Below, in pieces: positions 1 through 64,000 of a stretch of 64,000 bases of DNA. The position numbers and the translations under genes were made by a program. Below the pieces are notes generated by a model. That model searched no databases, was not told the DNA's origin, and saw only the letters and a program-made list of their open reading frames with translations. Location: contig NZ_JASCRR010000004.1 of NCBI RefSeq assembly GCF_030010215.1, positions 246,291 to 310,290 of the forward strand, in the 5' to 3' direction. The stretch is from Tianweitania sp. UT-5YL-CI-8. GTDB taxonomy: Bacteria; Pseudomonadota; Alphaproteobacteria; Rhizobiales; Rhizobiaceae. The stretch's first letter is position 1; each line of letters begins with the position of its first letter.

Positions 1-298
1 CGGCGATGGAGAGCGCCGGCGAAAGCGCCAGGTTCTGGTAGACGGTCTCGATGCCGGCAGCGCGCGCCTCGATGGGCGAGCGGAACTGGATAAGCTTGCC
101 ATCGAGCCTGATCTCGCCTTCGTCGGGCGTGACGGCCCCCGAAATCGCCTTGATGAGCGAGGATTTGCCGGCGCCGTTGTCGCCGATGACTGCGAGGATT
201 TCGCCGGGATAGAGGTCGAAGTCGGCCTGGTTGAGAGCGGTCACGCGACCGTAGCGCTTGACCAGTCCGCGAGCGGTGAGCAGCGGTTCGATAGACAT
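1..298 (-). CDS. frcA: Fructose ABC importer, ATP-binding subunit (partial)
   Basis: Only about the first 99 residues are present; the gene runs off the left edge at base 1. The visible part is the N-terminal half of a sugar-importer ATPase of the ribose/fructose (CUT2) type, which energises uptake from the cytoplasmic face. A Walker A motif GDNGAGKSS lies at residues 39-47 and a Q-loop YQNLALSPALS near residues 87-97. The ATG overlaps the frcC stop by one base (TGATG), so it is the third gene of a frcB-frcC-frcA operon. The fructose assignment comes from the neighbouring kinase and regulator; another sugar remains possible. Confidence 0.85.
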   Translation of the reverse strand, partial: MSIEPLLTARGLVKRYGRVTALNQADFDLYPGEILAVIGDNGAGKSSLIKAISGAVTPDEGEIRLDGKLIQFRSPIEARAAGIETVYQNLALSPALSIA

Positions 299-1380
299 CA
301 GCCTGCAACCTTTCTGATCCATTGGTCGACGGCGACCGCGACGATGATGAGCGTGCCGATCAAGAGATAGGTCCACTGCGGGTCTGTGCCGATCAGGCGC
401 AGGCCGAGCGAAAAGACACCGACGATAAGGGCGCCGAACAGCATTCCGAGGATCGATCCGCGCCCGCCGAAGAGCGAGATGCCGCCGATCACCACCGCGG
501 TGATGGATTCGATGTTGGCGAATTGGCCCGCGGTGGGGGAAACGGAGCCGATGCGGCCGATCAGCAGCCAGCCGCCGAGCGAGCAGATCAGGCCGGCGAT
601 GACATAGACCGAAACCAGTGTGTGCTTGACCCGGACACCGGCGAGTTCGGCTGCGGCGGGATCGTCGCCGATGGCATAGACATGGCGGCCCCATGCAGTG
701 TGGTTGAGCACGTACCAGAGCAGCAGCACAAGCAGAACCATGGCGATGACGCCGTAGGTGAAGACGGCATTGCCCACTTTGAACGTATCGCCGAACAGTT
801 GCAGGATCGGCGCCTGCGCCTCGATATCCTGCGAGCGGATGGTTTCATTGGCGGAATAGAGGAAGTTGGTGGCAAGGATGATCTGCCACATGCCAAGCGT
901 CACGATGAAGGGCGGCAGCTTGACCCGTGCAACCAGCGTGCCGTTGATCCATCCGCAGAGAGCACCGACACCGAAGCCGCACAGGATCGAGAGGACTGGC
1001 GGCAGTCCGTAGCGGAAGGTGAATTGTCCCATCACCACCGATGACAGCACCATGATGGCGCCGACCGACAGGTCGATGCCGGCGGTCAGCACCACCAGTG
1101 TCTGGGCGGCCCCGATCACGCCGACGATCGCGACCTGCTGCAGGATCAGCGTCAAAGAGAAGGCGGAGAAGAACTTGCCGCCGACCAGCACCGCGAACAC
1201 GACGAGCGAGGCGATCAGAACGATCAGCGGCACGGCAGCCGGATTGGAATGCAGGAAATGCTGAACTTTTTCGACCGGCGTTCGCGTCTGCGTGTCGAAA
1301 TTGGCTACCGTCTTGTCGCTGCCCGAGAGAACCGTCTCGAACTCCTGCGGCCGCGCGGCATTTGCCGATGCGTCGGTCAT
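298..1380 (-). CDS. frcC: Fructose ABC importer, permease
   Basis: A 360-residue inner-membrane permease of the BPD_transp_2 (RbsC/AraH/FrcC) family that forms the channel of a CUT2 sugar importer. Many hydrophobic segments are visible, and the motif GIDLSVGAIM, typical of ribose-class permeases, follows the third. The ATG at 1380 is chosen because AGGAGG stands eight bases upstream; a longer in-frame version starting at 1422 has no such site. The length equals that expected for rhizobial FrcC. It is the middle gene of the operon, separated from frcB by 87 bases that hold a strong hairpin and joined to frcA by a one-base overlap. Confidence 0.88.
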   Translation of the reverse strand: MTDASANAARPQEFETVLSGSDKTVANFDTQTRTPVEKVQHFLHSNPAAVPLIVLIASLVVFAVLVGGKFFSAFSLTLILQQVAIVGVIGAAQTLVVLTAGIDLSVGAIMVLSSVVMGQFTFRYGLPPVLSILCGFGVGALCGWINGTLVARVKLPPFIVTLGMWQIILATNFLYSANETIRSQDIEAQAPILQLFGDTFKVGNAVFTYGVIAMVLLVLLLWYVLNHTAWGRHVYAIGDDPAAAELAGVRVKHTLVSVYVIAGLICSLGGWLLIGRIGSVSPTAGQFANIESITAVVIGGISLFGGRGSILGMLFGALIVGVFSLGLRLIGTDPQWTYLLIGTLIIVAVAVDQWIRKVAG

Positions 1381-1407
1381 CGCGATTTCCTCCTGGTTGC
1401 TGCTTTG

Positions 1408-1433
1408 GAGAAGGCGGCTCAAGCCGCCTTCTC
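1408..1433. promoter_or_regulatory. Intercistronic hairpin between frcB and frcC
   Basis: GAGAAGGCGGCT (1408-1419) and AGCCGCCTTCTC (1422-1433) are exact inverted copies separated by two bases. In the frcBCA transcript this makes a 12-base-pair stem just after the binding-protein gene. No U-run follows on the minus strand, so it is more likely a partial attenuator or 3'-end stabiliser of the frcB message than a full terminator. Confidence 0.7.
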
Positions 1434-1467
1434 GTCTCCCAAAAGTTTGGTCAGCTGCGCCGAAGCG

Positions 1468-2499
1468 TCAGCCCCAGCACTTTTCCAGACCGGTCTTCAC
1501 ATCGATGGACTCGACGCCCTTGGCAGGCTTGTCGGTGACCAGCGAAACGCCGGTGTCGAAGAAATCCTTGCCTTCGGTCGGCTTCGGCTTTTCACCGGTC
1601 TCGCCGAACTTCTTGATCGCCTCGACGCCGAGTGCGGCCATCATCAGCGGATATTGCTGGGAGGTCGCGCCGATCACGCCTTCTTCGACGTTCTTGACGC
1701 CGGGGCAGCCGCCGTCGACCGAGACGATCAGCACGTTCTTTTCCATGCCTACCGCCTTGAGCGCCTCATAGGCGCCGGCCGCGGCCGGCTCGTTGATGGT
1801 GTGGACGACGTTGATGCCGGGATCCTTCTGGAGGAGGTTTTCCATGGCCGTGCGGCCTCCCTCTTCATTGCCGTTGGTCACGTCATGGCCGACGATGCGC
1901 GCATCGTCTTCGTCGCCGATACGGTTAGGGTCCTTAACGTCGATGCCGAAGCCCATCATGAAACCCTGGTCGCGCAAGACGTCGACGGTGGGCTGCGACG
2001 GCGTCAGGTCAAGGAAGGCAATCTTGGCATTCTTGGCTTCGTCGCCCAGCGTGGCGGCGGCCCATTGGCCGATCAGCTTGCCGGCCAGGAGATTGTCGGT
2101 GGCAAAGGTTGCGTCGGCCGCATCGGCAGGCTCGAGCGGTGTGTCGAGCGCAATCACCAGAATGCCCGCATCGCGCGCCTTCTTGATCGCGGGCACGATG
2201 CCCTTGGTGTCCGAGGCCGTGATCATGATGCCCTTGGCGCCGTCGGCGATGCAGCTTTCGATGGCTGCGACCTGGCTTTCGCTGTCGCCATCGACCTTGC
2301 CGGCATAGCTCTTCAGGTTGACGCCGATCTCTTTCGCCTTGGCCGTGGCGCCCTCTTTCATCTTGACGAAGAAAGGATTGGTGTCGGTCTTGGTGATCAG
2401 GCAGGCGCCCACGTCCGCCGCCATGGACGGCGCGGCGAACAAGCAAAGCGAAACCGCGGCGCCGGCATAGACGGCCGACTTCAGAAACTTGGAATTCAT
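1468..2499 (-). CDS. frcB: Fructose ABC importer, periplasmic binding protein
   Basis: A 343-residue periplasmic sugar-binding protein (Peripla_BP_4, ribose-binding class) that delivers substrate to FrcC/FrcA. The N-terminus is a Sec signal peptide: a lysine, a hydrophobic core ([11 protein letters not shown]) and a likely cleavage site after APSMA. The mature part starts [16 protein letters not shown], the usual first beta-strand and sugar contact of the class. The ATG at 2499 has GGGAGG nine bases upstream. It is the first gene of the operon, transcribed from the divergent regulatory region at 2615-2652. Homologues bind fructose, with some use of ribose and mannose; specificity here is inferred from context. 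Confidence 0.88.
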
Positions 2500-2614
2500 C
2501 AAATTTTCCCTCCCTGAGCAGACAGCCTGGATGATCCAAGGCCGCCGAAACGGATGCGTCGGCGCTCCTCAGCGACGACATCCATGGGCATGAAGAAACA
2601 CGAACCCTCGTTCG

Positions 2615-2652
2615 CTGTCAATAATTAAATCACTCTTATTTATTATTGACAG
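2615..2652. promoter_or_regulatory. Divergent operator/promoter between frcB and frcR
   Basis: CTGTCAATAAT (2615-2625) and ATTATTGACAG (2642-2652) form a perfect 11-base inverted repeat with a 16-base AT-rich spacer. Each arm contains a consensus -35 box TTGACA pointing away from the centre: 2646-2651 on the plus strand toward frcR and 2616-2621 on the minus strand toward frcB. Weak -10 candidates lie 17 bases further on (CATTGT at 2669-2674 for frcR). A repressor on this site would cover both -35 boxes. Binding by FrcR itself is inference. Confidence 0.75.
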
Positions 2653-2711
2653 CATTGCATGGCGGCAGCATTGTTGCCAGAAACACTGCGGTGAGTGGTG
2701 GGGAGGAAATT

Positions 2712-3926
2712 GTGGAGGCAAGCACTCCAAGATCGGGCGCGGTCGATGTGTCGGAGGCGATCGTGCGTCGTGGCACGAACCAGAGCGGCATGCGCGATCG
2801 CAACGAGCGCCTGGTGTTGTCGCTGGTGCGCCAGCACGGCAGCTTGGCGAAATCCGATATCGCCCGCATGACCGGTCTGTCCGCCCAGACGGTGTCCGTC
2901 ATCATGCGCGAACTCGAAAGCGAAGGCCTGTTGCTGCGCCGCGAAAAGGTTCGCGGAAAAGTCGGCCAACCGCTCATTCCCATGGCGCTCAACCCCGACG
3001 GCGCCTACTTCATCGGCCTCAAGATCGGACGCCGCAGCGCCGAACTGGTGCTGATCGACTTCCTCGGCAATCTTCGCTTAAGCCTGCAGGATTCCTATGG
3101 CTACCCCGCGCCAAACGAGACGATCAAGTTCGTTACCGAAGGCATCAGGACAATCCGCAATCATCTGAAGCCGGCCGAGGCGAAGCGGATCGCTGGACTG
3201 GGCGTCGCGATGCCCTTCGAGCTGTGGAACTGGGCCGATACGGTGGGTGCGCCGCACGACGTGATGGACGGATGGCGGCAACGCGACCTGCGTGCCGAGA
3301 TTCAGGCAGAGTTCACCTTCCCCGTCTACCTGCAGAACGATGCCACCGCCGCCTGCGGGGCGGAACTGGTGTTCGGCAAGGTCGGCGGCATCAGCGACTT
3401 CCTGTATTTTTACATCGGTGCCTTCGCCGGTGGAGGCATTGTGCTCAACGGCAGCGTCTATACCGGCCCCGGCGGAAATGCGGGCGCGCTCGGGTCGATG
3501 CCGGTCCCCGGCCCAGACGGTATGCCCCGCCAGCTCATCGACATCGCTTCCATCGCCATTCTCGAAAAAGCGCTCAACGCCAAGGGCATAGAAGCCTCGC
3601 ATCTGTGGACCGCGCCGGAGGATTGGGGCCATCTCGGCGCCGAGTTGGACATATGGATCGAAAACGCCGCGAATGCACTGGCCTACGCCATTGCCTCGGC
3701 GTCGTCGGTGATCGATTTCGAAGCTGTCATCCTCGACGGCTGGATGCCCTATTCGATACGCGCAAGGCTGGTCGTGGCAATCGACCGCGCGCTGTCGGGC
3801 ATCGACGCCGAAGGCCTGGTTCTGCCCACCATTCGCGAAGGCACCGTCGGCATCCATGCGCGGGCGCTGGGTGCTGCCAGCCTGCCACTTTCCGAGCGTT
3901 TCCTGATCGGACCCGCCCATGGCTGA
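2712..3926 (+). CDS. frcR: ROK-family transcriptional repressor of fructose genes
   Basis: A 404-residue ROK (repressor, ORF, kinase) protein: an N-terminal winged helix-turn-helix (LAKSDIARMTGLSAQTVSVI) followed by a sugar-kinase-like fold with QNDATAACGAEL and the glycine-rich GAFAGGGIVLNG. It would sense fructose or a phosphorylated derivative and control the divergent frcBCA operon and its own. The start is taken as GTG 2712 because GGGAGGAA stands just before it; an in-frame ATG at 2646 lies inside the operator and its -35 box. The usual ROK zinc-binding cysteine cluster is absent after the GNAGALG segment, so this may be a zinc-free member. Confidence 0.85.
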   Translation: MEASTPRSGAVDVSEAIVRRGTNQSGMRDRNERLVLSLVRQHGSLAKSDIARMTGLSAQTVSVIMRELESEGLLLRREKVRGKVGQPLIPMALNPDGAYFIGLKIGRRSAELVLIDFLGNLRLSLQDSYGYPAPNETIKFVTEGIRTIRNHLKPAEAKRIAGLGVAMPFELWNWADTVGAPHDVMDGWRQRDLRAEIQAEFTFPVYLQNDATAACGAELVFGKVGGISDFLYFYIGAFAGGGIVLNGSVYTGPGGNAGALGSMPVPGPDGMPRQLIDIASIAILEKALNAKGIEASHLWTAPEDWGHLGAELDIWIENAANALAYAIASASSVIDFEAVILDGWMPYSIRARLVVAIDRALSGIDAEGLVLPTIREGTVGIHARALGAASLPLSERFLIGPAHG

Positions 3927-3938
3927 AGGATCTGCCCC

Positions 3939-4385
3939 ATGTTGATCGGCATCCCCGCGGTCCTCGGTCCGGAGCTTCTTTTCACGCTGCGCTCGATGGG
4001 CCATGGCGACGAGATTGCCCTCGTGGACGGTAATTATCCCGCACAGGAACACGGGCGGCGGCTGATCCGGGCCGACGGCATTGAACTCATCGAAATGCTG
4101 GACGCGATCCTGCAGGTCATGCCGGTGGACGATTTCGTTCAGCAAGCCCTGTTTCGCTACGTGGTGAAGGGCGATCCGGACCATCTGGAACCGGTTCACC
4201 AGGAGATGACCGAGGTCTGCGCACGCCGGGTGCCGGGCTTCGCCATCGCAGCGCTTGACACAACAGCCTTCTACACCCGCGTTCGCAACGCTCACACCGT
4301 TGTTGCCACCAGCGAGCCGCGACTTTACGCCAACATCGTCATCCGCAAGGGTGTCGTTCGCTCCAAAGAACAGGAAAGATCATGA
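3939..4385 (+). CDS. RbsD/FucU-family sugar mutarotase
   Basis: A 148-residue protein of the RbsD/FucU family, whose members interconvert anomers or ring forms of monosaccharides before phosphorylation. The family N-terminus is clear: LGPELLFTLRSMGHGDE, with the conserved His, followed by LVDGNYPA, and the C-terminal block EPRLYANIVIRKGVV. It follows frcR by 12 bases and overlaps frcK by four (ATGA), so regulator, mutarotase and kinase form one translationally coupled operon. The context suggests fructose anomers as substrate, but FucU homologues act on fucose and other sugars. Confidence 0.85.
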   Translation: MLIGIPAVLGPELLFTLRSMGHGDEIALVDGNYPAQEHGRRLIRADGIELIEMLDAILQVMPVDDFVQQALFRYVVKGDPDHLEPVHQEMTEVCARRVPGFAIAALDTTAFYTRVRNAHTVVATSEPRLYANIVIRKGVVRSKEQERS

Positions 4386-5305
4386 TCGTCTGCTGCGGAG
4401 AGGCCCTCATCGACATGCTGCCGCGCGAAAGCAGCGCCGGCGAACCCGCCTTCGCGCCCTATGCCGGCGGCGCGATCTTCAACTCGGCGATTGCGCTGGG
4501 CCGACTCGGCGCGCCCGTCGAATTCTTCTCCGGCCTGTCGTCCGACCTATTCGGCCAGCAGATTCGCGACGTGCTTGCCGAGAGCAAGGTCGGTTCGCGC
4601 TTCGCCGACGTTTCCGCGCGTCCCACCACGCTTGCCTTCGTGCGGCTGCAGGACGGCCACGCGACCTACACCTTCTATGACGAGAACACCGCCGGCCGGA
4701 TGCTCAACGAGGCCGACCTGCCGTCCTTCGAGGAGGACGTCGCCGCGATGCTGTTCGGCGGCATCAGCCTGATCGCCGAACCCTGCGGATCGACTTACGA
4801 AGCGCTGATGCGGCGCGAACACCAGGACCGGGTCATTATGCTCGACCCCAACATCCGACCCGGCTTCATCCCAGACCGCGACAAACATGCCGAGCGCATC
4901 CTGCGGATGATGGCGATGTCGGACATCGTCAAGCTGTCCGACGAAGACCTCGCCTGGTTCGGTGAGACCGGCAGCGTCGACGAGATTGCAGCCAAGTGGC
5001 TGAAGACCGGCCCGAAGCTGATCATCGTCACGCAAGGCAGCAAGAGCGTGATCGCCTATTCGGATAGCGAGAAGGTGACCGTCAATCCGCGCAGGGTCGA
5101 AATTGTCGACACCGTGGGCGCGGGTGACACCTTCAACGCCGGCGTTCTGGCCGCGCTGCACGACAAGTCGGCCCTGACGAAAGCGAAGGTGGCGGAACTT
5201 GGTGCCGACGAGTTGCGCGGCGCTCTGGAACTTGGCGTGAAAGCCGCGGCAGTCACCGTTTCACGCGCCGGAGCCAACCCGCCGTGGCGGCACGAGCTCG
5301 GCTGA
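4382..5305 (+). CDS. frcK: Fructokinase, PfkB family
   Basis: A 307-residue cytoplasmic kinase of the PfkB/ribokinase family that would phosphorylate the fructose imported by FrcABC. The N-terminal signature region (GGAIFNSAIALGRLGAPVEF) and the C-terminal PfkB signature DTVGAGDTFNAG (about residues 243-254) with the catalytic Asp are both present; DPNIRPGFI is the sugar-kinase motif between them. Length is normal. It starts inside the end of the mutarotase gene and is the last gene of its operon; 239 bases without a gene follow. Confidence 0.88.
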   Translation: MIVCCGEALIDMLPRESSAGEPAFAPYAGGAIFNSAIALGRLGAPVEFFSGLSSDLFGQQIRDVLAESKVGSRFADVSARPTTLAFVRLQDGHATYTFYDENTAGRMLNEADLPSFEEDVAAMLFGGISLIAEPCGSTYEALMRREHQDRVIMLDPNIRPGFIPDRDKHAERILRMMAMSDIVKLSDEDLAWFGETGSVDEIAAKWLKTGPKLIIVTQGSKSVIAYSDSEKVTVNPRRVEIVDTVGAGDTFNAGVLAALHDKSALTKAKVAELGADELRGALELGVKAAAVTVSRAGANPPWRHELG

Positions 5306-5544
5306 AACGTGCATCGGCGCGCTGCGAGGTCGGTCACTTTTTATTTCACAGATGGCTTCGCGGCCCCTTTCTGCCGGAGCTCGGTTGAGAATTTCCGGTT
5401 TTTCAGCCGACTACCGAAACCAACCGGCCTGCTTCGATTGTAACGTGTACGGCCTGTGGCCTCCTGCAAGAGTCGCTGCTTCAACCTTTCTCGCCTCCGG
5501 CAACTCTGCTATGCGGGCGAAGAAGATTATTGTTTGAGGCAAGC

Positions 5545-6687
5545 ATGCAATTCATCGATCTCGGCGCACAACGCGAACGCATTCGTGACAAGCTCAAGGC
5601 AGCCATCGACTCCGTCGTCGAGGACGGCCGATACATCCTCGGACCTCAAATCACCGAATTCGAGAAAAAGCTGGCCGACTATGTCGGCGTCAAGCATGTC
5701 GTCGCCTGCGCCAACGGCACCGACGCGCTGCTTTTGCCGCTTCTGGCCGCTGGCATCGGACCCGGCGACGCGGTGTTCGTACCGAGCTTCACTTTCGCCG
5801 CGACCGCCGAGGTGGTTGCCTTGGCCAAGGCCGAGCCCGTCTTCGTCGACGTCGAGCCCGATACCTATAATATCGACGTGAAGAGCCTCGAAGCGGCGAT
5901 TGCCATGATCAAGGCGGAAGGCCGCTTGAAGCCAAAGGCGATCATCCCCGTCGACCTGTTCGGCATCGGCGCCGACTATGCCGGGATCGAGGCCATCGCC
6001 AAGCGCGAAAACCTCATGGTCATCGAGGATGCCGCGCAATCCATCGGCGGTTCGGCTGGCGGCAAGATGCTGGGCTCTTTCGGCTTCGTTGGCTCCACGA
6101 GCTTTTATCCGGCCAAGCCGCTGGGCTGCTACGGCGATGGCGGCGCGATGTTCACCAATGACGACGCCTTCGCCGAAAAGCTCCGCTCCTATGCGTTCCA
6201 CGGCAAGGGCGAGACGCAGTACGACAACGTTTATGTCGGCCTGAACTCGCGCCTCGACACGATCCAGGCGGCAATCCTTTTGGAAAAGCTTGCCATTCTG
6301 GAAGACGAGATGGAAGCGCGCGCCCGCGTGGCCCAGCGCTATGCCGATGGCCTCGGCGACCTGATCAAGGCGGCAAAGGCTCCCGCGGGCGAGCGGTCGG
6401 CCTGGGCTCAATACGCCATCGAGACGGAAAACCGCGATGCGCTGAAAGCCAGGCTGCAGGAAGAAAAGATCCCCTCGGTTATCTATTACGTCAAGCCGCT
6501 GCACGAACAGGTGGCCTATAAGAATTTCCCGCGCGCGCCGGGCGGCCTGCCCGTTTCGGAAACGCTGCCCAAGACCATCCTGTGCCTGCCGATGCATCCC
6601 TATCTCAGCGAAGCCGACCAGGACCATGTGATCAGCACGATCCGCAACTTCGTCGGCAAGAACTCCGCGCGCGACGCGGCAGAGTAA
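5545..6687 (+). CDS. DegT/DnrJ/EryC1-family sugar aminotransferase
   Basis: A 380-residue PLP-dependent aminotransferase that transfers an amino group to a keto-sugar nucleotide, usually for surface glycans. The Schiff-base lysine is Lys191 in SFYPAKPLG and the PLP-contacting Asp is Asp162 in VIEDAAQS; GTDALLLPL near residue 58 binds the phosphate. The ATG at 5545 has GAGG seven bases upstream. A natural partner is the CapD-type dehydratase at 12555-14417, whose 4-keto product this enzyme could aminate at C4; C3 amination is also possible in this family. The gene converges on cysQ with only two bases between the stops. Confidence 0.85.
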   Translation: MQFIDLGAQRERIRDKLKAAIDSVVEDGRYILGPQITEFEKKLADYVGVKHVVACANGTDALLLPLLAAGIGPGDAVFVPSFTFAATAEVVALAKAEPVFVDVEPDTYNIDVKSLEAAIAMIKAEGRLKPKAIIPVDLFGIGADYAGIEAIAKRENLMVIEDAAQSIGGSAGGKMLGSFGFVGSTSFYPAKPLGCYGDGGAMFTNDDAFAEKLRSYAFHGKGETQYDNVYVGLNSRLDTIQAAILLEKLAILEDEMEARARVAQRYADGLGDLIKAAKAPAGERSAWAQYAIETENRDALKARLQEEKIPSVIYYVKPLHEQVAYKNFPRAPGGLPVSETLPKTILCLPMHPYLSEADQDHVISTIRNFVGKNSARDAAE

Positions 6688-6689
6688 GC

Positions 6690-7538
6690 TCAGGCCGCTG
6701 TTTCGACCGCTCGGCCGCGGGAGATGAAGGAGGGGTTGGCGAAATCAGCCTCCCCTGTCTGGTTGCGCTTGCCATAGAGCAGCGGCGCACCGTCGATGGT
6801 GGTGGTCGACCCACCGGCCGCGCGCAACACGGCGTCGCCGGCTGCCGTGTCCCATTCCATGGTGCGACCGAAGCGCGGATAGAGGTCCGCCTCGCCCGAT
6901 GCCACGAGGCAGAATTTCAGCGACGAGCCGACCGATACGATCTCGGCAGCCTGGACGGTACGGATGAAGGCATCCGTTTCCTCGGTGCGGTGCGACCGGC
7001 TGGCGACGATCGTCAGCGGCTCGTAGCTGGGCCGTGCCGAAATATGCTTGCGCGAGGCGATCTGCTGGTCTTCGGTGAGGTGCAGCGTCTCGGCATAGCC
7101 CGGTCGACCGGCGAAGAACCGCCCGCTGCACGGCGCATAGACGACGCCGATTTCGGGTATGCCGTTGCGCACCAGCGCGATGTTGACCGTGAAATCGGTA
7201 TGCTTGTTGACGAATTCCTTGGTGCCGTCGAGCGGATCGATCAGGAAGAAGGCGTCGCCCAGTTCGGACGGGTAAATCCCTTCCGATGCCTCCTCCTCCG
7301 CGACACAGGGAATATGCGGAAATTCCGTCCGCAGGCCGGCGAGAATGACCTTTTCGCTGGCGCGGTCGGCTTCCGTCACCGGCGAATTGTCGGCCTTGGC
7401 GTCAACCGTGTGTTCGGAGTGGAAGACCCGCATGACCTCCCGCCCCGCCTCGAGCGCCAAAGCTTCCAATATCTCCAGGATGGAGCGGTCGTCAGATACC
7501 TCCGCCATCGTCATATTGCCGCTCTGCGATTTCGTCAT
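6690..7538 (-). CDS. cysQ: 3'(2'),5'-bisphosphate nucleotidase CysQ
   Basis: A 282-residue member of the inositol-monophosphatase superfamily that removes the 3'-phosphate of PAP or PAPS, recycling the by-product of sulfate activation. The metal-binding motifs are all present: VAEEEASE near residue 80, DPLDGTKEF at 101-109 and the C-terminal [11 protein letters not shown] near 227. The first ATG (7538) lies inside cysNC, giving a 47-base overlap; in-frame ATGs at 7514 and 7508 would shorten it to 17-23 bases. The gene is downstream of cysD-cysNC in one minus-strand operon, which fits the role. Confidence 0.9.
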
Positions 7539-9444
7539 TGGTTAGCCAGTCCTCAATCGCATCTACCATCTCCTCGGGGGTCTTGCCCACTGTATGGAGG
7601 TGAATTTCGGCGCTTTCGGGGGCTTCGTATGGCGAATCGAGGCCGGTAAAGTTCTGGATCTGGCCAGCAAGGGCGCGGGCATACAAACCCTTGGGGTCGC
7701 GGCGCACGCATTCTTCAAGCGGCGTATCGACGAAGACCTCGACGAACTCATCCTTCGTCATCAGTTCGCGCGCCATCTGCCGTTCGGCGCGGAACGGCGA
7801 GATGAAGGAGACGATGACGATCAGGCCGGCATCGGCCATCAGCTTGGCGACTTCGGCGACGCGACGGATGTTCTCGACCCGATCCTGATCGGTGAAGCCG
7901 AGATCCCGGTTCAACGCATGGCGGATGTTGTCGCCGTCGAGCACATAGGTGTGCCGACCCGCCGCATGTAGCTTGCGTTCCAGCAGATTTGCGATGGTCG
8001 ACTTGCCCGATCCTGAAAGGCCGGTGAACCACAGAACCGCGGGTTTCTGGTTCTTGAGGTCGGCGCGCGCCTTCTTGCCGATATCGAGCGACTGCCAGTG
8101 GATGTTGTCGGCCCGCCGCAGCGGATGGATGATCATGCCGGCGCCGACCGTGTTGTTGCTGATGCGGTCGATCAGGATGAAGGCGCCGGTGGTGCGGTTG
8201 TCGGTAAAGCTGTCGAAGGCCAGCGGCGCCTGCGTCGACAGATTGCAGACGGCAACCTCGTTCATGTCGAGCGAACGCGCCGGCTCCTTGCCGAAATCGT
8301 TGATGTCGATCTTGTGCTTCAGCTCCGTCACTGTCGCGCTGACCTGGTCGGTTTCGGTGCGGAGGATGTAGGTGCGGCCCGGCAGAAGCGCCTTTTCGTC
8401 GAACCAGACGATGTTGGCGGCGAACTGGTCGGCGACATGCGGGCGCGCATCCGGGGTGACCAGAATGTTGCCGCGCGACACCTCGATCTCGTCCTCCAGC
8501 ACCAGCGTCACAGCCTGGCCGGCGACGGCTTCCGCAAGATCGCCGCCTTGCGCCACGATGCGGCGGATGCGCGAGGGCTTGCCCGACTTGGCCGCCACCA
8601 CGGCATCGCCCTGACGGATCGAGCCGGAGGCGACGGTGCCCGCAAAGCCCCGGAAATCGAGATTCGGACGGTTCACATACTGCACCGGGAAGCGAAAGGG
8701 CTTGTCCGTTTCGATATCGTCGACGACGACGTTCTCGAGGTGATCGAGAAGCGTCGGGCCGGAATACCAGGTGGTGTTTTCCGACCGCTTGGTGACGTTG
8801 TCGCCGTAGCGCGCCGACATCGGGATGAAGGCCGTGCTGCGGAAGCCGAGTTCGCCGGCAAAGGCTGCGTACTCTGCGGAAATACGGTCGAACACGACCT
8901 GGTCGAAGCCGACCAGATCGATCTTGTTGATCGCCACGACAATGTGGCGGATGCCGAGCAACGAGGCGATGATCGAATGCCGGCGCGTCTGGCGCAGCAC
9001 GCCCTGGCGCGCATCGACCAGCACGATGGCGAGATCGGAGGTCGAGGCACCCGTTGCCATGTTGCGGGTATACTGCTCATGGCCGGGCGTGTCGGCGACG
9101 ATGAACTTGCGTTTGGCGGTGGCGAAGAACCTGTAGGCGACGTCGATGGTGATGCCCTGCTCGCGCTCGGCCTCGAGCCCATCGACCAGCAGCGCGTAGT
9201 CGATGTCGTCGCCCGTGGTGCCGTGTTTGCGGGAATCGCTTTCCAGCGCTGCGATCTGGTCCTCGAAAATCTGCCTGGTGTCCGACAGCAGCCGGCCGAT
9301 CAGCGTCGACTTGCCGTCGTCAACCGAGCCGCAGGTGAGGAACCGCAGGAACGACTTGCGCTCCTGCTGGGCCAGATAATCCTGAACGGTGTCAGTTTCC
9401 TGGATTGGGTCGATCACGGGTGTTTCAATTCTGGCAAGGCGCAT
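7492..9444 (-). CDS. cysNC: Bifunctional sulfate adenylyltransferase subunit 1 / APS kinase
   Basis: A 650-residue fusion. Residues 1 to about 440 are the EF-Tu-like GTPase subunit of ATP sulfurylase, with GSVDDGKST (39-47), DTPGH (118-122) and NKID (173-176). From about residue 465 it is adenylylsulfate kinase, with P-loop GLSGSGKST near 474 and [16 protein letters not shown]. With CysD it turns sulfate into APS and then PAPS in the cytoplasm. The fusion matches rhizobial CysNC and NodQ. It starts two bases after the cysD stop, so the two are coupled. No sulfotransferase or cysH is visible nearby, so the use of the PAPS is open. Confidence 0.93.
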
Positions 9445-9446
9445 GA

Positions 9447-10352
9447 TCAGAAATACCCCTCACGCTTCTTCTTCTCCATGGAGCCGGCTTCGTCGCGGTC
9501 GATGAGGCGGCCCTGGCGTTCGGAGGTCTTTGCCGTGAGCATTTCGCCGACAATCTTTTCCAGCGTGTCCGCATCGGAATCGATCGCGCCCGTCAGCGGA
9601 TAGCAGCCAAGCGTGCGGAAGCGCACGAGACGGTTTTCGACGACTTCGCCGGGACGCAGCTTCATGCGGTCGTCGTCGCGCAGGATCAACATGCCTTCGC
9701 GTTCCACAACGGGGCGGCGCTTGGCGAAATAGAGCGGCACGATGGGGATGTCCTCGCGCAATATGTATTGCCAGATGTCCAGTTCGGTCCAGTTGGACAG
9801 CGGGAAGACACGGATGGACTCACCTGGATTGACGCGGGTGTTGAAGATTTTCCACATCTCCGGACGCTGGTTCTTGGGGTCCCAGCCATGCTGGGCATTG
9901 CGGAAAGAGAAAATGCGTTCTTTAGCGCGCGACTTTTCCTCATCGCGCCGTGCGCCGCCAAAGGCCGCGTCGAAGCCATATTTGTCGAGCGCTTGGCGCA
10001 GGCCAAGCGTCTTCATGACATGGGTGTGGGTGTTCGAGCCGTGGTCGAAGGGGTTGATGTTGTCGCGGACGCCGTCCTGGTTGACATGAACTAGAAGGTC
10101 GAAGCCCAGCTTGCGCGCCATCAGGTCGCGGAACTCGATCATCTCCCTGAATTTCCAGGTGGTGTCGACATGCAGGATCGGAAATGGCGGCTTGGCCGGA
10201 TAAAACGCCTTCATCGCCAGATGCAGCAGGACGGCGGAGTCCTTGCCGACGGAATACAGCATCACCGGCTTGGTGAAGGTGGCGGCGACTTCACGAAAAA
10301 TATGGACCGCCTCGGCCTCGAGGCGATCCAGATGAGACAGTCTTGCAAGCAT
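9447..10352 (-). CDS. cysD: Sulfate adenylyltransferase subunit 2
   Basis: A 301-residue PP-loop enzyme that forms APS from ATP and sulfate, with GTP hydrolysis supplied by the CysN half of CysNC. The PP-loop motif SVGKDS is at residues 34-39. Other family blocks are [16 protein letters not shown] and the C-terminal RQGRLIDRD and KKREGYF, the usual ending. The ATG at 10352 has a modest GAAGG nine bases upstream. It is the first gene of cysD-cysNC-cysQ. The 170 bases upstream show no gene or clear riboswitch. Confidence 0.93.
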
Positions 10353-10522
10353 TCGAACACGCCTTCAAAAGCCGCCGGGATGCGTCGAAATACGCGGGCC
10401 GGGCTTATGGCGCGAAGCATCTCAGGATTGGGGTTATTCTCAAGCAGCGGAGGTTCAAAGTTGGGGCAAGCGTTGGTTTGGATTTCTGACAATGCCGCTT
10501 TCTGAGCAATAGCATTCCTGTC

Positions 10523-11911
10523 CTAGAGGGCGACCGCGGTGCGGGAACCCTGACGCGGCCAGACAGCGAACATCTTCGGGTCAGGCGCCGCCCAGAGAAG
10601 CATCCCTGCGTAAATGCCGAACTGCAGGCTGGTGACGCCGTGGGAGAAGAATGCCTGGGTCAACCCATACATCCCGTACGAAACAGGCACCCAGATCAAA
10701 ATCAATCCGCGCTCTCGATGCGGCGTGCGCCGCAACGTGTACACGCCGGCGGCGATAGGAACGACCAGCATGCCGAGAAACAGGGTCAGTCCAACGAGAC
10801 CGGTTTCGACGAGGAAGTTCAGGAACTGGTTGTGCGCGTGATTGAAGACGTAAAGCTTAGTCGCTTCAGGGGGCGGCGGGTCCATCGCACGAAGCGATTC
10901 CTGAAACATGCCCTGCCCCTTTCCAAGCAGCAGATCTTCCCCGGATAATTCCACGGCGGCGAGCCAGAGGCGGAAGCGCATGCGCGACGACAGCGACATC
11001 GCGGAGCCGCCCTTTTCATCGCTGACAAGATCCGTGACGTCGTTCACAGTTTCCAGACTGCGTTTCTGAATATTCGGCGACACGGCCATCGCAAATCCTG
11101 CAATCAGTACGAATGCAGCGATGCTGAGAGGCACTGCATATCTGATGCGCAGGGCCACGGCGGCAAGGACAAGAAGCGGCGGCACGGCAAGCAGCGACCC
11201 CCTCGTTCCCGTCATCAACAGCGCGAGCAATCCAACCAAAAAGAAGGCTGCAAGCGCCAAAAGCCGACCCCATTTCAGGTTCTTGCCAATACAACCCGCG
11301 AAATAGATGACGCAAATACCAAATGAGGTCGCAAGCAATTCGGAATAGACGATTGCGTTGCCCGAACCTCCGACACGGCCCCGAATGCTTTCAAGCGCGT
11401 TCCCCGTCAGGCCATCGACGATCGCAAATACGGAAAGCAAAGTGGTGTTCAGCAGCGCCAGAACGACGATAAAGCCGAAGAGCGGTGCGCGCCGGTATCG
11501 AAACACCGCGAAAAAGAACAAGCCGTTGAGCAGACCCGCGCCCACCCGGATGATGGTGTCGAAATTGCTGAGCTTGCCCTCGCCCAAAAAAAGATGGCCG
11601 GCATAAAGTCCAATCATACCCAGGAAGCAGGCTGCGAAAATCAGCACGTTGCGGCCGACCCGCATCCTGCTCCAGTCGATTTCGAGCAACAGGATGGGAA
11701 TGCCGAGGACCATTGCCAGCATGTAGAGCACACCCGACACCTTCGTCAGGCCCATGAGCATCACGCCGGCGGCAAACGACAGGATGCAGAGATATCCGCA
11801 CACCGCGTTGAACCGCCAACGCGGCTCTGCAATCAACAGGAACGACCTCAACCACGCCCAAAGAGCGCGGTTGGTGCTCAGTTTATGTTCAACCAGCTTA
11901 CCAGGCGACAT
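10523..11911 (-). CDS. O-antigen ligase / Wzy-C family membrane protein
   Basis: A 462-residue polytopic inner-membrane protein with roughly eleven hydrophobic segments. A large periplasmic loop carries the features of the WaaL/Wzy_C family: GTRGS before a membrane segment, then GKGQGMFQESL and NHAHNQFLNFLVETG. Such proteins either join an undecaprenyl-linked glycan to lipid A-core (WaaL) or polymerise repeat units (Wzy); sequence cannot separate these. It is followed upstream by the phosphoglycosyl transferase at 11963-12553 (51-base gap), which favours a role in the same glycan pathway. The first ATG is used; no strong ribosome site was seen. Confidence 0.8.
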   Translation of the reverse strand: MSPGKLVEHKLSTNRALWAWLRSFLLIAEPRWRFNAVCGYLCILSFAAGVMLMGLTKVSGVLYMLAMVLGIPILLLEIDWSRMRVGRNVLIFAACFLGMIGLYAGHLFLGEGKLSNFDTIIRVGAGLLNGLFFFAVFRYRRAPLFGFIVVLALLNTTLLSVFAIVDGLTGNALESIRGRVGGSGNAIVYSELLATSFGICVIYFAGCIGKNLKWGRLLALAAFFLVGLLALLMTGTRGSLLAVPPLLVLAAVALRIRYAVPLSIAAFVLIAGFAMAVSPNIQKRSLETVNDVTDLVSDEKGGSAMSLSSRMRFRLWLAAVELSGEDLLLGKGQGMFQESLRAMDPPPPEATKLYVFNHAHNQFLNFLVETGLVGLTLFLGMLVVPIAAGVYTLRRTPHRERGLILIWVPVSYGMYGLTQAFFSHGVTSLQFGIYAGMLLWAAPDPKMFAVWPRQGSRTAVAL

Positions 11912-11962
11912 CGATTCTCTTTGTTTGCTTCAACCGGCCTTATCATGCAGGGTCGAGCAAGG

Positions 11963-12553
11963 TCAGAAGGGCAAGGTCTTCCACAAAATGCGAAGATCGA
12001 GACCGAAAGAGCGATCACGCACATATTGCGCATCGATGGCCGCGAGTCTCTCAGGATCAGACATATCCACGTTCTGTACCTGCGCCAAGCCTGTGATTCC
12101 AGGCCGAACCGACAACGCGCCCTGTTCGCGACGCAGATGCACGAGAAGATCTTGTTCGGGCAGGCAAGGGCGGGGGCCGACGAGGCTCATCTCGCCTTTG
12201 AGAACATTCCACAATTGGGGAAGCTCATCGATCTTGCTGCCGCGCAGATAGCGACCGACCGTCGTTATCGATGCCACCCCGACCTCATGGGTGGGGCGAG
12301 ACGGTGTGCCGACATGCATGCTTCTCAGCTTGCGGCACTTGAAAAGGCGCCCGTCGCGCCCGACCCGCACCTGCGCAAAGACCACAGGACCCGGCGAATT
12401 GAGCTTTACGGCAAGGCTGGCTATACCAAGGATCGGCAAGACGACCAGACCGCCCACCAGGCAAGCCGCGACATCGATGACGCGTTTCCAGCGATCATAG
12501 GACCGTGCACCCACCGCCAAGGCGTCGGACTCCGCCGAGCGCTTTTCGGTCAT
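11963..12553 (-). CDS. Small phosphoglycosyl transferase (bacterial sugar transferase family)
   Basis: A 196-residue enzyme that would transfer a sugar-1-phosphate from a nucleotide sugar to undecaprenyl phosphate, the first membrane step of glycan assembly. It is the short monotopic form (PglC/WbpL-sized catalytic core) without the four extra membrane helices of WcaJ. One N-terminal hydrophobic segment precedes GPVVFAQVRVGRDGRLF, KCRKLRSM, SKIDELPQLWNVLKGEMSLVG and the PGITGLAQV block; all are family hallmarks. The ATG 12553 lies one base after the CapD-like stop; a TTG start at 12571 is also possible. Its likely substrate is the product of the CapD-like enzyme immediately upstream. Confidence 0.88.
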   Translation of the reverse strand: MTEKRSAESDALAVGARSYDRWKRVIDVAACLVGGLVVLPILGIASLAVKLNSPGPVVFAQVRVGRDGRLFKCRKLRSMHVGTPSRPTHEVGVASITTVGRYLRGSKIDELPQLWNVLKGEMSLVGPRPCLPEQDLLVHLRREQGALSVRPGITGLAQVQNVDMSDPERLAAIDAQYVRDRSFGLDLRILWKTLPF

Positions 12554-12554
12554 G

Positions 12555-14417
12555 CTATTGAATCCGCTCAAAAATCAGCTGGCGCATCTTTTCAGGACTG
12601 CCATCTTGCAAAGCTTCGTCCAGTTCGGACAGCATGCCGGTGATGTCCCAATTATCAAGGCTTTGCCGGCGTGCCTTTTTGATCCGCGGGTGATCGGTGA
12701 CCGTCACTCCGGACGGATCGTAGAACAGTTCCTCATTCAGCTTTTCGCCCTCGCTGGCGCCGACGATCTTGATCTCGATCTCCCCCTCGGGATTTTTGTC
12801 CGAGCGCACAGACTGGCCTGCAAGGAGAATCATGTTTTCCGCAAGGTCGCGAATGCGCACCGGCTCGCCCATTTCCAGAACGAGAATATCGCCGCTTTCG
12901 GCCAGCGCACTGCCTTGAATGATCAGTTCCGCAGCCTCGCGTATCGACATGAAATAGCGCGTCATGTTTTCGTCGGTCAGCGTGACCGGGCCGCCATTGG
13001 CGATCTGCTCCTTGAACAAGGGAACGACGGAGCCGCTCGATCCGAGAACATTGCCGAAGCGGACGGAAGCGAAGCGGTTGGTCCCGCCCATCTTCTGCGC
13101 GTGGATATCGCCGTAGTGCCGGACGATGAGTTCGGACCAGCGCTTGGTCGCCCCCATGATGTTGGTGGGGCGCACCGCCTTGTCGGACGAAATCAGCACG
13201 ACGTCGGACACACCGGACTCCAGCGCGGCCTCAGCGATGGTGCGGGTGCCCAGAACGTTGTTGCGGACGGCCTCCACGACATTCGCTTCGACCAGGTTGA
13301 CATGCTTATAGGCTGCGCAGTGATAGACGGTGTCTATGACGTACTCCTGCATCACGCTTTTGAGCAGCCGGAAGTCGCAGACCGACCCCAGCACGGGCAC
13401 AACCTCGCACAGGTTCAGGCGTCTCAGTTCGCGCGAAATCTGGTACATACCGTGCTCGTTGAGATCGAACAGCACGAGCCGCTTGGGCTTGAAGGCGGCG
13501 GCAATCCGCGCCACTTCCGAGCCGATGGAACCGGCGGCACCGGCTATGAAGATGCTCTTGCCTTCGATCGCGGCATGCAGGAGTTCGGGATTCGGCGGAA
13601 CTGTCGAGCGGCCCAGAATATCCTCGATCTGGATATCGCGGACCATATTGACCAGATATTTGCCCGAAGCGAGATCGGTGATCGGCGGAAGCACACGAAT
13701 CTTGACCGGCAGGCCGCTGCATTGCTCGATGACGTTGCGCCGGTTCTCATTCGGCTCCGGCATGGTGATGATGATTTCGCGAATGCCCAAGTCGCGTACC
13801 AGCTTGTCGATATTGTCCGGCGGGTAGACGCGCGCGCCCATGATATCGAGGCCGTGCAGGTTGCGGTCGGCCGACAGGAAGCCGGCCACCACATGGTCGG
13901 TGGTGCTCAAAAGCGCGCTGGCGAGCTGGGTGCCGGCGTCGCCTGCGCCATAGATCAGCGTCGGGGTCATCCGCTTTCGGCGATCGGGCCCGGAAGAATA
14001 CCATTTCAGGCCAAAGCGGCTGCCGACGATGACCACGAAGGCCAGCATCCAGTAGATGACCGCGACGGAGCGCGGCATTCCCTCCAGGCCGGTCATGCGG
14101 GTCAGAAAGGCCAGCGTCACCCAGCCGAGTGCCGCGACCGTTACGGCTTTCCAGATGGTCCAGATCGCCCGATCCGGCAAATACCGCAGGACGGCCCGAT
14201 ACAGCCCGAGCCGCATGAAGATAGGAAAGGCAATGACCGGGGCCGCGATGATGAGCCCGATCTGCTCGGTGTTGGGTACGAAGAAGGTGTTCAGGCGGAT
14301 GGAAAAACTGAGCCAGGCAATCGCGATCAGAGCCAGAAAGTCAAAACTGACAAGAATGGCTTTTTTTACATCGCGGGACAGCAGCAGCATACTGTCCCGT
14401 ACCCTATGACCCACCAT
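12555..14417 (-). CDS. CapD/WbpM-type nucleotide-sugar 4,6-dehydratase
   Basis: A 620-residue membrane-bound dehydratase. Residues 1 to about 150 hold four membrane segments; a CoA-binding-like Rossmann domain follows (LIYGAGDAGTQL near 154). From about residue 285 comes the catalytic short-chain dehydrogenase domain, with AGAAGSIGSEV for NAD(P) and LISSDKAVRPTNIMGATKR for catalysis, where Met replaces the usual Tyr, as in the CapD/WbpM group. Members convert UDP-GlcNAc to a 4-keto-6-deoxy sugar. The start is uncertain between ATG 14417 and ATG 14390. It is the first gene of the dehydratase - phosphoglycosyl transferase - ligase run. Confidence 0.88.
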   Translation of the reverse strand: MVGHRVRDSMLLLSRDVKKAILVSFDFLALIAIAWLSFSIRLNTFFVPNTEQIGLIIAAPVIAFPIFMRLGLYRAVLRYLPDRAIWTIWKAVTVAALGWVTLAFLTRMTGLEGMPRSVAVIYWMLAFVVIVGSRFGLKWYSSGPDRRKRMTPTLIYGAGDAGTQLASALLSTTDHVVAGFLSADRNLHGLDIMGARVYPPDNIDKLVRDLGIREIIITMPEPNENRRNVIEQCSGLPVKIRVLPPITDLASGKYLVNMVRDIQIEDILGRSTVPPNPELLHAAIEGKSIFIAGAAGSIGSEVARIAAAFKPKRLVLFDLNEHGMYQISRELRRLNLCEVVPVLGSVCDFRLLKSVMQEYVIDTVYHCAAYKHVNLVEANVVEAVRNNVLGTRTIAEAALESGVSDVVLISSDKAVRPTNIMGATKRWSELIVRHYGDIHAQKMGGTNRFASVRFGNVLGSSGSVVPLFKEQIANGGPVTLTDENMTRYFMSIREAAELIIQGSALAESGDILVLEMGEPVRIRDLAENMILLAGQSVRSDKNPEGEIEIKIVGASEGEKLNEELFYDPSGVTVTDHPRIKKARRQSLDNWDITGMLSELDEALQDGSPEKMRQLIFERIQ

Positions 14418-14731
14418 CCCTAGCGTATCCGCACAAATCCACCCGAGGCCACACGCACGTTTTCACCAGACGGGCTCAAAAACAAGCTAGGCCCGGTCAC
14501 ATTTCGTGCCTGAACCGCAGCAGTGCGATAGAAAGTGGTCATCAAGGCTGATTCTGGAGCTTTTCAAGATACTGTGCATAGCGCCTTAGATGGACTGAGA
14601 ATAGGCCATTTTTCCTTCATGTACCGTCAGCCGTGCTATTTGTTTTTCTTGCATAAATGAAATACTGCGAGATTCGGCCGAAGACGGACTAGGAACGTCG
14701 CCGGTTCGGAGCAGCGACGGAGGGTTGGAGA
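14418..14731. other. Divergent intergenic region, capD-like gene and galE
   Basis: No open frame here looks like a gene. The segment must hold divergent promoters. An AT-rich stretch at about 14630-14665 is the best candidate for the galE promoter, and a GGAGGGTTGGAG purine run at 14719-14730 is the galE ribosome-binding site. No clear palindrome was found. Confidence 0.5.
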
Positions 14732-15718
14732 TTGGCAGTTCTCGTGACGGGTGGCGCCGGTTATATCGGCAGCCATATGGTTTGGAAGCTTCTCGACGAG
14801 GGTGAGGAGGTCGTCGTCGTCGACAGGCTCAGCACGGGGTTCGACTGGGCTTTGCCCGCCGAAGTGGAATTGGTCGTTGCCGACATTGCCGACGAAGCCG
14901 TTATCCAGAACGTCATCCGCCGACGCAAGGTCGATGCGATCGTCCACTTCGCCGGCTCGATCATCGTGCCCGAATCCGTTGCCGACCCGCTGTCTTATTA
15001 TCTCAACAACACCGTCAAATCGCGCAGCCTGATCGAATCGGCAGTGCAAGGCGGCGTGAAGAACTTCATCTTCTCCTCGACGGCGGCCGTCTATGGCAGC
15101 GCCGAGCAGAACCCCGTACCCGAGACGGCGCCGCTGCTGCCGGAGTCGCCATACGGAACGTCGAAGCTGATGACCGAACTGATGCTGCGCGACACCGCCG
15201 CAGCGTATGATTTCCATTTCACGGCGCTGCGCTATTTCAACGTGTCGGGCGCCGACCCGAAAATGCGGACCGGCCAATCGACGAAGGGAGCAACCCATCT
15301 GATCAAGGTCGCCTCCGAGACGGCCACCGGCAAGCGGCCCCATATGGAAGTCTACGGCACGGACTATCCGACGCCGGACGGCACCTGTGTGCGCGACTAT
15401 ATTCACGTCTGGGATCTGGCCGGAGCCCATCACCTGGCGCTGAAACGCCTGCGGCAAGGCGGTGAAAACCTCATCGCCAATTGCGGCTACGGAATAGGCT
15501 ACTCGGTAAACGAGGTCATCGCGGCCGTGAAACGCGTCGTCGGCCACGATTTCGAAGTGAAGGTCGGCGGACGCCGCGCGGGCGACGCCGTGTCGATCGT
15601 CGCCAATTCCGACCGTGCAAAAAGTGAACTCGGCTGGGTCCCGGAACTGGACAATCTGGACAAGATCGTTTCCCATGCCTTGGAATGGGAAGAAATTCTC
15701 AAACGGAAAAACAACTGA
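14732..15718 (+). CDS. galE: UDP-glucose 4-epimerase (GalE/ExoB)
   Basis: A 328-residue extended short-chain dehydrogenase that interconverts UDP-glucose and UDP-galactose for surface glycans. The NAD motif GGAGYIG is at residues 7-13, the catalytic Ser/Thr in FSSTAAVYG (115-117) and the YxxxK pair at Tyr141 and Lys145. The start is a TTG at 14732: no ATG or GTG precedes the Rossmann motif, and a strong GGAGGG purine run stands upstream. Length equals that of rhizobial ExoB, the galE of exopolysaccharide clusters; the gene could fairly be called exoB. Confidence 0.9.
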   Translation: MAVLVTGGAGYIGSHMVWKLLDEGEEVVVVDRLSTGFDWALPAEVELVVADIADEAVIQNVIRRRKVDAIVHFAGSIIVPESVADPLSYYLNNTVKSRSLIESAVQGGVKNFIFSSTAAVYGSAEQNPVPETAPLLPESPYGTSKLMTELMLRDTAAAYDFHFTALRYFNVSGADPKMRTGQSTKGATHLIKVASETATGKRPHMEVYGTDYPTPDGTCVRDYIHVWDLAGAHHLALKRLRQGGENLIANCGYGIGYSVNEVIAAVKRVVGHDFEVKVGGRRAGDAVSIVANSDRAKSELGWVPELDNLDKIVSHALEWEEILKRKNN

Positions 15719-15774
15719 GCACCGACTTCGCGACGCAATAGAAGGCCGCAACCCAGCCCGCAGGCAGCGGATAC

Positions 15775-16824
15775 GTGACTATTTCTCGCCTTGATGCAAA
15801 TTCGAAAAGATCGATGAAAGCAGGTGGCCGGCAGAGCGCCGGCACAGCTCATAGGAAGGTTGCCTTGGTTGCCTCAGACGTCGACGCCATCCAGCACGCG
15901 CCGACCGACACGGTGGCCGTCCTGTTGGGCATTTTCGACGGTGGACGGTTTCTCGACAAGCAGTTGCGGACCCTGGCAGGACAAACCCACCGTTCCGTCG
16001 ACCTGTGGGTGTCCGATGACGGTTCGACGGACGGTTCGCGCGATATTCTCAGCCGCTTCGAAAAGGAATGGAGCCGTGGCGATTTTCATCTGCTGAACGG
16101 TCCCGCTCAAGGTTTTGCGGAAAACTACCGTTCTCTCATCACGAAGCCTGAAATCAATGCCGCTTATTACGCGTTCTGCGATCAGGACGACATCTGGGAC
16201 CCGGACAAGCTCGAAGTAGCGGTGGCATGGCTTTCTTCGCAGGACCCCGCCGTGCCGGCACTTTACTGTTCCCGCACCCGAACGATCGATCAGGAAGGCA
16301 ATGACATCGGTTGTTCTTCGTTGTTCGAGCACAGTCCAAGCTTTCGCAACGCCATCGTGCAGAGCATCGCCGGCGGCAACACCATGGTCATGAACCGGGC
16401 AGCCCGCGATATTGTCGCGGAGGCTTCCCGGCGCACGGGCTTCGTCAGCCATGACTGGTGGAGCTATATGATCGTTACCGGGGTTGGCGGCACCGTGCAT
16501 TACTCGGCCACGCCGCATATCGGCTATCGCCAGCATCAGGACAATATTGCCGGCGCCAACACCTCGTTCAGTGCGCGGCTGCAGCGATATTCCTTCCTGA
16601 TCCAGGGCGGCTTCTCCCGATGGACGGACACCAACCTCGCCGGGCTGAACCTGTGCCGGGATTTGCTGACGCCGGATGCGCGGAGCGTCCTCATGGAGGT
16701 GGAACAAGCGCGCAGCCGCAGCATCTTCACCCGCCTGATCCATCTGCGGCGTTCGGGCGCCTACAGGCAATCCGCCGGCGGCCATCTCGGCCTCTATCTT
16801 GCCTGCCTTCTCGGCAAGCTCTAG
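15775..16824 (+). CDS. Family 2 glycosyltransferase
   Basis: Up to 349 residues, GT-A fold. The GT2 domain starts at VAVLLGIFDGGRFL, with the nucleotide-binding SDDGSTDGS and the metal-binding CDQDDIWDPDKL; GGNTMVMNR and HDWWSYM follow as in rhamnosyl- and related transferases. Start choice is open: GTG 15775 has a poor ribosome site, while TTG 15865 has AGGAAGG five bases upstream and would still keep the whole catalytic domain, giving 319 residues. It follows galE by 56 bases on the same strand, so the two may form one operon. The sugar transferred cannot be told. Confidence 0.85.
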   Translation: MTISRLDANSKRSMKAGGRQSAGTAHRKVALVASDVDAIQHAPTDTVAVLLGIFDGGRFLDKQLRTLAGQTHRSVDLWVSDDGSTDGSRDILSRFEKEWSRGDFHLLNGPAQGFAENYRSLITKPEINAAYYAFCDQDDIWDPDKLEVAVAWLSSQDPAVPALYCSRTRTIDQEGNDIGCSSLFEHSPSFRNAIVQSIAGGNTMVMNRAARDIVAEASRRTGFVSHDWWSYMIVTGVGGTVHYSATPHIGYRQHQDNIAGANTSFSARLQRYSFLIQGGFSRWTDTNLAGLNLCRDLLTPDARSVLMEVEQARSRSIFTRLIHLRRSGAYRQSAGGHLGLYLACLLGKL

Positions 16825-16886
16825 CAGATAATTGTCAGGTTCGGGGCCGGAGTCGGCGGCAATAGCGCAATCGCGGCCCAAGAGGG

Positions 16887-17792
16887 ATGGAACGGATGGA
16901 CTTCAACATGACTTTCGAGCCCGACTACGGTCGCCCTGTAAAGGTTGCCGAAGGCGTACACCGCATCACCGTCAACAACCCAAGCCATTTCACCTTCTAC
17001 GGCACCAATTCCTATCTGATCGGCCAGGACACAGTCGCCGTCCTCGATCCCGGGCCGGAGAATGACGACCATCTCGATGCCTTGCTGAAGGCCATCGACG
17101 GCCGGCCGGTCAGCCACATTTTCGTCAGCCACACCCATCGCGACCACTCTCCGCTGTCGCGACGGCTGAAGCAGGCGACCGGTGCTCCGCTGCTGGCGCA
17201 AGGGCCGGACCGGCCGCGTTTTGGCGGCGTCAAGATGCCGGGCGCACTCGATGCGAGCGGCGATCCCGACTTCGTGCCCGACGTCGTTCTGGCCGACGGC
17301 GAGGTGGTCGACGGCGATGGCTGGTCGATCCGGACCGTGCTGACGCCCGGCCATGCATCCAACCATGCCGCCTTTGCCCTTGAAGGAACCGGCGTGCTGT
17401 TTTCCGCCGATCACGTGATGGCCTGGTCGACATCGGTCGTCGCCCCTCCGGACGGGTCGATGACCGACTACATGGCATCTTTGGACAAGCTGATCGAGCG
17501 CGACGACACTTTGCTGCTGCCGGGACATGGCGGCGCGGTGACCAATCCGCGCGCCTTCATGCGCGGGCTGAAATCGCACCGCAAGATGCGCGAGAGGGCC
17601 ATCATCGAAAGGCTGCGCACGGGCGACCGGCTTATCCCCGATATCGTCAAGGCGATTTATCGCGAGACCGACCCGAAGCTCCACGGCGCGGCGGCGCTCT
17701 CGGTGCTGGCGCATATCGAGGATCTGGTGAACCGTGGCGTCGTCGTCCATGAAGGCAGGCTCTGGCTCGACGGCGTTTTCTCGCTGGCATGA
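16887..17792 (+). CDS. MBL-fold metallo-hydrolase (LACTB2-like)
   Basis: A 301-residue metallo-beta-lactamase-fold hydrolase with the metal motif SHTHRDH at residues 81-87, a second His in TPGHASNH, an Asp in FSADHVM and the final His in LLPGHGGAV. A C-terminal winged-helix-like tail (GAAALSVLAHIEDLVNRGVV) is typical of the LACTB2/RNase-like subgroup common in alphaproteobacteria. The substrate is not known from sequence; RNA or thioester hydrolysis are the family possibilities. The ATG follows GAGGGATGGAACGG-type purines. It converges with the DUF1499 gene. Confidence 0.82.
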   Translation: MERMDFNMTFEPDYGRPVKVAEGVHRITVNNPSHFTFYGTNSYLIGQDTVAVLDPGPENDDHLDALLKAIDGRPVSHIFVSHTHRDHSPLSRRLKQATGAPLLAQGPDRPRFGGVKMPGALDASGDPDFVPDVVLADGEVVDGDGWSIRTVLTPGHASNHAAFALEGTGVLFSADHVMAWSTSVVAPPDGSMTDYMASLDKLIERDDTLLLPGHGGAVTNPRAFMRGLKSHRKMRERAIIERLRTGDRLIPDIVKAIYRETDPKLHGAAALSVLAHIEDLVNRGVVVHEGRLWLDGVFSLA

Positions 17793-17828
17793 ACAGCGGG
17801 CGAAGGCCTCGTAGTGTGGCCTTGAAAC

Positions 17829-18635
17829 TCAATCCTGGGGGTCGGCGGTCCCGGTATGAATCGCCACATCCTGGTCGAGGTCAGCCAGAAACGATGCGAT
17901 GCGCGCGGCATTGTCGCCGAGATCGTGACGGCCGTAGCGCGAGGCGGAGCGCATATCGACATAGGTCGCCTCGCCATCGTCCGTGACACGGATGGCAACA
18001 TCGGCAGGCAGCGCCAGAATCAGGGTCCTGGCAGTGGCTTCGAGCGTGAGAGGCTGGCCAGGCACCGCCGCAGGCACCCGCGACCGGGTCTTCCAACCCT
18101 TCCTCTTGATCAATCCGTCGACCATTTCCAGCGTCTTTTCAATCGGCAGTTCGTATCGCCGTCCGGTCATGTCCGGGTAGGCATTCAGTTGAAGCAACGC
18201 AGAGCCAAGCGTCGGCTCCGCGACGCGGCTCATCGCGCCGGTCCGATCGGCAGCGGCCAACGGCATCGACGGCGGATCTTCGAGATCCGTCGTCACATCG
18301 GTCAGCATCGGCAAGGTCAGGAAGTTGTAGACCGCCATGCCGTAGGGGATCAGCACGAATGCGCCGAGCAGGAACGCCGCCAGAACGGACCGCCCGCCCT
18401 CCCCGCCCAACCGCCATATCCGCGAAAAAGCGAGGCCTGCCAACAGGAGGGCGAGCGCGGCCAAAAGCGGCACCAAGCCCAGGACCCAAAGAAACGCTTC
18501 CGTCTCGAGCGAAAACCAGCGATGCGCGACGACGGCGGTGATGCCGAGAACCAAAGCGAAAAACGCGGTCGCACGCGCTAAGCCGGCTGAGCGCGGCGCT
18601 TGCGGTTCTTCGAATTTTACACGTCCGGTCGCCAT
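17829..18635 (-). CDS. DUF1499 membrane protein
   Basis: A 268-residue protein with three hydrophobic segments in its first 110 residues, then a soluble C-terminal DUF1499 domain recognised from VDMRSASRYGRHDLGDNAAR near the end. The family has no assigned activity; members are often envelope-associated. It starts ATG at 18635, 104 bases after the acyl-CoA ligase stop on the same strand, with a perfect hairpin between them. No function is proposed. Confidence 0.75.
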   Translation of the reverse strand: MATGRVKFEEPQAPRSAGLARATAFFALVLGITAVVAHRWFSLETEAFLWVLGLVPLLAALALLLAGLAFSRIWRLGGEGGRSVLAAFLLGAFVLIPYGMAVYNFLTLPMLTDVTTDLEDPPSMPLAAADRTGAMSRVAEPTLGSALLQLNAYPDMTGRRYELPIEKTLEMVDGLIKRKGWKTRSRVPAAVPGQPLTLEATARTLILALPADVAIRVTDDGEATYVDMRSASRYGRHDLGDNAARIASFLADLDQDVAIHTGTADPQD

Positions 18636-18660
18636 TCCGCTGTGGCTCGCCCCTGCCGAG

Positions 18661-18694
18661 AGATCATCGTCGGATGCATGGCCGACGATGATCT
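18661..18694. promoter_or_regulatory. Perfect 13-bp inverted repeat upstream of the DUF1499 gene
   Basis: AGATCATCGTCGG (18661-18673) is the exact reverse complement of 18682-18694, with an 8-base loop containing ATGCAT. It sits about 26 bases upstream of the DUF1499 start and about 45 bases past the acyl-CoA ligase stop. No U-run follows on the minus strand, so an operator or an mRNA hairpin is as likely as a terminator. Confidence 0.6.
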
Positions 18695-18739
18695 AGGTAC
18701 AGGACCAAACCTTAAATCTGAGTGCAAGACCGGCGCATC

Positions 18740-20374
18740 TCACGCCCCGTCTGTCGGCAGACGATAATCCTCGAACTGCTTGCGCAAGGCGGTCTTGAGG
18801 ATTTTCCCGGTCGCGGTGTGGGGGATTTCATCGACGAAGACGACATCGTCGGGCATCCACCATTTGGCGACCTTGCCGTTCATGAAGCCGAGCACGTCGG
18901 CTTTCTCCAGCGGGCGGTCCGGCTTCCTGACCACGACGAGAAGCGGGCGTTCGTCCCACTTTTCGTGATGAATGCCGATGACCGCCGCCTCCTGAACATC
19001 CGGATGGCCGACAGCGAGATTTTCGAGCTCGATGGTCGATATCCACTCGCCGCCGGACTTGATCACATCCTTGGAGCGATCGGTGACCTGCATATAACCC
19101 TGCTCATCGATATGGGCGACGTCGCCGGTGTCGAACCACCCTTCGCCGTCGAACTGTTCGCTGCCGGCGCCGCCATAGTAGCTGCTGGCAATGGCAGGCC
19201 CGCGCACCTTGAGCCGGCCGAAGGTCTTGCCGTCCCAAGGCAGGTCCTTCTCATTGTCGTCGGCGATCTTCATCTCGACGCCGAACGGTGTGAAGCCCTG
19301 CTTCTGGCGCACATCCAGCCGCTTTTCGCTGTCCAAACCATCATGTTCCGGCTTGAGCGTGCACAATGTGCCGAGCGGCGACATCTCTGTCATGCCCCAG
19401 GCATGGATAACGTCGACCTCGTAATTCCGCTCGAATTTCTCGATCACCGCGCGCGGGCATGCGGCGCCGCCGATCACAACCTTTTTGAGATAGGGCAGTT
19501 TCTTCCCGGTCTCCTCCAGATAGTGTAACAGCATCAGCCAAACCGTGGGCACGGCTGCGCTGAAGGTGACCTTTTCGGTATCGAGCAGTTCATAGATGGA
19601 GGCCCCATCCATCTTCGGACCGGGCATCACCAGCTTCGCACCGATCATCGGCGCGCTCTGGGCAAGGCCCCAGGCATTGGCGTGGAACATCGGAACCACC
19701 GGCAGGATGGTGTCGCGCACCGAAAGCCCCATCGAATCGGGCATCACCGCGATCATCGCATGCAGCACGTTGGAGCGGTGGCTGTAGAGAACGCCCTTCG
19801 GGTCGCCCGTCGTGCCGGAGGTGTAGCACATGCCGGCGGCGTCATCCTCGGACATGTCCAGCCAGGTGAAATCGCCATCGGCCTCAGCGATCCAGTCCTC
19901 ATAGGCGACGACGCCGGGCAGCGACGTCTGCGGCAGATGCGCTGCATCGGTCAGCACGACGATGCGCTTCAGGCTTGGAACACGCGGGGCAAGCTTTTCG
20001 ACCAGCGGCAGGAAAGTCAGGTCGGTGAACAGCAGCCGATCCTCGGCGTGGTTCATGATCCAGGCGATCTGATCGGGGAACAGGCGCGGGTTGAGCGTGT
20101 GATAGACCCCGCCCATTCCCATGATGCCGTACCAGCACTCCATATGCCTTGCGCTGTTCCAGGCCAGCGTCGCGATCCTGTCGCCCGGCTTGAAACCGTC
20201 GCGCTGAAGCTGTTGGGAGACCTTGCGGGCGCGAAGATGGATGTCGGCATAGGTGGTGCGGACGATCGGTCCTTCGACCGACCGCGAGACGATCTCGCGG
20301 TGGGGATGCTGGATTTTGGCGTGGTCCAGGATCTTGTGGCACAGCAGCGGCCATTTCTGCATCAACCCGAGCAT
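18740..20374 (-). CDS. Fatty-acyl-CoA ligase (AMP-binding)
   Basis: A 544-residue ANL-superfamily enzyme that activates a carboxylic acid to its CoA thioester through an acyl-adenylate. The P-loop [11 protein letters not shown] is at 184-194, the AMP motif [12 protein letters not shown] near 329, TGDVA and the hinge near 420, and the catalytic lysine in [14 protein letters not shown] near 530. Length and motifs fit medium- or long-chain acyl-CoA synthetases (FadD/AlkK-like). GGAGG precedes the ATG at 20374. No beta-oxidation genes are adjacent, so substrate and pathway are open. Confidence 0.88.
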
Positions 20375-20498
20375 CGCGTTTCCTCCCTAGAACGTTTCTG
20401 TCTCCTGGAGTTTTGGGTTTCGGAACGGGATTGTCCAGTGTTCCGATCAGCCAAGCCGGCCTGACGCAAGGGAAAGGAAGCCATAATGAAGCCATTGT

Positions 20499-20522
20499 CG
20501 CCGTTAACAATTGTTAACGGCG
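20499..20522. promoter_or_regulatory. Perfect 24-bp palindrome upstream of an unknown gene
   Basis: CGCCGTTAACAA (20499-20510) is followed directly by its exact reverse complement (20511-20522), with no spacer. It lies 25 bases before the ATG at 20548. Zero-spacer symmetry and its place between divergent genes suggest an operator. A hairpin is less likely because no loop is available without melting the central AATT. Confidence 0.65.
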
Positions 20523-20547
20523 TGGGCGAACGCCGAGAGAGGCTCAC

Positions 20548-20970
20548 ATGCAGAACGACGATATCGAGACGAGCATGGACGAGAAGCGGACAGACGAGGC
20601 GGCAGAGGTCTCGGGCGACCTGCTGCTGGTGGAAGACCTCGCTCTTTCCGTCGAGGAGGCCATTGCGGTGCAGGAAGCAGCCGGTGCGAGCCTTGTCGGT
20701 GAGGAGGAATTCAGGTCGCTGGTGAACGAAGCGCTGGAGGGCGTTGGCGGACATTTCCTGTTCAAGATGAAGCTCGATCAGGAAAACGAAACCTGTCACG
20801 TTGCGGCCGGCGTCGTCGGCGATGGCGAGAGCCGGCAGTTTCTGCTGCTGACCTTGCCGGAAACAGGCGGCAAGCTGAAGGTCGAGACTGCGGCCGCCAG
20901 CAGGAACCCCATCGCGCGCATCACCGAGGCTTACGCCGGCGTCATGGACGCCTTCAAGGCAGCCGCCTGA
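20548..20970 (+). CDS. Small acidic protein of unknown function
   Basis: A 140-residue protein, strongly acidic in its first 65 residues, with no signal peptide and no membrane segment. The middle (HFLFKMKLDQENETCHVAAGVV) and the end (GVMDAFKAAA) look like a compact alpha/beta fold, but I recognise no family. GAGAGG lies about eight bases before the ATG. It stands alone between the acyl-CoA ligase and a palindromic repeat, with the 24-base palindrome in its promoter region. Confidence 0.7.
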   Translation: MQNDDIETSMDEKRTDEAAEVSGDLLLVEDLALSVEEAIAVQEAAGASLVGEEEFRSLVNEALEGVGGHFLFKMKLDQENETCHVAAGVVGDGESRQFLLLTLPETGGKLKVETAAASRNPIARITEAYAGVMDAFKAAA

Positions 20971-21383
20971 CGGAACGGACTTGCGATTGATGTTTCAGTC
21001 CTGTCGGCGCTTTGCGCTGACCCGGTCTGGCCACTTGAGCGTGTCGCAGGGGGGCACACATCTCGGCATACTGAAAGGTCGGAGATCTCCCTGCAACAGC
21101 AGTGACATCACCCATGATGTTTCCCCCTCACCCGGCCTCCGCTCCGCTCGGCCACCAGCCGGGGTCGAGCCGCGGGTCTCGACCCGTCCTTCGGACCCCC
21201 GCCGGGGAGAGGAGAGCGTTCGGCGTGGCGCCCGTCCCTTCTCCCCAGCGGGGAGAAGGTGGCCCGCAGGGCCGGATGAGGGGGCGTGAAATTAAATACA
21301 ACGGTCCTGCCGTTTACGGGAGAAAGGGCGAATACGCCGATGCGATAAGCCGGCAAAGCAGCGTTGGACAGGCTAGCTCCCGC
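20971..21383. other. Intergenic region with a palindromic repeat
   Basis: 413 bases between the unknown acidic gene and the ppdK stop. The middle is the palindromic repeat described at 21123-21284. The flanks (20971-21122 and 21285-21383) show no gene, RNA or clear terminator. Confidence 0.6.
21123..21284. repeat. GC-rich intergenic palindromic repeat (RIME-like)
   Basis: A 162-base element bounded by CCCCCTCACCCGGCC (21123-21137) and GGCCGGATGAGGGGG (21270-21284), inverted copies with one mismatch. Inside is the perfect hairpin CTTCTCCCC/GGGGAGAAG (21239-21258) and a GGTCGAG/CTCGACC pair (21163-21184). This layout, with the ggggagaagg core and the ctcatccggc ends, is that of the dispersed intergenic mosaic elements of rhizobia. 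Copy number cannot be judged from one window. Confidence 0.75.
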
Positions 21384-24050
21384 TCACGCCCCAGCTGAAA
21401 TCGCGGCCTGGGCGGCGGCAAGGCGCGCAATCGGAACGCGGAAAGGCGAGCAGGACACATAGTCTAGGCCGATGCTTTCGCAGAAGGCAATGGACGCGGG
21501 ATCGCCGCCATGCTCGCCGCAGATGCCGAGCTTGATGTCCGGCCGGGTCGCCCTGCCCTTTTCCGCGCCGATGCGGACGAGTTCGCCGACACCGTCGATA
21601 TCCAGCGAAACGAACGGGTCCTGCTCGATGATGCCTTTCTGGCGGTAGGTTTCCAAAAAGCTCGCCGCATCGTCGCGAGAGATTCCGAAGGTCGTCTGGG
21701 TCAAGTCGTTGGTGCCGAAGGAGAAGAACTCGGCGGATTCGGCGATGACATGCGCGCGGATCGCCGCGCGCGGCAACTCGATCATCGTTCCGGTCAGGTA
21801 GTCGATGGTGACGCCGCTTTCGGTCATGACCTGTCTGGCCACCGCATCGATGCGGGCCTTGACGAAATCGAGCTCCTTCTTGAGGCCGACCAGCGGAACC
21901 ATGATTTCCGGAACGACCGGGTTGCCTGTCGTCTTGCCGGCTTCGACGGCCGCCTCGAAGATGGCGCGCGCCTGCATCTCGGCGATTTCGGGATAGGACA
22001 CGGCCAAGCGGCAGCCGCGATGGCCGAGCATGGGGTTGAACTCATGCAGCGCCTCGGTGCGGTGGCGCAGCTTTTCCTCCGGCACGTTCATGGCGGCGGC
22101 GACCTCGGCCACTTCCTCGTGCGTCTTGGGCAGGAATTCGTGCAGCGGCGGGTCTAGTAGACGGATCGTCACCGGCAGGCCGGCCATGATCTCGAACAGC
22201 TCCACGAAATCGGAACGCTGCATCGGCAGAAGCTTGTCGAGGGCCGCGCGGCGGTCCTTTTCGGTGTCGGCGAGGATCATCTCGCGCATGGCGACGATGC
22301 GGGCACCGTCGAAGAACATATGCTCGGTGCGGCACAAACCAATGCCTTCGGCGCCGAAGGAACGCGCCATGCGGGCATCCGCCGGGGTCTCGGCATTGGT
22401 GCGCACCTTGAGGCGGCGCGAACCGTCGGCCCATTCCATGATCGCGGCGAAATCGCCGGAGAGTTCGGGCTGCAGCATCGGCACGGCACCCTTGAGCACC
22501 TGGCCGTTGGCGCCGTCGATGGTGATGATATCGCCCTTCTTGAAGGTCTGGCCCATGGCGATCATCGTACCGGCGCGGTAATCGACGCGGAGCTGGCCCG
22601 CACCCGAAACGCAGGGCTTGCCCATGCCGCGCGCGACCACCGCCGCGTGGCTGGTCATGCCGCCGCGCGTCGTCAGAATGCCTTCGGAGGCATGCATGCC
22701 ATGGATGTCCTCGGGGCTGGTTTCGACACGGACGAGGATGACCTTACGGCCGGCTGACTTCATCTCCTCGGCCTCATCGGAGGAGAAGACGATCTCGCCG
22801 GTCGCCGCACCGGGCGATGCCGGCAGGCCCATGGCGACGACGTTGCGCTCGGCCTTGGGGTCGATGGTGGGATGCAGAAGCTGGTCGAGCGAAGCCGGGT
22901 CGATGCGCTTGACCGCCTCGTTGCGGGTGATCAGGCCTTCGGCGGCCATTTCCACCGCAATCTTCAGCGCCGCCTTTGCGGTGCGCTTGCCCGAACGGGT
23001 CTGCAGCATCCAGAGCTTGCCGCGCTCGATGGTGAATTCGAGATCCTGCATGTCGCGGTAGTGCTTTTCGAGCTGGTTCGAAATGTCGACGAAGGACTGG
23101 AACGCCTCCGGCATAAGCTTCTGCAGCGACGGCTTGTCGGAACCCGCCGCGATGCGGGCGGCTTCGGTGATGTTTTGCGGGGTACGGATGCCGGCGACGA
23201 CATCCTCGCCCTGGGCATTGACCAGGAACTCGCCATAGAGCAGCTTTTCGCCGGTCGACGGGTTGCGGGTGAAGGCAACGCCGGTGGCCGAGGTCTCGCC
23301 CATATTGCCGAACACCATGGCTTGGACATTGACCGCCGTGCCCCAGCTTTCGGGGATGTCGTGCAGGCGGCGGTAGGTGATGGCCCGGTGGTTCATCCAG
23401 CTCGAGAAGACGGCGCCGATGGCGCCCCAGAGCTGTTCCTGCGGATCCTGCGGGAACGGCTTGCCAAGCTCTTCCTCGATCTTCTGCTTGTAGAGCGCGA
23501 TGACGTGTTGCCACTGCGAAGCGGTGAACTCTGTATCGAGTTCGTAGCCCTGACGGGCCTTTTCCTCCTCGAGAATTTCTTCGAAGACATCGTGATCGAG
23601 ATCGAGCACGACGTTGGAATACATCTGGATGAAGCGGCGGTAGCTGTCATAGGCGAAACGCGCATCGCCCGAGGCTTCCGCCAAGGCGGTCACGGTGACG
23701 TCGTTGAGGCCGAGATTGAGCACGGTGTCCATCATGCCGGGCATGGAGGCACGCGCGCCGGAGCGCACGGAGACGAGCAGGAGTTTTGAAGGATCGCCGA
23801 AGCTGCCGCCAGAAATCGCGCCGATATGGTCGAGCGCAGATTTGACGTCGTTTTCCAGGCCATCCGGGTAGGTCTGGCCGTTGGCGTAGTACCAGTTGCA
23901 GGCAGCTGTGGTGATGGTGAAGCCGGGCGGGACCGGCAGTCCCAGACTGCACATCTCCGCAAGGTTGGCGCCCTTGCCACCGAGAAGATTGCGGTCGCCC
24001 GCGCGCCCTTCGGCAGCGCCGTCACCGAAGGTGTACACCCACTTGGTCAT
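21384..24050 (-). CDS. ppdK: Pyruvate, phosphate dikinase
   Basis: An 888-residue enzyme that interconverts pyruvate, ATP and phosphate with phosphoenolpyruvate, AMP and pyrophosphate. Domains in order: ATP-grasp nucleotide-binding domain (GGKGANLAEM near residue 24), swivelling phosphohistidine domain with the catalytic His in GGMTSHAAVVARGMGKP (about residue 467), and the C-terminal TIM-barrel PEP/pyruvate domain ending with ICGEHGGDPASI and the conserved Cys of SCSPFRVPIARL. The ATG at 24050 has GAGGAG seven bases upstream; an upstream extension to 24158 is unlike the family. It stands alone and faces a DUF2793 gene across 345 bases. Confidence 0.94.
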   Translation of the reverse strand: MTKWVYTFGDGAAEGRAGDRNLLGGKGANLAEMCSLGLPVPPGFTITTAACNWYYANGQTYPDGLENDVKSALDHIGAISGGSFGDPSKLLLVSVRSGARASMPGMMDTVLNLGLNDVTVTALAEASGDARFAYDSYRRFIQMYSNVVLDLDHDVFEEILEEEKARQGYELDTEFTASQWQHVIALYKQKIEEELGKPFPQDPQEQLWGAIGAVFSSWMNHRAITYRRLHDIPESWGTAVNVQAMVFGNMGETSATGVAFTRNPSTGEKLLYGEFLVNAQGEDVVAGIRTPQNITEAARIAAGSDKPSLQKLMPEAFQSFVDISNQLEKHYRDMQDLEFTIERGKLWMLQTRSGKRTAKAALKIAVEMAAEGLITRNEAVKRIDPASLDQLLHPTIDPKAERNVVAMGLPASPGAATGEIVFSSDEAEEMKSAGRKVILVRVETSPEDIHGMHASEGILTTRGGMTSHAAVVARGMGKPCVSGAGQLRVDYRAGTMIAMGQTFKKGDIITIDGANGQVLKGAVPMLQPELSGDFAAIMEWADGSRRLKVRTNAETPADARMARSFGAEGIGLCRTEHMFFDGARIVAMREMILADTEKDRRAALDKLLPMQRSDFVELFEIMAGLPVTIRLLDPPLHEFLPKTHEEVAEVAAAMNVPEEKLRHRTEALHEFNPMLGHRGCRLAVSYPEIAEMQARAIFEAAVEAGKTTGNPVVPEIMVPLVGLKKELDFVKARIDAVARQVMTESGVTIDYLTGTMIELPRAAIRAHVIAESAEFFSFGTNDLTQTTFGISRDDAASFLETYRQKGIIEQDPFVSLDIDGVGELVRIGAEKGRATRPDIKLGICGEHGGDPASIAFCESIGLDYVSCSPFRVPIARLAAAQAAISAGA

Positions 24051-24395
24051 TCCCGCTCCTCGCCGATCAAGTTCCCACTCATGCTTCCTGAACGGAAGCT
24101 TAGGAACGCGATATGATGCTGCGCTGCGAAAGGCAATATGCTGATAACGACCGGCCAAAACTACAATCGATTAAGCTGACACCGGGTCAGATCGCGGGGT
24201 GGGAGAGGCCGTTGCAGAACCGCGCATTCGTTGGCAATTTTGCGTGCTGATGCTCTCATAACCAAACAAAACACTTTCTGTTTCAACGCGATAGAGATTT
24301 GCCCCATGGGTCGGTGGGCGTTTTGTCGGCGCGGTTTCCCAACAGCTTCGGACACGCCGGTATCATCGGATCGAGCGCGACCCAAGGAGACCGAG
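24051..24395. other. Divergent intergenic region, ppdK and DUF2793 gene
   Basis: 345 bases with no convincing gene. An open frame extends the DUF2793 protein upstream to 24231, but its sequence is unlike the family and the AAGGAGA site before 24396 marks the real start. A short CTGAC/GTCAG inverted repeat at about 24176-24190 is too small to assign. Confidence 0.5.
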
Positions 24396-25763
24396 ATGGC
24401 TGCCACCCCGAACCTGAACATGCCCTATATCCTGCCCTCACAGGCCCAGAAGCACGTCACCCACAACGAAGCGCTGCAGGCGCTCGATGCGGTGGTGCAG
24501 TTGACCGTTACCGCGAAGACTACGACGCCGCCCGGCGCGCCGGACGAGGGCGAGCGTCATCTGGTCGACACGGGGGCGACCGGGCCCTTCGCGGGGAAGG
24601 ACGGACAGATCGCGGCCTGGCAGGACGGCGTCTGGGTCTTCTACCAGCCCCTGCAAGGCTGGCTGGCGTTTGTCGTCGAAACTTTGACGATCCTGTTCTT
24701 CGACGGCTCAGCCTGGCAGCCTTTGGCCCAGACGCTGACCGCGCTGCAGAATCTCAGCTTTCTCGGCATTGGAACGGCGGCCGACGCGGCCAATCCGTTC
24801 TCGGCTAAGCTCAACAAGGCGCTGTGGACGGCGAAAACCATAGCTGAAGGCGGCGACGGCGACCTGCGCTATACGCTGAACAAGGAAAATGCGGCGCGGA
24901 CGCTGTCGCTTCTGATGCAGTCGAACTGGTCGGGCCGGGCCGAAATCGGGCTTACCGGCAGCGACGATCTGTCGGTGAAAGTGTCGCCCAACGGCAGCGC
25001 CTGGAACACCGCCCTGCAGATCGACCGCACGAATGCCACGGTTAAGTTTATCCAAGGATCGGCATCCGCACCCGCCATAAAGCTCGGCGACGACGACACC
25101 GGCCTGTTTTCCACCGGTGCCGATAGCATCGGGTTTTCCATTGGCGGCACCGCACAGGCCTATTTCGATTCGGCCGGGCGCTATCTCATCGGCCATTCCG
25201 CTGCGCAGACCACCATGGCGGGCGGCGGCGACAACACCACCGTGACGCCGAAAAGCCAGGTGATTTCGACCGGATCAGACGCATCGTTTCTGATGGCGCG
25301 CGTGGACAGCGGCGCCAACGGCGCGCGCATCTTTTTCACGAAATCGCGCGGCAGCTACGGCGCTCCGGCTTCGGTGGGAGCGAGCGACGAGTTGGGCACC
25401 TTCCATTTCGCCGGCCATACCGGCACACGCATGGGTGCGGCAGCCTATATCTCCGCTTACGCTGCCGGCGCGCCGGGAACCAATTATACGCCGGGGCGCT
25501 TGCGTTTTTTCACTTCCGATGGGACAGCCTCACCCGCCGAACGGCTGCGGATCGAGTCCGACGGATCGCTTGCCATGGGCGGCGGAAACACAGTCATCAA
25601 TGCCGCGCGTCACCCTGTGCTGCGGTCCTATACGATCGCGACACTGCCCGCAGCCGCGCCGGCAGCCCAGATGATCTATGTGGCCGATGGAAGCGCCAAC
25701 CGCCGCATCGCCGTGTCGGACGGCACGAATTGGCGCTTTGCCGATGGCAACATCGCGACATAG
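24396..25763 (+). CDS. DUF2793 tail-fibre-like protein
   Basis: A 455-residue protein whose first 90 residues are a DUF2793 domain (NMPYILPSQAQKHVTHNEAL, then GERHLVDTGATGPFAGKDGQIAAWQDGVW). The middle and C-terminal parts are rich in Gly, Ser, Ala and Thr with tail-fibre-like elements such as GDDDTGLFSTGADSIGFSIG. DUF2793 occurs in phage and gene-transfer-agent tail fibres of alphaproteobacteria. AAGGAGA stands six bases before the ATG. No capsid, portal, integrase or lysis gene is adjacent, so this is an orphan. It could be a distant gene-transfer-agent fibre, a prophage remnant or a domesticated surface protein. Confidence 0.75.
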   Translation: MAATPNLNMPYILPSQAQKHVTHNEALQALDAVVQLTVTAKTTTPPGAPDEGERHLVDTGATGPFAGKDGQIAAWQDGVWVFYQPLQGWLAFVVETLTILFFDGSAWQPLAQTLTALQNLSFLGIGTAADAANPFSAKLNKALWTAKTIAEGGDGDLRYTLNKENAARTLSLLMQSNWSGRAEIGLTGSDDLSVKVSPNGSAWNTALQIDRTNATVKFIQGSASAPAIKLGDDDTGLFSTGADSIGFSIGGTAQAYFDSAGRYLIGHSAAQTTMAGGGDNTTVTPKSQVISTGSDASFLMARVDSGANGARIFFTKSRGSYGAPASVGASDELGTFHFAGHTGTRMGAAAYISAYAAGAPGTNYTPGRLRFFTSDGTASPAERLRIESDGSLAMGGGNTVINAARHPVLRSYTIATLPAAAPAAQMIYVADGSANRRIAVSDGTNWRFADGNIAT

Positions 25764-25845
25764 AGCGTGAACGACTGAAGGATGGGCGAACCTTGCTTTC
25801 TTTGCGCCCTATGATACGAGCCGCTTTCGACAGTAAAGGACTGCA

Positions 25846-26637
25846 ATGATCAAGGCCATCGGAGACGCATTTTCCGATATCCGTTCGGGCTTTCGGTTGC
25901 GGAGAGTGTGGCTCGCACTCGCGCGCGAGGATATTGACGACCAGCACCGGCGCACCCGGCTCGGCCCGCTATGGCTGCTGGTCAACTATCTCGCTTTCGC
26001 CTCCATCTTCATCTTCCTGTTTCACCGTGGCGACACCAGCCAAGAAAGCTACGCCGCTTATGCGGCCACGGGGCTGCTCGTCTGGCTGTTCATCAGCGAA
26101 ATCCTGATCCAGGCGAACACGCTTTTCCTGCGGGAGGAGAACTTCATCAAAGGCACCACGCTGCCGATTTCCGTCTATGTGCTGCGCCTGACCATGCAGT
26201 CGGTGATCCGCGCCGCCTATGCGGTCGTAGGGTGCGCGGTGATCCTGCTCGTCAGCGGCGCCGTACCAACCCCCATCTGGCTGTTTTCGGCGCTGGCGCT
26301 GCTGCTGATCCTGTTGGCCGCGCCAGCGACAATCATCATCTTCGCGTTTTTGGGGGCTTATTTTCCCGACAGCCAGTTCATCGTCACCAATGTGATGCGG
26401 CTCGGCATGTTCCTGACGCCGGTGTTCTGGATGTATAGTGGACAGGGCGGCTTCCGCATGGCTTTCTATCACTGGAATCCCTTCACCTATTTCCTGGAGA
26501 TTTTCCGGATTCCCATCACAGAAAACATGGTGCCAGTGCAGTCGTTCTTGATCTGCGGTGCGGTCGTCCTGGCGCTCTGGCTTCTGGCGCTGGTGCTTTT
26601 GGGCCGCTATCGCAAGCAAGTGGTGTTCGTTCTCTGA
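25846..26637 (+). CDS. wzm: Polysaccharide ABC exporter, permease (Wzm-like)
   Basis: A 263-residue ABC-2 type inner-membrane permease with six predicted membrane segments, the first after an amphipathic start ending RRTRLGPLWLLVNYL. The family signature region WNPFTYFLEIFR is present near residue 207. With the next gene it would export an undecaprenyl-linked polysaccharide, such as O-antigen or capsule, across the inner membrane. Its stop overlaps the start of the ATPase gene by one base (TGATG), showing strict coupling. The ATG lies after GTAAAGGACTGCA. Confidence 0.88.
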   Translation: MIKAIGDAFSDIRSGFRLRRVWLALAREDIDDQHRRTRLGPLWLLVNYLAFASIFIFLFHRGDTSQESYAAYAATGLLVWLFISEILIQANTLFLREENFIKGTTLPISVYVLRLTMQSVIRAAYAVVGCAVILLVSGAVPTPIWLFSALALLLILLAAPATIIIFAFLGAYFPDSQFIVTNVMRLGMFLTPVFWMYSGQGGFRMAFYHWNPFTYFLEIFRIPITENMVPVQSFLICGAVVLALWLLALVLLGRYRKQVVFVL

Positions 26638-27365
26638 TGGTCAGCATCAACGTTAAAAACGTCGGACTGGTCTACAGGCTTCGGCAGAAGATCTCGTTGG
26701 CGCGCAAGACGCCCGCCGTGCAGCATACCGGCGGCCGCGTCTCGGCGGCAGGCGGACGGAAAACGGTCATCGCGCTGGAAGACCTCAGCTTCTCGCTCGA
26801 GGCGGGCGACCGGCTCGGGCTGGTCGGTTCGAACGGCGCTGGCAAGACGACGCTGCTGAAAGTGCTTTACGGCATCTACGAGCCCACCATGGGCAAGGTG
26901 GAAATGAAGGGTCGCGTCGACGCCCTGTTCAACATCAGCCTGGGTTTCCGGAAGGAAGCGACGGGCCGCCGCAACATCGTGCTGCGCGGGCTGATCAACG
27001 GCTGGAGCCTCGATCAGATCAACGACCGGATGGATGCTATCATCGAGTTCAGCGAACTCGGCGATTTCATAGACCTGCCATTCAAGACCTATAGTCAGGG
27101 CATGGCGGCGCGTCTGGCCTTTTCCGTCGCCACCAGCCTGGAGCCGGAGATCCTGTTGATGGACGAGTGGATCGGCGCAGGCGATGCGCGGTTTCAAGAA
27201 AAAGCTAAGAGACGGATGGAAGAAATTGCGGAGAAGGCCGGTATCATTGTATTGGCAAGTCACAATCATGGACTTCTAAAGCGAACCTGCAATAAAATAC
27301 TGGAGCTGGACAAGGGTAGACTTAAGGCATTCCTGCCCGTGGAAAGCTGGGAGGAAACAGGTTGA
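26637..27365 (+). CDS. wzt: Polysaccharide ABC exporter, ATPase (Wzt-like)
   Basis: A 242-residue ABC ATPase partner of the Wzm-like permease. Walker A is GSNGAGKTT (near residue 62), the signature is YSQGMAARLAF rather than LSGGQ, and Walker B is EILLMDEWIGAGD; all are typical of Wzt/KpsT/TagH exporters. It ends soon after the nucleotide-binding domain and so lacks the C-terminal carbohydrate-binding domain that recognises the modified chain end in some O-antigen exporters. Base composition drops toward the 3' end (about 27240-27340). The gene is followed by ugd after 100 bases. Confidence 0.88.
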   Translation: MVSINVKNVGLVYRLRQKISLARKTPAVQHTGGRVSAAGGRKTVIALEDLSFSLEAGDRLGLVGSNGAGKTTLLKVLYGIYEPTMGKVEMKGRVDALFNISLGFRKEATGRRNIVLRGLINGWSLDQINDRMDAIIEFSELGDFIDLPFKTYSQGMAARLAFSVATSLEPEILLMDEWIGAGDARFQEKAKRRMEEIAEKAGIIVLASHNHGLLKRTCNKILELDKGRLKAFLPVESWEETG

Positions 27366-27465
27366 AAGCGTAGGGTCATCGAAAAAGCCCTCAGGCGGCA
27401 CAGAGCCGTTTCACTGAATCACTATGCAATCACGCTGACTTGTTTTCAAAGAAGGGACTAAATAG

Positions 27466-28800
27466 GTGCGAGTTACGATTTTCGGAACAGGCTATGTAGG
27501 GCTTGTGCAGGCAGCCGTGCTTGCGGATGTGGGCTATGACGTCGTTTGTGTCGACGTCGACCCGACCAAGGTGGAGCGCCTGAAGCGCGGCGAGGTGCCG
27601 ATCTATGAGCCGGGCCTGGAGCGCCTGGTTCAGGAAAACTACGCCGCAAAGCGCCTGCATTTCACCACGGACGCCAAGCGTGGCGTCGACCATGGCGATG
27701 TCCAGTTCATCGCGGTCGGCACCCCGCCGGATGAAGACGGCTCGGCCGATCTCAAATATGTTCTGGCTGTTGCCGATACCATCGCCGAACATATGGAAGA
27801 ACACCGTGTCGTCATCGTGAAGTCGACCGTTCCGGTCGGCACCAGCGACAAGGTCCGCGCCCAGCTGGAAAAACGCCTGAAGACGCGCGAGCGGAAGGAT
27901 CTCACCTTCGACGTCGCATCCAATCCGGAATTTCTCAAGGAAGGGTCGGCGGTCGCCGACTGCACCAAGCCGGACCGCATCATCATCGGCGTCGCATCTC
28001 CGGAAACCGAGCAAGTGCTGCGCGAGCTTTATGCGCCGTTCAATCGCAACCACGAAAAAATCATCGCGATGGACATCCGCAGCGCCGAGCTTACCAAATA
28101 TGCGGCGAACTGCATGCTGGCGACCAAGATCAGCTTCATGAACGAGATCGCCAACCTGGCCGACATTCTGGGCGCCGACATCGAACGCGTCCGCCACGGC
28201 ATCGGCTCGGACCCGCGCATCGGCTATCAGTTCATCTATCCCGGCGTCGGCTATGGCGGTTCGTGCTTCCCCAAGGACGTGCAGGCGCTGATCCGTACCG
28301 CCGACGAGATCAAGTTCGATGCCACGGTTCTGAAGTCGGTGGAGAAGCGCAACAACGAGCAGAAGCGCTTCCTCGTCGACAAGGTGATGACGCACTTCAA
28401 CGGCGACATCGCCGGCAAGACCTTCGCCGTCTGGGGCCTGGCATTCAAGCCGAACACCGACGACATGCGCGAAGCCCCTGCCCGCGTGGTCATGGAAGCG
28501 CTGTGGAAGGCCGGCGCCAAGGTACGCGCTTTCGACCCGAAGGCTATGGAAGAATGCCACCGCATCTATGGCGACCGCGACGACCTGGTGTTGTGCGAAG
28601 AGCAGGATGACACGCTGGAAGGCGCCGATGCGCTGATCGTCATCACAGAGTGGAAGAACTTCCAGGCTCCGGACTATCGGGACCTGAAGGCAAAGCTGAA
28701 AGAGCCGGTGATCTTCGACGGCCGCAACATCTACGACCCCAAGGTCGTGCAGCGCTACGGCATGACGGTATACGGCGTCGGCCGCCGCTCAGCAGCCTGA
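27466..28800 (+). CDS. ugd: UDP-glucose 6-dehydrogenase
   Basis: A 444-residue enzyme that oxidises UDP-glucose to UDP-glucuronate with NAD, feeding acidic surface glycans. The NAD motif GTGYVG is at residues 7-12, STVPVGTS near 121, and the catalytic Cys in [13 protein letters not shown] at about residue 267; the C-terminal domain has [15 protein letters not shown]. The GTG at 27466 is used because it directly precedes the Rossmann strand MRVTIFG; GAAGGG lies about ten bases upstream. A strong bidirectional terminator follows. Confidence 0.93.
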
Positions 28801-28813
28801 TCGTCACGCATAG

Positions 28814-28847
28814 AAAACGCCGCGCCGAACGAATGGCGCGGCGTTTT
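28814..28847. terminator. Bidirectional intrinsic terminator after ugd
   Basis: AAAACGCCGCGCC (28814-28826) and GGCGCGGCGTTTT (28835-28847) form a perfect 13-base-pair stem with an 8-base loop. T-runs or A-runs on both sides let it serve both the plus-strand ugd and the minus-strand lipoprotein gene, which converge here. Confidence 0.88.
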
Positions 28848-28860
28848 CATTGGAACGGAC

Positions 28861-29283
28861 TCAGCTCGCGGCTTTGACCTTCTTCTGAAGGTCCTTCCAC
28901 TGTGTGGAAATCTTGTTCCAGGAGTCGCGCGCCGATGTGTAGGCCGGGCGCAACTGCTCCAGTTCCTTGCCCAAGGCATCTGCCTTGAGCGTATCGTTGG
29001 CCGCCTTGGCAGCATCGCGCTCCTTGACCTTGGCGCGGTAGGGATCGCGGACTGCAATCCAGGCCATGCGCTGACGGTCGTATTCAGGCTTCAACGCGGT
29101 CTGCTGCTTTTTCAGATCGCTGAGCTGGGACGCCGGAATCGATGCTACCTGATCCGGTGCGGCGGCTGGCGTTTCGACGGAAGGCGTTGCCTTGGATTCA
29201 GTGACCTGCTTGGGTGATTCCTCGCTGCAGGCCGCGACGAGCACGCTCAACGACAGAGCCAGAATGGATGGCAAAAGCTTCAT
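28861..29283 (-). CDS. Small predicted lipoprotein, unknown function
   Basis: A 140-residue protein with a lipoprotein signal peptide: MKLLPSILALSLSVLVAAC, where the LVAAC lipobox gives Cys19 as the lipidated residue. A Pro/Ala/Thr-rich linker follows, then about 90 charged residues predicted to be helical (KAANDTLKADALGKELEQLR). The ATG at 29283 is chosen because AGGGG stands upstream and the signal peptide begins there. No family is recognised. It is convergent with ugd and divergent from the nitroreductase-like gene. Confidence 0.75.
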   Translation of the reverse strand: MKLLPSILALSLSVLVAACSEESPKQVTESKATPSVETPAAAPDQVASIPASQLSDLKKQQTALKPEYDRQRMAWIAVRDPYRAKVKERDAAKAANDTLKADALGKELEQLRPAYTSARDSWNKISTQWKDLQKKVKAAS

Positions 29284-29604
29284 ATAAACCCCTTTCACGA
29301 TTTCGGACGCCCGTGTTGTCGGCGACGAGCGTGACGAAACTGTGAAGTCTATCGGGCACAAACAGGAAGTTTATCGCACTGCACACAAAATAAGCATGTT
29401 TGCCTTCCTTGCGGGCTATAAAAGGAACGCGAATTTTCTTCTTGTGGCCGGGCCGGCAAAATTTTGTTACAATCGGGCTGTAGAAGTGACCGCTCGCAAA
29501 GATCGATGACGGCCTGGCAAATGGCATGAGCCTTGCAACGCAGGCCTTGGCTAAGGTATGGGACGGGCCGGTACTGCCGATCTCCCACTATCCGGAAGGA
29601 AAAT
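29284..29604. other. Divergent intergenic region, lipoprotein and nitroreductase-like gene
   Basis: 321 bases without a gene. A possible plus-strand -10 box TACAAT at 29468-29473 could serve the nitroreductase-like gene, but no -35 at good spacing was found. The stretch 29370-29470 is AT-richer than its surroundings, as expected for promoters in both directions. Confidence 0.45.
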
Positions 29605-30753
29605 ATGCTTAACAAGCTCAAGACTTTCGTCAAGCAGATGCTTGCCATCGTTTGGGTGCGACGCCTTTATGAAGGCGTGGTCCGTTTCCTCCTGGAGATT
29701 CTGGCGGCCAATCGCATCACATCGCTGGTCTACAGCATTCTCAGCATTCCGACCTTCAACCGGGAGCAGTTCGCGGTCTTGCGGGGTCGTCGCGATTACT
29801 ATCGAAACCTGTCGAAGGAGCGTGCGACGCGCACCGAGCTTCGTCGTAACATTCATCGGCTCGAAAAAGGCATCATCATGCAGCCGCGCCGCAAGGTGTT
29901 CGCGCTGGATTATCTGATCGAGACCATCGAATATTACGAGAAGGCGATCAAGGACTATGCCGCCGGCTGCGCCGCCGACGAAGGCGAATTGATCTGGGCG
30001 CATGGCGTGCTGAACGACTATTTCTCCATTGTCGACCCGGAAAACGTGGTCGTCGCCGGCGCGCGCAACCGCTTTTCGGCAACAGCGTCCTCGTTCAACC
30101 CCGAAGACATCCGCCGCATTCCCTACAAGCGCTCCGACACCAAGATGAGCAATGTCGCCTATGAAGACCTGCTCGCTCTGTCGCAGCAGCGCCGCTCGGT
30201 GCGCTGGTTCCAACAGAAGCCGGTGCCGCGCGACCTCATCGACAAAGCATTGCTGGTCGGACGTCAGTCGCCCACCGCCTGCAACCGCATGCCCTACGAA
30301 TTCCGCATCTTCGACGATCCGATGATGGTCAAGAAGGTTGCCGGCATTCCGTTCGGCGCGGGCGGCTACGGCCACCAGATTCCGACGGTTGCCGTGGTCA
30401 TCGGCCGCCTCAACCACTATTTCAGCCCGCGCGACCGCCATGTCATTTATGTCGACGCCTCGCTGGCGGCGATGCCGTTCATGCTGGGCCTAGAGACGCT
30501 TGGGCTGTCTTCAAGCGTGATCAACTGGCCGGACTTCGAGCCGCTGGAAGGCAAGATGCAGAAGGCGCTGAACCTCGACTATGACGAGCGCGTGATCATG
30601 CTGATCGCCATCGGCTATGCCGATCCGGAAGGGCTGATCCCGTTCTCTGAGAAGAAGTCGCTCGACGTTCTTCGCCGCTACAACGATCTGGGCGTGAGGG
30701 CGACAGCCCCGGCCGAGATCCCGGCGGCGCAAGGGGAACCGAAGCTGGCGTAA
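29605..30753 (+). CDS. Nitroreductase-family protein with N-terminal helical extension
   Basis: A 382-residue protein. From about residue 195 it is a nitroreductase-like FMN fold: SQQRRSVRWFQQKPVP, QSPTACNRMPYEFR and MLIAIGYADPEG. The first 190 residues are an extension, mainly helical, with a hydrophobic segment near residue 15 and the block RRNIHRLEKGIIMQPRRKVF. Full-length relatives with this extension occur in polysaccharide clusters, but the reaction is unknown. The ATG at 29605 has GGAAGG seven bases upstream. A terminator follows the gene, so it is probably monocistronic. Confidence 0.78.
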   Translation: MLNKLKTFVKQMLAIVWVRRLYEGVVRFLLEILAANRITSLVYSILSIPTFNREQFAVLRGRRDYYRNLSKERATRTELRRNIHRLEKGIIMQPRRKVFALDYLIETIEYYEKAIKDYAAGCAADEGELIWAHGVLNDYFSIVDPENVVVAGARNRFSATASSFNPEDIRRIPYKRSDTKMSNVAYEDLLALSQQRRSVRWFQQKPVPRDLIDKALLVGRQSPTACNRMPYEFRIFDDPMMVKKVAGIPFGAGGYGHQIPTVAVVIGRLNHYFSPRDRHVIYVDASLAAMPFMLGLETLGLSSSVINWPDFEPLEGKMQKALNLDYDERVIMLIAIGYADPEGLIPFSEKKSLDVLRRYNDLGVRATAPAEIPAAQGEPKLA

Positions 30754-30781
30754 CGCCGACGGCATCGAACCGAAGAGATCG

Positions 30782-30809
30782 AAAGCCCTCCCCGCGCGGA
30801 GGGCTTTTT
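30782..30809 (+). terminator. Intrinsic terminator after the nitroreductase-like gene
   Basis: AAAGCCCTCC (30782-30791) pairs with GGAGGGCTTT (30798-30807) around the loop CCGCGC; the T-run extends to 30809. The stop codon lies 29 bases upstream. Confidence 0.85.
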
Positions 30810-30907
30810 GCTGGGCGGCGCCTTAAAGTTATATGGGCATATCAGTCTATTCCCGACTATCGATGCGAGGCTCTTTATCAAACGTCAGAAGCTTTGCCCA
30901 ATAGCCG

Positions 30908-31483
30908 TTAGATATCCATTAGAGTTGTCCGACCTATCTGCGTGCCGAACGGTAAACGACGAGCCTTGTCCAGCAATTGCGCAGAAATATCCCAGTAAAT
31001 CTCCAAATCGGAAATTGCGAGGTTAGATACATCATCTCTACCTCCGAGAAAAAGTGGCAGTTTATAACCTACGCATTGGTCGTATGCTGGCGCAGAACCT
31101 CCACTGGAAAGCCAACTTTGAAAGAAGTTATAGGCAACAGCCGCATCTGCCGCATAGAATAATTCGCTGGTGTGAAACAAAGAGTAATCTACGGGAATTT
31201 CCAGCATCTCGCCCGACCCGGGATCAAGAAGGAGGACCTGCTCTTCACCGCTAACAACACGAGCGGTGTCCAGTGCAAACTGCCGTCCCAGCCAATCCGC
31301 ACCGAAACATGTTATTCGGCTTGTAAGGTCCGGAAATGCATTGATCGCAAGTTCAGTGAAACGCGCAACATCCTTGCTGTCATGCAGCCGATAGGCGCCA
31401 TTCAAAAAAGACTTTGCACCTGAGGAAGTTCGCTCGGTTTTAACACGTCGTCTCTGAAAAATGCTTTGGAGCCTCTCAAACAT
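30908..31483 (-). CDS. Tdi1-like immunity protein (GAD-like/DUF1851), orphan
   Basis: A 191-residue cytoplasmic protein. The N-terminal part contains ITCFGADWLGRQFALD, as in GAD-like domains. The C-terminal block CVGYKLPLFLGGRDDVSNL (137-155), SDLEIYWDI and LPFGTQI matches the DUF1851 domain of Tdi1, the protein that neutralises the type VI DNase toxin Tde1 in Agrobacterium. AGGA precedes the ATG at 31483. Counted directly, lines 30961-31020 and 31141-31200 are 45% and 43% G+C, well below the neighbours (58% at 33001-33060), suggesting transfer. No toxin, VgrG or secretion gene is in the window. Confidence 0.75.
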   Translation of the reverse strand: MFERLQSIFQRRRVKTERTSSGAKSFLNGAYRLHDSKDVARFTELAINAFPDLTSRITCFGADWLGRQFALDTARVVSGEEQVLLLDPGSGEMLEIPVDYSLFHTSELFYAADAAVAYNFFQSWLSSGGSAPAYDQCVGYKLPLFLGGRDDVSNLAISDLEIYWDISAQLLDKARRLPFGTQIGRTTLMDI

Positions 31484-31633
31484 GTCATTCCTAAACTTGA
31501 ATGTATGACCCGATAGATGATGGAAATGGTCTCTTGAAGCCCTAACCACCTTCATAGCAAAAGCGCAGACCGCGCGCTCGTCAAGCCCGCACGAACAGTA
31601 GTGCCGACAATGCTTGATAATGGGGACGGTTGG

Positions 31634-31666
31634 AAAAAACGGCGACCCGTGGGGCCGCCGTTTTTT
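31634..31666 (-). terminator. Intrinsic terminator of the 34922-31691 operon
   Basis: AAAAAACGGCG (31634-31644) pairs with CGCCGTTTTTT (31656-31666), with CCC/GGG able to extend the stem in the loop. It lies 24 bases past the stop of the minus-strand membrane protein at 31691; the symmetric A/T tails would let it work in both directions. Confidence 0.85.
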
Positions 31667-31690
31667 CTATATAGGGCTGAGGACGAAGGG

Positions 31691-32635
31691 TCAGATGACT
31701 TCGCTGGCTTCCGCTTCCTGAACCACCTGCGCGGCCTGTGCATCGGGCCGCTCCCAGAACAGGCAAGGGGCGACGAGGATCAGTTCCGCGACGAAGTAGA
31801 GGACGCGGTTGATCGAGGCGAGCAGGATCGCGACTTCGCTGGGAATGAACGGGACCAGCGCAAAGGTGAGGATGACCTCACGGACGCCGAGGCCGGCTGG
31901 CGCGAAAGGCACCAGAAAACCCGCGACATAGGCCAGGCAGTAGACCCCCACCGCATAATACCAAGGGATCGGCGACGACGAGAACGGCGCCAGGGTGACC
32001 CAATAGGACATGCCCATCAGCACCCAGGTGAGGGCGAGGACCACGAGGGCGGGCGCCGACGGCTTTAGCTTCCAGAGCCAAGGCATGAGCCGCTTGCGGA
32101 AGACGGCGGCGACGCCGAGGATGACCACGGCGACAAGGCCGAGCAAGGCCCAGAGCCAATGCGCTTCGGAGAAGCCGACATTGTTGCTGAGTTCGAGGAA
32201 GAACATCGGCTTGGCGATGAAGATCAGCGCCACCGCCATGATGCTCGCGGTGGAGACCACCCAGGCATGCTCGGACAGGATCGCGTCGCGAATTGCGGAA
32301 ACGGCGGCGCCCCGCTTTTTGAGGATGACAACGCGCCCGACGAGTTGCCAGATCGAACCCGGCACATATTTCGCCAACTGGGTCATGTTGTAGATCCAGT
32401 AAGCTTCCTTGAACGTCAGCGGCACCCCTGCCCCAACGGCTGCGGTGCGCATGGTCATGGTCAGGCCGACCTTTGCCAGGATGATGCAGACCGTTGCCAA
32501 CACCAGCATCTCGACGCTGAGCAGCGACATCGTCTTGACGATCATCTCGCGCCGGGTGACGCAGAACCAGACGACGATCGCCAGGATGGCAAGGGTCCAT
32601 CCCCATTTGGCGATGGTCTTGAGACGGTCGATCAT
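31691..32635 (-). CDS. LPG-synthase-TM/flippase-like membrane protein
   Basis: A 314-residue inner-membrane protein with about eight membrane segments, of the lysylphosphatidylglycerol-synthase transmembrane (UPF0104) family. Recognisable blocks are MTQLAKYVPGSIWQLVGRV and the late VPFAPAGLGVREVILT. Members without a catalytic domain often sit with dolichyl-phosphate-mannose-synthase-like GT2 enzymes and are thought to move polyprenyl-linked sugars or lipids. Here it overlaps the pyruvyl transferase gene by four bases and shares an operon with such a GT2 (33945-34922). Confidence 0.8.
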   Translation of the reverse strand: MIDRLKTIAKWGWTLAILAIVVWFCVTRREMIVKTMSLLSVEMLVLATVCIILAKVGLTMTMRTAAVGAGVPLTFKEAYWIYNMTQLAKYVPGSIWQLVGRVVILKKRGAAVSAIRDAILSEHAWVVSTASIMAVALIFIAKPMFFLELSNNVGFSEAHWLWALLGLVAVVILGVAAVFRKRLMPWLWKLKPSAPALVVLALTWVLMGMSYWVTLAPFSSSPIPWYYAVGVYCLAYVAGFLVPFAPAGLGVREVILTFALVPFIPSEVAILLASINRVLYFVAELILVAPCLFWERPDAQAAQVVQEAEASEVI

Positions 32636-33903
32636 GCGCGACGTCCCTTGACGAGCTTTGCGGCATACTCGATCTGGCGCATGGACAGCGCCTGCACGGC
32701 GGGGAACGACGCCGTGATGGTTGCCTTGCGGCTGGCCTTTTCGGCGACGAGTTGTTCGATGCGGCCGACGACGACACCGATCTCGCCGCGCTTATAGTCG
32801 AGCACCATGTCCTCCTGCTGGAAGCGCTGCATGACTTCGAGGTATTTGTGGCTCCAACCGATGACCATCACCGGTGTGCCCGCCGCCAGCGCGCCGACCA
32901 TGGCATGGAAACGCGACACCGCCACGACATCCGACGCCTCGATGATCTGGTGGATCTGGGCGATGTTCAGCGAGCCGGAGAAGGAGACGCAGTATTTCCT
33001 GGTCTCGGCATCGAGGCCTTCATAGATCTCCAGCAGCAGCGGAAGGTCGTTGTTGTGGGTCTTGTCCATATCCTCGCCGCGCGTGGCATTGGGGAACAGC
33101 GCGACCGCGTAGCCCTTGGCAACCAGACCGGCCAGCAGATCGCGCATCAGCGCCGCATAATCCCAGCCCGAAGCCTTGGCGCGCAGCGCCACGACGATGC
33201 TGGGGCAAACGCCGACAATGGTGCGCCCGGCTGCCCGATGCAGATCGAGCGTGGCAAGTCCATCGAGACCGCCAGGCGCGGGCGCGCTGAGACAGAAGCT
33301 CTTCTCGAACAGGAAGGCGCAATCGTCCGCCCGCTCGTAGAAGGTCTTGTTCGGAAAAATCTCCTTCATGTGCGCTTGGGTCTTCTCGCCGCGCGTGAAG
33401 ACATGGTTGCACCACGGCAGAAAGATTTTGGCGGCGAAACGGTTGAGCGGTTCGTTGAAAGGGCCAAGCGCCTGGGCGAACTTCACCACAGGCACGCCCA
33501 GCACCATCGCCGGCAGGATGGTGGCGATGTTGAAAGGGATGAACTTGGTGCGTCCGCCGACGAAGGACACGCCGGCAAGGCAGACAAGCATGCTGGAGGC
33601 GGCGAGAGCCTGAACCGATTTAGGCAGCATGCGCTGCAGCGGCCGCAGGCGGAAGAAGCCGAGGAAGCGATAAAGCAGTGCAAACGGAAACAGCACGGCA
33701 ACCAGATAGGCCGGCGTCGACGAATACATCGACACGCGCCGGTCGGCGACAAGCTCGCGGTCGCGCTCCGGATAATAGGTGAAGACGTTGAAGGTCAGGT
33801 CCTCGCCGGCGTGGCGGCGCAACATGCCTATGGTGGTGCTCAACATCCCTTCGGCGCCGCGATTGCCATAAAAGGTCGCGGCGATGATCGACACTGACGT
33901 CAT
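32632..33903 (-). CDS. Polysaccharide pyruvyl transferase family protein
   Basis: A 423-residue protein of the PS_pyruv_trans (CsaB/ExoV/WcaK) family, which adds pyruvate ketals from phosphoenolpyruvate to glycans, or in some members has a related unproven role. Visible blocks: the N-terminal ATFYGNRGAEGMLSTTIG, VKFAQALGPFN, FTRGEKTQAHM and the C-terminal SRFHAMVGALAAGTPVMVIG. A hydrophobic stretch at residues 67-85 hints at membrane association. It lies 41 bases after the GT2 gene and overlaps the flippase-like gene by four bases, so the three probably act together. Confidence 0.83.
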   Translation of the reverse strand: MTSVSIIAATFYGNRGAEGMLSTTIGMLRRHAGEDLTFNVFTYYPERDRELVADRRVSMYSSTPAYLVAVLFPFALLYRFLGFFRLRPLQRMLPKSVQALAASSMLVCLAGVSFVGGRTKFIPFNIATILPAMVLGVPVVKFAQALGPFNEPLNRFAAKIFLPWCNHVFTRGEKTQAHMKEIFPNKTFYERADDCAFLFEKSFCLSAPAPGGLDGLATLDLHRAAGRTIVGVCPSIVVALRAKASGWDYAALMRDLLAGLVAKGYAVALFPNATRGEDMDKTHNNDLPLLLEIYEGLDAETRKYCVSFSGSLNIAQIHQIIEASDVVAVSRFHAMVGALAAGTPVMVIGWSHKYLEVMQRFQQEDMVLDYKRGEIGVVVGRIEQLVAEKASRKATITASFPAVQALSMRQIEYAAKLVKGRRA

Positions 33904-33944
33904 GAGGAAACGGTTCCTGAATTGAGGCGTAAAGAAATGGCTGC

Positions 33945-34922
33945 CTATTCGGCAGCCAGTTTCTCAGCGGTTGTCGGCAAAGGCGCGGCCGATATGTCCT
34001 TGCGGGTGCTGTAGCGGATTTCCTCGAGCAGCTTGCGGTTTGCCGCCAGAAGGTCGGCCACGAAAGCAATGAGGAAGGTCTGGAAGCCCATGGTCAGGAG
34101 CAGGCTGGCAAGAATGAGCGACTGGATGCGGCCTGCACCCTCGCCCATGAAGTAATAGACGAGAAATCGCAGGCCGACGAGCAGGCCGAGAACGAACAGC
34201 GTCAGGCCGATCGATGCGAAGAAGCGGAACGGCCGGTAGATGATGAAGATGCGGATGATCGTGATGACCGACCGTTGGATGTAGGACGGAATGCTCTTGA
34301 ACAGGCGCGACGGACGCAGGTCGCCGTTGACGCGGATCGGCACCGAGGTCATGGCCATGTTCTTCTGGCCGGCCTGAATGATGGTTTCCAGCGTGTAGGT
34401 GTAGTCGCTGAAGACCATCATGTGCTGGGCCGCGTTGCGCGACCAGGCGCGGAAACCGCTCGGGGCGTCGGGAATGTCGGACTTCGAGGCGACGCGCACG
34501 ACCCAACTGCCGAGCTTCTGCAGCGCCTTCTTGAGCGGCGAAAAATGCTCGATGGTGGCGATCGGGCGCGCGCCGATGACGATATCGGCCTCGCCCTTGA
34601 CGATCGGATTCGTCAGGGCCGGGATGTCGCCTGCGTTGTACTGGTTGTCGGCGTCGGTGTTGACGATGACATCGGCGCCGGCGGCTAGGCTGGCCTCAAG
34701 GCCGGTCATGAACGCCCGTGCAAGACCCTGGTTGCGGGTGTGGCGGACGATATGGTCGACGCCATTGGCCTTGGCCACGCCCACGGTATCGTCCACGCTG
34801 CCGTCGTCGATGATCAGCCATTCGACGGTATCGAAGCCCGGCACCTGACGGGGCAGTTCAGCCAGGGTGATGGCAAGCGTGCCCGCCTCGTTGTAGCAGG
34901 GGATTTGGATTATCAACTTCAT
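33945..34922 (-). CDS. GT2 glycosyltransferase, polyprenyl-phosphate sugar synthase type
   Basis: A 325-residue GT-A enzyme with a DPM1/DPG-synthase-like catalytic domain: IIQIPCYNEAGTL, WLIIDDGSVDDT, the NTDADNQY metal motif and DAPSGFRAWSR. Two membrane segments follow at about residues 235-300 (FFASIGLTLFVLGLLVGLRF and a second), as in polyprenyl-phosphate glycosyltransferases. It is the first gene of the run ending at 31691. The likely product is a lipid-linked sugar used on the periplasmic side; the sugar is unknown. Confidence 0.85.
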   Translation of the reverse strand: MKLIIQIPCYNEAGTLAITLAELPRQVPGFDTVEWLIIDDGSVDDTVGVAKANGVDHIVRHTRNQGLARAFMTGLEASLAAGADVIVNTDADNQYNAGDIPALTNPIVKGEADIVIGARPIATIEHFSPLKKALQKLGSWVVRVASKSDIPDAPSGFRAWSRNAAQHMMVFSDYTYTLETIIQAGQKNMAMTSVPIRVNGDLRPSRLFKSIPSYIQRSVITIIRIFIIYRPFRFFASIGLTLFVLGLLVGLRFLVYYFMGEGAGRIQSLILASLLLTMGFQTFLIAFVADLLAANRKLLEEIRYSTRKDISAAPLPTTAEKLAAE

Positions 34923-35145
34923 GAGATCAGCGTCCTTCTCGTCTCACCTTTAGCGAGCTTGGGAGGCTTCGCTAGAAATTCCTCAACAAGCTTATGGCCG
35001 GGCATGCGCGTGGCAGGATCCAGCCTTCAGCCTCCTAAAATTCAATCGATTTGAGTTTTGTGCCCAAAGTTAATTCGGCAGACGCTCTTTCTGTTCACGG
35101 CAACGATTACATCAAACCGTGGGCGAACCATAGAATAATTCGTCG

Positions 35146-38100
35146 TCACGCCGTTCTCTCCATCGTCTGTTGCAAGATGTCCACATAGAATTTCGCATGT
35201 GTCCTGCAACTGTAGCGGTCATGTACCAGCTGGAAGGCATTAGCACTCAGCCTCTTCCGCAGCGCCTCGTCTTCGATGAGTTTCTCGACCGCCGAGAGCC
35301 ACTCCTTGGTCGTGTTTCCAACGACAAGGGAATTCTCCCCATTCACTGCGATATCGCGATAGGTTGGAACGTTCGAGACCACATTGGCGATGCGAAGTGC
35401 GCCATATTCCAGGAATTTGAGGTTGCTCTTGCTCCGATTGAACTCGTCATCGACGAGGGGCGTGATCACGATATCCCAGTCGACGACATTGAAGAGCCAT
35501 TCGACGAAGTTCGGATAGTCGTTGTTGCGCGGCAGACCGATCTTCTTGCCGAACAGCGGCGCCTGATCCTGAAACCCGCCAATGACTTCAATCTGCACCC
35601 GCGCACCGTATTTTTTCTCAATCTGCCGCATGGCATCGCGGACGATCTGCAGATCCGCCACATGCGACGGCGTGCCGATATAGCCGATCTTGATCACACC
35701 AGGGGTTTTCGGCTTCGTCGGAGCGACCTTCTCGCCAAGTTGCCAGAGCGAATAATCGATATAGTTGGGGACGACCACGACGTTGCCGTTCAGCTTCAGG
35801 AAGTTGGCTTTTAGCGGCTCGGTGGAGACCGTGACGGTATCGGCCAAGCGGACCAAGGTCGAGACCCTGGCGCTGAGCGCTTCGGCATCGCCGGCATAGC
35901 CGCGTGCCTTCATGCCTTCAGCGTTCATCAGGTCGTCATCGGCTTCGTAGATGACGCGCGTTCCCTGGGCCCGCATCCGCTTGAACCAAGCTTCAATGTC
36001 GGCGGGCGAATGATCGGGGGTGTCGCGCTGCACGATGACAACCGAGACATCCACCGCGTTGGGCAGTTTCTGCCCCTCGCCGGTCTGGACGTTCCAGACC
36101 TTGCGGACTGCCGGCTGCGTATAAGGGTAGACGAGGCGAACATAGCCGCTGCCGGTGGGATTGCCGCCTTTCTTGGCCGCAGGCACGATCAGCACACGAG
36201 GCAACTCGCCATTGTTGGTGGCCGCTCTTGTCTCAAGCGCCTCATGAAACGTAATCAACTCACTGACGGCTGCGGTATGAACGCTGAACTGTGACGCGGT
36301 GCGCAGTGCAGAGCGCTTGTGGCGGACCAAGGCGTCGGGCGTGTCGAACAGGTCGCAAACGGCCTTGAAACAGGCGTCTTCGTTCATCGTATCGACGACC
36401 AAGGCGTTCTCGCCATTCCTGGCATATTCTTCGGCTCCGCCGCGCACAGGCACCATCGGCACACAACCACAGGCCATAGCCTCAAGCCCGGTACGACCGA
36501 ACGCCTGGTAATCTGACAAATCGAGAAACACGTCCGACTGCGACAGCACCTGGGCAACCTGGGGACGCTTGATGACATCGTGGTTGATAAAAGGGAACCC
36601 GCGTTCAAGTTCAGCGAATTTCGGCTCGCCCTCGCCCGACCCGAAGATCTGGATTTCGATGCGCTCGCCATAACGCTCGGACAGGCGGCGTAAAACACGC
36701 ATCGTGCGGTCGGCACCACGGCGGGGCGTCTGCGGCCGGATCATGGCCGATACGCGCAGCTTGCCCGGATTGAGCGCGGGAGCCGGCTTGTAGACCTCAT
36801 GGTCGATGCTCGGCGCGACCTTGACGACATCGACGTCGTGCTCGCGTTTCACTTCGTTGGCAATCCAATGCGTCTTTGCGAAGTTGAGGGCTGTCGGGAT
36901 CAGTTCATAGGAAGCACGGGCGTTGCGCCAGTGCTTGGTGCCGCGGCCGAAGAACAGCGCTTCATAGTCCTGGATGTAATAGGCCGGCAGGATGTGCGGG
37001 TTGGCCTCATAAATCCTTTTTAAGAGTGGTATCGACAGGAATATCGTTGCCGCCACGACATCGTAGCGACCCGCGACGTAGTTTATTTCCTCTTCGTCGA
37101 AACCGACGAACAACTCGCGCGCCGTGGAAATGTCGGCATATTGCGAGAGGTAGTATTCGACATCCTCGCGATTGACCGCAACGGCTGCGTTCACACCGAG
37201 GCGTCGCATTTCGGTCGCTTCCTGAACGATCGAATGCACGCCGCCGCCGGCGCCCTTCACCGGCAGCAAGAACAGTACGGAGATGTCGGTAATGTCGCCC
37301 GAACCCATGCGTTCGGCTCTGCGCGCCTTCAGCGCATCCATCACGCGCTTGCGGATGGCATCCATCTCATGGGTAATCTTGACCGACTCGATCAGCGCTT
37401 CGACGCGCTCCAGCCCATGCTTGGCGCGCAAGGCCTTGGCGCCGTCCCGGCCGAGTTGCTTGCGCGTGCCATGGCCGAAGCTCTTGGACTTGGCGTGGAA
37501 GACATAGGCATCGTCAGCATAGGCAAGTTGGAAGCCGGCATCCGCGGCGCGGATGCAATAGTCGTTTTCCTCGCCATAGCCGATCGGGAAGTTGACGGGA
37601 TCCATGAAACCGATGGCATCGACCACGGCCCGCTTGATCATGTAACAGAAACCGTTGACGAAGGAGGTACGTGGATAGTCCCGCGCACTCGTCTCAGCGA
37701 CGAGCGCGGCCAATTCGTCGGCTGTCAGACCGTGCGGGATATCATTGATCGCGAACGTGCCGTCATCGGCGTAGAGCACCGGTATGTTCTGCCAGCTCGC
37801 GGCATTGGACAGCGGTCCGCAGATGCCGATGCGCTCGTCGGAACGCATGCAGCGGATCATGCCGGTGAGCCATCCATTAGTCACGACCGTGTCGCTGTTC
37901 AGCGTGATGACGAACTCGGCGGTCGAGGCCATCAGGCCGGTGTTGACCGCGTTGGTGTAACCTTTGTTGACTTCGTGTTCCTTCAGCACAAAGTCTGGAT
38001 TTTGGGCACAGAACTCGCGCAGCCACTGCGTGGTTTCGACATCCGAACCGTCATTGACCACGAAACTTCGGACCCGCAGGCCATCGTTGTGACGCTGGAT

Positions 38101-41100
38101 GGACGCCAGGCAGTCCTTGGTAAACTCCAGAGCGTTATAGACGGGAATGACGACATCGACATCGTAGTGGGCGGTATCGACGCTACGCCCATCCAGCGAA
38201 ATCACCTTCCCGGCGGCAGCCCCTGTCACGCTCGGGGCATGGGCATGATTGCGCGCCTCGATGTCGGCATAAAAGGTCGCATAATCCTCGGCCATGGCAG
38301 CGCAATCACGCGACGCACCAAGGCCCTTCTGCCAGCGGTCGACGGCACCAATGGCTTCGATCAGCATCGTCGGCGTAGTGCGGATCGAATCCAACGTCTT
38401 CAACACGGCTTCGGCCGTCATCTCGGGAACGGCCCAGCCGGCCTGGCTGTCCTTGATGCGCTCGCCAACGGCGCCGATGTCGAAGCCGATAACCGGCAGG
38501 CCGCACGACCACAATTCGGTCAGCGTGTGGCAGAAGGTTTCCGGCCAGATGGACAAGACTGCGCCGATATGCGGCTTGATCCGTCTCACCAGCATATCGA
38601 ATGCGCTGCGCTCATACGGACCGTGCAGAACGACACCATCAAGCGTGCCCTTGTTCGAGCCGGCTTGCGAAAGGCTGCCAAGGGCGGAGCCGATGATGTG
38701 AAACTCGAAGTTGTGCGCTTTTGCGAAGGCTGAAAGAGCGAAGACGATCTCCGAGCCCTTTGGACCATCGATGTTGCCCGGCATCAAAATGCGCAACGTG
38801 TCGCCGGTCCGGAAAGGTTCTGCAAAATGACCGAACTCGGCGAAGTCGCGCCCATGCGCGATGACCTCGAACGGCTTGTCGGCAAGGTGCGGATAGATGT
38901 CTACGACAATATCTTTCGCGGAGTGAACGGTGGTGATGAAGCCATCGCAATGCGACAGCATCTCGCCGAACATCGCCTTCCAATGGTCGATCCCGTCTTC
39001 GGGAAGCGCGAGAAAATCACCTCTGTCCCAAAGCTCTTTCTTGCATTCCGCATGCGCGGGACTGCACTTACCCGCATGGTACCGGTCTTCTTTGTCGAGC
39101 AATTTTACGCTTGGGCAGATCGTGTAAAAATCATGAAAAGAGAAGATGACCGGAATGTTCAGGGTCTTGGCTTCCTTCACGAGCCCAAGGCCATGCCAGG
39201 CGATATGGCGAATGTGGACAATGTCGATGGCGTATCGCACCATCCACAGTGAGACTACGTCATCATAGTCCTTGCTGAGGTGCGGAAAGGCGTGAACACG
39301 CGTCGGAAGCACATGGCGCTCAAGCTCAGTGTAGGCCCCATTTCGGTAGACGAACAGGCTGACCGCCATAGAATTGCTTCGCAACAGGAAGGTCTCATAA
39401 CGCTCGTCGATGGCGCCCATAAGGTCCTGGTTGGTCTGCGGTGTCCCGCCCGTTCTCGTCGCAAGCACATACATCGCACGGGGTTTTACGGAGTCGGCAC
39501 GGCCTTCCAGCGCCTTCAGCGTCTCGGACACCCTCTCACGGACGAGCTTCAGTGGTTCGGCGCGGACGAACTCGCGTACCTGCCGGGTATATTCAGGATA
39601 GCGCGCGTCGACGACGCTGCGCCCCTGCTGCATCAGTCCGTCTTTTTCCGAGCCGAAACTCGCCGAACGAACGTGATAAATAAAAGTCGCGTCATCGATG
39701 ATATGACGCCAGCCCTTGCGGCCGGCACGCATGCAGAAATCGTTTTCCTCGCCATAGCCGCGCGGGAACGCCGCGGCATCGAGCGTGCCGACCTCATCGA
39801 TGCAGTCGCGCCGGACATAGAGGCAGAAGCCGTTGCCGGTGGGCGCTGTCGGATAAAGCCTCAGAGAAGTCTGTGCGATGGCGCGCGCATAATCATCCAA
39901 AGCCAGATGAGCCGGCATCTCGTTGGTGCCGCTTTGCGGAACGGAAAACGCGCCCGCATTGTTGGAAATGGCCGTGACCGTTCCAGTCTTCTCCGTGGAG
40001 TAGGCTGCGAACCGCAGCTTGTCCAACCAATTGGGGGTTACAAGCGTATCGGAATTGAGGAAGACGACATCGGAACGGCCGGCAAGTTCGATGCCGCGAT
40101 TGATGGTGCCGGAAAAGCCGAGATTTGTCTCGTTGCGATGGATCTCGACCTGGTCGATCCCGCGATATTTCGCCAGCGTGGTCTGCACGCTCGCATCAGG
40201 GCTGCAGTCGTCGACGACGATCAGACGATAAGGAAGCCTGGTATTGCGGAGAATGGACTGAATACAGGCGTCGGTTTCCTCTGCCGCATTATAGACCGGG
40301 ACGATAATGGCCGGCATCTCCGTAGCTTGACGGAGACGTTCATTGACGCCGGAGAAATTGGCATAACCATCGGCTTGCGAACTGCTTCCCGTCAGCGCTC
40401 TGTCACGTAACGGCTGCCGGAAAGCGCGCCACCACACGTCGAAGTCGACGCTGGGATACGGGTCATGACCGTTTTCATATCCATGGCGAAGATAGTTGAT
40501 CAGCGGGTTGTCGTGGACCATCTCGTCGCGATAGCGCGAGAGATACCATTTGGTGTTGAAGGCAGGTCCCGGATCCCGGCCCTCGCGGGCGCCATGCCGC
40601 AGGAAATGCCGCGCGGGATCGCCGCCGCCGCGGGCAACATCAGGGTATTCTGACCGGTACCATTCCGGATCGAACAACCCCGCCTTCACGATCAATTTGT
40701 AATCGTCCAGCTTGGACAGTTTCGAAAAGGAAACCGCGATGGCGCCTTCAGCCACACCGTTCGCCGCATGGCTTTTGTGCTGAGCCGCGATATCCTTTTT
40801 CGGCTCCTGAACCGCAACGATGATGGGTTTTTCCACAGGCGGCGATCCGTTGACGTGGGCTATCTTTTGTCCTGCTTTTTCTCCCAGCAAAAGGAAATGA
40901 AAGAGAGGATTAACCCCCGTCCGCGCGACATCGGGATTGGTTTCGAGATACTGTTTGGTGTCGAATCCTCCATTGGGATTTCGCCGCAGAAGAGCGCCAA
41001 ACGTCAGGAAATGCTCCAAAGGGTCCATGCCCAATGCGACGACGTCCGGATATTGCGCCAGATACCAGTCGCGGTCAAAGAGGCCGGATGCCTCGATAAC

Positions 41101-41127
41101 GCCGCGCTCGCGATCTACATTCTTCAT
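35146..41127 (-). CDS. Giant multi-domain glycosyltransferase with five catalytic modules
   Basis: A 1993-residue protein. Residues 10-225 hold four copies of a module with consensus FDxxWYLxxYPDVxxxG-P-HFxxxGxxEGxxP. Next come a GT2 domain (about 271-470; PAIIVPVYN, FLNSDT, GYGEENDFC), a GT-B domain (about 550-955; FSFHDFYTICPSVKLLDKE), a second GT2 (about 988-1195; VVIPVYN, LNSDT, GYGEENDYC), a GT4-like domain (about 1280-1610; FGRTGLEAMACG) and a last GT-B domain (about 1645-1990; YEADDDLM, KFLEYGALRIANV). AAGG precedes the ATG at 41127; no signal peptide is visible. It would build several linkages of a repeat unit. Linkages and donors cannot be told. Confidence 0.85.
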   Translation of the reverse strand: MKNVDRERGVIEASGLFDRDWYLAQYPDVVALGMDPLEHFLTFGALLRRNPNGGFDTKQYLETNPDVARTGVNPLFHFLLLGEKAGQKIAHVNGSPPVEKPIIVAVQEPKKDIAAQHKSHAANGVAEGAIAVSFSKLSKLDDYKLIVKAGLFDPEWYRSEYPDVARGGGDPARHFLRHGAREGRDPGPAFNTKWYLSRYRDEMVHDNPLINYLRHGYENGHDPYPSVDFDVWWRAFRQPLRDRALTGSSSQADGYANFSGVNERLRQATEMPAIIVPVYNAAEETDACIQSILRNTRLPYRLIVVDDCSPDASVQTTLAKYRGIDQVEIHRNETNLGFSGTINRGIELAGRSDVVFLNSDTLVTPNWLDKLRFAAYSTEKTGTVTAISNNAGAFSVPQSGTNEMPAHLALDDYARAIAQTSLRLYPTAPTGNGFCLYVRRDCIDEVGTLDAAAFPRGYGEENDFCMRAGRKGWRHIIDDATFIYHVRSASFGSEKDGLMQQGRSVVDARYPEYTRQVREFVRAEPLKLVRERVSETLKALEGRADSVKPRAMYVLATRTGGTPQTNQDLMGAIDERYETFLLRSNSMAVSLFVYRNGAYTELERHVLPTRVHAFPHLSKDYDDVVSLWMVRYAIDIVHIRHIAWHGLGLVKEAKTLNIPVIFSFHDFYTICPSVKLLDKEDRYHAGKCSPAHAECKKELWDRGDFLALPEDGIDHWKAMFGEMLSHCDGFITTVHSAKDIVVDIYPHLADKPFEVIAHGRDFAEFGHFAEPFRTGDTLRILMPGNIDGPKGSEIVFALSAFAKAHNFEFHIIGSALGSLSQAGSNKGTLDGVVLHGPYERSAFDMLVRRIKPHIGAVLSIWPETFCHTLTELWSCGLPVIGFDIGAVGERIKDSQAGWAVPEMTAEAVLKTLDSIRTTPTMLIEAIGAVDRWQKGLGASRDCAAMAEDYATFYADIEARNHAHAPSVTGAAAGKVISLDGRSVDTAHYDVDVVIPVYNALEFTKDCLASIQRHNDGLRVRSFVVNDGSDVETTQWLREFCAQNPDFVLKEHEVNKGYTNAVNTGLMASTAEFVITLNSDTVVTNGWLTGMIRCMRSDERIGICGPLSNAASWQNIPVLYADDGTFAINDIPHGLTADELAALVAETSARDYPRTSFVNGFCYMIKRAVVDAIGFMDPVNFPIGYGEENDYCIRAADAGFQLAYADDAYVFHAKSKSFGHGTRKQLGRDGAKALRAKHGLERVEALIESVKITHEMDAIRKRVMDALKARRAERMGSGDITDISVLFLLPVKGAGGGVHSIVQEATEMRRLGVNAAVAVNREDVEYYLSQYADISTARELFVGFDEEEINYVAGRYDVVAATIFLSIPLLKRIYEANPHILPAYYIQDYEALFFGRGTKHWRNARASYELIPTALNFAKTHWIANEVKREHDVDVVKVAPSIDHEVYKPAPALNPGKLRVSAMIRPQTPRRGADRTMRVLRRLSERYGERIEIQIFGSGEGEPKFAELERGFPFINHDVIKRPQVAQVLSQSDVFLDLSDYQAFGRTGLEAMACGCVPMVPVRGGAEEYARNGENALVVDTMNEDACFKAVCDLFDTPDALVRHKRSALRTASQFSVHTAAVSELITFHEALETRAATNNGELPRVLIVPAAKKGGNPTGSGYVRLVYPYTQPAVRKVWNVQTGEGQKLPNAVDVSVVIVQRDTPDHSPADIEAWFKRMRAQGTRVIYEADDDLMNAEGMKARGYAGDAEALSARVSTLVRLADTVTVSTEPLKANFLKLNGNVVVVPNYIDYSLWQLGEKVAPTKPKTPGVIKIGYIGTPSHVADLQIVRDAMRQIEKKYGARVQIEVIGGFQDQAPLFGKKIGLPRNNDYPNFVEWLFNVVDWDIVITPLVDDEFNRSKSNLKFLEYGALRIANVVSNVPTYRDIAVNGENSLVVGNTTKEWLSAVEKLIEDEALRKRLSANAFQLVHDRYSCRTHAKFYVDILQQTMERTA

Positions 41128-41428
41128 GATACGCCTTTTGTCCCATTGCCGCGAGTATCGGTGGTATCCGCGGCCCCTCCGCACGCGCCACCGTTACCAG
41201 TCAAGATTTTCAAGCCTACATCAGAGTTCGGTGGCCTCATCCGCCTGGCGAATTCAGCTGCCTAGACAATGCCCCGGTTCCAGATCCAAAGCTTCGACAG
41301 CAGCTTCCAGGAACCGGCAAGGTCCGACGCCGCACACTCTAAAACCGCACTAGACTATACCTCAGTTTCGGCAGAGCGTTATCCGTCTGCTTCTTCATTT
41401 GCGTATACCTTGCGGCATTTCTTCCCAA
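41128..41428. other. Gap between the methyltransferase/coiled-coil gene and the giant transferase
   Basis: 301 bases with no gene. Composition is mixed, with AT-richer DNA at about 41340-41430. I see no clear terminator or promoter consensus, so whether the two genes share one transcript is open. Confidence 0.45.
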
Positions 41429-44400
41429 TTATTGTTCGCCTCTGGCTTGTGCCAGTATCGAGTTGGGCTCTCGCCCTTCTTTAGCACCGAATACCACATA
41501 GTGGAGCAGTGGATCTATCCCGGCCTGTGCAACGTCTTCATAGTGGCCTAAATACCAGTCCGCATCAAACAACCCCGACTTTCGCACCAGTTCCAACTGC
41601 CTTTTCAAACGCATCTTACCCGGCATAAACCGCCACTGTCCGCCATCAAGAAGTGATGAGACAGCATTTCCCATCTCTTTTGCTGCAACGATTTGCAAAT
41701 GTTTCAGTTTTGCGGCGCTCTGGCGTGCCTGGGCTTCCAGCCGTGCGGCATTACGGCGGCTCTCGGATTGATTATCCGAAATCATTCGCGTCAGCGTCGC
41801 AATCTCTTCGAAACGTTCCTTGAGCTTCCCCTCCAAGCGACCATTTTCTGTTGTCGCCTTCTCCTTGGCCTCGCGAAGCTCGGAAGTGATCGATCGCGTT
41901 TCCTCTATCTCGCTCTTCAGGGCATTGATCTCATCGAGTTGCGCTTGGAATTTCACCACAATGTCTTTATGGGCCGCTTCGTCAGCCGCACTTCGTTCCT
42001 GCTTGCTTCGCAGATCGGCGAAAAGAACTTCGACGTGTTCTTTCAAACCATCGGCCACTTTCCTGCTCTCGTCTTGCAATGCGGTCATCCGCTTTATTTC
42101 ATTCCGCGCCTCCGACAACTCGGCCGCAGTCTGTTCCGTTTCGAGCTGGCGTTGGGCGAGAGCGCTTTCGGTGTGCGATAGCTTGTTGCGAAGGGAGACA
42201 AGCTCCTTCGCGCCGACATCGAGACGTTGGTTTTCCGCTTCCAGCCGGGCAATTTTTTGACGCAACTCATGCGCTTCGTCCCGCATTCGACTGAACGCCT
42301 GCTCGCGGTTGGCAAGTTTAAGTTCGATTGCCTGACGCTCTTCGTCCGCGGCTTTGAGTTCGTCAGAGAGCCTATCAACAGTGACCTGCTCATGTTGCAG
42401 CAGAATTTCCAACTCACCGCGTTGCAGGTCTGCGTTCGACCGTTCCTGACGCGTCCGCACCAGTTCTTGTCTGATGGATTCGATATACTCCCTCTCCTGT
42501 AAAAGAAGCGCATCGAGTTCTCCGCGACGCCACTCGGTATCGGCATATGTCTTCCTCAGCTTGCCGATCTCATCCCGCTGTTGATCGATTTTTTCCTGGT
42601 TTTCCGCCGAGACCGCTTCAAGTTCAGCCTGAACCTTCGTCAGCTTGTCTTGAATTGCCTGCTTCTGACGATGAACCCCGATGAGTTCGTCGCTCAGCTT
42701 CGCCAGATGCGCATCCCTTCCTTCGATCAAAGACTTGGTCTGCACGAGTTCACCTGTGCACTTTTCCAGTTCGGCCGAGCGCTTCAACAACTCAGCAGCT
42801 TGGGCCGCATTGTCGCTTAGCGACTGCTGGAGTTCACCCTCGACCTTCGTGAGCTTGTCTTGGATCACCTTTCTCAAACGACGAACCTCTTGATGCTCGT
42901 CGTTCAGCTTGGACAGGCTGGCATCCCGCTCTTCAAGAGCCGACTTGGCCTGCTCGAGTTCGGCGCTGCGCTTTTCGAGTTCGCTCGACAGCTTTGACAA
43001 CTCAATGGATTGCGCCGAATTGTCGCTTCGAGATTTCTGGAGTTCACCCTCGACCTTCGTGAGCTTGTCTTGGATCACCTTTCTCAAACGACGAACTTCT
43101 TGATGCTCGTCGTTCAGCTTGGATAGGCTGGCATCCCGCTCTTCAAGAGCCAACTTGGCCTGCTCCAGTTCGGCGCTGCGCTCTTCCAACTCGCGTAGAC
43201 GTTCGGTAAGCTCGGCGGATTGGGTGGCAAAGTTGCGCTGCGACGCCAGCAACTCACCCTCGACCTTTGTCAGCTTGTCCTGGATAGCCGTCTTCCGACG
43301 CCGAACCTCTTGATACTCATCGTTCAGCTTGGACAGATCCGTGTTTTTTTCGTTTAGAGAAGATTTGCTCTGCGCAAGCTCAGCAGCCTGCGCAACTAAA
43401 TCGCTCCTAGACGTTGCCAGTTCGGCTTCGACCTCCTTGAGCTTTTCCCTAAGTTCCGTCTTCAGACGGGAGATTCCTTTATACTCCTCGTTTAATCTAG
43501 ACAGGCGTTCGTCACGCTCCAACACCTCATCGCGCGCACTTTGCAACTCCGCTTCGCGCAGTCGCCCTTCATTCAGCCGCTCCAAGCGTTCAGCCTTATA
43601 CTGAGTTTCGGCCGCCGCTGCCTTGCGCAGTTCCGCCTCTACTTTGTTCAATTGTTCTTGGAGGACAGCATTTTGCCTGTGCGCTTCATGATGCTCCTCG
43701 GCCAGTTTCGCCAGGCGGGCATCGCGCTGATCGAGCGCAAGCTTGACTTCTTCAAGCTCTACAGAGCCGGCGGTCCGCACCACTTCAAGCTCAGCCTCCA
43801 GCGCCGCAAACCGATCTTGAGCGGCCGTCTTCTTTTGCAGGTTGGCCTGGTGTTCGTCGTTCAACAGTTGAAGCGATGTATCTTTTTCCTGAAGCGCGAA
43901 GTTCAACTCGTTGATCTGGTGCGCGCGATCGCCGATTAAAACTTGAAGTTCAGCGACCTCGTCTTGGGCAGCGGCTTTGTTCTTCCGCTCAGACGCAATT
44001 TCTTCCTCTAGATCTTTCAGAGTTTCATCGCGCTGCGCGATCTCTTTTTTCAACTCATCCAGTCTTTTGTCTGCCTGTTCCGCCTCAAAAGCGTCAGCGC
44101 AGGATCGGCCGAGGCGTACAAAAATATCGCGGACCATTCGCCGGTCGATGTCGTTGGCACCGACGGTGAAGAGTTCTTTCAAACGTGCGGACTGGTTTGT
44201 ACCAACACCAAGCACACCCAGCCCATGACCGTGAACGAATTCGAAACTCGGATACTTTGTCCGCAATTGCTCAAAAAGACGGAAAACGCCGAACTCTTTT
44301 TCGCGAACATTCGTATCGTGCATCATCACGACAGCGCGTTTGGAAAGCTTCGGCAACCATGCCTCAAAGTCGTGCTCGACCGCCTCGAAGGTATGCAAGC

Positions 44401-44860
44401 CATCAATGTGGAGAAGATCGATCGTTCCGTCGGAAAAGTGCCTGAGCGCGTCGTCGAAAGTGCCCTTCACCAATCGCGAAAACCCGGAATAATACTTGTC
44501 ATTGTGAGTGCGGACCTGATCGAATATCTCCTCGCCATAGAAGCCCGCGTGGTCGTCGCCTTTCCAGGTGTCCACAGCAAAACAGCGCGCATCGATCTCG
44601 AGACGCTCGACCGCCTGGCACATCGAAAAATAAGACACGCCCGTGTGAACGCCTAATTCCACGATGACGTCGGGTTGAAGTGCCTCAACCATCCAGAATG
44701 CGAATGGCACATGCTCTTGCCAAGCCGAGCGAGCCATATAGCGCGGTCGCATGAATGCTATGCGCGACATGACATTCGCGAGCACCATATCGTACTCGCG
44801 GGAAACAACCGGCTTGTCCTGATGTCCGCGGGGGGTATTCGGTGAGGATCTCGTTGCCAT
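41429..44860 (-). CDS. Methyltransferase / long coiled coil / DWYL-module protein
   Basis: A 1143-residue protein in three parts. Residues 1 to about 250 are a class I SAM-dependent methyltransferase (Methyltransf_24 or CmcI-like) with VELGVHTGVS at 67-76, VDTWKGDD, HIDGLHTFEA at 151-160 and MMHDTN. Residues about 265-1055 are a nearly unbroken predicted coiled coil, rich in Glu, Lys, Leu and Ala and containing tandem repeats. The C-terminus (about 1089-1134) is one module, SGLFDADWYLGHYEDV then GIDPLLHYVVFGAKEGREP, of the type that opens the neighbouring giant transferase. The ATG at 44860 has a weak ribosome site. A chain-terminating, length-setting role is inferred from this layout. Confidence 0.83.
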   Translation of the reverse strand: MATRSSPNTPRGHQDKPVVSREYDMVLANVMSRIAFMRPRYMARSAWQEHVPFAFWMVEALQPDVIVELGVHTGVSYFSMCQAVERLEIDARCFAVDTWKGDDHAGFYGEEIFDQVRTHNDKYYSGFSRLVKGTFDDALRHFSDGTIDLLHIDGLHTFEAVEHDFEAWLPKLSKRAVVMMHDTNVREKEFGVFRLFEQLRTKYPSFEFVHGHGLGVLGVGTNQSARLKELFTVGANDIDRRMVRDIFVRLGRSCADAFEAEQADKRLDELKKEIAQRDETLKDLEEEIASERKNKAAAQDEVAELQVLIGDRAHQINELNFALQEKDTSLQLLNDEHQANLQKKTAAQDRFAALEAELEVVRTAGSVELEEVKLALDQRDARLAKLAEEHHEAHRQNAVLQEQLNKVEAELRKAAAAETQYKAERLERLNEGRLREAELQSARDEVLERDERLSRLNEEYKGISRLKTELREKLKEVEAELATSRSDLVAQAAELAQSKSSLNEKNTDLSKLNDEYQEVRRRKTAIQDKLTKVEGELLASQRNFATQSAELTERLRELEERSAELEQAKLALEERDASLSKLNDEHQEVRRLRKVIQDKLTKVEGELQKSRSDNSAQSIELSKLSSELEKRSAELEQAKSALEERDASLSKLNDEHQEVRRLRKVIQDKLTKVEGELQQSLSDNAAQAAELLKRSAELEKCTGELVQTKSLIEGRDAHLAKLSDELIGVHRQKQAIQDKLTKVQAELEAVSAENQEKIDQQRDEIGKLRKTYADTEWRRGELDALLLQEREYIESIRQELVRTRQERSNADLQRGELEILLQHEQVTVDRLSDELKAADEERQAIELKLANREQAFSRMRDEAHELRQKIARLEAENQRLDVGAKELVSLRNKLSHTESALAQRQLETEQTAAELSEARNEIKRMTALQDESRKVADGLKEHVEVLFADLRSKQERSAADEAAHKDIVVKFQAQLDEINALKSEIEETRSITSELREAKEKATTENGRLEGKLKERFEEIATLTRMISDNQSESRRNAARLEAQARQSAAKLKHLQIVAAKEMGNAVSSLLDGGQWRFMPGKMRLKRQLELVRKSGLFDADWYLGHYEDVAQAGIDPLLHYVVFGAKEGREPNSILAQARGEQ
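42656..43663 (-). repeat. Tandem 210/168/210/210/210-bp coiled-coil repeats
   Basis: Five consecutive units within the coiled-coil gene, starting (minus strand) at 43663, 43453, 43285, 43075 and 42865 and ending at 42656. They encode 70, 56, 70, 70 and 70 residues, all whole multiples of seven. A typical unit starts IQDKLTKVEGEL and ends SLSKLNDEHQEVRR. The copies at 42841-42960 and 43051-43170 differ at only a few bases, so at least one duplication is recent. Diverged relatives extend on both sides (AQDRFAALEAEL at 43822 and IQDKLTKVQAEL at 42655). Confidence 0.9.
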
Positions 44861-45138
44861 CAATTTGCTGCCATCGCTTCAAGCCCACCAACTCTTATAC
44901 GGCCCAGCGATACATCCAAGCAAAATTTGCTGCACTGCGGCAAAACGTTGAATCCCGTTAGAACTGGGGAAATATTTCCAGCGAACTCCGAGCCACCATT
45001 TCGCCGATGATCTCCCCTGAAACACCCAACCCCGTTGAGCAGCGTAACGCTTTTCCGAGAAAAATTAGCTATTCGATACACGAAACCGAATTGTGTCATC
45101 TCAATAAATCTTTGTAACTTGGGAGAAATAAAACGATA

Positions 45139-46470
45139 TCAACGCAGCAGTTGCGGTGGCCAAACGGCCTTTTCCGAGTTGATGAGCGAAAACCCTCCGT
45201 CTGGTGAGGTAATCATCAACGTTGGCGGAGAGCTTCTATCATACTCCAACCGGTCAAGTGGGATACAGATCAAAAGACCGCTGTTTACGGTTTTTCCGGG
45301 AAAACGCCGCGCGACGTCATGACGCGGATACCGCTCAATCGAGTAGCCTTGAATATTACGGCCCGCCAGTTCGATCGCGAAAGAGTTCTGGCTCTCCCCT
45401 GCTAGATTGACAGCCCAGCCGCGAAGTTTGAGTACACCGTTTTCGACCGAAATGCTTTCGATACGTCCTTTTCCTTTTTCCCTACTGGAAGTAGGGGAGA
45501 TCGGCGTCAGATTTGCAATCGCTTCGTCCAGGTAAACAAGTTTCTCATCGCACCCTGCTTCCCGCAGAGCCTGCCTCAGCCGGTCCATCTCTTGTCGTGT
45601 GGCCTCTACCAACCAAGTCGCGGCGGGATCATGAACATCGTTACGATCGTAATTCGCAAAAAAATTCTGATCTCGCATTTCCGGTCTGCTTGCCCGACCG
45701 CGGGGACGCTTCTTGTTATCAAACTCTGCTTTTGACTTTACTACATAGTGGTTGAGACGTAACGGCGCCCATACTGTTTTGTGGCTCAGTCCTTCACCCC
45801 GTAACTTGTGATCGACCAAGGGGGATTTGTCAGCATGGACATAATGAAAACCGCGCTTCAAACGGAATTTATGTGGTGTGCCACCGACTTTTGCGACCGC
45901 ATTGGTACGTAGAATGGTTTTATAATGATTGTTCGTCAGCAGGTCTTCCTTCGAGCGCTGCACGAAACGTTCGACAACAAGGCCCTTGGACGGCACATTC
46001 CGGTGTGACGACCCATATGCCGCCCAGTTGACTGCAACCGCGCCTACGTTCTCAGCCATGGTGTCTAACAGAGCGCCGATCTTTTCATCTTTTTGATCGG
46101 GAATAAAAAATTCATCGAGATCGATAAAGGCAAGCCAATCTGCAGAAGCGCCATAGCGACGCAGTATCTCTGCGTAGGCAGGCAGTTGCGGCGGACGCTT
46201 GGCTTTGTTTTTGAACACAAAGAAATCGATGATTCCAAGATTGGAAAGTTCTGCAAGAAGTTCTTGGGCGCCATCGTCGCTGCCGTTGTCAGCTAGAAAA
46301 AAATGTTCGGCGCCCAAAACTCGATGCAAAGCAATCCACTCGAGAATATAGGGACCCTCATTCTTCATGATTGCAGCAACTGCAAACTTAACCCGCTTAC
46401 GTACAGGCCTTTCCTGGACCCGAAAGATCTCTCGCCCTTTGGAGACTAGATTTTTAATCGGGATGGCCAT
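45139..46470 (-). CDS. Glycosyltransferase family 2/92-like with C-terminal beta domain
   Basis: A 443-residue protein. Residues 25 to about 300 are a Glyco_tranf_2_4/GT92-type domain: AAIMKNEGPYILEWIALHR, DNGSDDGAQELL, the DxD-like FIDLDEFFIP, then KTILRTNAV and LRLNHYVVKSKAEF. The last 100 residues form a separate beta-rich domain with LKLRGWAVNLAGES, a type often attached to glycosyltransferases and possibly glycan-binding. Its ATG overlaps the stop of the upstream GT2 gene by one base (TAATG), so it ends the rhamnose operon. The sugar transferred is unknown. Confidence 0.82.
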   Translation of the reverse strand: MAIPIKNLVSKGREIFRVQERPVRKRVKFAVAAIMKNEGPYILEWIALHRVLGAEHFFLADNGSDDGAQELLAELSNLGIIDFFVFKNKAKRPPQLPAYAEILRRYGASADWLAFIDLDEFFIPDQKDEKIGALLDTMAENVGAVAVNWAAYGSSHRNVPSKGLVVERFVQRSKEDLLTNNHYKTILRTNAVAKVGGTPHKFRLKRGFHYVHADKSPLVDHKLRGEGLSHKTVWAPLRLNHYVVKSKAEFDNKKRPRGRASRPEMRDQNFFANYDRNDVHDPAATWLVEATRQEMDRLRQALREAGCDEKLVYLDEAIANLTPISPTSSREKGKGRIESISVENGVLKLRGWAVNLAGESQNSFAIELAGRNIQGYSIERYPRHDVARRFPGKTVNSGLLICIPLDRLEYDRSSPPTLMITSPDGGFSLINSEKAVWPPQLLR

Positions 46471-48872
46471 TACTGAGCGCTTTGTCCCATTGGGGTCGTT
46501 AGAAGCTTTCTCACCGCCGACAACGAAAAGTCCTCGCGGTCGAGTGTCAAGTTTGGTGAATAGTATGGGTCATTCAGCGACCATCGGCCAAGCATATAAT
46601 CGGCTTCCGCATTGAACCGGTCTTGTTTTTCGGCATTGTCTTCCGCACCCCGGCTTTCGCTTTCCAGGTGGTACAACTCGGCAAAAGGCGTCCAGATGTT
46701 GAGATACCCCGCTTCTCTCACCTTCAGGCAGAAATCGACATCGTTGAAGGCAATGGCGAGGTTGGCTTCCTCCAGCCCGCCGACCTGCTCATAGATCGCC
46801 TTACGGACGACGAGGCAGGCGCCGGTCACCGCCGAAAGGTTCTGCACCATGCGAAGGCGGGAAAAATAGCCCTCGTGGTAGCGCGGAAAGGATTTGTGCG
46901 AATGGCCCGCGACACCGCCGATGCCGAGGATCACCCCCGCATGCTGGATCGTGTCGTTGGCGTAATAGAGCTTCGCCCCCACACAACCGATATCGGGCTG
47001 TTGCGCCCACGACACCATTTCGGTCAACCAATCCGGTGAAATGACTTCTATGTCGTTGTTGACGAGAGCGACGATGGAACCTTTCGCTTGCGAGACGGCC
47101 GAATTGTTGATTGCGGAAAAGTTGAACGCGCCCCGATGAGGAAGCACATGAACTTTAGGATCTGAGACGGCCGCGGCCAAATAGGCCTTTGTTTCCGGCT
47201 CCACGGAATCGTTATCGACGATCAGAATTTCATACTGGGAATAGGTCGTCTTCTGGCGGATCGAGTCCACGCAGTTCCGCAGCAATTCCCACCGATCCCG
47301 TGTCGGGATGATGATGCTGACCAGCGGCTGAGGCTCTGAGACAGCATGCAATATCCGATACACGACCCCGGAAACCGCTTCTACTTTCGCATCGGTTTTC
47401 GTCCGGGCAAGATGTTCTTCCAACGCGCGCTTGCCGGCGTCATGCGCATAGCTTTTCTCGTAACCATCAAGTGCCGTCGACCCTTCCAGGGCGCGCCAAT
47501 GGTAGAGGATTTTGGGGATGTGGTGGATGTTTGCAGGATCGACGCGCTCGAAGATGCGGAGGTTGACGTCGAAATCCTGGCTGCCCTCGAAGCCTGGACG
47601 CCAAGCACCTACAGCCCGAAGCGTCTCTGTGCGATAGACGGTTAGATGGTTGAAGTAGTTCTGCGACCGCAGCATCTCGCGGGAGAAGTCGGGCTTGAAA
47701 TAGGGCTCATAGCGCAGGCCATTGCCGGCTATCTTGTCCTCGTCGGAATAGATGATTTCGGCATCCGGATGCTGCCCGACGAACAAGGCCACCTCAGCAA
47801 GCGCGGTGGGCGCCAACAGATCGTCATGGTCCAGCAATGCCGTCCATTCGCCCGACGCAAGCGCCAGCGCGGAGTTGCTGGCTTTGGCAATGCGACCATT
47901 CTCTTTTCGGAGAACCAGCTTGATGCGCGGTTCGCCTGCCGCCAATTCCACTAAGATCGGCTGCACATGCGGCATGCTCGAGCAGTCGTCGGCGATGCAG
48001 AGTTCCCAATTCTCGTAGGCCTGGGCGATCACACTGGCTACCGCAGCGCGCAACACGTCTTCCGGCGTGTTGTAGACCGGCATGACGACGGAGATCAGTG
48101 GCCTGCTCGCCAGTCCCGCCAGACGGCGCTTCATCAGTTCCTGTTCGGCAGGGCCAAACGTGTCGTGGCGTTCGATCCAGCGCTGATAGTCGACCGCAGC
48201 GGAATGCCCTGCTTGATCCGCCCTGCGCAGATCTGCGGCAAGCTTGCGCAATCCCCCATGTCGCATGGTTCTCATCACCAGCAAAAGGCTGCTCGCGATC
48301 GGCTGATTGCGGCTCTGGCGTGCAGCCAAAGCCCCGAGCGCCAGCCGCATATAGTATTCCGGCCGCGTCAGCCTGCGCAGACGCACCGACCGGTAGGAGA
48401 AAACCGCATCCTTGCTGCCAGGATCGAGCAGCACACGTCGCGCGCCGGAGGTCAACAACAGGTTTACAGCAGCTGTCGTTTTACTGAAGACGGACGGGCG
48501 AAGTGCCGAAGTGCCTGAACTGCGAAGCCCCGTATCGACCCAGGCGGAAGGTGCAGCACGATCACTCAATCCTCTCAGCCCGTGCAGCTTAAGGCGATAA
48601 TGCCCGGACCGCAGCCAGGATCGCTCAGTCCACGACACTTCGAGATAAGCATCGTCATCGACAACGCGCCAGGAGCGCGCGTCCTGACCGACCGGTTCAA
48701 GCCCGGCCACCGGCTTGAGCACGCATGTGTAGCCGACATAACGCCGCAGATGCGACACAAGGCGAGTCAGAGCCGACCGCTGCGGTGTTGCAGCGGACGT
48801 CGCCCGGTCACCCGGCTGCGGCCTGTTCGGTTCGAGAGGTTTTATCTGCGCATCCGGTGGGAAGGTCATCAT
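46470..48872 (-). CDS. Double GT2 glycosyltransferase with N-terminal beta domain
   Basis: About 800 residues. The first 240 form a beta-rich domain and a helical linker; then come two GT2 domains, at about 262-470 (ISVVMPVYNTPED, LLDHDDLL, YSDEDKI) and about 519-760 (VSIIIPTRDRWELL, LVNNDIEVIS, NDVDFCLKV). Paired GT2 enzymes of this kind build alternating linkages in rhamnose-containing O-chains. Start choice is open: ATG 48872 or 48869 follow AAGGGG, while TTG 48926 would overlap the rfbD stop by four bases, in the style of the other overlaps in this operon. Confidence 0.85.
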   Translation of the reverse strand: MMTFPPDAQIKPLEPNRPQPGDRATSAATPQRSALTRLVSHLRRYVGYTCVLKPVAGLEPVGQDARSWRVVDDDAYLEVSWTERSWLRSGHYRLKLHGLRGLSDRAAPSAWVDTGLRSSGTSALRPSVFSKTTAAVNLLLTSGARRVLLDPGSKDAVFSYRSVRLRRLTRPEYYMRLALGALAARQSRNQPIASSLLLVMRTMRHGGLRKLAADLRRADQAGHSAAVDYQRWIERHDTFGPAEQELMKRRLAGLASRPLISVVMPVYNTPEDVLRAAVASVIAQAYENWELCIADDCSSMPHVQPILVELAAGEPRIKLVLRKENGRIAKASNSALALASGEWTALLDHDDLLAPTALAEVALFVGQHPDAEIIYSDEDKIAGNGLRYEPYFKPDFSREMLRSQNYFNHLTVYRTETLRAVGAWRPGFEGSQDFDVNLRIFERVDPANIHHIPKILYHWRALEGSTALDGYEKSYAHDAGKRALEEHLARTKTDAKVEAVSGVVYRILHAVSEPQPLVSIIIPTRDRWELLRNCVDSIRQKTTYSQYEILIVDNDSVEPETKAYLAAAVSDPKVHVLPHRGAFNFSAINNSAVSQAKGSIVALVNNDIEVISPDWLTEMVSWAQQPDIGCVGAKLYYANDTIQHAGVILGIGGVAGHSHKSFPRYHEGYFSRLRMVQNLSAVTGACLVVRKAIYEQVGGLEEANLAIAFNDVDFCLKVREAGYLNIWTPFAELYHLESESRGAEDNAEKQDRFNAEADYMLGRWSLNDPYYSPNLTLDREDFSLSAVRKLLTTPMGQSAQ

Positions 48873-48922
48873 CTTCCCCTTGGAGTTTCTAACATCACCT
48901 GCCTCGACAGGTGCAGGTCTCT

Positions 48923-49813
48923 TCAAGCTGAGGCCCTCACCAGGCGCTCGACAACCTCGTCCGAAGACATCCGCCAGTCGGGAGCGCGCCAGCCATAGAC
49001 ATCGAACAATTTGTCGGTTGAAAGGCAGGAATTGGCCGGCCGCTGCGCCTTGGTCGGGTAATCAGACGTCGCGATGTCGCGAACATCTGCCGTCGGGCCA
49101 CCCAACCGGCCGCTGGTTTCCAGAACGTGGCGGGCAAATCCGCTCCAGTTTGTTTTTCCGGTTCCAACGAGATGGAAGACGCCAAATCCGTCAGTCCCTT
49201 CCGTCAACCGGTTCGAGGTGGCGATGTGAAGGACGGCGTCGGCGATGTCCAAGGCGGAGGTCGGGTTACCCCACTGGTCGCCGACCACCGTGAGTTCGTC
49301 TCGGTCCGCCGCCAGACGCAGCATGGTCTTGACGAAGTTCTTGCCGAACGGGCTGTAGACCCAGGCCGTGCGCAGAATGACATGGCGGGGGTTGGCTTCG
49401 GCAACGGCTTTCTCGCCTTCGAGCTTAGTGCGGCCATAGACGCCGACCGGGCCTGTAGGGTCATTTTCGAGATACTCGCCGTCCTTGTTGCCGGCAAAGA
49501 CATAATCGGTGGACAGATGGATGATGGGGATACCCGCCTTGGCAGCGGCGCGTGCGACGGCGCCTGCCCCTTCGGCATTCACCGCATGGGCAAGGTCGCG
49601 CTCATCTTCGGCAAGGTCAACGGCGGTATAGGCGGCGGCCGATACGACGATGTCGGGACTGACGTCAGCGATAACCCTTTCGACGCTCGCCGGGTCGGCA
49701 AGGTCGAATTCCGGACGGCCGGCTGTGACCAGCTCGACGCCATCGCGTGCCGCCGCACGCTCGTTCAGGCTGGTAACGACCTGCCCTTCACGGCCGGTGA
49801 CCAGGATTTTCAT
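48923..49813 (-). CDS. rfbD: dTDP-4-dehydrorhamnose reductase
   Basis: A 296-residue short-chain dehydrogenase that reduces dTDP-4-keto-L-rhamnose to dTDP-L-rhamnose, the last step of the pathway. Visible: LVTGREGQV at the N-terminus, STDYVFAG at 101-108, catalytic VYGRTK with Tyr126 and Lys130, and the C-terminal [12 protein letters not shown] block typical of RmlD. It overlaps rfbB by four bases (ATGA) and is followed by the double GT2, placing dTDP-rhamnose supply and use in one transcript. Confidence 0.93.
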
Positions 49814-50877
49814 GCGACATCCTTCGTCACGGTGCCAAGGCGCTCGCCGGAGTATTTTTCACGACGCAAGGGTCCCCACCACCATTCGTTGGCGAGATAC
49901 CAGTCGATGGTGCGTTCCAGGCCGGTTTCGAAGGTCTCCTGCGGCTTCCAGCCGAGTTCCCGCTCGATCTTGGAGGCGTCGATGGCATAGCGCCGGTCAT
50001 GGCCTGGCCGATCGTTCACATAGGTGATGAGATCCGCGTAGCTGCCGGAGCGAAGCGGGCGCTTCTTGTCGAGAATGGCGCAGATGCTGCGGACCACATC
50101 AAGATTGGTGCGCTCGGAGCGACCGCCGACATTGTAGCTCTCGCCATTCTTGCCGGTGGTGGCGATAAGGGCCAGCGCACGGGCGTGATCTTCCACGAAC
50201 AGCCAGTCGCGCACATTGGCACCCTTGCCGTAGATCGGCAGCGATTTGCCATCCAGAGCATTGAGAATGACCAGCGGAATGAGCTTCTCGGGGAAATGGA
50301 ATGGCCCGTAATTGTTCGAGCAGTTCGAAATCACGACCGGCAGCCCATAGGTCTCATGCCAGGCGCGAACGAGATGGTCGGATGCGGCCTTCGACGCCGA
50401 ATAAGGCGAAGACGGCGCGTAGGGCGTTTCCTCGGTGAAGATGCCGCTGTCGAACGGCAGGTCGCCAAAAACCTCGTCGGTGGAAATATGATGAAAGCGG
50501 AAGCGCGACTTCGCCGGCTCAGCCAGGCCGCGCCAATAGGTCAGCGCCGCATCGAGCAGACGGAAGGTTCCCACCACATTGGTCTCGATGAACTCGCCCG
50601 GACCGTCGATGGAGCGGTCGACATGGCTCTCGGCCGCCAGGTGCATGACCACGTCGATATCGTTGTTCCGCAGCGTCTCAAGGATCGTTTCGGTGTCGCC
50701 GATATCGGCCTGGACGAAACGGTAATTCGGATAGTTCTCGATCTGGCGCAGGGAAGCCGGATTGCCGGCATAGGTCAGCTTGTCGACATTGACGACAGCG
50801 TTTGCTGGGTCGGCGCAAAGATGGCGGCATACCGCCGATCCGATAAAGCCGGCACCGCCGGTAACAAGAAAGTTCAT
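49810..50877 (-). CDS. rfbB: dTDP-glucose 4,6-dehydratase
   Basis: A 355-residue extended short-chain dehydrogenase that turns dTDP-glucose into dTDP-4-keto-6-deoxyglucose. The NAD motif TGGAGFIG is at 6-13; the catalytic Thr-Asp-Glu lies in [10 protein letters not shown] and the Tyr/Lys pair in [13 protein letters not shown]. The second ATG (50877) is preferred because AAGGA then stands nine bases upstream; the first ATG at 50883 leaves only three. It is the third gene of rfbA-rfbC-rfbB-rfbD. Confidence 0.94.
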
Positions 50878-50895
50878 GTGCATCCGTCCTTGCGA

Positions 50896-51450
50896 TCACT
50901 CAAAGGTTTCGGCGGCGGCGAGGAACGGCGCGGCGCTGTCCTTGGCCGACAGTTGCAGTTCCGAAGCAGGCAGCGGCCATTCGATGCCGATCTGAGGATC
51001 GTCGAATCTAATCGACCTGTCATGCGCAGGCGAATAAAGTTCTGTTACCTTGTAGATCACTTCGGTATCCGGCACGAGTGTGACGAAGCCGTGGGCAAAG
51101 CCCTTGGGCACCAGGATCTGGTTCCATTTCTCAGCCGAGACCTCGAGCGAAATCCATTGTCCGTAGGTCGGCGAACTCTTGCGGATATCAACCGCAACAT
51201 CGAGGATCGCGCCCTTGATGACGCGAACCAGCTTGTCCTGCGCCATATCCGGCAGTTGATAGTGCAGACCGCGCAACACGCCCTTGGCAGCGGAATAGGA
51301 GTGGTTGTCCTGCACAAAGGTCAGGTCGATACCGGCTTCCTTCAGGCTCTTGCCGTTGTAGGTCTCGGAAAAGAACCCGCGATCGTCGCCAAACTTCTTG
51401 GGGACGATCTCGAAGACGCCATTAAGGCCCAGGCTTCTGATTTCGGTCAT
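50896..51450 (-). CDS. rfbC: dTDP-4-dehydrorhamnose 3,5-epimerase
   Basis: A 184-residue cupin-fold enzyme that epimerises C3 and C5 of dTDP-4-keto-6-deoxyglucose to the L-rhamno form. The catalytic His is His63 in VLRGLHYQLP; DRGFFSETY and VPKGFAHGFVTL are further family blocks. Length is normal. It lies 12 bases after rfbA and 18 before rfbB on the same strand. Confidence 0.94.
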   Translation of the reverse strand: MTEIRSLGLNGVFEIVPKKFGDDRGFFSETYNGKSLKEAGIDLTFVQDNHSYSAAKGVLRGLHYQLPDMAQDKLVRVIKGAILDVAVDIRKSSPTYGQWISLEVSAEKWNQILVPKGFAHGFVTLVPDTEVIYKVTELYSPAHDRSIRFDDPQIGIEWPLPASELQLSAKDSAAPFLAAAETFE

Positions 51451-51462
51451 GAAAATTCCTAT

Positions 51463-52338
51463 CTATGCCAGTTCGCGAACGCGGCGGCGCAGATACATCG
51501 CGTACTCGTTCTTCCCCAATTTCTGGGCTCTTGCCAGCACTTGGTCGCCGCTCAGCCACCCGAGTTCAAGTCCGATCTCCTCGGGACAGGCGATCTTGAC
51601 GCCCTGACGATGCTCGATCGTGCGCACGAAGGAGGATGCCTCATGCAGGCTGTCGACCGTGCCGGTATCGAGCCAGGCATAGCCACGCCCGAGTTGATGG
51701 ACATGCAGGGCGCCACGTTCGAGATAGACATTGTTGATGGCCGTGATTTCAAGCTCGCCTCGCTCGGACGGCTCGATCGCCGCTGCAATATCGACGACCT
51801 CGTTGTCGTAGAAATACAGGCCGGTCACCGCCCAGTTGGACTTGGGCTCGGTCGGCTTTTCCTCAATGGTCAGCGCCTTGCCGGTGTCCTTTTCGAAACT
51901 GACCACGCCATAACGCTGCGGATCCTCGACGTGATAGGCAAACACCGAAGCGCCCGATGTGCGCGCAGCTGCGGACTTGCAGATGTTGGAAAGCCCTTCC
52001 CCAAAATAGATGTTGTCGCCGAGAATCATCGCGACACTTCCATCGCCGATGAACTCGCGTCCGATGATGAACGCTTCGGCCAAGCCGTTCGGCTTGGGCT
52101 GTTCGGCATAGGTGAGCGAGATGCCAAAGTCGCTGCCATCACCGAGAAGCCCCTTGAATACGGGCAAATCGCGCGGGGTTGAGATGATGAGGATCTCCCG
52201 AATGCCGGTCAGCATCAGCACGCTGAGCGGATAGTAGATCATCGGCTTGTCGTAAACGGGGAGCGCCTGCTTTGAAACCGCCATGGTGAGGGGATAAAGC
52301 CGGGTGCCGCTACCACCCGCCAGGATAATGCCTTTCAT
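51463..52338 (-). CDS. rfbA: Glucose-1-phosphate thymidylyltransferase
   Basis: A 291-residue nucleotidyltransferase that makes dTDP-glucose from dTTP and glucose-1-phosphate, the entry to dTDP-rhamnose. The signature [13 protein letters not shown] is at residues 6-18; [18 protein letters not shown] and GYAWLDTGT follow as usual. The ATG at 52338 is chosen because the family begins MKGIILAGG and GCGAGG stands upstream. It is the first gene of the rhamnose operon, which runs rfbA-rfbC-rfbB-rfbD-GT2-GT92 with gaps of at most about 50 bases. Confidence 0.94.
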
Positions 52339-52417
52339 TCGCAACCTCGCATTACGCATCCGAGCTCGGGAGCAAAGAGATGCGGATTCAGTCTCGATAA
52401 ATATGCCGACTATCGGC

Positions 52418-52442
52418 GTGGTGACGGCAGTTCAGTCACCAC
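52418..52442. promoter_or_regulatory. Inverted repeat upstream of rfbA
   Basis: GTGGTGAC (52418-52425) and GTCACCAC (52435-52442) are exact inverted copies with a 9-base spacer, about 80 bases upstream of rfbA and just past the next minus-strand gene. It could be an operator for the rhamnose operon or a weak hairpin; no T-run is present. Confidence 0.4.
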
Positions 52443-52482
52443 ATTTATGTAACTCGTTGATGTCATAAGGGGCGAAAGCGTT

Positions 52483-53364
52483 TCAATACTTGGCGCCGCC
52501 AGCATTCCACATCCCAAAGTGGGTACAACCCAATCCAACGCGCTTCCTTACAGGATCGACAAGGGCAACATCCGCCAATTCGACTGTCGAGCATAGAGGA
52601 GAATTGAGGAGAATCTTGTAGCCTTTATCATTTGCCCTGACGGAAGCCTGCGTCCCGGTCGGCAAGCTCTTTGGCAGTTCGGCAGCCAATTTGCGGTCGA
52701 GCGCCTTCAACGGAACAAGCTTGCTGCCGGCAACTTTCGTCACGGCCGCAGCGTCTTTCTTTTGCATGGCGATGACAGCATCGCGCACCTTGACGAGATA
52801 TTCGCGTGCCACCTGCACCTGCGGCTCCTGGTCTGCGTAGGCCGTAGTGACATAGTTGTTGCGCGCAATCTGCTGACCGTTGAAGGAAACGGATGCAATA
52901 CCCGAAGCGGTGAGCCCGTAGAGGATCACGATCGTTGCGAGCGCGCCTAGAGCCAACCCAATCAACATAGTCCGGTTGAGGCGCGGCTTGGAAGCAGCTG
53001 GCATGCCGGAAAGGTGAGGTTCGGCTTGGGCAACCGGTTCGGCTTCGCTGTATTCGCCGGTGTCGTGGGCCGGGGCATCGGCGGCGGTGGACTGGTGAAG
53101 TTCATCTATCGGATCGGGATCGGAAGCCGAATCGATGCCAACGTCATACCGAGCTTCATTTTCGGCAATGGTTTCAGAGAGAGCCCGGCGGAGAAGTTCA
53201 ACGTAATCGTCCCCAAAAGAATCTCTGTTCTTGGAGATCATATCCTCGTTGGCTTTTTGAAGCTTCGCATAGATGGCCTGCCGGGCATCCGCATTGGAAA
53301 CGTCAGTATCCTGAGACAGTCTCTGGATATAGTTACGGTACTTCTCTTTTTGTTTTTCGAGCAT
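52483..53364 (-). CDS. Single-pass membrane protein of unknown function
   Basis: A 293-residue protein with one membrane segment at about 130-152 (TMLIGLALGALATIVILYGL). The cytoplasmic N-terminal part is charged and helical (LEKQKEKYRNYIQRL, then an acidic Ala/Glu-rich linker); the C-terminal part is presumably periplasmic and ends with two cysteines (Cys258 region and GLGCTHFG) that could form a disulfide. No family is recognised. The ATG at 53364 is used; the ribosome site is poor. It lies between the rhamnose operon and tRNA-Gln on the same strand as rfbA, about 145 bases upstream of it. Confidence 0.7.
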   Translation of the reverse strand: MLEKQKEKYRNYIQRLSQDTDVSNADARQAIYAKLQKANEDMISKNRDSFGDDYVELLRRALSETIAENEARYDVGIDSASDPDPIDELHQSTAADAPAHDTGEYSEAEPVAQAEPHLSGMPAASKPRLNRTMLIGLALGALATIVILYGLTASGIASVSFNGQQIARNNYVTTAYADQEPQVQVAREYLVKVRDAVIAMQKKDAAAVTKVAGSKLVPLKALDRKLAAELPKSLPTGTQASVRANDKGYKILLNSPLCSTVELADVALVDPVRKRVGLGCTHFGMWNAGGAKY

Positions 53365-53678
53365 CAAACGATAAGACCCCTAAACCCACCTAATCGACAT
53401 TCCCCTCCTCCCGCCAGGACTGCTCTTAAAAAATGCAGCTTCTTAGCAAGCCTTAAGAATGGTCATAAGGCGAAACGGCAAAACAGCCAAGGGGAGAAAA
53501 TGCACCTAAGCGCGCTCAGGGATAAACATCTAAACGTTTCAATTAAATGTCGGTGGACAAAGTTTCTCTGAGATCGACCGATCTGCTCAATCGTACCGAC
53601 ATTTTCCACAGGCACAAAGCGCGCCTGTAATATTGTGCTTTGGTCGCAAGCTGCCTATAAGGGCCGCGGTCGACTCGA
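53365..53678. other. Intergenic region upstream of tRNA-Gln
   Basis: 314 bases with no gene. It must contain the tRNA promoter; TAATAT at about 53629-53634 is a possible -10 box, with no good -35. The stretch 53430-53560 is AT-rich, consistent with the promoter of the divergent minus-strand membrane-protein gene. Confidence 0.45.
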
Positions 53679-53753
53679 TGGGGCGTCGCCAAGCGGTAAG
53701 GCACCGGTTTTTGGTACCGGCATTCCCAGGTTCGAATCCTGGCGCCCCAGCCA
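53679..53753 (+). tRNA. tRNA-Gln (anticodon TTG)
   Basis: A 75-base cloverleaf. The acceptor arm TGGGGCG (53679-53685) pairs with CGCCCCA (53743-53749), followed by discriminator G and an encoded CCA. The anticodon stem CCGGT/ACCGG encloses loop TTTTGGT with anticodon TTG, reading CAA. The T arm contains GGTTCGAATCC. It stands alone. Confidence 0.95.
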
Positions 53754-53829
53754 ATCTCACTTATTGAATCAAACTCGTCATACCCGCGTGAATAAGGGGT
53801 CTCGCCAGCTTTCTCCACGAATCAAACGA

Positions 53830-53855
53830 AAACCGCCACCTTTCGGCAGCGGTTT
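53830..53855 (-). terminator. Probable terminator of the RND efflux operon
   Basis: On the minus strand AAACCGC-TGCC, a GAAA tetraloop and GGTG-GCGGTTT form an 11-pair stem (two G-U pairs), ending in a short U-run. It begins 23 bases after the stop of the RND permease gene. Confidence 0.65.
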
Positions 53856-53878
53856 CAGTCTGGTCGGTGCTTCGCGTG

Positions 53879-56800
53879 TCAGCTATGGCTGCCATGTGGC
53901 GTAGTCTGCGTCATCAGTTCGGCATTCGGCGCCTCGGCATGAACCTTCAACTCCTTGCGCGAGATCAGGCTGTAGAACATCGGTACGACCAGAAGCGTGA
54001 ACATCGTTCCGATGAGAATGCCCGAGAAGATGACCAGACCCATCGAATAACGTGCAGCAGCACCTGCGCCGGCCGCCGTGATGAGCGGCACCACGCCCAG
54101 CGCCATTGCGGCGGTGGTCATCAGGATCGGCCGTAGCCGAACCTTGGCTGAGGCGACGATGGCTTCCATACGGCCGAGCCCTTGCTCCTCGCGGAGCTGG
54201 TTGGCGAACTCGACCAATAGAATGCCGTGTTTGGTGATCAGCCCTATCAGCGTGATCAACCCGACCTGGGTGTAGATGTTCAACGTTCCCAAGCCGAGAT
54301 TGAGAGGCACAATCGCACCGAAGATCGACAGTGGCACCGACATCATGATGATGAGCGGGTCGCGGAAGCTTTCAAACTGTGCCGCCAGCACAAGGTAAAT
54401 CACCACCACAGCTGCGGCGAAAGCGATGATGATCGTGCTGCCCTGCTCCTTCTCAAGGCGGGACTGGCCGGAATAGTCGACGAAGAAGCCGGTCGGCAGC
54501 AACGGTCGTGCAACCTCTTCAAGGGCTGCCAGACCGTCGCCGGTTGTAACGCCCGGCAAGGGAAGTGCCGCGACGGTTGCGGAATTGAGCTGGTTGAACT
54601 GCTCGATCGCGGCCGGCGAAGCGTTGGTGGAGACCGAAACGACCGCCGACAGTGGCACCATCTCATTGTTGATGCTGCGGATGTAGAACTGGCCGAGCTT
54701 TTCCGGATTGTTCCGGAACTCCTGCGGCACCTGCATGATAATGTCGTAGCTGTTGGAGTCCCGGTCGAACTGCGCAATCTGGTTGCCACCAACCAGCAGG
54801 CTCAGCGTCGCGCCGATCTCCGAAACAGGCAGGTTCAGAGCGGCGGCGCGGTCGCGGTCGATGCTGACCGTGACCTGCGGGGCATCGAAGGCCAGCGAGT
54901 TCTGCACCACGATGAAGCGGCCGGAAGCCTGGGCCTTCTGCCTGATCTCCTCTGCGACCTCGTAAACCTGGCTGGCTTCGCCGGTCGACTGGATCACCAT
55001 CGAGATCGGCAGGCCGCCGCCGGCACCCGGCAGCGAAGGCGGTGCAAAGACAAGCGCCTGCACGCCGGCAACAGGGGCGAGCCGGCCCTGGATATCGGCC
55101 TGCAATTGCTTCTGCGACCGTGTACGATCCGCCCAATCCTTGAACGCAAAGACCGAGAACCCGCTGTTGGTGCCGCCATCGGCGCCGACAATCGAGAAAT
55201 TGGCCTTCATTTCAGGCAGATCCTTGGTCAGTTCATAGATCTGGTTGGTGTATAGTGAGGTGTAGTCGGACGTCGCATAGCGCGGCCCCGTGACCAGAGA
55301 GAACAACGCGCCCTGGTCTTCCTCGGGCGCAAGCTCGCTCGAGGTGTTGAGGAACATGAAGCCGGTTACCCCAACCAGAGCGATGACGACCATCAGCGTG
55401 ACCGGCCGGTATTTCAAGGTGCCCGTCAATGTCTGCTCGTAGCGATTGGCAAGGCGTTCGAAGGTACGGTCGACGAAAGCCGCAAATCGGCTCGGATTGC
55501 CCGATTTGAGCAAACGCGCGGACATCATCGGCGTGATGGTGATGGCGATGAAGCCCGAGAGCACCACAGCACCTGCCAGAGTGAGCGCGAATTCCCGGAA
55601 CAGCGAACCGGTCAGTCCGCCCGTGAACGCCAGAGGCGCAAACACCGCGGCAAGGGTGATCGTCATGGCGACGATCGGCCCGAAGATTTCGCGCATCCCC
55701 TTGAATGCCGCCTGCATCGGGGAGAGCCCCTCCTCGATGTGACGATGGATGTTTTCGACCACCACGATAGCGTCGTCGACGACGAGGCCGATGGCGAGAA
55801 CCATAGCCAACAGGGACAACAAATTGATCGAATAGCCCAGCAGCCACAGCATGAAGCATACGCCGATAAGCGACAGCGGGATGGTGACGATCGGCATCAG
55901 GACGGACCGGAACGAACCGAGGAAAAGCAGGATGACGACCACGACGATGGCGACGGCTTCGGCAATCGTCTTGAACACCTCCTCGATCGAGGCGCTGATC
56001 GTCTCGGTGGAGTCGTAGACCATGGTGACGGTCATGCCTTCCGGCAGACTGGACTGAAGCGCGGGCAGTTCGGCGATAACGGCGGCAGCGGTTGTCAGCG
56101 GGTTCGCCGATGGCGTCGGGAAGATGCCGATGAAGGTGCCCGGTTCGCCGTCGAAATTGACCCTCGTGTCGGTGCTTTGGGCGGCGAGTTCGACGCTGGC
56201 GACATCGCGCAGCCTGACGACATTGCCGTCATTGGACTTCAGAGGCAGTTCCGAGAACGCCTCAGGCGTCTGCAGCGTCGACTGCATGGTGATCGACTGA
56301 GCGACATATTCGTTTTCGGTCTTGCCGGGGGCGGCGAGGAAGTTCGAGGACCTGATGGCCGCCAGAACCTCGGAAGCGGTGATGTTGCGCGAGGCGAGCT
56401 TGATCGGATCGATCCAGATGCGCATCGAGTAGTTGGCAGCACCCAGGACCTGGACCTCGGCAACGCCTTCGATGGTCGACATGCGGGGGCGGATGACGCG
56501 TTCGATATATTCGGTCAGCTCTTCCGAAGACATGTTCGGATTTTGCATCGCCAGATACATGATGGCGAATTGCTGGCCCGTACCCTTGACGATGGTCGGG
56601 TCTTCTGCGTCGCTCGGCAATTGGCTGCGAACCTGCTGAACCTTGGCGAGAACTTCGGTCAGTGCCACGTCCGGATTGGAGCCGAGCTTCATCTGAACAG
56701 TGACGACGCTGGCCGACGGTCGGCTCTGCGAGCTGACGTAATCGATATTCTCCGTCGTCGCGACGGCGCGCGTGATCTGCGAGGTGATGAAGCCCTGGAT

Positions 56801-56974
56801 GAGGTCGGCGCTGGCGCCGGGATAAGTCGTGGTGACGGTAATAACCGTCTCGTCAACCTTGGGATACTGGCGTACGGCCAGGTTGAACATGCCCTGGAAG
56901 CCCAGGAGCAGGATCATCAGACCCAAGACGACCGACAGGACCGGCCGGCGAATGAAGATGTCGGAGAAATTCAT
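53879..56974 (-). CDS. RND multidrug efflux permease (HAE1/AcrB-like)
   Basis: A 1031-residue inner-membrane proton antiporter of the AcrB/MexB superfamily with the expected twelve membrane segments and two large periplasmic loops. It starts with the usual MNFSDIFIRRPVLSVVLGL, has the proton-relay Asp pair in GLVVDDAIVVVENIHRH at about residue 400 and the conserved second-half segment GLITKHGILLVEFANQLR. It overlaps the adaptor gene by four bases. No outer-membrane TolC-type gene is present, so a shared TolC would be used. Expression is probably set by the TetR protein at 58363. Confidence 0.92.
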   Translation of the reverse strand: MNFSDIFIRRPVLSVVLGLMILLLGFQGMFNLAVRQYPKVDETVITVTTTYPGASADLIQGFITSQITRAVATTENIDYVSSQSRPSASVVTVQMKLGSNPDVALTEVLAKVQQVRSQLPSDAEDPTIVKGTGQQFAIMYLAMQNPNMSSEELTEYIERVIRPRMSTIEGVAEVQVLGAANYSMRIWIDPIKLASRNITASEVLAAIRSSNFLAAPGKTENEYVAQSITMQSTLQTPEAFSELPLKSNDGNVVRLRDVASVELAAQSTDTRVNFDGEPGTFIGIFPTPSANPLTTAAAVIAELPALQSSLPEGMTVTMVYDSTETISASIEEVFKTIAEAVAIVVVVILLFLGSFRSVLMPIVTIPLSLIGVCFMLWLLGYSINLLSLLAMVLAIGLVVDDAIVVVENIHRHIEEGLSPMQAAFKGMREIFGPIVAMTITLAAVFAPLAFTGGLTGSLFREFALTLAGAVVLSGFIAITITPMMSARLLKSGNPSRFAAFVDRTFERLANRYEQTLTGTLKYRPVTLMVVIALVGVTGFMFLNTSSELAPEEDQGALFSLVTGPRYATSDYTSLYTNQIYELTKDLPEMKANFSIVGADGGTNSGFSVFAFKDWADRTRSQKQLQADIQGRLAPVAGVQALVFAPPSLPGAGGGLPISMVIQSTGEASQVYEVAEEIRQKAQASGRFIVVQNSLAFDAPQVTVSIDRDRAAALNLPVSEIGATLSLLVGGNQIAQFDRDSNSYDIIMQVPQEFRNNPEKLGQFYIRSINNEMVPLSAVVSVSTNASPAAIEQFNQLNSATVAALPLPGVTTGDGLAALEEVARPLLPTGFFVDYSGQSRLEKEQGSTIIIAFAAAVVVIYLVLAAQFESFRDPLIIMMSVPLSIFGAIVPLNLGLGTLNIYTQVGLITLIGLITKHGILLVEFANQLREEQGLGRMEAIVASAKVRLRPILMTTAAMALGVVPLITAAGAGAAARYSMGLVIFSGILIGTMFTLLVVPMFYSLISRKELKVHAEAPNAELMTQTTPHGSHS

Positions 56975-58188
56975 TTGGATGCTTCTCCCGGCTGCGAAAG
57001 CTTGGACGGATCGATGGTGTTGTCGATCTTCACCGGACCGCCGTTGGACAGCCGGTTTTGACCGGCGGTCACAACATCGTCGCCCGCTTTCACACCTTCA
57101 AGGATTTCGACCATACCCAATGAGCGGCGGCCGGTCTTGACGAACACCTGCGCACCTTCGAGCGCGGGCGCGGCATCCGGCTGGGGTGCCGCCGCTGGTG
57201 CGGGCGCAGCTTTGTCAGCAGGAGCAGCGGCATCGGCGGCCGCGGGCTGCGCAGGTGTTTGAGCCGCAGGCTTCTGGCCAGCCGGACGAACGGCATAGAT
57301 GTAGTCGCCGTAAAGGCTGCTGATGATGGCGGTCTGCGGCAAGGCAATGACGTCCTGCTCTTCCGGCAGTTCGACGCGCACCTGCACGAACTGGCCAGGG
57401 CTGAGCTGACCGTCGGGATTGGAAATCTCGGCGCGCACCGATACGAGGCGGCTCGATGGATCGACCTTGGGGTCGATACCCGTGATCTTGCCGGTGTAGC
57501 GCAGGTCGCCGACCGTTGTGCCGAACCGGACGGACTGGCCGATCTTCAGCTCAGACAGGCGCTGCTCGGGAACGGTAAAATCCGCGCGCATCGTTTCGAG
57601 ATTCTGCAGCGTCGCCACGATCGTTCCCGGCTGGAGATACTGGCCGTTGTCGATCTTGGGGATGCCCAGGGTGCCGGAGAACGGCGCACGCAACTGCTTC
57701 TGGTCGAGGATGGCCTTGAGGCTTTCAACCTGCGAGGCGGACGCCGAAGCCGTCGCGCGAGCCTGATCGAGGGTGGATTCCGAACCGACACCGCGCCGCT
57801 GAAGCTCGACTGCGCGGTCGAGCGAGAGCTTGTCAAGCGAAGCCTGGGTCTGCTGGGCAGCGAGATTTGCTTTCTGCACGGCATCGTCCAACTGTACCAG
57901 GACATCGCCCTGCTGGACATTCTGGTTCGCGGTGAACAGGATCTCCTTGGCAATGCCCGTCGTTTCGACCGTGAGGTCGACACCACGCGAAGCGGCGACC
58001 GTACCGATGGTCTCGATACCGGGCTTCCAGTCCTGCGGCGCGACCTTGATGGTGGACACCGTCACCGCCGGCGGCTTCATGGTGGCAAAGAACTGGTTGA
58101 TCGCCTGACTTCTGAACATGTTGAACCCAACGATGCCGCCGCAGACGATGACAAGAAGAATGAAAGCGATGATAAAGCGCTTAATCAC
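56971..58188 (-). CDS. RND efflux membrane-fusion (adaptor) protein
   Basis: A 405-residue HlyD/AcrA-type periplasmic adaptor linking the RND pump to an outer-membrane channel. An N-terminal membrane anchor (FIIAFILLVIVCGGIVGF) is followed by barrel-sandwich, alpha-hairpin (VQKANLAAQQTQASLDKL) and beta-barrel parts (FSGTLGIPKIDNGQYLQPG), and then an unusual Ala/Pro-rich insert near residues 295-340. The start GTG 58188 has GGGGG five bases upstream; a TTG at 58215 lacks this. It is the first gene of the operon, with the TetR-type operator 91 bases upstream. Confidence 0.9.
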   Translation of the reverse strand: MIKRFIIAFILLVIVCGGIVGFNMFRSQAINQFFATMKPPAVTVSTIKVAPQDWKPGIETIGTVAASRGVDLTVETTGIAKEILFTANQNVQQGDVLVQLDDAVQKANLAAQQTQASLDKLSLDRAVELQRRGVGSESTLDQARATASASASQVESLKAILDQKQLRAPFSGTLGIPKIDNGQYLQPGTIVATLQNLETMRADFTVPEQRLSELKIGQSVRFGTTVGDLRYTGKITGIDPKVDPSSRLVSVRAEISNPDGQLSPGQFVQVRVELPEEQDVIALPQTAIISSLYGDYIYAVRPAGQKPAAQTPAQPAAADAAAPADKAAPAPAAAPQPDAAPALEGAQVFVKTGRRSLGMVEILEGVKAGDDVVTAGQNRLSNGGPVKIDNTIDPSKLSQPGEASK

Positions 58189-58278
58189 AGGAACCCCCAG
58201 GAAACCGATGGGCAATTATAGGCACATCGGCCGGATAATAGCTTAAAATTGGCAATGAGCGAGATGGCAGCTTTACTG

Positions 58279-58294
58279 TACCGTCTGGACGGTA
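58279..58294. promoter_or_regulatory. Probable TetR-family operator of the efflux operon
   Basis: TACCGTC (58279-58285) and GACGGTA (58288-58294) are exact inverted copies with a 2-base spacer. The palindrome starts two bases downstream of a minus-strand consensus -35 box TTGACA (58296-58301) and so would fall between -35 and -10 of the efflux promoter, a classic repressor position. Binding by the adjacent TetR protein is inference. Confidence 0.75.
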
Positions 58295-58323
58295 TTGTCA
58301 ATCCGTCTTAGGTGCTGTAATTA
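58295..58323 (+). promoter_or_regulatory. Probable promoter of the tetR-type gene
   Basis: TTGTCA at 58295-58300 and TAATTA at 58318-58323 are 17 bases apart and point toward the regulator gene. The -35 box touches the operator palindrome, so autoregulation is likely. Confidence 0.55.
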
Positions 58324-58362
58324 TCGCTCTATTGCCATGCGTTGGCGCAGATCGGTAGGCAT

Positions 58363-58926
58363 GTGACAGTCCGGCGAACAAATTCGCGTGAGAAAATTCT
58401 GGCGGCTGCCGCGGAGGTCTCCAGGGAGTCCGGAGCCGGAAACCTTTCTCTCGACGCGGTTGCGCAACGGGCGGGTGTGTCAAAGGGCGGACTGCTCTAC
58501 AATTTCCCCACCAAGGCCAAATTGATGCAGGCGCTCGTCCAGTATTATCTGGATGACTATGAAGTCTCCATGGCGCGCGAGACCGACCCCAACAGCGCCA
58601 AGCCCAAAACAGCGCTTCAGGCACATATCGAATTTTCGCGGGAATTCTGCGAAAAACCGCCAGGCGCTGCCTCCGGCGTGTTGGCAGCGATGGCCGACGA
58701 TCCGCACTTCCTCGATCCGCTGTGCCAGTTCAAGCGCCGGCTTCTCGATCGCCTGAAATCCGAAGCCCGCGACCCGCTTTGCGCCCTGATGTGCTTTCTG
58801 GTGCTGGAAGGCATGACCAGCCTCGACCTGTTCGAGATGAATGTTCTTTCCAATGAGGAACGCGAACTCGTGCTCGTGCGGCTCGCGGAAGAAGCCGAGG
58901 CGGACAAGAACCACGCTGCCGCCTGA
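58363..58926 (+). CDS. TetR-family transcriptional regulator
   Basis: A 187-residue regulator. The N-terminal helix-turn-helix is clear (REKILAAAAEV, then SLDAVAQRAGVSKGGLLYNF, the TetR signature). The C-terminal ligand domain contains GVLAAMADDPHFLDPL. Start is GTG 58363, close behind GGTAGG; an in-frame TTG at 58342 is possible. It is divergent from the RND operon and is its likely repressor, acting at 58279-58294. The stop lies three bases from the stop of the converging smc gene. Confidence 0.87.
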   Translation: MTVRRTNSREKILAAAAEVSRESGAGNLSLDAVAQRAGVSKGGLLYNFPTKAKLMQALVQYYLDDYEVSMARETDPNSAKPKTALQAHIEFSREFCEKPPGAASGVLAAMADDPHFLDPLCQFKRRLLDRLKSEARDPLCALMCFLVLEGMTSLDLFEMNVLSNEERELVLVRLAEEAEADKNHAAA

Positions 58927-58929
58927 AGC

Positions 58930-61900
58930 TCAGCTCGCTTCGCGAATACTCTCCGCCGTCTGCAAATCCACCGAGACCAGTTGGCTGACCCCCTGCTCGG
59001 CCATGGTGACGCCGAACAGCCTGTTCATGCGCGCCATGGTGATCGGGTTGTGGGTGATGATGACGAAGCGGGTTTCCGTACTCAAAGCCATCTCGTCCAT
59101 CAGATTGCAGAAGCGCTCGACATTGTGATCGTCGAGCGGCGCATCGACCTCGTCGAGCACGCAGATCGGCGCGGGATTGGTGAGGAAGACCGCAAAGATC
59201 AGCGCCATGGCCGTCAGCGCCTGCTCGCCGCCTGACAGCAGCGTCATGGTCTGCGGCTTCTTGCCAGGCGGGCGGGCGAGAATTTCAAGCCCGGCTTCCA
59301 GCGGATCGTCGGACTCGATCAATTGCAGTTCGGCCGTGCCGCCACCGAACAAATGTGCAAACAGCCGCTGAAAGTGGACGTTGACGGCATCGAAGGCTGC
59401 AAGAAGGCGTTCTCGGCCTTCCTTGTTCAGGCTCTGGATCGCATGACGCAACTTGCGGATCGCTTCGACCACGTCGTCCCGCTCAGACACCAGCGTGTTC
59501 AACCGCTCCGTCAATTCTCGCTGCTCATCCTCGGCACGAAGATTCACCGCACCCAGCCGCTCGCGCTCAATCTTGAGCCGTTCGAGGTGCTTTTCGATCT
59601 CGGCTGGGTCTGGCATGCCATCGTCCAGATTGAGCCCGGCATTCCGCGCAACCATATGGGGCGGCGTGTTGAGAGCCTCCTGAATGCGCGCCTCGGCTTC
59701 GCGCCGGCGGTCGTCGGCGGCGGTCAGCCGCTCCTCGGCGCGAGCCCGCAACTCGCGCGCCTCGGCGAGCGCCTGGATGGTCGATGTTGCAGATTTGTCG
59801 AGCATCTGCTGGCGGGTTTCCGCCTCCTGCAGGCGGTCGGCGGCATTTTTGCGGGCTGCTTCCGCCTTGGAGAGTTGCGACAGCAGTTCCCGCCGGCGCA
59901 GGTCGATTTCATCGGGTGCGTCTGCGAGATTCTCGCGTTCGGACAGGGCTTCGGACCGCCGCTCCCGCAGCGCCTCGATATGCTGCGCGGCATTTTCGGC
60001 ACGCTTGAGCCAGTTTGCCCGCTCGGTTGAGATGGCCGCAAGCCGTCGCCGGCGCTCCCCCGCCTCGCGGCTCAACCCCTCGAAAGCAGCGCGGGCATCT
60101 GCCAGAGCGCCGCGCTGAAGCGCAACGGTGCCTGCCATCGCGTCCAGCCGCTGCTGGATATCGCCAGGATCAAGCGTGGATGCCAATTGCTCTTCCGCCT
60201 CGACAACCGTGGCAGAAGCATTTTCGCAATCCTCGGCGATACGCGCCATGGCCTCGTTAAGGGCGTCGCGGCGGCTGATCAGTTCGCCTGCCGCTTTTTC
60301 GGCCTGGGCAAGGGCCGTGCGGGCGGCATCCAGGCGATGCTGCGCATCGCGCCAGTTCTGCCGCGCCTGCCGCTCGGTCTCGACGCCGAGGCGCACGGAG
60401 AATTCGGCTTCGGCTAGAGCGGCCTCGGCATCCGACAGGCGTGACCGGGCTTCCACGGCTTCGTCGTCCAACTCGGATAGTCGGTTCTTCTGGGCAAGCC
60501 GCATGGCGGCCGCCGTCGGTGCTTCCGCGCTCGCCGTCAGCCCATCCCAGCGCCACAGGTCGCCTTCGCGGCTGACCAGCCGCTGACCGGTGGCAAGCAG
60601 CGACTGCAATTTTGCGCCCTCGCCTTGCGCGACGATGCCGATCTGCGACAGCCGGCGCGAAAGCTGCGCCGGCGCCTTGACCACCTGCGACAGCGGTTTT
60701 GCACCCTCAGGCAGGGCGGCATCGGACCCTTCGATATCGATCGTCCGCCAATGGACGGGCGCAGACGTATCCAGCGGCACTTCCAGGTCGTCGCCAAGCG
60801 CAGCACCCAATGCCGTCTCATAGCCGCGCTCGACGCTGATCTGTTCGAGTACGGCAGGAAAACCATCGCTGCCGCCGGCACTCAGGATTTTGGCAAGCGT
60901 GCGCGCCTCCGTCTCGATGCCGGCCAAGGCAGCCCGCGCCTCTTGGAGCGGCAGACGGGCTGCCGCTTCCGCCTGGCGTGCATCGGCCACGGCGGTATCG
61001 GCATCGGACGCGGCCATTTCGGCTTCGTCGAGAAGCGACTGCGCTTCCTCGGCCAGAACCCGCTTTTCCGAAGTGTCTGCAAGGGCTGCGATCCGGCTTC
61101 CGATCTCACCGGCTTCGCGATCCACCTCAGCCAATTGACGGGCAAAGCGGTCGCGCCGTTCCGAAGCGTCGCGCAAAGCCCGTTCGCCCTGGGTGCGGGC
61201 AGCGGCCACCTCGGCGCGTTCGGCGGTCAGCGCGGCAAGCGCCGTCTCACTTTCGGCGAGGGCGGCGGCGGCATCTTCCATCGCCTCGCGGGTAGCCGCT
61301 TCGCGCTCGTCGCCGCTTGCATCGACCTCGGACAATTCGGCCTCTTCGTCGGCCAGGCGGTCGAGAATACCGGCGTTTTCAGCGACCAGCCGTTCCTCGC
61401 GCGCAATATCTGCGTCGAACTGTTCAAGCCGGTGGTCGAGTTCGCGCTGGCGCGCAGCGATGCGGTTGGCTTCTTCCTCGATCTGCGCCTTGGCAATGGA
61501 CAGGCGCTGGAACGCCGCGGCGGCGGCGGCTTTCGCCTCGCGCAGCTCGGGCAGCCTGTGGGCAGCGATTGCCTGCTCCTTGGCAGCATTCATCTGGCTG
61601 GCGGCCCGTTCGCCGACAAGCGACGTTGCTACGGCCAGCGCGGACTTCGCCTCCGCTTCCTGGGCCGTGGCGAGCGTCCAGCGCAGGTGCAAAAGCGTGG
61701 CTTCCGCCTTGCGGATATCCGCCGACAGGTTCTTGAACCGCGAGGCCTGGCGCGCCTGGCGTTTCAGACTTTCGATCTGGCCTTCGAGTTCCCTGACGAC
61801 ATCATCGAGACGTTCGAGATTTTGTTCTGTGGCGCGCAGCCTCAGTTCCGCCTCGTGGCGGCGGCTGTGCAGGCCCGAAATGCCGGCCGCTTCTTCCAGA

Positions 61901-62388
61901 AGCGCTCGACGCGCCTGCGGCTTGGCCTGGATCAGTTCGCCAATCCGGCCCTGCCCCACCATGGATGGCGAACGGGCGCCGGTGGACTGGTCGGCGAACA
62001 GGAGTTGCACATCCTTGGCGCGCGCTTCCTTGCCGTTGATGCGATAGACCGAGCCCGCCTCGCGCTCGATGCGACGCGAAACCTGCAACTCGTCGGCGTC
62101 GTTGAACGAGGCCGGTGCGGTGCGGTCCGAATTGTCGAGGAACAAGGTGACTTCGGCGGTGTTGCGCGCCGGCCTGTTGCCGGAACCGGAGAAGATCACG
62201 TCGTCCATGCCGGACGCGCGCATATTCTTGTAAGAATTTTCGCCCATCACCCAGCGCAGGGCTTCGACGAGGTTCGACTTGCCGCAGCCATTCGGCCCGA
62301 CGATGCCCGTCAGGCCGCGCTCGATGACAAATTCACCGGGTTCGACGAAGGATTTGAAGCCGAGAAGGCGGAGCCGCGAGAATTTCAT
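58930..62388 (-). CDS. smc: Chromosome segregation protein SMC
   Basis: An 1152-residue SMC ATPase that, with ScpA/ScpB, compacts and separates chromosomes. The Walker A motif GPNGCGKSNLVEALRW starts at residue 31, the first coiled coil runs to about 510, the hinge (GGSDGFPAVLEQISVERGY, GDDLEVPLDTSAPVHW) lies near 510-650, and the second coiled coil leads to the C-terminal head with LLSGGEQALTAMAL and Walker B CVLDEVDAPLDDHN. Length is normal for alphaproteobacteria. It lies downstream of the DsbA-like gene, an order common in Rhizobiales. Confidence 0.95.
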   Translation of the reverse strand: MKFSRLRLLGFKSFVEPGEFVIERGLTGIVGPNGCGKSNLVEALRWVMGENSYKNMRASGMDDVIFSGSGNRPARNTAEVTLFLDNSDRTAPASFNDADELQVSRRIEREAGSVYRINGKEARAKDVQLLFADQSTGARSPSMVGQGRIGELIQAKPQARRALLEEAAGISGLHSRRHEAELRLRATEQNLERLDDVVRELEGQIESLKRQARQASRFKNLSADIRKAEATLLHLRWTLATAQEAEAKSALAVATSLVGERAASQMNAAKEQAIAAHRLPELREAKAAAAAAFQRLSIAKAQIEEEANRIAARQRELDHRLEQFDADIAREERLVAENAGILDRLADEEAELSEVDASGDEREAATREAMEDAAAALAESETALAALTAERAEVAAARTQGERALRDASERRDRFARQLAEVDREAGEIGSRIAALADTSEKRVLAEEAQSLLDEAEMAASDADTAVADARQAEAAARLPLQEARAALAGIETEARTLAKILSAGGSDGFPAVLEQISVERGYETALGAALGDDLEVPLDTSAPVHWRTIDIEGSDAALPEGAKPLSQVVKAPAQLSRRLSQIGIVAQGEGAKLQSLLATGQRLVSREGDLWRWDGLTASAEAPTAAAMRLAQKNRLSELDDEAVEARSRLSDAEAALAEAEFSVRLGVETERQARQNWRDAQHRLDAARTALAQAEKAAGELISRRDALNEAMARIAEDCENASATVVEAEEQLASTLDPGDIQQRLDAMAGTVALQRGALADARAAFEGLSREAGERRRRLAAISTERANWLKRAENAAQHIEALRERRSEALSERENLADAPDEIDLRRRELLSQLSKAEAARKNAADRLQEAETRQQMLDKSATSTIQALAEARELRARAEERLTAADDRRREAEARIQEALNTPPHMVARNAGLNLDDGMPDPAEIEKHLERLKIERERLGAVNLRAEDEQRELTERLNTLVSERDDVVEAIRKLRHAIQSLNKEGRERLLAAFDAVNVHFQRLFAHLFGGGTAELQLIESDDPLEAGLEILARPPGKKPQTMTLLSGGEQALTAMALIFAVFLTNPAPICVLDEVDAPLDDHNVERFCNLMDEMALSTETRFVIITHNPITMARMNRLFGVTMAEQGVSQLVSVDLQTAESIREAS

Positions 62389-62412
62389 TCCGCATGGCCC
62401 GCGCGGAAGGGC

Positions 62413-62438
62413 GCACTGAGGCGCGCTCGCCTCAGTGC
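62413..62438. promoter_or_regulatory. Intercistronic hairpin between dsbA-like gene and smc
   Basis: GCACTGAGGCG (62413-62423) and CGCCTCAGTGC (62428-62438) form a perfect 11-base-pair stem with a 4-base loop in the 60-base gap. No U-run follows on the minus strand, so it probably stabilises or attenuates rather than terminates. Confidence 0.6.
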
Positions 62439-62448
62439 CGAGTGACTA

Positions 62449-63168
62449 TCAGAGCATGCCGTCGATGATCGCCGACATTTCGTCAACCGTCAGTGCCCCT
62501 TTGTAAACATTGCCATTAATGAAGAAGGTCGGCGTGGAATCCACCTTGAATTCCTTGGCGCCGCGGTCGCGCACTGCCCTCACATCATCCAGAAGCTTCT
62601 GGTTCGTCAAGCAAGCCTCGAAGCTCTGCTGTGAAAAACCGGCCATTTTGGAAAGCTGGAACAGCGCATCCTGTGCGTTCTGAGCGGCTGCCCAGTTCTG
62701 CTGCTGCTTGAACAGCACATCGATCATCGGGAAGTAGTTGTCCTCGGCGCAGCGCGCCAGCATGAAGCCTGCCTCGGCGCGAGGGTCGAACGGAAATTCG
62801 CGCATGACCAGCCGCGCCTTGCCCGTATCGATGTATTTGGTCTTGATCGTCGGCAGCGTCGTCTCGTGGAAATGCGCGCAGTGCGGGCAAGTCATCGAAG
62901 CATATTCGACGATGGTGACCGGCGCATCCTCCTTGCCCAGGACTTTTTCCGGCAGCGAACCGGGCTGCAGAACCTTAGCCATGTCGACGGTGCCTGCCGC
63001 GTCCGGAGCAGCAGCCGCAGGAGCAGCGGGCGTTGCCGGCGTGGAGGGAGCAGGCGTCTGGGCATTGGCGGTGTCGCCGCTGGAATCGCTGCACGCGGAA
63101 AGCATAACCGCAGCTGGGAGAGCAGCGAGCCCGTAAAGTGCAGTCCGGCGCGAGATGGAACGAAGCAT
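62449..63168 (-). CDS. DsbA-like thiol-disulfide oxidoreductase, predicted lipoprotein
   Basis: A 239-residue envelope protein of the thioredoxin-fold Thioredoxin_4/DsbA group. The signal peptide carries an arginine pair (SRRTALYGL) and a lipobox MLSAC with Cys26 as the anchored residue. An Ala/Pro linker follows, then the active site CPHC at 94-97 (ASMTCPHCAHFHET) and a cis-Pro loop STPTFFING. The first ATG (63168) is used; a GTG at 63177 is possible. It would act in periplasmic disulfide chemistry. It sits between the DUF721 gene and smc on one strand. Confidence 0.85.
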   Translation of the reverse strand: MLRSISRRTALYGLAALPAAVMLSACSDSSGDTANAQTPAPSTPATPAAPAAAAPDAAGTVDMAKVLQPGSLPEKVLGKEDAPVTIVEYASMTCPHCAHFHETTLPTIKTKYIDTGKARLVMREFPFDPRAEAGFMLARCAEDNYFPMIDVLFKQQQNWAAAQNAQDALFQLSKMAGFSQQSFEACLTNQKLLDDVRAVRDRGAKEFKVDSTPTFFINGNVYKGALTVDEMSAIIDGML

Positions 63169-63303
63169 GCGAATCACCCGAATAGTGTTGGATAGTGCGG
63201 TGGGAATAGCGTGAATGCGAGAGTTGCCGCGAATTAAGGCATCTCTACCCCCAAACCAATCCTGTTTTTCTTCCCGACGATCACGAATCCGCGATAGTTG
63301 GCG

Positions 63304-63789
63304 TCATTTCTGTTTCTTCTCGCCCAAAACGGCGGTTCCGAGTTTCTCCAGGGACGCTTTGAGGCCTTCATCCTCGATGCCGCTGACCGCACCCGACAGT
63401 CTGGATTTCTCCGCTTCCGTCAGCACGCGCGGCCTTGGCTTGACCTGCTCGCCGATCCTGACCACCGGCTTCTGGACGATCTTGATACGACCGATTGCGT
63501 TGAAGCCCAGGAAAGCGTTGACACGGGAAATCACCTCTCCGGTCTCATGCTGCAAATGAAGTGCTGCAGAACCCTCGCAGGCGATGATGAGCGTGGCGGG
63601 CTCGAACGGGTCGTTCTCGCGCAGGCGGCGGGGCCAGACGATCTTTTCCGGCCGTGTGCGTTCCGCCAAACGGGCGCCGGCGATCTCTTCCCAGGACTGC
63701 ACCAGCCCAAGCGAAATCCCTGCCCGCTTGCGCAGCAGCGGGTCGAGGATCGATTCCGAGATTTCGGATATCTGCCGGGGATATTTCAT
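63304..63789 (-). CDS. DUF721 / DciA-like protein
   Basis: A 161-residue protein of the DUF721 family, to which DciA, the ancestral loader of the replicative helicase DnaB, belongs. The N-terminal half shows the family pattern: WEEIAGARLAERTRPEKIVW, then LIIACEGSAALHLQHETGEVI and INAFLGF-like VNAFLGFNAIGRIKIV; the C-terminal tail is charged. The start is taken at ATG 63789 (MKYPRQISEI) because the upstream extension to 63894 reads unlike the family. It is divergent from mutY. The DciA function is by homology only. Confidence 0.78.
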   Translation of the reverse strand: MKYPRQISEISESILDPLLRKRAGISLGLVQSWEEIAGARLAERTRPEKIVWPRRLRENDPFEPATLIIACEGSAALHLQHETGEVISRVNAFLGFNAIGRIKIVQKPVVRIGEQVKPRPRVLTEAEKSRLSGAVSGIEDEGLKASLEKLGTAVLGEKKQK

Positions 63790-63894
63790 GATTTCATTTT
63801 GGCACCTGCCTGCCGGAACATGCCTGTTGGTTTTTGGCGCCGGTGCGCTTACTTGCACCGGGACCATTCCAAAGCCAAGGCACAAACCGATCAC

Positions 63895-64000
63895 ATGAGC
63901 CTAGCAACCATCGCCACGTCGGAAAAGCTGCTTGCTTGGTACGACGTCCATCACCGGGAATTGCCCTGGCGTATCCCGCCGCGCGACATCGCCAAGGGCA
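63895..64000 (+). CDS. mutY: A/G-specific adenine glycosylase MutY (partial)
   Basis: The first 35 residues of a gene that continues beyond the right edge. The visible sequence contains LLAWYDVHHRELPWR, the well-known start of MutY, which removes adenine mispaired with 8-oxoguanine. The start ATG at 63895 has no strong ribosome site. Divergent mutY / DUF721 with the DsbA-like gene and smc behind is a familiar rhizobial order. Confidence 0.85.
   Translation, partial: MSLATIATSEKLLAWYDVHHRELPWRIPPRDIAKG

Follow-up and report, generated by a model that had tools for sequence, protein, structure and literature searches.

The neighbouring genes at 41429–44860 and 35146–41127, on the minus strand of the window (the whole 64,000-nucleotide stretch of Tianweitania sp. 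UT-5YL-CI-8 DNA analysed here), encode, we think with somewhat better than even probability, a chain terminator that doubles as a length ruler and the polymerase that it serves, acting on a rhamnose-containing surface polysaccharide exported by a nearby Wzm/Wzt transporter. We infer that the first protein terminates and measures chains in the manner of WbdD, with a dock that is new and common to both partners, a cap chemistry that can be swapped and probably no cap-gated export. Its foot, made up of an RFxEIATLT motif, a linker and a C-terminal module, would lie near the membrane with one or more module-bearing glycosyltransferases, probably through module-module contact, and its methyltransferase head would be held up to about 115 nm from that foot. 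A lipid-linked chain would receive an O-methyl group at the non-reducing end only after growing enough to reach the head, a methylation that would halt elongation. Coil length would in this way set the modal chain length, which the gain or loss of a ten-heptad unit would shift.

The longest frame of the coil gene (41429–44863, minus strand, 1144 residues) starts at a TTG, and an ATG at 44860 yields the 1143-residue protein considered here as a candidate terminator and ruler. Its head is a Methyltransf_24 domain (PF13578; residues 68–184, positions 44312–44662), matched in Pfam with an E-value of 4.7e-27 and 95.4 bits against a curated cut-off of 26.3. In a fold search of the PDB, the best solved fold is that of the sugar 1-O-methyltransferase MeT1 (6g80/6g7d), with Rv0187, COMT-like and other O-methyltransferases ranking close behind, so that action of the head on a sugar is a candidate reading; the top rank of MeT1 speaks for a terminator-ruler, and the ambiguity of the list against it. 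We know of no coil in MeT1. The mycobacterial enzyme, a methylmannose polysaccharide 1-O-methyltransferase described as acting on sugar chains (PMC9883506), aligns in fold with the head at 17–20% identity and blocks the 1-OH of its substrate. Pfam matched no kinase domain in the coil protein, as the preliminary description had stated, but the contrast that it drew with WbdD does not extend to every WbdD, that of serotype O8 being described as a simple methyltransferase (PMC3482155).

Behind the head lies a predicted helical coil (41648–44152, minus strand), modelled by AlphaFold2 as four stretches (residues 237–361, 372–600, 650–880 and 885–1071) that total 772 helical residues. Residues 256–1050 contain no proline, and their mean 28-residue hydrophobic moment at a period of 3.5 is 0.179, compared with a mean of 0.110 and a maximum of 0.144 in 300 shuffles and with 0.130 for a stretch of the five-glycosyltransferase protein; this score is a home-made one and not a published coil predictor. 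The combination of a methyltransferase and a coil of about 790 residues in one protein, noted earlier, is thereby borne out. The model, a single chain built from a 13-row alignment that does not imply one continuous coiled coil, has a mean pLDDT of 68.1, with values mostly of 80–96 in the head, mostly of 50–80 in the coil and of 31–41 around residues 600–630. Prediction of this protein alone thus returned the enzyme head and the long helix expected of an extended-coil terminator, the helix in a single chain only and broken into four stretches, and the coil confidence of 50–80 is counted against the terminator-ruler reading. At 0.15 nm per residue, full extension of the 772 helical residues would give about 115 nm, which makes the span of 120 nm given previously an upper bound. 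The RFxEIATLT motif lies near the C-terminal end of the coil (41786–41815, minus strand) and is common to many coil proteins with differing heads.

The coil protein ends in a single 36-residue module of the type LFDxxWYLxxYPDVxxxGxDPLxHYxxxGxxEGRxP (41465–41572, minus strand). The preliminary description spoke of a different docking module at this end but missed that the same module type is repeated four times at the N-terminus of the presumed polymerase (40459–41082, minus strand). The latter gene has a longest frame of 2012 residues with a GTG start (35146–41184), and an ATG at 41127 gives the previously described 1993-residue protein, in which the four modules are followed by five glycosyltransferase units (GT2-GT4-GT2-GT4-GT4), identified by Pfam as two GT2 and three GT-group-1 stretches. 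Related arrangements were sought by opening regions around matches in other genomes, the order- and class-level searches using a strict cut with 20 regions opened from among the matches. The resulting set of 23 inspected loci from 19 genera holds coil-type proteins ending in the module, the coil being scored by the home-made measure in 20 and judged by eye from sequence in three (L119, L125, L133); it excludes single-chain forms, two coil-less Methyltransf_24 proteins with C-terminal modules (L060, L061), a coil protein without module (L064) and an FkbM-headed protein with five modules and little coil (L120). A module-bearing reading frame lies directly downstream or overlaps, on the same strand and within 239 bp, in 16 of the 23 loci, and 15 of these 16 frames encode glycosyltransferases by Pfam or homology, the other (L050) being an ORF of 182 residues. 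In five single-chain homologues (L116, L052, L137, L109, L037) the module sits between the head or coil and the glycosyltransferase. The shared module, the adjacent genes and these fusions, as read from sequence, would be compatible with recruitment of the polymerase.

The coil gene belongs to a longer run of minus-strand genes that includes two multi-glycosyltransferase proteins, namely the protein with five glycosyltransferase units and a tandem GT2 protein of 818 residues (46470–48926). Also present are a GT92/GT2-like glycosyltransferase (45139–46470), the upstream rmlD, rmlB, rmlC and rmlA genes for dTDP-rhamnose supply (48923–52359) and, downstream of the five-glycosyltransferase gene, a GT2 glycosyltransferase (33945–34922) and a polysaccharide pyruvyl transferase family protein (32632–33903). 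It is possible, though not the expected outcome, that a ruler and terminator exists here whose docked polymerase is the tandem GT2 protein, the five-unit protein adding other segments; this variant is not exclusive of the main proposal. The tandem GT2 protein is homologous to the glycosyltransferase part of two sulfotransferase-coil-module-GT2-GT2 chains (58% identity over 600 aligned positions in L052 and 49% over 586 in L116) and may therefore be what elongates the chain, alone or as one of two partners, and its gene recurs in syntenic loci. However, no module was detected in the copy in the window, against four in the five-unit protein, and in L096 and L099 it is a homologue of the latter (47% identity) that comes immediately after the sulfotransferase-coil gene.

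The modules are predicted to be all-helical with pLDDT of about 80–94. A known fold for them was considered and set aside: the PDB fold search gave two matches, both at an E-value of 9.8 and none at 0.001, two solved chains matched at E-values of 0.36 and 0.77, none of 9 re-aligned chains reached a Z of 2, none of 23 BFVD matches was at 0.001 or better, and no Pfam or NCBIfam family covers the stretch, an absence that is no proof of a new fold. An RTX protein (L061) carries the module as well, so the module is no dedicated glycosyltransferase dock, which counts against the terminator-ruler reading. Together with its occurrence in the coil-less Methyltransf_24 proteins beside exporters that bear the cap-reading Wzt_C domain (L060, L061), this gives some room, on the lower side of even, to the idea that what the module binds is glycan or the envelope and not a second module copy, a common substrate explaining its presence in both proteins. 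The position of the module between coil and glycosyltransferase in fusions, and at the facing ends of adjacent genes, fits docking instead, although glycan binding is still compatible with it, as it is with a ruler.

The exporter placed about 8 kb away in the preliminary description is indeed present on the opposite (plus) strand, as a Wzm-type permease (25846–26637) and a Wzt-type ATPase (26637–27365) 7.8 kb from the polymerase gene and 14 kb from the coil gene. The exporter has a UDP-glucose dehydrogenase gene (27466–28800, plus strand) as its neighbour, as it does in L046, L106 and L110. The Wzt, of 242 residues, has no match to Wzt_C, in a comparison that did not include the sister species' own Wzt, which makes E. 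coli-style cap-gated export unlikely as judged from sequence; export by the known route would then need no capping, a point against the terminator-ruler reading. The exporter permease of the window's clade occurs in 11 of 19 genomes with a coil gene and in 25 of 375 other genomes of the family sample (Fisher p 3.6e-8, in a test that ignores shared ancestry, G000/G001, G344/G245/G383 and G130/G361 each being of one genus). This clade comprises 36 of 394 genomes, cut at a gap between E-values of 1.3e-69 and 1.3e-42 that was chosen after viewing the list, and the 19 coil genomes are a lower bound, since regions were opened for 31 of 81 matched genomes. The exporter lies within 15 kb on the same contig in 7 of the 19; in the other four of the 11 it is about 724 kb from the coil gene on one contig (G145) or on a different contig (G035, G383, G247). 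The permease distribution and the seven close pairs count for the terminator-ruler reading; the four exporters without apparent linkage, and the 25 of 36 exporter-clade genomes without a coil-module gene among those recognised, are counted against it. That the exporter always accompanies a coil-module gene was rejected: 20 further exporter regions lack a coil protein ending in the module, among them one with the single-chain form (L137), one with a headless module-glycosyltransferase protein (L138) and two with head-coil-glycosyltransferase chains in which no module was detected (L146, L147).

Heads vary among the 23 loci, being of Methyltransf_24 type in 5 and sulfotransferase-like in 12; in the remaining 6 they are degenerate, of another kind, missing or cut off. 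For example, L106 and L110 retain the gene order of the window (rmlACBD, the 818-residue glycosyltransferase, GT92, coil gene), including the GT92/GT2-like gene at the equivalent position, with a sulfotransferase-like head instead. No sulfotransferase-headed terminator was found among the papers searched, a set outside which the 2019 survey of chain-termination chemistry (Glycobiology 29:822) falls, and novelty is not claimed. The degenerate heads of L048 and L103, from two lineages that keep coil and module, the headless L112 and the heparinase-like head of L104 count against a terminator-ruler, as do the short scored coils of L101 (30 residues), L104 (45) and L097 (60).

The coil contains a tandem array of 210-bp units (42732–43336, minus strand), each encoding 70 residues or exactly ten heptads, and its self-repeat score of 90.6 compares with no more than 7.4 in any of 40 heptad-preserving shuffles. 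The sister species, Oryzicola mucosus, has one unit fewer, and this difference of 70 residues is the single indel past the extreme N-terminus. The two proteins are 88% identical in the head, 76% in the coil and 89% in the tail, the coil thus diverging faster in sequence than its flanks. The best repeat offset is divisible by seven in nine of ten proteins with a scored repeat (the exception being L103), a weak sign of selection because 20 of the 40 shuffles show such offsets too. In 21 members with head ends placed by hand, the spacer ranges from about 150 to 840 residues and is about 150–250 residues in 12. A relation of coil length to partner size was not significant (Spearman 0.36, p 0.19, n=15), which is likewise held against a ruler. 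Coil and module that persist with degenerate or absent heads (L048, L103, L112), the many spacers at the short end and the lack of a cap-reading domain in the exporter would suit a scaffold that gathers module-bearing glycosyltransferases at the membrane, its head methylating within the chain or on lipid-linked intermediates and its coil length being of minor account, but this is unlikely given that 17 of 23 loci retain a recognisable methyltransferase or sulfotransferase-like head, that L048 has a separate Sulfotransfer_3 gene between its coil and glycosyltransferase genes, and that a very long proline-free coil differs from its sister by exactly ten heptads with no other indel, yet with faster sequence divergence.

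Coiled-coil rulers have so far been established in enterobacterial O-antigens with cap-reading exporters. It is conceivable, at less than even odds, that alphaproteobacteria harbor widespread glycan machines in which the coil alone sets length without a cap-reading exporter, a common foot and module fits many polymerases, methylation and sulfation caps are swapped, and length evolves in whole-heptad repeat steps. With one foot, varied caps, widely differing spacers and a sister pair one repeat unit apart, these loci are natural experiments by which the ruler idea, and a role of capping in length rather than export, become directly testable. They hint, too, that some chains may end in sulfate and that the dock could serve glycan engineering as a portable part.

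The likeness to WbdD/WbdA drawn in the preliminary description gains support from the module that both proteins share, from adjacency kept across loci, from the single-chain homologues, and from the exchange of heads and the whole-heptad length difference. It needs amending for the Wzt without a cap-reading domain, the tandem GT2 protein as a rival partner and the degenerate heads of two lineages. In the WbdD/WbdA systems of E. coli O9a and O8 and K. pneumoniae O3 and O5, an N-terminal capping enzyme and a long coil are described, together with a C-terminal region that recruits a separate multi-domain polymerase and with ABC export (PMC3482155, PMC5082667, PMC11231755), recruitment here being proposed by analogy. 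The proteins differ in that the head here is a Methyltransf_24 domain, both partners carry the module, and the predicted coil exceeds the length given for WbdD, roughly 20 nm, several times over, whereas a cap-reading Wzt domain is reported for all terminated O-antigen examples covered in a 2024 account (PMC11231755). Homology to the WbdD family, with its methyltransferase and kinase domains, was not found by single-sequence search: no WbdD was among the solved chains matched by the head at an E-value of 0.1 with phmmer, the only match being 6g7d, a result compatible with remote homology. The single-chain terminator-coil-polymerases described in K. pneumoniae, WbbB of O12 and ORF6 of O7 (PMC11231755), share their order of parts with the five single-chain homologues, which differ in having a helical module that joins coil and glycosyltransferase, a short coil, and heads that are sulfotransferase-like or other methyltransferases. 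Likened by description and not by sequence, the E. coli O101/O162 protein also has one methyltransferase domain and a C-terminal coil that is a proposed ruler (PMC13168486).

The coil protein (41429-44860, minus strand) opens with a Methyltransf_24 domain (Pfam, residues 68-184, E 4.7e-27), and the best solved fold match to its whole chain is MeT1 (E 1.4e-8), described in PMC9883506 as a methylmannose-polysaccharide 1-O-methyltransferase; Rv0187 and other O-methyltransferases rank close behind. Residues 256-1050 contain no proline, and their 3.5-residue periodicity exceeds that of 300/300 shuffles. In the AlphaFold2 model (mean pLDDT 68.1), the head scores mostly 80-96, the C-terminal module ~80-88, and four long helices, 772 residues in sum, mostly 50-80. 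The helix gap at 600-650 falls inside a tandem repeat of 210 bp, or 70 residues, which is exactly ten heptads. The protein of the sister congener lacks one copy of the repeat, the sole indel between the two beyond the first 40 alignment columns (identities: head 213/241, coil 551/725, tail 88/99).

The 36-residue module that ends the coil protein is also present four times at the N-terminus of the five-module glycosyltransferase (35146-41127, minus strand). Neither Pfam nor NCBIfam places a named family on this stretch, and its profile gave just two matches among solved chains, both chance-level. AlphaFold2 models the modules as all-helical (pLDDT ~80-94; linkers <50; mean 70.3, pTM 0.43), with no PDB match to the module model at E 0.001. 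Its occurrence is not confined to glycosyltransferases, since a protein carrying RTX calcium-binding repeats (L061:3656-6046) has the module as well.

The window, part of a 5.2 Mb genome, has a polysaccharide locus at 31691-52359 whose genes, read along the minus strand, are rmlA, rmlC, rmlB, rmlD, tandem GT2 protein (46470-48926, 818 aa), GT92-like protein, methyltransferase-coil protein, five-module glycosyltransferase, GT2, pyruvyl-transferase family protein and membrane protein. Wzm, Wzt and UDP-glucose dehydrogenase lie on the plus strand (25846-28800), and the site between exporter and polysaccharide genes holds a match to the C-terminal domain of the T6SS immunity protein Tdi1 (30908-31555). 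A Wzy_C/O-antigen ligase family protein ~14 kb from the exporter (10523-11911) would fit an LPS O-antigen.

The searched sets, which overlap in part, were 101 relatives and the family (394), order (397) and class (385) genomes; a species-level collection contributed three loci. Counting the window, 23 of the loci inspected as a result encode a coil-type protein with the module at its C-terminal end. The head is Methyltransf_24 in five (window, L035, L102, L108, L119) and sulfotransferase-like in twelve (L046, L047, L050, L096, L099, L100, L101, L106, L110, L111, L125, L133). The remaining loci have a degenerate sulfotransferase (L048), a degenerate methyltransferase (L103), a heparinase-like head (L104), a head in no assigned class (L097), no head (L112) or a contig end cutting the gene (L098). 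Most sulfotransferase-like calls are based on the alignment of stretches of sulfotransferase type (GMHRSGTS, KDPR and RNPLEV). Pfam supports the call with a sub-threshold score in L100 and L111 and with one marginally over the cut-off in the fused L052, and gave no sulfotransferase match in eight other such members scanned. The L104 protein (9371-11896) joins a heparinase II/III-like enzyme, a short coil and the module in one chain. The window's own genome encodes a second Methyltransf_24-type coil protein (L064:8820-10310, contig C12; 50% identity over residues 31-303), which terminates after an RFTELAALT motif without the module; six of eight scanned neighbouring ORFs have no Pfam match.

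At 16 of the 23 loci a module-bearing ORF lies directly downstream or overlaps on the same strand, and 15 of these are glycosyltransferases by Pfam or homology, the sixteenth (L050) being only 182 aa. The nearest module ORF is differently oriented in L110, L119 and L125, lies 1.6 to 9.6 kb downstream in L048, L101 and L097, and was not found in the fetched stretch of L104. Five homologues are single chains, with the module always between head/coil and glycosyltransferase: sulfotransferase-coil-module-GT2-GT2 (L116, L052), methyltransferase-coil-module-GT2-GT4 (L137), FkbM-coil-module-GT2 (L109) and Methyltransf_24-coil-module-GT4 (L037). Their coils, where scored, are short: L109 has 29 residues, L037 has 52 and L052 has 127 ahead of its modules. 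The window's tandem GT2 protein shares 58% identity with the glycosyltransferase part of L052 and 49% with that of L116, and in L096 and L099 the sulfotransferase-coil gene is followed by a homologue of the five-module protein (47% identity); therefore, both proteins are candidate partners. The window's gene order (rmlACBD, tandem GT2, GT92, coil gene) recurs in L106 and L110, where Wzm, Wzt and UDP-glucose dehydrogenase are again encoded on the opposite strand, but in both the head of the coil protein is sulfotransferase-like instead of a methyltransferase.

The exporter permease of the window's clade is found in 36 of 394 family-sample genomes, namely 11/19 coil genomes versus 25/375 others, counts that retain shared ancestry. 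In seven of these 11 it lies no more than 15 kb from the coil gene on one contig; in G145 it is ~724 kb away, and in G035, G383 and G247 it is on another contig. Fourteen of 16 compared ATPases extend 0-21 residues beyond the aligned end; those of the coil-less Methyltransf_24 loci L060 and L061 extend 222 and 209 residues and match Wzt_C, which Pfam did not find in the window's Wzt or the coil-locus ATPases of L046, L099 and L106. In L060 (15441-18168) and L061 (8198-11027), Methyltransf_24 proteins with modules and no coil directly adjoin these ATPases; judging by these two cases, a locus may use either a coil or a cap-reading domain. PMC11231755 gives the coil as the characteristic marker of the termination strategy and the cap-reading domain as present in all terminated O-antigen examples, whereas the window has the coil and lacks that domain.

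The layout of candidate capping enzyme, coil, putative dock and polymerase parallels WbdD/WbdA as described in PMC3482155, PMC5082667 and PMC11231755, although the window's exporter, unlike that class, has no cap-reading feature, and WbdD was not among the sequence matches of the coil protein at the sensitivity of the search used. The layout is predicted to work like WbdD/WbdA: the chain would grow until it reaches the head, be O-methylated there and so terminate, which is the most likely mechanism. Its weak points are the degenerate heads in two lineages and the moderate confidence of the coil model. L048 is instructive, as its own sulfotransferase head is degenerate, yet a separate Sulfotransfer_3 gene (10994-12259) lies between the coil protein and the module-bearing glycosyltransferase and may supply the activity in trans.
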